This document shows positions 1 to 21,534 of a DNA stretch of 21,534 bases, piece by piece. Under the pieces are notes generated by a model. The model did no database searches. It was given only the letters and a program-made list of their open reading frames with translations, and had not been told where the DNA came from. This DNA comes from a virus. A program made the translations under genes and the position numbers. The stretch is taken from positions 1 to 21,534 of the IMG/VR virus record IMGVR_UViG_3300030102_003443. The stretch is one strand, 5' to 3'. Numbering within the stretch: the first letter of the stretch is position 1; each line of letters starts with the position of its first letter.

Positions 1-1
1 G

Positions 2-55
2 CTAAAACTGTTTGGTGCCAACGGTATCAAGTTGACTATTGAGGAGGCGGATTAG
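2..55 (+). CDS. Possible 3' end of a convergent gene
   Basis: The plus strand from base 2 reads LKLFGANGIKLTIEEAD and stops at TAG (53-55). The composition looks like a plausible protein C-terminus, and it would overlap the last 20 bases of the minus-strand giant gene. Only 17 codons are visible, so chance is a serious alternative and no family can be assigned. Confidence 0.2.
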   Translation, partial: LKLFGANGIKLTIEEAD

Positions 56-3000
56 TTCCCCTTAACCTTTGAAGTATTTCAAGGTTTTTCAATGCATCTA
101 TCGGATTGCCACTCAAGAACGGTAGCATAGACTGTGGATTATTCTGTGTTACCGTTGGTTGTACTTGTGGTGGATTAACGGGAACCTGTGTTACCGTTGG
201 TTGTGCTTGAAGTAGATCATCAAAAAGACCAGTTTGTTCAGTTGAAGCAGTATCAGGCGTTCCCTCTTGGATAATAGGTGTGCCTATAAAATCTTGTCCT
301 AACTCTGAAATTTTCTCTCGAGGCAATTTTTGAAGTATTCTGTTTTCACGTTTTACGTTGACTTCTTGTGAAACTTCTCGAACTAAATTTCTACTAACTT
401 TAATTGGCATGTATCGATTGTTAAAAATCAAACGAAGTTCTTTTCTAGATACTCCTGTGTTTTTAAGTGCTTTAAACACTTGCTCCTTACTCATACCTGC
501 ATCTATTGCAGCATCAATACGAGATTTTAACTGAGCTTGGTGCCTGCGTTTTGCTTCGTTAGCTTTTACATAAGCGTCCAAAACATCCTGCTCTGTCGCG
601 TCGTTATCATCTGCAACCTTGGTAAATATTTGTACCGCACTTGAACGAAGAGCAGAGTATTCACCGCCTTGATACTGTAAGCTCCGTCCGATGTTTAGTT
701 TCAAGGGTCGAAGTCCAGTCATCATCGTACCCGCTTCTTCCGCTATTTTGTACGGATCTCCTTCACGAGAAGGGATGTCTGAGGCTGCACGGGTCACACG
801 ACCCGGTTCAAACTTACCACTTTTAACTGTAACAAACTGATCTACGATACCAGGGACAAAGGCTCCCATAACATGGTTAACTGATTTCTTTAGTTTGTCC
901 CCTACTAATTCACCTTCCTCATAAATCTCAGCACCTGTCTGTGTTTTACCTTTTCGGGTGGTTACATCGATTACACGTTCAGCAGCTAAACCTTCTGATG
1001 CAAAGGGTTCGGCAAACTTTTTGAAAGCTTCCCAAGAGGCAGAGAGAATCTGTTCTGCTTCTCCGGCACCAACCTCTCCTTTGTTTGCATAGGTTCGAAG
1101 AGCCGCTCGAGCGGGTGTCAACATAAACTCATAAGGCAGCATGTATGATAGATCCACATACTCCGCTTCGCCCTTTTCATTCGGCTTAGTTAAATATGTT
1201 AGAGTGTTTCCTAACGTCCAAAACGGGGCGGACTTTTCTAAAACTTCTTCTTCCTCTGGTGTGATCTCAAGAATCTCATGCGCTGCTCCACGCATTGCCA
1301 GAGGAGCAACCGTTGCCATAGACACGTAGCCAGACAAACGTTGTGCTCCGATGCCACGGATTTGACGGGCTAATACTCTAGCTGTTCTTGCATCCAAACC
1401 ATATCGTTGCAACGTTTGAGCGTTCATGCCCATTTCTTTCAGAGAGCGATTGACGATGTTACCAGAAGTACGAATTATCTCCGCAGGGAATGCCATGAAG
1501 TTACCAACGACAGGTATCCGGCGTAGGTCTTTGATTGCTTGTGGAACCATAGAGTAAGTGGGCATCGTTTGTTTTACCAAATCAATCGCAAGCATGTCCC
1601 CAAAGTCTGTTCCTGCTATAGACGTAGTGCGTTGTGCAATACCCGCCTGACGTAAAGCAGTTTGTACTTCTGGAGCTAGGTTTTCTATATCTAGTCCTGC
1701 CTTGCGTAGAGCCGCTCCGTAACGAGCTTTTTCTCCAAGGGCACCTACCACCTTCCAGTAGTCGTCCCCCATCTGGTAGGCTTTCTCCATGAATCTGACG
1801 GGTGCTCCCGCTTTTGACCTACGAAAAACATCCCCTGCTTTCTGTAATCTAGCAGACACACCACCTTCAACGGACTCTTTTAACAGACGTGTAAGCTCGT
1901 TTAGTTGGATGTTCTGACCTATCGCACCTTCGTCACTCATTGCTTTGAGAAGTCTAGCTTGTTTGGGACTATCTAATGCATTTGCCAAAAGAACCTCTGC
2001 ACTCTCAAAAATTCCTGTGTTTCTTCCCCATAAACCATTTGCCCCAATAATAAATGTGTTGGATAGAAAGTTTCTAACCTGTGCTATAGGACTGAACACA
2101 GTCTTTGCCACTTGTGACAAACCTTTTAATTGCAATGCCACTGCTAGTGCATCTTGTGCTCCAGAATGTGTACGAGCAGGAGTGGTCAGAGAATTATAAA
2201 TTTCATTGGGAACGTAGTTGCCAGACAAAGATCCATACGTTCCACCAAAAGCTTTTTCTGGATCAAGTTCTCCAAGCTTAACATACTGAGCACCTGTTAA
2301 AGTACGTTCTTGTCGAGGAGTAAGAACCGTCGTTCCGTCTACAACAAGAGGCCGTGCCCCTGCCCGTATCCCTTGTAAGGCGTCATCATAACTTTTAACA
2401 CCTGTAGAGGTTATGTCATCAAACAATCTTTGAGATGCTCTGGTCGTAGCCATGTTGTCAATGGTTCTAAGAAATGCCTCACGAGGATTGCGAACCTCAC
2501 CCATCATCTCTCGCAACATTGGAGCTTCATCCAACATTTGAGTTCTATCTTTCAACATACCTTCTGCAAGGCGAAACAACGAGGTTCGACCTTGATTTTC
2601 TTTGAAACCTTGACCCACAGTCTTTGCCAACTGCCTAGCTTGTTGTTCGTTTGTTAGATCTCCAAGCTGAAGAGCGTTGTCAAAAATGTCATCAATCGCT
2701 TGTTCTGCTTGACGAGCAGCGTCTCCCGTTGGGAGTTGAGGGTTTTGTCTTTGCAGAAAGTCTGTGACTTGTTGTTTTGCTCCGGCATACTGAGGCAGTG
2801 CTGCTATATCAGTTCCAAGAAACTTATTTGGTTGTAAGTGTAACTCATACAGCCGTCGTATGTATGTCCCTTGTCCGTTTGAAAACTGCTGTAGTAAATC
2901 TGCTTTCTGTTGATCGTCTAAGTTTGGTGCCGCTCTGACGGAAGATTCAAACTCTGTGCTAACTTCGTCAATCATGTTACGCATATTCGTAGCAGCTTCT

Positions 3001-4088
3001 GTAGCAGCCTTTCCATATGAACTTCTGAAAGCGTCTTCTGACAACTCACCAGTTAAAAAATCCATCGTATCATTGTGAGCACGTTGTAGACCTGACCTAC
3101 CACGCCCTGTTAAACTTTGAAATCTAATGGCTTTCTTAATTGCACTGTCATACTTTGACACAAGTTTCGATGCTGCTTGTTCCTGTCCCTCAGTCATGCC
3201 CTCTGCTGTACGAATAGCAGTAGCAATCTCAGGAGGAGTAAATCCATCAGGTGTTAGTTTTTTTCTGATAAATTTTACATCACCAAGACGCGCTCCAATG
3301 TAGTTTATACCAGAGGATAATGCTCGAGCTACAGTAGGGACACCTGGAACCTGTGCTGTGGTACGAACGGTGGCTCCGACCACGGGTAACACGGCTTCAG
3401 CTGCGCCAACAAACCCTGCACCTTCAACACCCAAACGGAGTTTATTACGCAACCGGGTTGCAGCAAGATCCTTACCAACCAATCCCTCTTCGTCCTCTGT
3501 TCTTAGGAAGTCAGGCATTGCATCCCAACTATCCGCCAGTGTTGTCATGTCACTAGGAGAAACCAGAATATCTACTACCCCAGTTCCAAGAGCCGTCGAT
3601 GTGGCTAACGCAGGACGAGTGCCTGTAGCTAAACGACCTGTTTTTGTACGACCAAACGCTTCGGCGGATTTACCAAACAAACTTCTTGACCCACCAAAAT
3701 CTTCGCCCCTCTTTACAGCTTGACCCGCACGTCGTGCTTTACTCAACCAACTGAATACACCTAGTCCAGGTGCTCCGTAGTTTACAATTGTTTGGGTTAT
3801 TTTACCTGCGGTTCTATCTGGCATAAGACCCGCCGATTCTTTGAACTGATCAAAGAACTGGGTGACCTTTTGTTGGTTACCGTCCTCTATTAGGTCACCA
3901 TACTCAAGACCCGCTGCTCCGAGTTCCGAGATGCCTTTGAATATATCAACGAGACCCGCTCCACCACCACGGGCAATGGACTCAATCACACCTTGTTCAG
4001 GTTCTTCTTTAATCAAATCATCAAACAAACCGTTAGAAGATTCTGGTTTATCATCTTTTTCAATCAGATCATCAAACAAACCAGACAT
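36..4088 (-). CDS. Giant internal virion / DNA-ejection-type protein (1350 residues)
   Basis: The start ATG overlaps the previous stop, with AAAGGACT upstream. The N-terminal tail carries GLFDDLI twice (residues 3-9 and 20-26), and the C-terminal tail carries GLFDDLL at 1287-1293, framing the protein. Between them lies a mostly helical body with amphipathic and hydrophobic stretches (GLGVEGAGFVGAAEAVLPVV-like region near 220; AKTVFSPIAQVRNFLSNTFI; TMPTYSMVPQAIKDLRRIPV; VGNFMAFPAEIIRTSGNIVN). The AFPAEIIRTS stretch is one I recall from large ejection proteins of marine phages. The C-terminal tail is Pro/Gln-rich with two QPTVTQ repeats. Size and final place in the ejection block resemble T7 gp16-class proteins, but I see no clear transglycosylase Glu motif. 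It is therefore called ejection-type, without assigning an enzyme. Confidence 0.75.
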   Translation of the reverse strand: MSGLFDDLIEKDDKPESSNGLFDDLIKEEPEQGVIESIARGGGAGLVDIFKGISELGAAGLEYGDLIEDGNQQKVTQFFDQFKESAGLMPDRTAGKITQTIVNYGAPGLGVFSWLSKARRAGQAVKRGEDFGGSRSLFGKSAEAFGRTKTGRLATGTRPALATSTALGTGVVDILVSPSDMTTLADSWDAMPDFLRTEDEEGLVGKDLAATRLRNKLRLGVEGAGFVGAAEAVLPVVGATVRTTAQVPGVPTVARALSSGINYIGARLGDVKFIRKKLTPDGFTPPEIATAIRTAEGMTEGQEQAASKLVSKYDSAIKKAIRFQSLTGRGRSGLQRAHNDTMDFLTGELSEDAFRSSYGKAATEAATNMRNMIDEVSTEFESSVRAAPNLDDQQKADLLQQFSNGQGTYIRRLYELHLQPNKFLGTDIAALPQYAGAKQQVTDFLQRQNPQLPTGDAARQAEQAIDDIFDNALQLGDLTNEQQARQLAKTVGQGFKENQGRTSLFRLAEGMLKDRTQMLDEAPMLREMMGEVRNPREAFLRTIDNMATTRASQRLFDDITSTGVKSYDDALQGIRAGARPLVVDGTTVLTPRQERTLTGAQYVKLGELDPEKAFGGTYGSLSGNYVPNEIYNSLTTPARTHSGAQDALAVALQLKGLSQVAKTVFSPIAQVRNFLSNTFIIGANGLWGRNTGIFESAEVLLANALDSPKQARLLKAMSDEGAIGQNIQLNELTRLLKESVEGGVSARLQKAGDVFRRSKAGAPVRFMEKAYQMGDDYWKVVGALGEKARYGAALRKAGLDIENLAPEVQTALRQAGIAQRTTSIAGTDFGDMLAIDLVKQTMPTYSMVPQAIKDLRRIPVVGNFMAFPAEIIRTSGNIVNRSLKEMGMNAQTLQRYGLDARTARVLARQIRGIGAQRLSGYVSMATVAPLAMRGAAHEILEITPEEEEVLEKSAPFWTLGNTLTYLTKPNEKGEAEYVDLSYMLPYEFMLTPARAALRTYANKGEVGAGEAEQILSASWEAFKKFAEPFASEGLAAERVIDVTTRKGKTQTGAEIYEEGELVGDKLKKSVNHVMGAFVPGIVDQFVTVKSGKFEPGRVTRAASDIPSREGDPYKIAEEAGTMMTGLRPLKLNIGRSLQYQGGEYSALRSSAVQIFTKVADDNDATEQDVLDAYVKANEAKRRHQAQLKSRIDAAIDAGMSKEQVFKALKNTGVSRKELRLIFNNRYMPIKVSRNLVREVSQEVNVKRENRILQKLPREKISELGQDFIGTPIIQEGTPDTASTEQTGLFDDLLQAQPTVTQVPVNPPQVQPTVTQNNPQSMLPFLSGNPIDALKNLEILQRLRGTNPPPQ

Positions 4089-6226
4089 TATTCTAGTCCT
4101 TTAGTGTTATACCCTTTTTCTTCTAATCGTTTTAAAGCTTGATCTTTGAGGGTTGGATTTTCTTTAATAAATTTTTGATACTCAGAAAGAACGTCAGATG
4201 GTATATCACTTCCCTGATCACTTGTTACAAAAGAAGAGTTTGGCGCTGCCGCTTTTGCTGCATTTTTTGCCAAGTTTGTAGCTTCTGTTTGAGATTTTCC
4301 CTCGTCAAGATAAAACTGAAAAGCTTTATCGTAAGTAGATTTATACAGATAATCAGATCTATCCTTTTTACCTTTTATAGTTGCAAGGCCAAGATCCCTT
4401 TTGTATTTTAGATCCGCTGCTTTTCTATCCGCCGCTGAGTTTATAGCAAGCATTTTAACCTTGTCCTCACGAGCTTGGCGTGTTGCCTTGTCTCCACGCA
4501 GCATATCAATCATTGCAGCAGAGGCTTGACCCCAATCTCCAGTAGAGCCGTACACTGAACCAAAGATAGCCAAAGCAAAACCTTTGTCTTTTCTGATTTG
4601 ATCCTCATCCTCTTTGAAGAGTTCTTGGTACTGCTTCACATACTTACTGACATAACTCTCAAAACTTTCATCGTCTGTTACGTTAGACAAGTCGTCTTTC
4701 ATATTGCCTACATCACCCTTGGTAAGTTTTGTTATTGTCGTAGTAAGATTTGTATCGCCATCAAATAAATCATTTGCGGTTTTCTCAGTGACAATAGATT
4801 CTTTTGCTGTTTCATCATCAAGTTGAACTTCTGTAATAGGCTCTTTGTTTTCTATGGTAGGAGCTTCAGACTCGTTGTTCTCTATGGTAGGAGCTTCTTC
4901 TATTTTTGGACTCTCAAGTTTCTTTTTAACTGTATCAATAGCGTTTTGAGCTTTCTTAGTAAGTTTACTTGTCAACTCACCTGCGGTGGTTGATAACTCT
5001 TCAACAACCGAAGGATCTGATTCTGGACCTGCTTGTGTTGTTAACTCTGGAGCGTATCTTTCGTCTGTTGGCGCAGGAGGCGTCTGATTTCCTGAGATGA
5101 ACCCTTGTAATTTGTCAACGCCACTCTCAAACAAATTACCAATATTTTCAATTCCACCCGCACCTAAATCAACTAATTGTTCAGATATTCGTTCTTTCAT
5201 TGTCTGTGGCATTTTAGCAGGATCTTCGTTTACCACATTGGGTAGTGCAGAGACGACACCTTGTTCTATGGGATTTAATGATGGACCTCTACCGAAAAGC
5301 GTTGGATCGGGGGGTGGGTTATCAAAATTCGGAGATTTATTCCTTAGATCAAACGTTGAATCACCTGTTCCAGGAAAAGTAGAATCCCCAACAAGGATTG
5401 CCGGATTTAATTCATCTGCTTTCGGAGCAATTTCCGTACCATCAACTCTTATAAATCCTTGTCCTAAAGGATCAGTTGTAGAAAATGCAGGGATCGATTC
5501 ACCAGTGTCTGCAAAAACTCCTGTATCCGAACCTGTAAGACGAAGAGCCATGGGATCTGTACGTTTATTGATGTTCGCCAGTGACTCTTGTTTAATTTCA
5601 TCCCTCTCTTCGTCAGAAAGAATCCCTTGACGTTTGAGAGTTTCTTGAAGTCTTTTTTTTGCCTCTTCTAATTGAGCTGCATATGGACCTTCGCCAACAA
5701 GACGTGTGTTTAATGTAAGGTTGCCGTCCGCATCAAACAAATCGTTTCTATTAACAAGACCCTTTTGTCTAACATTTTCCGCAAAACGAAGAATGGACTT
5801 ACTTACATCTCCTCCACCTGTTAAAACCCCCAAGGTGTCAAGTCCTAGTGCCGCCACTTCATTGGCACCAAGAACTACTGCTCCTCCCCCAAGATTAAGC
5901 ACATCAAGAAGAGTTTCTCCTAAATCAAGTGCTGCATTTGCAACCTGTTTACCAGCCTTTGCTTTTTCAAGAACTTTCATTTGTAGTTCTACTTCGGGGT
6001 TGGGGCTTTCTTCTCTGTAGTCTATTTCAAAGTTCTCTCGTCCGCTAATTTCAGGGTCAACATAAGTAGGAGTCCGAAAGTAATTAAAGATATTCGACAA
6101 AACACCACCACCGTTTTCATATCCAACAGCTTGCATCATTGGTTCAGACGATGCCATGATACCGCCTTTTCTACGAAGCTCGTCTCTTGCTTCACGGTTA
6201 AATAGTTTGCGGTTCATTACGCTCAT
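4088..6226 (-). CDS. Internal virion / ejection-type protein (712 residues)
   Basis: I choose the ATG at 6224-6226, which has GGAG nine bases upstream and overlaps the previous stop; the ATG three codons later has no ribosome site. The N-terminus (MNRKLFNREARDELRRKGGI, MASSEPMMQAVGY) is a recurrent phage motif. Residues 95-137 are hydrophobic and Gly-rich (LLDVLNLGGGAVVLGANEVA, ALGLDTLGVLTGGG), a possible membrane-active segment. A long acidic, Pro/Thr/Glu-rich, low-complexity middle holds two EAPTIEN repeats near residues 450-470. The C-terminal third is helical (DKGFALAIFGSVYGSTGDWG, ASAAMIDMLRGDKATRQARE, SDYLYKSTYDKAFQFYLDEG). The layout fits a packaged, unfoldable ejection protein. No lytic enzyme motif was found. 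The stop overlaps the next start (TAATG). Confidence 0.7.
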   Translation of the reverse strand: MSVMNRKLFNREARDELRRKGGIMASSEPMMQAVGYENGGGVLSNIFNYFRTPTYVDPEISGRENFEIDYREESPNPEVELQMKVLEKAKAGKQVANAALDLGETLLDVLNLGGGAVVLGANEVAALGLDTLGVLTGGGDVSKSILRFAENVRQKGLVNRNDLFDADGNLTLNTRLVGEGPYAAQLEEAKKRLQETLKRQGILSDEERDEIKQESLANINKRTDPMALRLTGSDTGVFADTGESIPAFSTTDPLGQGFIRVDGTEIAPKADELNPAILVGDSTFPGTGDSTFDLRNKSPNFDNPPPDPTLFGRGPSLNPIEQGVVSALPNVVNEDPAKMPQTMKERISEQLVDLGAGGIENIGNLFESGVDKLQGFISGNQTPPAPTDERYAPELTTQAGPESDPSVVEELSTTAGELTSKLTKKAQNAIDTVKKKLESPKIEEAPTIENNESEAPTIENKEPITEVQLDDETAKESIVTEKTANDLFDGDTNLTTTITKLTKGDVGNMKDDLSNVTDDESFESYVSKYVKQYQELFKEDEDQIRKDKGFALAIFGSVYGSTGDWGQASAAMIDMLRGDKATRQAREDKVKMLAINSAADRKAADLKYKRDLGLATIKGKKDRSDYLYKSTYDKAFQFYLDEGKSQTEATNLAKNAAKAAAPNSSFVTSDQGSDIPSDVLSEYQKFIKENPTLKDQALKRLEEKGYNTKGLE

Positions 6227-7731
6227 GAGAATACTCCCGAGTTCTGAAGTCCGCTATAAGCCAATGCCGCCCCCGTGGCTTGTTGAAACGGAGACGGCCC
6301 AGGGGACATCGTTGTTTGCGCAGTGCCAATCGGAGCACCTTGCAATACATCTGAGAAGAAACCAACTTGTTGATAAGGCAACATCTGATTTGCTCTGGCC
6401 GCATCCATTTCAGCTTGCTGTTGCCGCTGTTGCTGTGCACCAAGTTGTGATAGTAAGTTAACATCTGACTGACCCATCTGCTGTGCCATGCCGCCCATCT
6501 GAGCAGACTGCATACCAAGCGAACCAAGTCCCTGACCCATTCCTGAAATTTGTTGTTGTGCACCCAGTCCAGTAGTGATCCCTTGAAGACCAAGATCCGC
6601 TGCCTGACCCGCGAGTTGACCCGCACCTTGTGCGCCTTGCATTGCCATCCCTGCGCCTTGCATTGCTTGACCCGCACCTTGCATCGCTTGACCAGTTCCA
6701 GACAATCCAATCTCTCCTGCACCCCGTGCAGCTTGTAAACCCAACTGACCAATGTCTGTTCCAAGTCCCCCAGTCTGAGTTCCGAGTTGCCCGAACAACT
6801 GACCAACACCCATTTGACGTTGTTGCTGTTGCTCAAACGCTTGTTGTGCTTGTTGTTGTGCTGTTTGATACGCTTGGCTGCGAAGCTGTGACGCTATACG
6901 TGCTTTCTCTCGTGCGTATCTATCATCGATTTTACCTAACGCAGCATCTACAGTGTCAAACCTTCTGTCTCCACTAAACGCACCTTGTTGCAAAGCTCTT
7001 GCTTCTAAGTTTCTTTCCATGGCTAGAGCTTCATCTTTTCTTGCTCGATCAAGGTCGGCAAGAGTTGCATCAAGAACTTGCTGTGTGAAAGGGTCATAAA
7101 ACCCTTGAGCAGACATCGGATCATATCGTTGTGCTGCACCACCAAGAAACTCACGGCCTTGTCGTATAGATGCTAACCCCTCTTCTTGAAAAGGTCTTGC
7201 CATGGCAGTGACATCACGAAGTTCCCGAGCCGCTCTTTGCGCGACAGATTCACCTCGTAATCCGGCTGCTTCACCTCGTAATCCGGCTGCTTCCCCCCGA
7301 CCACCTGCGGCTTGTACATCTCTAGCAGCTTGTCTAAGTTCACTTTGCCCTCTGTCAGTTTGCCCTGAAATCTGACCCGCTAAAGCTTTGGACGCATTAA
7401 TTGCGTCCTCTACAGTTTGTATGCCTGTGCCAAGGGCTTTATCTCCACGTTCTAAAAATGGCTTGTATGCACCAATGCCCTCTTGAGCCAAAGCAAATGC
7501 TTGTTCTTGCATAGGACTAAACCCTGCAACCTCATACTCTGGCATTTCCCCTGTAAATAGTTCTTGAGATCTTGGCAAAAGACCTTGGATGTAATCTGGG
7601 TTTTCAACCATCTCCCCTGTGTCGGGGTCTTCTATAAATTTATCTCCAAAGCCATAAAGAAATGGTTTCGCTTCTTCGGGTAACTCCCGAATAACTCGTT
7701 GGATTTGCTCTCCGCCGCTACCTCTTCCCAT
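6223..7731 (-). CDS. Internal virion / ejection-type protein, Gln- and Gly-rich
   Basis: The 502-residue protein has AAAGGG upstream of its ATG. The N-terminus holds ELPEEAKPFLYGFGDKFIED and VAGFSPMQEQAFALAQEGIG. A perfect 21-base tandem repeat encodes GEAAGLR twice near residue 150. The central helical region (YDPMSAQGFYDPFTQQVLDA, ARALQQGAFSGDRRF) matches a conserved phage internal-protein pattern. It is followed by a Gln-rich coiled coil (AYQTAQQQAQQAFEQQQQRQ) and Gly/Ala/Met/Gln repeats (GTGQAMQGAGQAMQGAGMAM). The C-terminal motif (MLPYQQVGFFSDVLQGAPIG, PGPSPFQQATGAALAYSG) is also typical of the family. The protein probably lies inside the capsid and is ejected. The stop TGA overlaps the next start (ATGA). 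Confidence 0.75.
   Translation of the reverse strand: MGRGSGGEQIQRVIRELPEEAKPFLYGFGDKFIEDPDTGEMVENPDYIQGLLPRSQELFTGEMPEYEVAGFSPMQEQAFALAQEGIGAYKPFLERGDKALGTGIQTVEDAINASKALAGQISGQTDRGQSELRQAARDVQAAGGRGEAAGLRGEAAGLRGESVAQRAARELRDVTAMARPFQEEGLASIRQGREFLGGAAQRYDPMSAQGFYDPFTQQVLDATLADLDRARKDEALAMERNLEARALQQGAFSGDRRFDTVDAALGKIDDRYAREKARIASQLRSQAYQTAQQQAQQAFEQQQQRQMGVGQLFGQLGTQTGGLGTDIGQLGLQAARGAGEIGLSGTGQAMQGAGQAMQGAGMAMQGAQGAGQLAGQAADLGLQGITTGLGAQQQISGMGQGLGSLGMQSAQMGGMAQQMGQSDVNLLSQLGAQQQRQQQAEMDAARANQMLPYQQVGFFSDVLQGAPIGTAQTTMSPGPSPFQQATGAALAYSGLQNSGVFS
7249..7290 (-). repeat. Perfect 21-base tandem repeat, two copies
   Basis: Bases 7249-7269 and 7270-7290 are identical and encode the seven-residue unit AAGLRGE twice. 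A third, degenerate unit (AAGGRGE) adjoins it. In-frame length suggests slippage-driven change in a flexible helix of the 502-residue protein. Confidence 0.9.
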
Positions 7732-7734
7732 GTG

Positions 7735-8457
7735 TTATGCCCTTTGCATTTTTAAATACATTTCAGCCGCTGCTTTAGCGCGATCACCATTCTTAGCGTT
7801 GCCTATAATCTCAGAAGCACGTTCATAGTCTCCGTTAGGGTCCATTGCTGCAAGATCTTTATGTGATAGTACCACTTCTTGTGTAGAAAGTGCAGCCTCT
7901 TGTACAGGTTTTCCATCTTGATAAATCATTGCAGGGATTGAATCACTTGTCGGAGTCCCCGGACCCTCTATGCGACCCCCCTCAACGGCACCAAAAACCC
8001 TACTTGCCGGAACGTATCTACCACCGGGGCCATAGTATCCTCCACCAAGATATGGTTTACGCTCTGGGTTTTTGGGTTTTGGTGCAAACATACTTAACAA
8101 CATTAGATTACCTGGAGATAGTATTCCATCTTTCCCAGTTAAACCGCCAAGAGCAGACATTACGCCTTTCTCTTTTACTGTTTTTTCTAATGCGGCGGTC
8201 TTTGCAGCATCTGCTGTCGTCCCTGCTCCTGTTCCCCCTAAACCAAGAGCACCACCTACGCCACCTATCGCGGCATTTTTTAAAGCATCACCAAAGTCAT
8301 CTCCTGCTAATAAAGAACCTATCCCTGATGTTACGGCAGAACCAAGCATTGGGTTTCCAACAAGTGCAGATCCAAGTTTTGCGAGGAAAGGTACACTGCT
8401 TCCCGCTAAAGCTGTGCTTAATGTAGGAGCAAGAAAGGGAGCAAGAAACTGAATCAT
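7735..8457 (-). CDS. Internal virion / ejection-type protein, Gly-zipper rich
   Basis: The 240-residue protein starts at an ATG with GGAGG six bases upstream, overlapping the zinc-ribbon stop. Its N-terminal third is small-residue rich and hydrophobic (MIQFLAPFLAPTLSTALAGS, GIGSLLAG, AAIGGVGGALGLGGTGAG), resembling glycine-zipper segments that can insert into membranes. The C-terminal part contains GPGTPTSDSIPAMI and VQEAALSTQEVVLSHKDLAA. The GPGT.TSDSIPA motif recurs in several phage virion proteins. A short helical tail ends in KAAAEMYLKMQRA. Position directly before three larger internal proteins suggests it is packaged in the capsid and ejected, perhaps helping to form a channel; that is inference. 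No enzyme motif is visible. Confidence 0.7.
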   Translation of the reverse strand: MIQFLAPFLAPTLSTALAGSSVPFLAKLGSALVGNPMLGSAVTSGIGSLLAGDDFGDALKNAAIGGVGGALGLGGTGAGTTADAAKTAALEKTVKEKGVMSALGGLTGKDGILSPGNLMLLSMFAPKPKNPERKPYLGGGYYGPGGRYVPASRVFGAVEGGRIEGPGTPTSDSIPAMIYQDGKPVQEAALSTQEVVLSHKDLAAMDPNGDYERASEIIGNAKNGDRAKAAAEMYLKMQRA

Positions 8458-8687
8458 AAGGTGCCTCCGTCCATGGCTTGAGGCATCGTTACTGTAATCG
8501 CAGTGTGTTTTTTAGTATCATCTGTCCAAGACTCACCGCAATCTGGACATTTGCCATCAGGATACGAAGCTATTTCTTCTGGTGTGTCTACTAGGTTATC
8601 GCAGTTGTGACACTGAATAGTATCAACAGATGTAGCAGGTCTCCATCGCCCACCATCTGGCATTGTAATTACTGTTTCGTCAGACAT
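8454..8687 (-). CDS. Small phage zinc-ribbon protein
   Basis: The 77-residue protein contains two Cys pairs, CHNC (Cys26, Cys29) and CPDC (Cys47, Cys50), separated by 17 residues. This is the geometry of a zinc ribbon or rubredoxin-like knuckle. It is preceded by VITMPDGGRWRPATS, and the C-terminal tail (HTAITVTMPQAMDGGTL) repeats the VTMP..DGG theme. AGGTG lies upstream of the ATG. The stop TGA overlaps the next ATG (ATGA, 8454-8457), and the last codons carry that gene's GGAGG ribosome site. Metal binding is likely from the Cys pattern. The role is unknown; the position between nozzle and ejection proteins suggests a virion or assembly protein, not a transcription factor. Confidence 0.8.
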   Translation of the reverse strand: MSDETVITMPDGGRWRPATSVDTIQCHNCDNLVDTPEEIASYPDGKCPDCGESWTDDTKKHTAITVTMPQAMDGGTL

Positions 8688-8694
8688 GTTGCAC

Positions 8695-8991
8695 CTATGT
8701 AGTTGTTACCGTTACTGAACCAACAGCCCCAGTCCCTGCTGATCCACGAGCGTGTGGTATATTTATTTCTGTTATCTTAACATAACCACCATGATTAAAG
8801 ATAGCCCCAGTTTCTAAAGCAAAATTGTCTGTTTGCAAGTTTGTAAATACACCGAATGTATTTCTCCCTTCGCCAGGGTTTTGTACCTGTTGAACATAAA
8901 CTGAAAATGCACGCACAACTTCAGCTATATACTGCTGATTGTACTCTCTTGGAGCATTTGGAAAATATGGTATTGCAAGGTTTCGTGACAT
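8695..8991 (-). CDS. Small conserved phage structural protein (98 residues)
   Basis: I choose the ATG at 8989-8991 (MSRNLAIPYFPNAPREYNQQ). It overlaps the nozzle gene stop as TAATG and has AGAAGG upstream. The longer frame from 9042 would add 17 residues inside the nozzle gene and lacks family resemblance. The protein continues YIAEVVRAFSVYVQQVQNPG, then a beta part (FALETGAIFNHGGYVKITEI) and ends GTGAVGSVTVTTT, another copy of the VGSVTV module. It is familiar as a small protein following nozzle genes in marine phages; a tail-tip or plug role is possible but unproven. Confidence 0.75.
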   Translation of the reverse strand: MSRNLAIPYFPNAPREYNQQYIAEVVRAFSVYVQQVQNPGEGRNTFGVFTNLQTDNFALETGAIFNHGGYVKITEINIPHARGSAGTGAVGSVTVTTT

Positions 8992-10910
8992 TACCTTCTT
9001 CCGTCGCTGCGAATATCTATTCGAGGAGAACCAAGCCTCCAACCTACACCCGTAGTGCTACTATCTACCTTAACCGCTACTGATCTACCTCTCAAGCGTA
9101 CATGTGCATCTTGTGTAAATTGTTCTACGGGAACCGACGCTGTTCTTTCCACAGCTTTAGCATTCGTTTGTAAGTAGTTTCCTCCAGGGAAGTTTCTAGC
9201 TTTCAACGTAAAGTTTGCAGTTGGCGGTAGAGATGTAGATGATCTGAATGTAAGGTCAGGTATTAACCTTCTGACAAAAGAAAAGCTGTCCCCCTCTCCA
9301 AGATCAAACTGACTTGATTCAATAAACGCACTTATAGCTGATGCAGGGGTCGTGCTGCCATCATCAAAACCCACCTCATGGTTATACAAATAGCCATCTC
9401 TACCCGCTGCTATTGGGTTTTCCTCTACGCCTCGATCAATCCACGCAGTTCGCACCATTGTGCCATAATACCAAATACCCTGTAGATAGTTGTATACAAC
9501 GTAACGATCATTGTTGTCAGAGCTAGACGACGGATAAAACCACCAAACCTCAGAAAAAGCTGAGTTTACAGCAGCAAAAGTTTTTTCTGCTTGTGCAGCA
9601 TTGAAGTCAGAAAACACATAATCTTTTACAGAACACGGAAGAGTTTGAACGCCACCGTTGTAAACATAAAACTCGCTTTTACCCATCCAATAAACTGTAT
9701 CTTGTACCGCAGCTACAGTTGAAGGACCGCGTATTGTAATGTTGTCTGATATCATGTTGATACCAAACGTAAACGGAGGCCCAACATACTGTAATGTGTG
9801 TAGCGAAATGTCTGTAAAAACAAGTATCTGTTGTCTTGTCTCTATAGCTGTTACTATTTTAGATCCTGATCCTATACTCAAACTACCTGCACTGTTGTCG
9901 GCTGTTGAGTTCCAATCTGTAATATTTTCTTGATCTGAAAAACGTATTAACAACGGGTCTTGTGTTCCTATGTTTGTTGCCGGATCACAACCAAAAGCTA
10001 TTACATGCCTGTCTACATCTGATACGATTACTTTAGTTGCAATGGTTGGAGCTTGATTGGCACCTGCAAGAGAACTTATTGCAACTGCTCGATTGTTTGA
10101 AAGACCTCCAGATGGTTGCCAGTAATATATGCCCCCGTTCATTACGTTCATAAGTAAATTTTCACCAAAATTATCGTGTGTCCACACACGCAGTGTATCT
10201 GTAATTAGATCAACGGATGCGGCTGAGTTCCAAGTTCCGCGACCCCACGATCCCGCACCCCATCCTGTACCAAGCACACTGGTATCTAATCCTACATTTA
10301 TCTGATAGGTGCCAACAACCGAACTGCCGCCATTCCCACTGTCCGATGAATTTGCTACAACTGGAGTTGGAGAATATTGCCCGTCCACAGTTATACTGCT
10401 AGTTGTTCCTGCGGCTCTTGCTTGAACAGTATAAGTAGATGAATCCGTTACACTAACAATCTGATACTCTTGGTTTAAAACAGCTGCGGTTATGTTCCCA
10501 CCTAAACTAACGGCACCACTAAAAGTTACAAAGTCATTGACCACTGCACCATGGCTTGGATCAGACACTGTAATTGTTGAAGAACCGTTTGATGCAGAAA
10601 AAGTTACATCTCCGGCACTTGTGGTAGATCGTATGGGTGTTATGTCATAGTAACCTTGACCATACTCAGCATAGTATTTGAGGTGAGTGCCTACTCCTAA
10701 GTATCCATCTAGACTAAGTGTTCTCCATGGGTGCAACGCACGACATGTTCCTAAAAAAGAAGTAGAACCAATCTTAGACCAACCACCTATTTTTTCTGGA
10801 AACCCTTGTCTGAACCTGACTTTGTCACAGTCAAACCAACCACCCTCGTTTGAATATGATGTTGTCTCCCTGTTTATCCCTGGTTGAAACTGGAGTTTTT
10901 GTAGTGGCAT
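8991..10910 (-). CDS. Phage tail nozzle / tail tubular protein B-like (P22 gp10 or T7 gp12-type)
   Basis: The 639-residue protein begins MPLQKLQFQPGINRETTSYS, then NEGGWFDCDKVRFRQGFPEK, the signature I associate with podovirus nozzle or stabilisation proteins that extend the short tail below the adaptor ring. Residues 95-170 form an inserted beta domain with the DPSHGAVVNDFVTFSGA pattern, common in phage tail proteins. A Trp-rich motif (GWGAGSWGRGTWN, residues 216-228) precedes LRVWTHDNFGENLLMNVMNG and a propeller-like series: IAFGCDP, LLIRFSDQENITDWN, ILVFTDISLHTLQYVGPPFT, VYWMGKSEFYVYNGGVQTLP, VWWFYPSS, YNYLQGIWYYG. The C-terminus is a beta domain ending RLGSPRIDIRSDGRR. An AGGTGA ribosome site lies upstream, and its stop overlaps the next ATG. 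Assignment rests on remembered family pattern plus context. Confidence 0.85.
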   Translation of the reverse strand: MPLQKLQFQPGINRETTSYSNEGGWFDCDKVRFRQGFPEKIGGWSKIGSTSFLGTCRALHPWRTLSLDGYLGVGTHLKYYAEYGQGYYDITPIRSTTSAGDVTFSASNGSSTITVSDPSHGAVVNDFVTFSGAVSLGGNITAAVLNQEYQIVSVTDSSTYTVQARAAGTTSSITVDGQYSPTPVVANSSDSGNGGSSVVGTYQINVGLDTSVLGTGWGAGSWGRGTWNSAASVDLITDTLRVWTHDNFGENLLMNVMNGGIYYWQPSGGLSNNRAVAISSLAGANQAPTIATKVIVSDVDRHVIAFGCDPATNIGTQDPLLIRFSDQENITDWNSTADNSAGSLSIGSGSKIVTAIETRQQILVFTDISLHTLQYVGPPFTFGINMISDNITIRGPSTVAAVQDTVYWMGKSEFYVYNGGVQTLPCSVKDYVFSDFNAAQAEKTFAAVNSAFSEVWWFYPSSSSDNNDRYVVYNYLQGIWYYGTMVRTAWIDRGVEENPIAAGRDGYLYNHEVGFDDGSTTPASAISAFIESSQFDLGEGDSFSFVRRLIPDLTFRSSTSLPPTANFTLKARNFPGGNYLQTNAKAVERTASVPVEQFTQDAHVRLRGRSVAVKVDSSTTGVGWRLGSPRIDIRSDGRR

Positions 10911-10917
10911 TTGTCAC

Positions 10918-13452
10918 CTACGTTTTTACTACGAGTTCAGTTGCAGAGATAGCAGTCCCTGCTAATACACTTGGGCTATCCGCTGTTGTGCTTATCGTTC
11001 CGTCTGTTTGTACAAAGTATTGTTGCCCTGCGGTAAGACCAATCTGGTTTGTTGACACAGAGCCTATGATGTCCATTGAGGCATTACCGCCATCGGCTAC
11101 TTCGGCTCTGGTGGTTGCTATGGTAGTTGGAGTAAAAACAACAGAAGTACCATAATTTGAGTTTCCTGCATCTTTATAAGAAATCACACTTTTGTTAGCA
11201 TTGCTATCAAAAGCAACAGAAACACCTTCAACACTTGCAGCTTCAAATACTGTCTCAGAATCAAGGGTTATACTTGTGCCACTAACTGTGCCGCTTATCA
11301 CCTGCCCCTTGCTTGTGCCTTTAGAATCATATGCAATAACAACTTTGTTTAAATTACTGTCAAAGGCAATTCCTTGAAATTCTTCTATTTCAGCGTTGTA
11401 TGTAACAGCACTCCCAAAACTTATAACTCCACTGCCATCAATATCACCAACAACAACCTGTCCTTGATCTGTAGAGCTACCATTTATGTATGCAATGACA
11501 ACTTTATTATTACTACTGTCAAAAGTAGGAGCTATATACTTTGTTTGATTATCAGCAAAAATAACATTACTAGCAAAGCTAATGCTTGTCCCTGACACAG
11601 TGCCCACCGCAGCCCTACCTTTTGTGCTTATTCTTGAACACACAACAACTTTGCCTCTATTACTGTCAAAAGTAATTGTATTTTGATCGGCAGATAAAGA
11701 CATAGCAACTACCGCAGTTCCAAAACTTATACTCGTTCCGCTTACAGTTCCTACTCTTGTCTCAGTATAATTGTTTGTTCCTACGTAGACCACCACAACT
11801 TTATTATTTGTGCTGTCAAAAGTAACACCCATGTAAGTGCCTTGACCTGCATCAAAAACAGTAGCACTGCCGAAAGAAATACTAGTTCCCGACACCGTTC
11901 CTACTTTTGCTACGCCTTCACCACCCGTTGAATAAATCACCACAACTTTATTAGAATCACTGTCAAAGGTTATACCTGCTTCATCATTAGTAGTGGCAGA
12001 GTTAAATACTACGGGTGTCCCAAAACTAATTGAACTGCCACTTACAGTGCCTACAACGGCTGTGCCATAGTAAGAGTTACCATTATCTCTGTAACTTATG
12101 ACTATTTTATTATTACTTGAGTCAAATGTAGAAGCAGTTACACCTGTGCTTGCGCTTTCAAAAACTGTTGCTGATCCCACAGAAGCCGCATCTCCTGTCT
12201 GCACAGCTACGCCCCTCGACATACCAATGTAGTTTTCTGAGGTGAGGTTAGTGCCGCCTACACTTATAACAGAGCTATGTACGTTTTCGCTGCTATCACC
12301 ATTAGCACATGATGCAACTACTTGTTCAGTACTGCTATCATATACACCTGATAGGTAAGTAGCATTAAAATCAAAAATAACAAAAGCAGTTCCAAAACTT
12401 ATAGACGTCCCACTTACAGTGCCTACTATGGCTGTACCTTTGTTGCTGTTACCTTCATCTCTAAAAAGAACAAGTGTTTTATTTGCGCTTGGATCATAAA
12501 TAGCTCTTAAATATGTAGCCGCTGCTGACTCAAATACAACTGCTGATCCGAAAGATATTGATGTACCTGAAACCGTACCAACTATTGCGTTTCCATAAGT
12601 GGTAGAGCTTGGACTTTGCCAAACAATCACGTGCTTGTTGGCACTTGTGTCATAAGTTATATCTGGGTAGCTAGAGTTTGTTGTGGCAAAAACAGCCTCT
12701 GAACCAAAACTAATACCTGTCCCACTAACTGTTCCAACAATAGCTGTGCCGTAAAATGAATTTCCATTATCTTTATAAACCGCAACTACTTTTCCTGCGC
12801 TACTATCAAAAGACGAATGAATAAAAGTTGTGTTAGCTGAGTTAAATACAACCTCTGAGCCAAAACTTATAGATGTGCCTGAGACTGTACCCACTACGGC
12901 TGTCCCATAATTAGAATTTCCTGAGTCTCTATAAAAAACAACTACTTTATTATTAGTGCTGTCAAAAGTTGCAGAAGTATAGACTGTAGCTGCATTGTTA
13001 AAAATAGCTTCCGATCCAAATGATATTGATGTGCCACTTACCGTACCTACATAAGCAACCCCTTTTGACCCACCATGGTCAAACGTAATAACAATTTTAT
13101 TATTGCTGCTGTCAAAACAAATAGAAGAGTCACTATTAGTTTCAGAGACAATAGCTACAGGTGTTCCAAAACTTACAGATGTTCCACTTACTGTACCTAC
13201 CGCTGCGGTAGGGTAATTATTAGCACCCCTAAAAACTATAACAACTCTATTATTACTACTGTCATATGCACTTTGAATATCGTGACTATAAGTAGTTACA
13301 GAAGCTGAAGATGATCCTGCGCTATCGGTTGTTTCTACAACAGAGCTAACAGTCCCATCAGCATTAACCACCACTGGTCTACCACAAGGCAATGTACCAC
13401 TGGCTACCGCTTTAAACTCACCACCTTCTTCAGCCCCTATACGTTTTAACAT
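10918..13452 (-). CDS. Fourteen-repeat double beta-propeller protein C, putative receptor-binding/appendage protein
   Basis: This 844-residue paralogue of the two upstream genes starts at ATG with AAAGG upstream. Its head (MLKRIGAEEGGEFKAVASGT, VNADGTVSSV) matches that of protein A. Seven blades span residues 63-400, the seventh lacking the VGTVSGTSISFG half. A shortened copy of the C-terminal module follows (NLTSENYIGMSRGVAVQTGD). It runs directly into a velcro-like strand (AASVGSATVFESA) and seven more blades, about residues 443-773. Blade 14 is again incomplete, and the full C-terminal module ends the protein (GLTAGQQYFVQTDGTIS, AGTAISATELVVKT). This reads as two single-propeller genes fused in frame, with the internal end and start modules trimmed. 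It probably forms the largest host-contacting appendage of the cassette. No catalytic motif is seen. Confidence 0.8.
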   Translation of the reverse strand: MLKRIGAEEGGEFKAVASGTLPCGRPVVVNADGTVSSVVETTDSAGSSSASVTTYSHDIQSAYDSSNNRVVIVFRGANNYPTAAVGTVSGTSVSFGTPVAIVSETNSDSSICFDSSNNKIVITFDHGGSKGVAYVGTVSGTSISFGSEAIFNNAATVYTSATFDSTNNKVVVFYRDSGNSNYGTAVVGTVSGTSISFGSEVVFNSANTTFIHSSFDSSAGKVVAVYKDNGNSFYGTAIVGTVSGTGISFGSEAVFATTNSSYPDITYDTSANKHVIVWQSPSSTTYGNAIVGTVSGTSISFGSAVVFESAAATYLRAIYDPSANKTLVLFRDEGNSNKGTAIVGTVSGTSISFGTAFVIFDFNATYLSGVYDSSTEQVVASCANGDSSENVHSSVISVGGTNLTSENYIGMSRGVAVQTGDAASVGSATVFESASTGVTASTFDSSNNKIVISYRDNGNSYYGTAVVGTVSGSSISFGTPVVFNSATTNDEAGITFDSDSNKVVVIYSTGGEGVAKVGTVSGTSISFGSATVFDAGQGTYMGVTFDSTNNKVVVVYVGTNNYTETRVGTVSGTSISFGTAVVAMSLSADQNTITFDSNRGKVVVCSRISTKGRAAVGTVSGTSISFASNVIFADNQTKYIAPTFDSSNNKVVIAYINGSSTDQGQVVVGDIDGSGVISFGSAVTYNAEIEEFQGIAFDSNLNKVVIAYDSKGTSKGQVISGTVSGTSITLDSETVFEAASVEGVSVAFDSNANKSVISYKDAGNSNYGTSVVFTPTTIATTRAEVADGGNASMDIIGSVSTNQIGLTAGQQYFVQTDGTISTTADSPSVLAGTAISATELVVKT
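11134..13266 (-). repeat. Fourteen propeller-blade repeats (7 + 7, protein C)
   Basis: Blades 1-7 run from 13266 to about 12253 and blades 8-14 from about 12126 to 11134. The stretch between, about 12127-12252, encodes a trimmed LTSENYIG module plus a new closing strand. Blade lengths are 49-53 residues. Confidence 0.8.
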
Positions 13453-13454
13453 AG

Positions 13455-14834
13455 TTACCCTTTCACGATAAGTTTAGTTGCCGATACAGCCGTCCCTGCA
13501 AAGACGCTAGGATCATCAGCCGTTGTACCTAGTGTGCCATCATTCTGAACGTAGTAGCTTTGCCCTGCCGTTAATCCTGACAGGTTGTCGGCTATTGCAC
13601 CTTGCGTATCTATGATAGCCCCTTTTGTGTCTGCTGCACCGCTGCGAGCTATGCCTATGTAGTTCTCTGAGGTGAGGTTGGGATAGTTGCCACTAGGAGT
13701 TACAACAACAGCGGTTCCATAATCGCTATTATCATTATCATCATAGGCAATTACAACTTTTTTTGCGGTAGTATGGTAGGCCATAGTTACTTCACGCACT
13801 GCGTTAGTGCCACTAAAAGTTGTTGGGCTGCTAAAAGAAATATCTGTGCCGCTTACTGTTCCCTCAACAAACTGACCATACGAACCTGTAGCGCTATCTC
13901 TATAAGCTATAATTGTCTTTTCAGTTGTTGGATCGTACACATGATCTGGGGCAATAGTAGCCGCAGCATGATATGTAACCTCTGTGCCAAAACTTATAGA
14001 TGTACCACTAATTGTTCCAACACGAGCAATACCATGAGCAAAACCACCATCATCTTGAAAACTAACAACTACTTTTCCAGATTGAACATCATAGTTCAAA
14101 CCTATTCCATCTACGGCATCATTAAATACAGCAGCAGATCCAAAAGATATAGAGGTTCCTGATACAGTTCCCACAATCGCAGTACCTGCACTACTGTTAC
14201 CGTAGTCTCTATATGCAATAACAACTTTTCCGTTTACAGAGTCAAATGCATTAACCATTTTGCGTGAGTTTGCTGATTCAAAAACAGTTGGACTTCCAAA
14301 GCTTATACTTGTTCCACTAACTGTACCCACAATAGCTGTGCCGTAATTTGAATTACCACCATCTCTGTAAGAAATAACAACTTTATTATTTGTAGAGTCA
14401 AAACATATTCCAGGTATGTCTCCTACAGAAGCACTTTCAAAAGTTACTGCGCTTCCAAAACTAATAGAAGTGCCGCTTACAGTTCCTACTATCGCTTTTC
14501 CATATGAGCCGTCGTCTTGATCTGTATACGCAATAACAACTTTATTGTTACTGCTGTCAAAGGTAGCTCTAATATAAGGAGTAGTTCCAGACTCAAACTC
14601 AACAGCAGTTCCAAAGCTTATTGATGAACCGCTTACAGTGCCAACTATCGCTTTTCCTTTACTGCTATCTCCTGCATCTCTGTAAGCAATTACTACCTTG
14701 TCATTTGAGCTATCATAAGCGATGGTTTGAGAGTTAGCAACGTTTGCGGCTTCAAAAACTACAGGAGTACCTGCGGAAGCAGAGGTAGCGACATTTGCCA
14801 CAGCGGCAACAGTCCCGTCAGCATTTACAAGCAC
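13455..14834 (-). CDS. Seven-repeat beta-propeller protein B, putative receptor-binding/appendage protein with displaced start
   Basis: The only usable independent start is GTG at 14832-14834, giving 459 residues (MLVNADGTVAAVANVATSAS onward), with no convincing ribosome site. The conserved motif found in both paralogues (VASGA(L/I)T.GK.V) is encoded immediately upstream in the same frame to about 14867, with no ATG, GTG or TTG before a stop. So the native N-terminus is either supplied by frameshift from the 89-residue gene or has been lost. A velcro-like strand (GTPVVFEAAN) is followed by exactly seven blade repeats from about 14717 to 13701. The last lacks the VGTVSGTSISFG half, then comes the shared C-terminal module (LTSENYIG, GLTAGQSYYVQNDGTLG, AGTAVSATKLIVKG). 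Role as in protein A. The next gene starts two bases after the stop. Confidence 0.75.
   Translation of the reverse strand: MLVNADGTVAAVANVATSASAGTPVVFEAANVANSQTIAYDSSNDKVVIAYRDAGDSSKGKAIVGTVSGSSISFGTAVEFESGTTPYIRATFDSSNNKVVIAYTDQDDGSYGKAIVGTVSGTSISFGSAVTFESASVGDIPGICFDSTNNKVVISYRDGGNSNYGTAIVGTVSGTSISFGSPTVFESANSRKMVNAFDSVNGKVVIAYRDYGNSSAGTAIVGTVSGTSISFGSAAVFNDAVDGIGLNYDVQSGKVVVSFQDDGGFAHGIARVGTISGTSISFGTEVTYHAAATIAPDHVYDPTTEKTIIAYRDSATGSYGQFVEGTVSGTDISFSSPTTFSGTNAVREVTMAYHTTAKKVVIAYDDNDNSDYGTAVVVTPSGNYPNLTSENYIGIARSGAADTKGAIIDTQGAIADNLSGLTAGQSYYVQNDGTLGTTADDPSVFAGTAVSATKLIVKG
13701..14717 (-). repeat. Seven propeller-blade repeats (protein B)
   Basis: Seven units of about 50 residues run from YDSSNDKVVIAYRDAG to the incomplete seventh blade YHTTAKKVVIAYDDNDNSDY. 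Units 1-6 contain GTVSGTSISFG or a close variant; unit 6 is the most diverged (GTVSGTDISFSSP). Confidence 0.8.
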
Positions 14835-14848
14835 AGCTTTGCCATTTG

Positions 14849-15118
14849 TTATAGCACCACTGGCGACTTTTTGTGTCTGTCTACATAATCAGGATTAGCT
14901 GACCACGTTGTGCCATCTAACTTATACTTGTTGCCTACCCAATCTTCTGGTGCGTTGGTCACGTTCTCTATAATTGTGGTGTTGCCACTGTTGAGATCAG
15001 CGATAATAAACTGAGCAGGATCTCCCACTGTAATGTCATTTTCTGTCGCTGTGATTGTTACGTCATCAGCAAGGAGATATTTGCTTAACTTAGTTGATGT
15101 TTCTACGATAGTTTTCAT
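14849..15118 (-). CDS. Small phage protein, possibly fused by frameshift to the next gene
   Basis: The 89-residue protein begins MKTIVETSTKLSKYLLADDV at an ATG preceded by GAAAGG. The remainder (VGDPAQFIIADLNSGNTTII, APEDWVGNKYKLDGTTWSAN, PDYV) matches a small stand-alone protein I recall from marine phage tail regions, normally ending soon after the NPDYV segment. Here the frame runs on for DRHKKSPVVL before a TAA. Those last codons overlap, in the -1 frame, a conserved N-terminal motif (KVASGAITNGKAV) of the following propeller gene. The C-terminus therefore looks derived from a deletion junction. Function is unknown; position suggests an appendage component. Confidence 0.65.
   Translation of the reverse strand: MKTIVETSTKLSKYLLADDVTITATENDITVGDPAQFIIADLNSGNTTIIENVTNAPEDWVGNKYKLDGTTWSANPDYVDRHKKSPVVL
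14867..14873 (-). other. Candidate -1 slippery site C AAA AAG
   Basis: Read on the minus strand in the frame of the 89-residue gene, codons 83-84 are AAA AAG preceded by C. A slip of one base back would continue as VASGAITNGKAV into the propeller frame, giving a product of about 554 residues. AAA AAG codons are known slip-prone sites in bacteria; the ideal heptamer would be A AAA AAG. I found no convincing stimulatory hairpin by eye. A loss of one A from a six-A run, real or a sequencing error, would look the same. Confidence 0.4.
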
Positions 15119-15121
15119 TGT

Positions 15122-16555
15122 CTAACCTTTCACTATGAGTTCTGTTGCTGAGATAGCGGTCCCTGCTGTTACTGAGGGGTCTGCTGCTGTTAATCCTATT
15201 GTGCCATCTGTTTGCACAAAATATGTTTGCCCTGCGGTTAGACCGCTTTGGTTTCTGTCGATTGTGTTTGTTGTGTTTATTGCTGCACTCTGTGTGTCTG
15301 CATATGCACCGTCTGAAAAGCCTATGAAGTTTTCTGAGGTAAGATTGTTACTTAAAGGGGTTACGACTGTTGAAGTTCCCTTGTTGGAGTTTCCACCGTC
15401 TGCAAAAGATATAACAGGTTTGTTGTTAGAACTGTCGTAGGAAATCTGTGTGAACGAAGTCAAAGCATCTTCAAAAACAATCGCAGAATCAAAACTTATA
15501 GAAGTCCCACTTACAGTTCCGCTTATAACTTTTCCAACATTTGATTCAAGTTTATAAGCAATCACTACTTTTTGAAGATTAGTATCATAACAAATGGCAG
15601 TTTCATTTACATTTTCAGCAGCAAAGACAACTTCCGTGCCAAAACTTATGGAAGTCCCGCTAATAGTCCCCACAATAGCAGTTCCGTAATCTGAATTACC
15701 AAAATCTTCAAAAGAAATAACAATCTTGTTGTTAGTGGAGTCAAAGGCAGTGTCTACTGCTGATGTACCTGCGTTCGCATAAACTACTACGCTTCCAAAA
15801 GATATTGATGTACCTGACACTGTTCCAACATAACATTTACCTTTATTAGAATCACCACCATCTCTAAATGCAATTAAGTTTTTTCCAGTATTACTATCGT
15901 GTACAACTCTATTAAATTGTGCAGAACTACTGTGATAAACTACTGGAGTACCAAAGCTAATACTTGTACCGCTTACTGTTCCAACAATTGCAGTGCCATA
16001 GTTACTGTTCCCCCCATCTCTATATACTATAACAACCTTGTTATTTGTAGTGTCAAAACCAATTCCTGTATTAGTCGTGGTAGCACTTTCAAATGTTACT
16101 TCAGAACCAAAAGATATTGATGTCCCAGAAACAGTTCCAACAACGGCTTTGCCGTAGTTATTGTCATTTGAGTCCCGAAATATAATAACCACTTTATTAT
16201 TTGAGCTATCAAAAGTACAAGCTATATTAGAAGCAGGGTTTGCTTTAAAAACAGCAGGCGTTCCAAAACTAATGGACGTGCCAGAAACAGTTCCAACAAC
16301 AGCAGTGCCTTGAGTAGAGTTGTCATAATCTTGATATGCACAAACTATTTTATTATTTGAACTGTCAAATGTTGAGTCTAATTCTTGCGTTAAGCCTTCT
16401 TCAAAAACAGAAAATGAACCAACACTTGCGGCTGTTTGAGTAACTTCACTAACAGTTCCATCTGTATTTATACAGACAGGTTTACCATCAGTCAAAGCAC
16501 CAGAAGCGACTGCTCTGACCTGACCATCCTTCGCAATATTACCAAAAGATTTCAT
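15122..16555 (-). CDS. Seven-repeat beta-propeller protein A, putative receptor-binding/appendage protein
   Basis: I place the start at the ATG at 16553-16555; a TTG directly upstream would add one residue and is less likely. The N-terminus (SFGNIAKDGQVRAVASGALT, NTDGTVSEV) is shared with the 844-residue paralogue. Exactly seven repeats of about 50 residues follow, from about 16369 to 15362. Each opens with FDSSNNKVVI.YRDGGNSNYG and continues VGTVSGTSISFG(S/T)..VF. The seventh repeat lacks the VGTVSGTSISFG half. A matching strand (VGSFSVFEE) lies just before repeat 1, which is the expected 'velcro' closure of a propeller ring. The C-terminal module (LTSENFIG, GLTAGQTYFVQTDGTIG, AGTAISATELIVKG) is shared by the three paralogues. 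No active-site residues are apparent. Host surface binding is inferred from position and fold. Confidence 0.8.
   Translation of the reverse strand: MKSFGNIAKDGQVRAVASGALTDGKPVCINTDGTVSEVTQTAASVGSFSVFEEGLTQELDSTFDSSNNKIVCAYQDYDNSTQGTAVVGTVSGTSISFGTPAVFKANPASNIACTFDSSNNKVVIIFRDSNDNNYGKAVVGTVSGTSISFGSEVTFESATTTNTGIGFDTTNNKVVIVYRDGGNSNYGTAIVGTVSGTSISFGTPVVYHSSSAQFNRVVHDSNTGKNLIAFRDGGDSNKGKCYVGTVSGTSISFGSVVVYANAGTSAVDTAFDSTNNKIVISFEDFGNSDYGTAIVGTISGTSISFGTEVVFAAENVNETAICYDTNLQKVVIAYKLESNVGKVISGTVSGTSISFDSAIVFEDALTSFTQISYDSSNNKPVISFADGGNSNKGTSTVVTPLSNNLTSENFIGFSDGAYADTQSAAINTTNTIDRNQSGLTAGQTYFVQTDGTIGLTAADPSVTAGTAISATELIVKG
15362..16369 (-). repeat. Seven propeller-blade repeats (protein A)
   Basis: Seven coding repeats of 50-52 residues each begin with (F/Y/H)D(S/T)..(N/G)K and contain GTVSGTSISF or GTISGTSISF in repeats 1-6. 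The seventh is the incomplete blade closed by the N-terminal strand. DNA of the conserved core varies mostly at third positions, so the similarity is kept at protein level. Confidence 0.8.
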
Positions 16556-16569
16556 CAAACTACTTTCTA

Positions 16570-16932
16570 TTAAGCGTCATCAATCTCTTCATAAGAACAA
16601 ACAGCAGATAAATCCCCTGCTGCACTTGCTTGTATTTTGAGTATATCACTTTCAACCAGGTACAACCCCATGTTCTTATCGATTGGAACAAGTGTACTGT
16701 CAGCCGCCACTGAAATTGTTTTAGCTATGTAATAATCTACACCAGAACGTGTAATCCAAACAGATATGTCTGCCGAATTGGTGCCATCAATATTAGCTAT
16801 AATTAAAGAATTTATTTTTAATAATTTGTTTGACGCACATGTTAATAAACTAACTGCGCTTGCAGCCACGTCTGCATCCACGGCGGTGTTGCCATAAATG
16901 CTCGAGACTGATACAACATTTGGATTTGCCAT
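16570..16932 (-). CDS. Small phage structural protein (120 residues)
   Basis: The protein begins MANPNVVSVSSIYGNTAVDA, with an AAAGGAG ribosome site upstream of the ATG. It is predicted beta-rich: NKLLKINSLIIANIDGTNSA, ISVWITRSGVDYYIAKTISV, STLVPIDKNMGLYLVESDIL and KIQASAAGDLSAVCSYEEID. This pattern is familiar as a small conserved protein next to tail-appendage genes in marine phages, possibly a jelly-roll-like appendage or decoration component. It sits between the fibre-like gene and the propeller cassette, so association with host-contacting structures is plausible. No enzymatic motif is visible. Confidence 0.75.
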   Translation of the reverse strand: MANPNVVSVSSIYGNTAVDADVAASAVSLLTCASNKLLKINSLIIANIDGTNSADISVWITRSGVDYYIAKTISVAADSTLVPIDKNMGLYLVESDILKIQASAAGDLSAVCSYEEIDDA

Positions 16933-16947
16933 TTAAAAACTCCTTTA

Positions 16948-17622
16948 CTATCCAAACACCATTGCCATGGCAATTGCCTTACCAGTTGATATACCCGCAG
17001 AGCCAAAAGATATAGCTCCACTTCCGTTAGTCACCAACGCTTGCCCGTTAGAGCCGTCTGATGTAGGGTAAGTAACTCCACCAATTGTGACTGTGCCCGT
17101 AAAAGTAGGGCTTGCAAGAGGAGCCGCAGCTAAGTTCCCTCTAGCTGTTGCTGCATTTGCTACATCGGATAAGTTATTAGACGCTTCCAAAAATGTTGTA
17201 AGGTCAAAAGTAGCAGATAAATTGACCACCGCTGCACCAGAACCTGCACCATCACAATATATAATAGCACTTTCGCCATTAGGTATCGTGACATTTGCGC
17301 CAGAACCTTGTGAAAACACTGCACTTTGTCCTGATCCATTTTTTACAAAAAACAATTTTGTTTGATCGTTTGGCGATACGGTAATTGTATTTGTTCCCGA
17401 GGGGGAACCCGCCAATAAAAGAACTCTATACTGACCATCAGAAAGAGATCCATCTGTGGTAGTAAGAGTATGAGTTGTTCCCGAAAGAGTTATGGTGCCA
17501 ACACCATTTGTCAAACGGTCAATAATTTGTAAGTTTGTGTTTGTGGTATTGCCCCATGTGCCAGACTGTTCGCCATTGGCAATCAGTTCAATACCTGTAT
17601 TTGTTGTATATGTACTAGCCAT
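16948..17622 (-). CDS. Phage tail appendage / tail fibre-like protein
   Basis: This 224-residue protein begins MASTYTTNTGIELIANGEQS and continues GTWGNTTNTNLQIIDRL, a recurrent N-terminal module of phage tail appendage proteins (the GxxSGTWG..TN motif). Beta-rich segments follow (TITVSPNDQTKLFFVKNGSG, ANVTIPNGESAIIYCDG). At residues 143-175 comes the tail-fibre linker FLEASNNLSDVANAATARGN then APLASPTFTGTVTI, a pattern well known from tail fibres. The protein ends ISTGKAIAMAMVFG, a C-terminus repeatedly seen in marine phage appendage proteins. A GGAGA ribosome site lies upstream of the ATG. It probably trimerises and may anchor or carry the receptor-binding proteins encoded just downstream; that part is inference. 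Confidence 0.8.
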   Translation of the reverse strand: MASTYTTNTGIELIANGEQSGTWGNTTNTNLQIIDRLTNGVGTITLSGTTHTLTTTDGSLSDGQYRVLLLAGSPSGTNTITVSPNDQTKLFFVKNGSGQSAVFSQGSGANVTIPNGESAIIYCDGAGSGAAVVNLSATFDLTTFLEASNNLSDVANAATARGNLAAAPLASPTFTGTVTIGGVTYPTSDGSNGQALVTNGSGAISFGSAGISTGKAIAMAMVFG

Positions 17623-17638
17623 GAAACACTATTCTCCG

Positions 17639-18838
17639 TTAAGGTCTAATTTCAGTATACTCTGTTGTTCTGTTTGGCGCAATATTTGTCCATGTTGTTG
17701 TTGGACTGGGAACTATTCTACCCCAAACTGTTACTCCTCTCGGTCCAATTAGTCCAGATGCGGATAGTCCCGTTACAGGAACATCAATACCCGTACCTGT
17801 CAACACACTAACAGAACCAACGCCCGTTGTCACCTCTAAGCCTGTAACAGGCACTCTTTTTACTAGGGAGACACTAACAGAACCAACGCTTGCTGTCATC
17901 CCTATATCTGTAGCTACAGGCTGACTCCAAGCTCCGTCACCCCAAGTTGCTCGACCCCAACCAGATGCGTCAGCCGCAGTTAAGAAAACAGTAACATTTT
18001 GTGGCAGACCATTTACAATACCTGTGGCTTGTAAACCTGTAACTGGAACACTCGCTAATCCCGTAGCAGTGACTCCATTCAAAGCACTTGTTGCCGCAAG
18101 TCCTGTGACGGCTGCATCCACTCCACCAGTTGCAGTAACAGAATTGACGGAAGAAGAACTACTTAAACCTGTGACATTTATGCCAACACCCGCACCCTCA
18201 ACAACAGTAACAGATCCTACACCGCTAGTTGCAGCGAGACCTGTGACAGGGATGTTTGGCGCATCACCTGATACAGTTGCAGATCCTACAGCACTTGTAC
18301 CTTGAACTCCTGTGGCAAGCGCAATCATTGCTCCATTAACTGAAACAACACCTACACCGCCAGTTGCAGAAACCCCAACAGGTTGCGTCGGTAGTCCACC
18401 AACCTCGCCTGTGGCGGCAAGACCTGTAGGTGAAATACTAGCCGTACCAGTAGCCGTTACAGAGCCAACTGCGGAAGTTGAAGATAAACCAAGAACAGCA
18501 GCCTCTCCAGGGATAGATGCAACAACAGAACCAATGGCTGTTGTGCCTGCAACACCAGTGGGAGAAACAACTGCGCCAGTAAAAGTACTTACATCGCCAA
18601 CGTTACCTGTAGCAGCAATACCTGTCGGTGGAACAGTAGCTGCTCCCTCAACAGAGACATTGCTAACCCCAGTAACCGCACCAAGACCAGTGACAGCAAT
18701 ATTCGGGGCATTGCCAACAACTGTGACAGTGCCTACTTGACCAGATGCAGAAGGAAGAGTAGTGGCAGGGTTACCCCAAGTGCCACTACTCCAACTATCT
18801 CGGCCCCAACCCGTGAATATTACATTGGCGTCCGCCAT
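17639..18838 (-). CDS. Repetitive phage virion protein with TG..VGSVTV repeats
   Basis: The 399-residue protein starts at ATG with AGGAG nine bases upstream. It opens with a Trp-rich motif (residues 10-22, GWGRDSWSSGTWG). About 13 repeats of roughly 22 residues follow, from residue 49 to about 372, with consensus (V/P)TG(L/V)xATxxVGSVTVxG. The run is interrupted near residues 280-305 by a second copy of the Trp motif (GWGRATWGDGAW). The C-terminus is a separate tail (VWGRIVPSP, TTTWTNIAPNRTTEYTEIRP). Composition is very rich in Thr, Val, Gly, Ala and Ser with no Cys, suggesting an extended beta-rich fibre or surface protein. Location between structural and tail-appendage genes supports a virion role, possibly adhesion. 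Function beyond that is not recognised. Confidence 0.75.
   Translation of the reverse strand: MADANVIFTGWGRDSWSSGTWGNPATTLPSASGQVGTVTVVGNAPNIAVTGLGAVTGVSNVSVEGAATVPPTGIAATGNVGDVSTFTGAVVSPTGVAGTTAIGSVVASIPGEAAVLGLSSTSAVGSVTATGTASISPTGLAATGEVGGLPTQPVGVSATGGVGVVSVNGAMIALATGVQGTSAVGSATVSGDAPNIPVTGLAATSGVGSVTVVEGAGVGINVTGLSSSSSVNSVTATGGVDAAVTGLAATSALNGVTATGLASVPVTGLQATGIVNGLPQNVTVFLTAADASGWGRATWGDGAWSQPVATDIGMTASVGSVSVSLVKRVPVTGLEVTTGVGSVSVLTGTGIDVPVTGLSASGLIGPRGVTVWGRIVPSPTTTWTNIAPNRTTEYTEIRP
17723..18694 (-). repeat. About 13 short TG..VGSVTV coding repeats
   Basis: Within the 399-residue protein, units of roughly 22 codons repeat with a TGL/TGV opening and a VGSVTV-like strand near the middle. 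Units have diverged in sequence and a few are shortened, for example those ending GGLPTQP and NGLPQNVTVF, so this is an old array and not a recent exact expansion. Confidence 0.7.
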
Positions 18839-18861
18839 GGCCTGTCACTCCTAGTAAGAGT

Positions 18862-19299
18862 TTAGGCGATACGGATAATAGCGTTACTCGCGTCAGCCGT
18901 TGGGAATACAACTTGGAAATCACCAGATGTAGATGTTTTGTCTGCACCAAAATCCAGAACAACTACAGACGGATCACCTGATGCTGAGTCATTATAGATC
19001 AACGCACCACGAGCAGTGATTGTTGCAGATGTAAATGTAATATCTGCAAAGTCTGTAAGTCCTGTTGTGCCAGAAGATGTTGGCGTAACGTTTGTCAACG
19101 CACCACCACCTGCTGAATACGAACCAGAAGCACTAACTTCGTTTGAAGTTGTATATGCTGTAGTCGCTGCATTAAAAGAAGCACTGTTAGTATACAGAGC
19201 TAATTTAAAAGTATTACCACTTGAATTGGTAAAGTTATGTGTTGCAGTCATCAATTCTTTTTTGAATGATGTGCACATAAAGTTTCCTGAAAAGGCCAT
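18862..19299 (-). CDS. Phage structural protein (145 residues)
   Basis: The start is a clear ATG with AAGGAG about 8 bases upstream, inside the end of the previous gene. The N-terminus (MAFSGNFMCTSFKKELMTA) is followed by a beta-rich, Thr/Ser/Ala-rich protein: NTFKLALYTNSASF, TTSNEVSASGSYSAGG, DFADITFTSATITARGALIY and VVLDFGADKTSTSGDFQVVF, ending in IIRIA. This layout matches a small virion protein commonly seen with tail genes in marine phages. I read it as a tail-associated or decoration-type beta-sandwich protein, by resemblance only. There is no signal peptide and no catalytic motif. Confidence 0.75.
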   Translation of the reverse strand: MAFSGNFMCTSFKKELMTATHNFTNSSGNTFKLALYTNSASFNAATTAYTTSNEVSASGSYSAGGGALTNVTPTSSGTTGLTDFADITFTSATITARGALIYNDSASGDPSVVVLDFGADKTSTSGDFQVVFPTADASNAIIRIA

Positions 19300-19300
19300 G

Positions 19301-19597
19301 TTAAAGTCTCCTTATGAGTTCAGCCAGTTGGGGATGCCCCGCATCAATTAGTGCATTACACACTGTTGTACGGTCACTTCGAATAGCCTGTCGCATATAA
19401 TACGCAACAAGCGTTTCAACGTGCTTAGAGAAAGCACGAGCCTGATCTCTAATAGCAGGGGGAGCCTGATCAGAAACCGACACTATTTTCTGAACACATT
19501 GCTCAGAAAGTTCTTCTGGAGATAATCCACGTTTTTCCGTTGTGTTCACTAACACAACTTGTTCGTCACGCGGCACATTTAAATCAATTTTAAACAT
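19301..19597 (-). CDS. Small conserved phage protein of unknown function
   Basis: This 98-residue protein is predicted mostly helical, with no signal peptide or membrane segment. It begins MFKIDLNVPRDEQVV and carries a charged stretch (TTEKRGLSPEELSEQCVQ), then helices (RDQARAFSKHVETLVAYYMR and CNALIDAGHPQLAELIRRL). I do not recognise a characterised family. It resembles small hypothetical proteins found between adaptor and tail genes in marine phages. The start ATG overlaps the stop of the adaptor gene. The stop is one base before the next ATG, and its last codons contain that gene's AAGGAG ribosome site. A minor neck component, chaperone or assembly factor are all possible; nothing here decides between them. 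Confidence 0.75.
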   Translation of the reverse strand: MFKIDLNVPRDEQVVLVNTTEKRGLSPEELSEQCVQKIVSVSDQAPPAIRDQARAFSKHVETLVAYYMRQAIRSDRTTVCNALIDAGHPQLAELIRRL

Positions 19598-20253
19598 TAT
19601 CTTTTTGCCCTTATAACCTTACCAGTTCGATATTCATCAGTGGTTTCTTTTGCCTCACCCAAAAGTTTTAAACCGGCTAATGATTCTTGAAATCTTTTAT
19701 CATATGAATTTAACATATCTGGATCGCCTTTCATATACAGATATGCTTCAACTAAAGAACCGTATAACATTGATAGTTCCGCATTTTCACTTAGCCACGT
19801 TGTGCTGTTATCATTTAATGTAGAGTCCGTAATACTCAAAGGTCTATAGAAGTAGTGTAACTCAGCGGTGTATTCAGCGTCTGGAGTCGGACCCAATATA
19901 AAATAATCTATATCAAATTGTGCATAGTATTTTGGAAGACCCGTTGTTGTAGCATCTGGAGTATACGTTTGAATAAAACTTGGATCTTTAAATTCTACAA
20001 AAACTTTATCGCCATTTGATCCGGCTAGACTTAAAGAGAACGGAGCAAGAAAATCAGAAGGAACGGCTAAATATTGAAACCCTGTATCAGTCGTTGCAGT
20101 AACGTTTTTACGAAACAAACTTAGCTGAACACTTTTTAAAATACGTTCTTCTGCTGTGCGAATAAACACTGGAAGATTTGTAACGAAAGATGTTTCGTCA
20201 TTTTCCGTGTAATCTTGCAAAGCTTGTTTTAATTGTCCGTATGTAAAGCTCAT
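19597..20253 (-). CDS. SU10-type phage head-tail adaptor protein
   Basis: This 218-residue protein begins MSFTYGQLKQALQDYTENDE followed by FIRTAEERILKSVQL. That is the N-terminal helical signature I associate with SU10-type adaptor proteins, which sit under the portal and connect it to the tail. The middle contains a beta-rich stretch (FQYLAVPSDFLAP, GLPKYYAQFDIDYFILGPTP, ELHYFYRPL). The C-terminal half is helical (LYGSLVEAYLYMKGDP, YDKRFQESLAGLKLLGEAKE) and ends in a basic tail. Length and architecture fit the family. The stop overlaps the next start (TAATG). No strong Shine-Dalgarno is visible upstream, and translation may depend on coupling to the gene ending at 20258. The family call is from memory of sequence patterns, but the context agrees. 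Confidence 0.8.
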   Translation of the reverse strand: MSFTYGQLKQALQDYTENDETSFVTNLPVFIRTAEERILKSVQLSLFRKNVTATTDTGFQYLAVPSDFLAPFSLSLAGSNGDKVFVEFKDPSFIQTYTPDATTTGLPKYYAQFDIDYFILGPTPDAEYTAELHYFYRPLSITDSTLNDNSTTWLSENAELSMLYGSLVEAYLYMKGDPDMLNSYDKRFQESLAGLKLLGEAKETTDEYRTGKVIRAKR

Positions 20254-20257
20254 ATTG

Positions 20258-21067
20258 TTATGCAGGCGTATTAGCCTGACCTCCCATGTTGCTATGGTTT
20301 GTACAATAGTAATACAGGGTTGGTGCAGAATTTGCGACAGTTATTTGCGTAAACGCTCCGGCATTGCCCGGAGTGCCTTCAGTTACAACTCCCGTTGTAT
20401 ACTCAGATCCACCTGCATGTGTTCCATTAGATGTAGTTGAAAACCTTAACGGATGACCAGAGTTGGTATTGTCAGATTGATCAAACCTATATGTTCTACC
20501 CTCTGTCAAACTAACTGTTGCTTGCAGAACGCCGTCTATGTAGTACCTGTTTCCAGAACCTGGGTTAGCTACGGTTACAGCAAATGTTTCTGAAAGAACG
20601 TATATAATACTTCCAACTGTTCCTGTTCCGGCAACACCAGTTAAACTAACACTTACATCATTAACAGGCGTTGTTACTGTCACTGAACCAACCGCCGCTG
20701 TCCCAACAACACCAGTCACAATGGCGCTTTCATTACCTGTATCAGACAAGTTAATTGTTACCGAGCCAACACCTCCTTCAGCAACTAAATTATTACGAGG
20801 AGTTATACCTGGAATATCTCTAAAGCCCACAGGATTGTAACCAGTTTGAATCGCCCTTTCAGAATCTAAGTTCTGCTCTGGTCTAGGGTTTCTTAAAGCT
20901 TGAGGGTCTGGAAAAGCTTTTGGAGGAAATAACTGTGGGTGCTTGGGTTCAAACTCATCTGGACCAACTAAAGAACCAGTCCATTCAAGACGCATTTCCC
21001 GTAATCGGTAACGCCGTCCTGATCGATCTGATATACCATATGCATTTTTTCCAGAGGCGTATGACAT
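20258..21067 (-). CDS. Phage virion protein with C-terminal cupredoxin-like domain
   Basis: This 269-residue protein starts at an ATG overlapping the previous stop. Residues 1-90 form a conserved-looking head (SGKNAYGISDRSG, LEWTGSLVG, EPKHPQLFPP, DPQALRNPRP) that I recall from marine phage structural proteins. Residues 95-155 hold GGVGSVTI, AAVGSVTV and GTVGSIIYV segments, the same short module seen in the 399-residue protein downstream. Residues 160-269 look like a small beta-sandwich: FAVTV, YYIDG, YRFDQSDNTNSGHPLRF, then LYYYCTNHSNMGG. His205, Cys255, His258 and Met261 are spaced like the type 1 copper ligands of cupredoxins, with the short Cys-x2-His-x2-Met loop found in amicyanin. No signal peptide is visible and the gene sits between adaptor genes, so a virion location is more likely than electron transport. 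Copper binding is inference; the domain could be a metal-free adhesion fold. Confidence 0.75.
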   Translation of the reverse strand: MSYASGKNAYGISDRSGRRYRLREMRLEWTGSLVGPDEFEPKHPQLFPPKAFPDPQALRNPRPEQNLDSERAIQTGYNPVGFRDIPGITPRNNLVAEGGVGSVTINLSDTGNESAIVTGVVGTAAVGSVTVTTPVNDVSVSLTGVAGTGTVGSIIYVLSETFAVTVANPGSGNRYYIDGVLQATVSLTEGRTYRFDQSDNTNSGHPLRFSTTSNGTHAGGSEYTTGVVTEGTPGNAGAFTQITVANSAPTLYYYCTNHSNMGGQANTPA

Positions 21068-21534
21068 TAAACCCTCAAGTATTGAATACTAGGTTGTAGT
21101 TTTAAAGGGGTGCGCCCTTCATCTTCATCTGCTGCTCGTTGAAACTCTTCCTCATAAACTACTTTTAAAAGCTGCGCACGTTCAGGAGCGCGTTTCATTG
21201 AGATGTAGTAAGCTAACCCCGCCACCATACAAGGATAAAAACGAAAAGGCATGTCAGTAGTATTAACAAGAGCGTCAGCATCTTCTATCCTTCGTACATA
21301 ATAATATATCAACTGATCAGTGGAGTTTTCTGGAACAGACCAAAGGTTTATTACAGGGTCTATTTGCCTGTCAAAATAGTACTGACTGGGACGACCTTGT
21401 GTGGTTTTATTTGGTATTGTCAGATACTCACCACGACTTATCCTTTGTATTGTAAAGTCAGTGTTATCTCTACGAAGAACAACTTCCAAAACATCAACGA
21501 CATCTGAAGTCAAAGTTTGTTGGGCTTGCCCTGA
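21067..21534 (-). CDS. Phage head-tail adaptor-like protein, 5' end missing
   Basis: The reading frame is open to the window edge: 155 codons are visible and the true start lies beyond base 21534. An in-frame TTG at 21511-21513 could be read as a start, but the frame continues upstream without a stop, so I treat the gene as truncated. The visible part has an aromatic strand (IYYYVRR), then a helical region (AGLAYYISMKRAPERAQLLK) and an acidic helix ending near DEDEGR. The order T.QGRP..YYF, P..NLW.VP, YYYVRR, helix parallels the 218-residue gene at 19597-20253, which suggests two related adaptors. The role, joining the portal to the tail, is inferred from that resemblance and from its position just before the other neck genes. 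Its stop overlaps the next start (TAATG), implying translational coupling. Confidence 0.7.
   Translation of the reverse strand, partial: SGQAQQTLTSDVVDVLEVVLRRDNTDFTIQRISRGEYLTIPNKTTQGRPSQYYFDRQIDPVINLWSVPENSTDQLIYYYVRRIEDADALVNTTDMPFRFYPCMVAGLAYYISMKRAPERAQLLKVVYEEEFQRAADEDEGRTPLKLQPSIQYLRV

Follow-up and report, generated by a model that had tools for sequence, protein, structure and literature searches.

The window analyzed here, a 21,534-nucleotide stretch from a 22,032-base contig of a marine microbial virus, encodes a two-part protein of 269 amino acids whose C-terminal domain is a well-supported predicted cupredoxin fold. The reading that we regard as probable is that of a virion-displayed cupredoxin that binds copper through four residues, His205, Cys255, His258, and Met261; no metal measurement is available. 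Copper binding by the domain as such is likely and remains undemonstrated, the ligand distances being unmeasured. Interchangeable cassettes of this kind make up a large family, carried on neck or adaptor proteins, gp9 connectors, and tail fibers of marine phages. A sequence-only reading of the window had called a copper-site fold on a phage particle unusual, an expectation that was overturned by the wide distribution of the domain in marine phages.

Known cupredoxins are exported electron carriers or domains of oxidases. If true, a family of cupredoxins that forms part of virus particles and extends to a T4-like cyanophage baseplate protein would represent a new setting for the fold. The literature searched, which excluded subscription papers and preprints, yielded no paper that connects cupredoxins or plastocyanin-like domains to virions or phage tails, and the virion-borne family is apparently undescribed there. 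Were the copper-center reading true, phage particles would form an unrecognized pool of protein-bound copper in sea water, and copper in virions would link the structure of phages with the trace-metal chemistry of the sea, for which tail-fiber iron has so far been proposed. Whether purified virions of Syn9, S-ShM2, and P-SSM2 contain copper is a simple question that can be answered with existing isolates. The broader proposal, that the most abundant phage groups of the ocean carry functional blue-copper centers on necks, baseplates, and fibers, several per particle, for host contact or surface redox chemistry, is at present doubtful.

Organization of the two-part protein and its neighbors

The open reading frame of the two-part protein (20258-21067, minus strand) starts with ATG and lies, as previously inferred from the sequence, between two adaptor genes. 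Both flanking genes matched the head-tail adaptor family SU10_adaptor (PF24175), the downstream gene (19597-20253, minus strand) with an E value of 7.8e-25 and the upstream gene (21067-21534, minus strand), which runs off the window, with an E value of 1e-9. Of the testable related contigs, 58 of 66 had an adaptor-like gene upstream of the same two-part protein, and 42 of 69 had one downstream. The N-terminal module (residues 1-66; 20870-21067, minus strand), which had been described as a phage structural head, matched phrog_28581 (E = 5e-14), a family of unknown function. The description was thus upheld only in part, as association with the virion is backed solely by the position between adaptor genes, and there is no direct proof that the window protein is virion associated. 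The absence of a signal peptide was borne out, since the N terminus, MSYASGKNAYGISDRSGRR, has no visible leader, hydrophobic signal-like stretch, or other visible export signal.

Between the head module and the C-terminal domain lies a linker (residues 67-160; 20588-20869, minus strand) with VGSVTV-type repeats, which is the fastest-evolving part of the protein and was modeled with low confidence. In a full-length prediction, the C-terminal domain was modeled well and the head moderately well, and residues 46-156 had pLDDT values below 50. Judging from this model, the linker is probably flexible, or ordered only within an oligomer.

Predicted fold of the C-terminal domain

The domain comprises the approximately 109 C-terminal residues (161-269; 20261-20587, minus strand). 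AlphaFold2, supplied with an alignment of the window domain and 95 diverse relatives, returned an eight-stranded cupredoxin beta-sandwich with a pLDDT of 94.3 and a pTM of 0.88. The predicted topology met what defines the cupredoxin superfamily, namely, a Greek-key beta-sandwich of about eight strands in cupredoxin order, and the candidate ligands fell where they would be expected: strand 4 is immediately preceded by His205 and strand 7 ends in Cys255, with His258 and Met261 in the loop between strands 7 and 8.

Fold comparisons agreed with this assignment. Foldseek against the PDB placed rusticyanin first, with a weak E value of 0.013 and a probability of 0.99. The top VIA-align matches were laccase, copper nitrite reductase, rusticyanin, auracyanin, and plastocyanin, with Z scores of 5.7 to 8.0 over 89 to 105 of 111 residues, and hardly any non-cupredoxin fold appeared among the 50 matches listed. 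The tool itself cautions that Z scores no higher than 8 are middling, but the agreement among the matches is better than that. In BFVD, a set of predicted viral structures, the best fold matches were cyanophage virion proteins. Giant-virus "beta-sandwich proteins" of Pithovirus LCPAC302 and Marseillevirus LCMAC202 were also fold-like in BFVD, with E values of about 2e-5 to 3e-4. The cupredoxin-like domain proposed from the sequence is therefore backed by structure prediction and fold comparison, together with a PDB profile search and the co-retention of the ligands.

Relation to blue copper proteins

Searching the PDB with the window domain as a single sequence gave no useful match, and only a profile was effective. 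With the profile of 96 relatives, the 60 PDB matches listed were blue copper proteins nearly throughout, with ligands in register, the best being copper nitrite reductase (E = 1.7e-6, entry 6hbe, with 9cck also matched); pseudoazurin (1e-4) and plastocyanin (1.6e-3) were among the others. Direct alignment with cyanophage plastocyanin by hhalign gave an E value of 1.2e-4 with His, Cys, His, and Met all aligned and two extra residues before the Met in plastocyanin, whereas column-shuffled controls (n = 20) never fell below 0.076. When the four ligand columns were masked, the plastocyanin match was lost in hhalign (E = 0.12). It is therefore mainly in the ligands that the sequence similarity resides, and independent support comes from the fold prediction.

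Compared with plastocyanin, amicyanin, and pseudoazurin (PF00127), the window domain has the same predicted eight-strand fold, with His...Cys-x2-His...Met in register. The claim of a full type 1 set with amicyanin-like Cys-x2-His-x2-Met spacing accordingly stood, as the ligands align with those of plastocyanin, pseudoazurin, and copper nitrite reductase. In contrast to the members of that family, the window domain had no Pfam match, and thus none to PF00127 (Copper-bind); it lacks the export by signal peptide that is typical of the family, having no visible leader, and it is fused to a virion protein. Weak PF00127 matches were obtained for 20 of the 96 relatives (best E = 5e-4), and two virion copies, from P-SSM2 and P-HM1, scored below the PF00127 cutoff. 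The stretch YICSIHPYM of copper nitrite reductase carries C-x2-H-x2-M like the window domain, but neither a sign of the second or trinuclear copper site of nitrite reductases and multicopper oxidases nor their multidomain enzyme arrangement was seen in the window protein.

Type 1 sites known to date hold the Cys sulfur through the backbone NH of the residue after the first His, usually Asn or Ser. The residue at this position is Asn in the aligned plastocyanin and pseudoazurin, Ser in rusticyanin, and Gly in copper nitrite reductase, but Pro206 in the window domain. The domain thus has the order His, Cys, His, Met and the Cys-x2-His of the last loop that mark a type 1 site, and it fails the requirement for this backbone contact. 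Altered redox properties should follow from the proline, if the site is of type 1 at all, and we do not claim that it is a standard type 1 site.

Two phage systems offer further comparison. Plastocyanin of cyanophages (petE, an auxiliary metabolic gene) shares the blue-copper fold and ligands with the window domain, and some phage genomes hold both; however, it stands alone as a protein, carries an export leader (MKFFIALFASLFLALPAWA), has Cys-x2-His-x4-Met spacing and His-Asn, and forms no part of the particle. The Ig-like accessory domains of tailed phages resemble the present family in being modular, optional beta-sandwich cassettes on unrelated virion proteins. Their fold differs from that of cupredoxins, and we know of no conserved metal ligand set in them.

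Retention and joint loss of the ligand residues

The four predicted copper ligands were confirmed at the residues named by the sequence-only reading. His205 (20453-20455, minus strand), which is followed by Pro206, was invariant in the 96-sequence alignment, and Cys255 (20303-20305), His258 (20294-20296), and the predicted axial ligand Met261 (20285-20287, all minus strand) were each kept in at least 90% of it. A wider survey covered 435 copies of the domain from 334 loci. The full ligand set was present in 162 of the 174 clusters formed at 90% identity and in 41 of the 52 formed at 70% identity, with free variation in the residues between the ligands (for example, CTNHSGM, CKVHRYM, and CGVHPGM). 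The residue after the first His was Pro in 37 of the 41 ligand-bearing clusters. Some of the patterns used to fetch copies spanned the Cys-His-Met motif, which biases the survey toward ligand-bearing copies; among copies found through the N-terminal head, independently of the domain, 19 of 19 kept the four ligands.

Where ligands were lost, they were lost together. Across the 52 clusters at 70% identity, Cys was never kept without both His residues, and 9 of the 10 clusters without Cys also lacked at least one His (Fisher P = 2.7e-9, not corrected for relatedness). When 136 column pairs of similar conservation were ranked by joint loss, the six pairs made up of ligands took ranks 1, 2, 3, 5, 6, and 10, a result equaled by only 10 of 20,000 random four-column sets. 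Homologues that freely lose Cys255 or His258 would have refuted a copper site, and none of this kind of loss was seen, since loss was joint with other ligands. As far as sequences alone can indicate, this is how a functional metal site would be expected to look if a minority of its descendants had become metal free. Another conserved histidine, His217 (GTHxGG), was rejected as a fifth ligand because it did not track with the ligand set.

Occurrence on virion proteins of marine phages

Matches to the domain were found in 360 of 50,697 GenBank phage records, nearly all of them cyanophages by name; the remainder were Pelagibacter phages, Methylophilales phages, and a few uncultured marine viruses. 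Relatives of the domain are common among phages that infect the bacteria most abundant in the ocean. A plasmid collection contained no domain match. Each of six T4-like cyanophage genomes examined held four to five copies (E of 0.001 or better). In T4-like cyanophages, including S-ShM2, S-RIM2, P-SSM4, ACG-2014d, Syn9, P-SSM7, S-P4, and others, a copy with all four ligands forms the C terminus of gp9, the connector between baseplate wedge and fiber, and 320 phage records held a gp9 relative or the gp9 C-terminal domain. The annotated gp9 and fiber proteins are inferred to be structural by homology.

Direct evidence from particles comes from a member without ligands. ORF080 of P-SS2 (63255-63593) encodes such a domain and was represented by on average nine peptides in mass spectrometry of purified virions (PMC2784084). 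The persistence of ligand-less copies, even in a virion, indicates that the fold is useful without metal. Virion proteomics of S-CREM2 could not be tied to a domain-bearing gene and hence was not counted.

The domain also behaves as a cassette. A search with the head module yielded 80 close relatives, of which 19 carried the cupredoxin domain in frame, and most of those without it stopped early or had other short tails. In other contigs, the domain was located at the N terminus of proteins of 400 to 500 residues or occurred in tandem. The varied tails and the N-terminal or tandem placement elsewhere point to a movable, optional cassette. The tails of these 80 head modules were of at least four alternative kinds, a short stop, FDSTSxTLDSTxxTFDEG, GGGDFASAGPVTVEA, and the cupredoxin domain, and they appear as if C termini had been swapped between phages. 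The notion that the domain is more conserved than its carrier was abandoned: a median identity of 0.77 for the domain versus 0.48 for the head was obtained only in loci found through the domain, and the order was reversed in loci found through the head (0.75 versus 0.84), so that the earlier contrast reflects ascertainment bias.

Cellular relatives

Genome contigs were scanned with a closer alignment, and the cellular copies recovered always kept the four ligands. In Marine Group II (Poseidoniales) archaea, the domain ends collagen-repeat proteins with lipoprotein-like leaders, and in SAR86 and the K189A clade it occurs in short lipoprotein-like proteins. In Photobacterium, one copy lies inside surface-type proteins of more than 2,700 amino acids that also contain GEVED and L-type lectin domains. 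The gene neighbors of two cellular copies look cellular, and the remaining genome-contig matches were mostly phage-like genes in metagenome bins. By their predicted features, the lipoprotein-like and giant adhesin-like carriers are expected to be surface exposed. Together with the virion carriers, they suggest that the domain appears on the outer surfaces of cells and virus particles alike.

Possible roles of the domain

In the sequence of events that we propose for a virion-displayed copper-binding cupredoxin, the protein would be made without export and assembled copper-free in the host cytoplasm. Since free copper is nearly absent from that compartment, filling of the site would have to await lysis, with copper then taken up from the lysate or from seawater. 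Once bound, copper would bring about closure of the Cys-His-Met loop. The conserved face around the metal site could then help the particle to make contact with its host's surface, as an accessory rather than essential module. The role in host contact, taken alone, has no direct data behind it and is put forward only tentatively. It is favored over electron transfer, luring, and a structural lock on the basis of the optional occurrence of the domain, its varied placement, and its adhesin-like cellular carriers.

The domain might instead be a plain beta-sandwich module for adhesion or spacing, Ig-like in style, with a copper site that is ancestral and is kept for stability or unused. Copies without ligands in fiber proteins and in P-SS2 ORF080 fit this idea, as does the optional presence of the cassette on close head-module relatives. 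We nonetheless hold it to be unlikely, given that the four ligands are kept in most clusters and lost as a set, whereas an unused site would decay residue by residue. A structural lock formed by another metal, such as zinc, or by Cu(I) only could account for two further features, the replacement of Asn by Pro after the first His, which departs from the aligned type 1 sites, and the folding of virion proteins in a cytoplasm almost devoid of free copper. The His/Cys/His/Met set and its spacing are, however, those of type 1 copper, zinc sites seldom use Met, and this option appears decidedly unlikely.

Two other proposals retain copper and assign it a different use. A redox or electron-transfer center, cycling between Cu(I) and Cu(II) with components of the host envelope or removing reactive oxygen at the surface, would suit the full type 1 ligand set with its amicyanin-type loop, and known proteins of the same fold and ligands are mostly electron carriers and oxidases. 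It is quite unlikely here, as there is no recognizable partner enzyme among the window genes, the domain is tethered to many different structural proteins and so has no common redox partner, and some of the same cyanophages already encode an ordinary exported plastocyanin. Alternatively, copper or another soft metal on the virion could be recognized by a host outer-membrane receptor for metal uptake. The domain-bearing phages infect ocean bacteria living at trace metal levels, and there is a parallel in the iron-binding HxH motifs of tail fibers, which have been proposed to act as a Trojan or Ferrojan Horse (PMC11705849). We give such a metal lure or scavenger little weight: a receptor for the domain is not indicated by anything found here, copper buried in a type 1 site is hard to pass on, and cells bear the same domain on their own surface-type proteins.

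Additional features of the window

The other large genes of the window (36-18838, minus strand), with products of, for example, 712, 844, 459, and 478 amino acids, mostly lack a convincing PHROG or Pfam match. To judge from its residues only, the head module of the two-part protein resembles a zinc ribbon from which the cysteines have disappeared. Five relatives keep CxxCG...CxxC at the matching position of the head. In the window copy (20870-21067, minus strand), all of these cysteines are replaced (SDRSG, VGPDEFE), and a lost metal site in the head thus adjoins a kept one in the C-terminal domain of the same protein.
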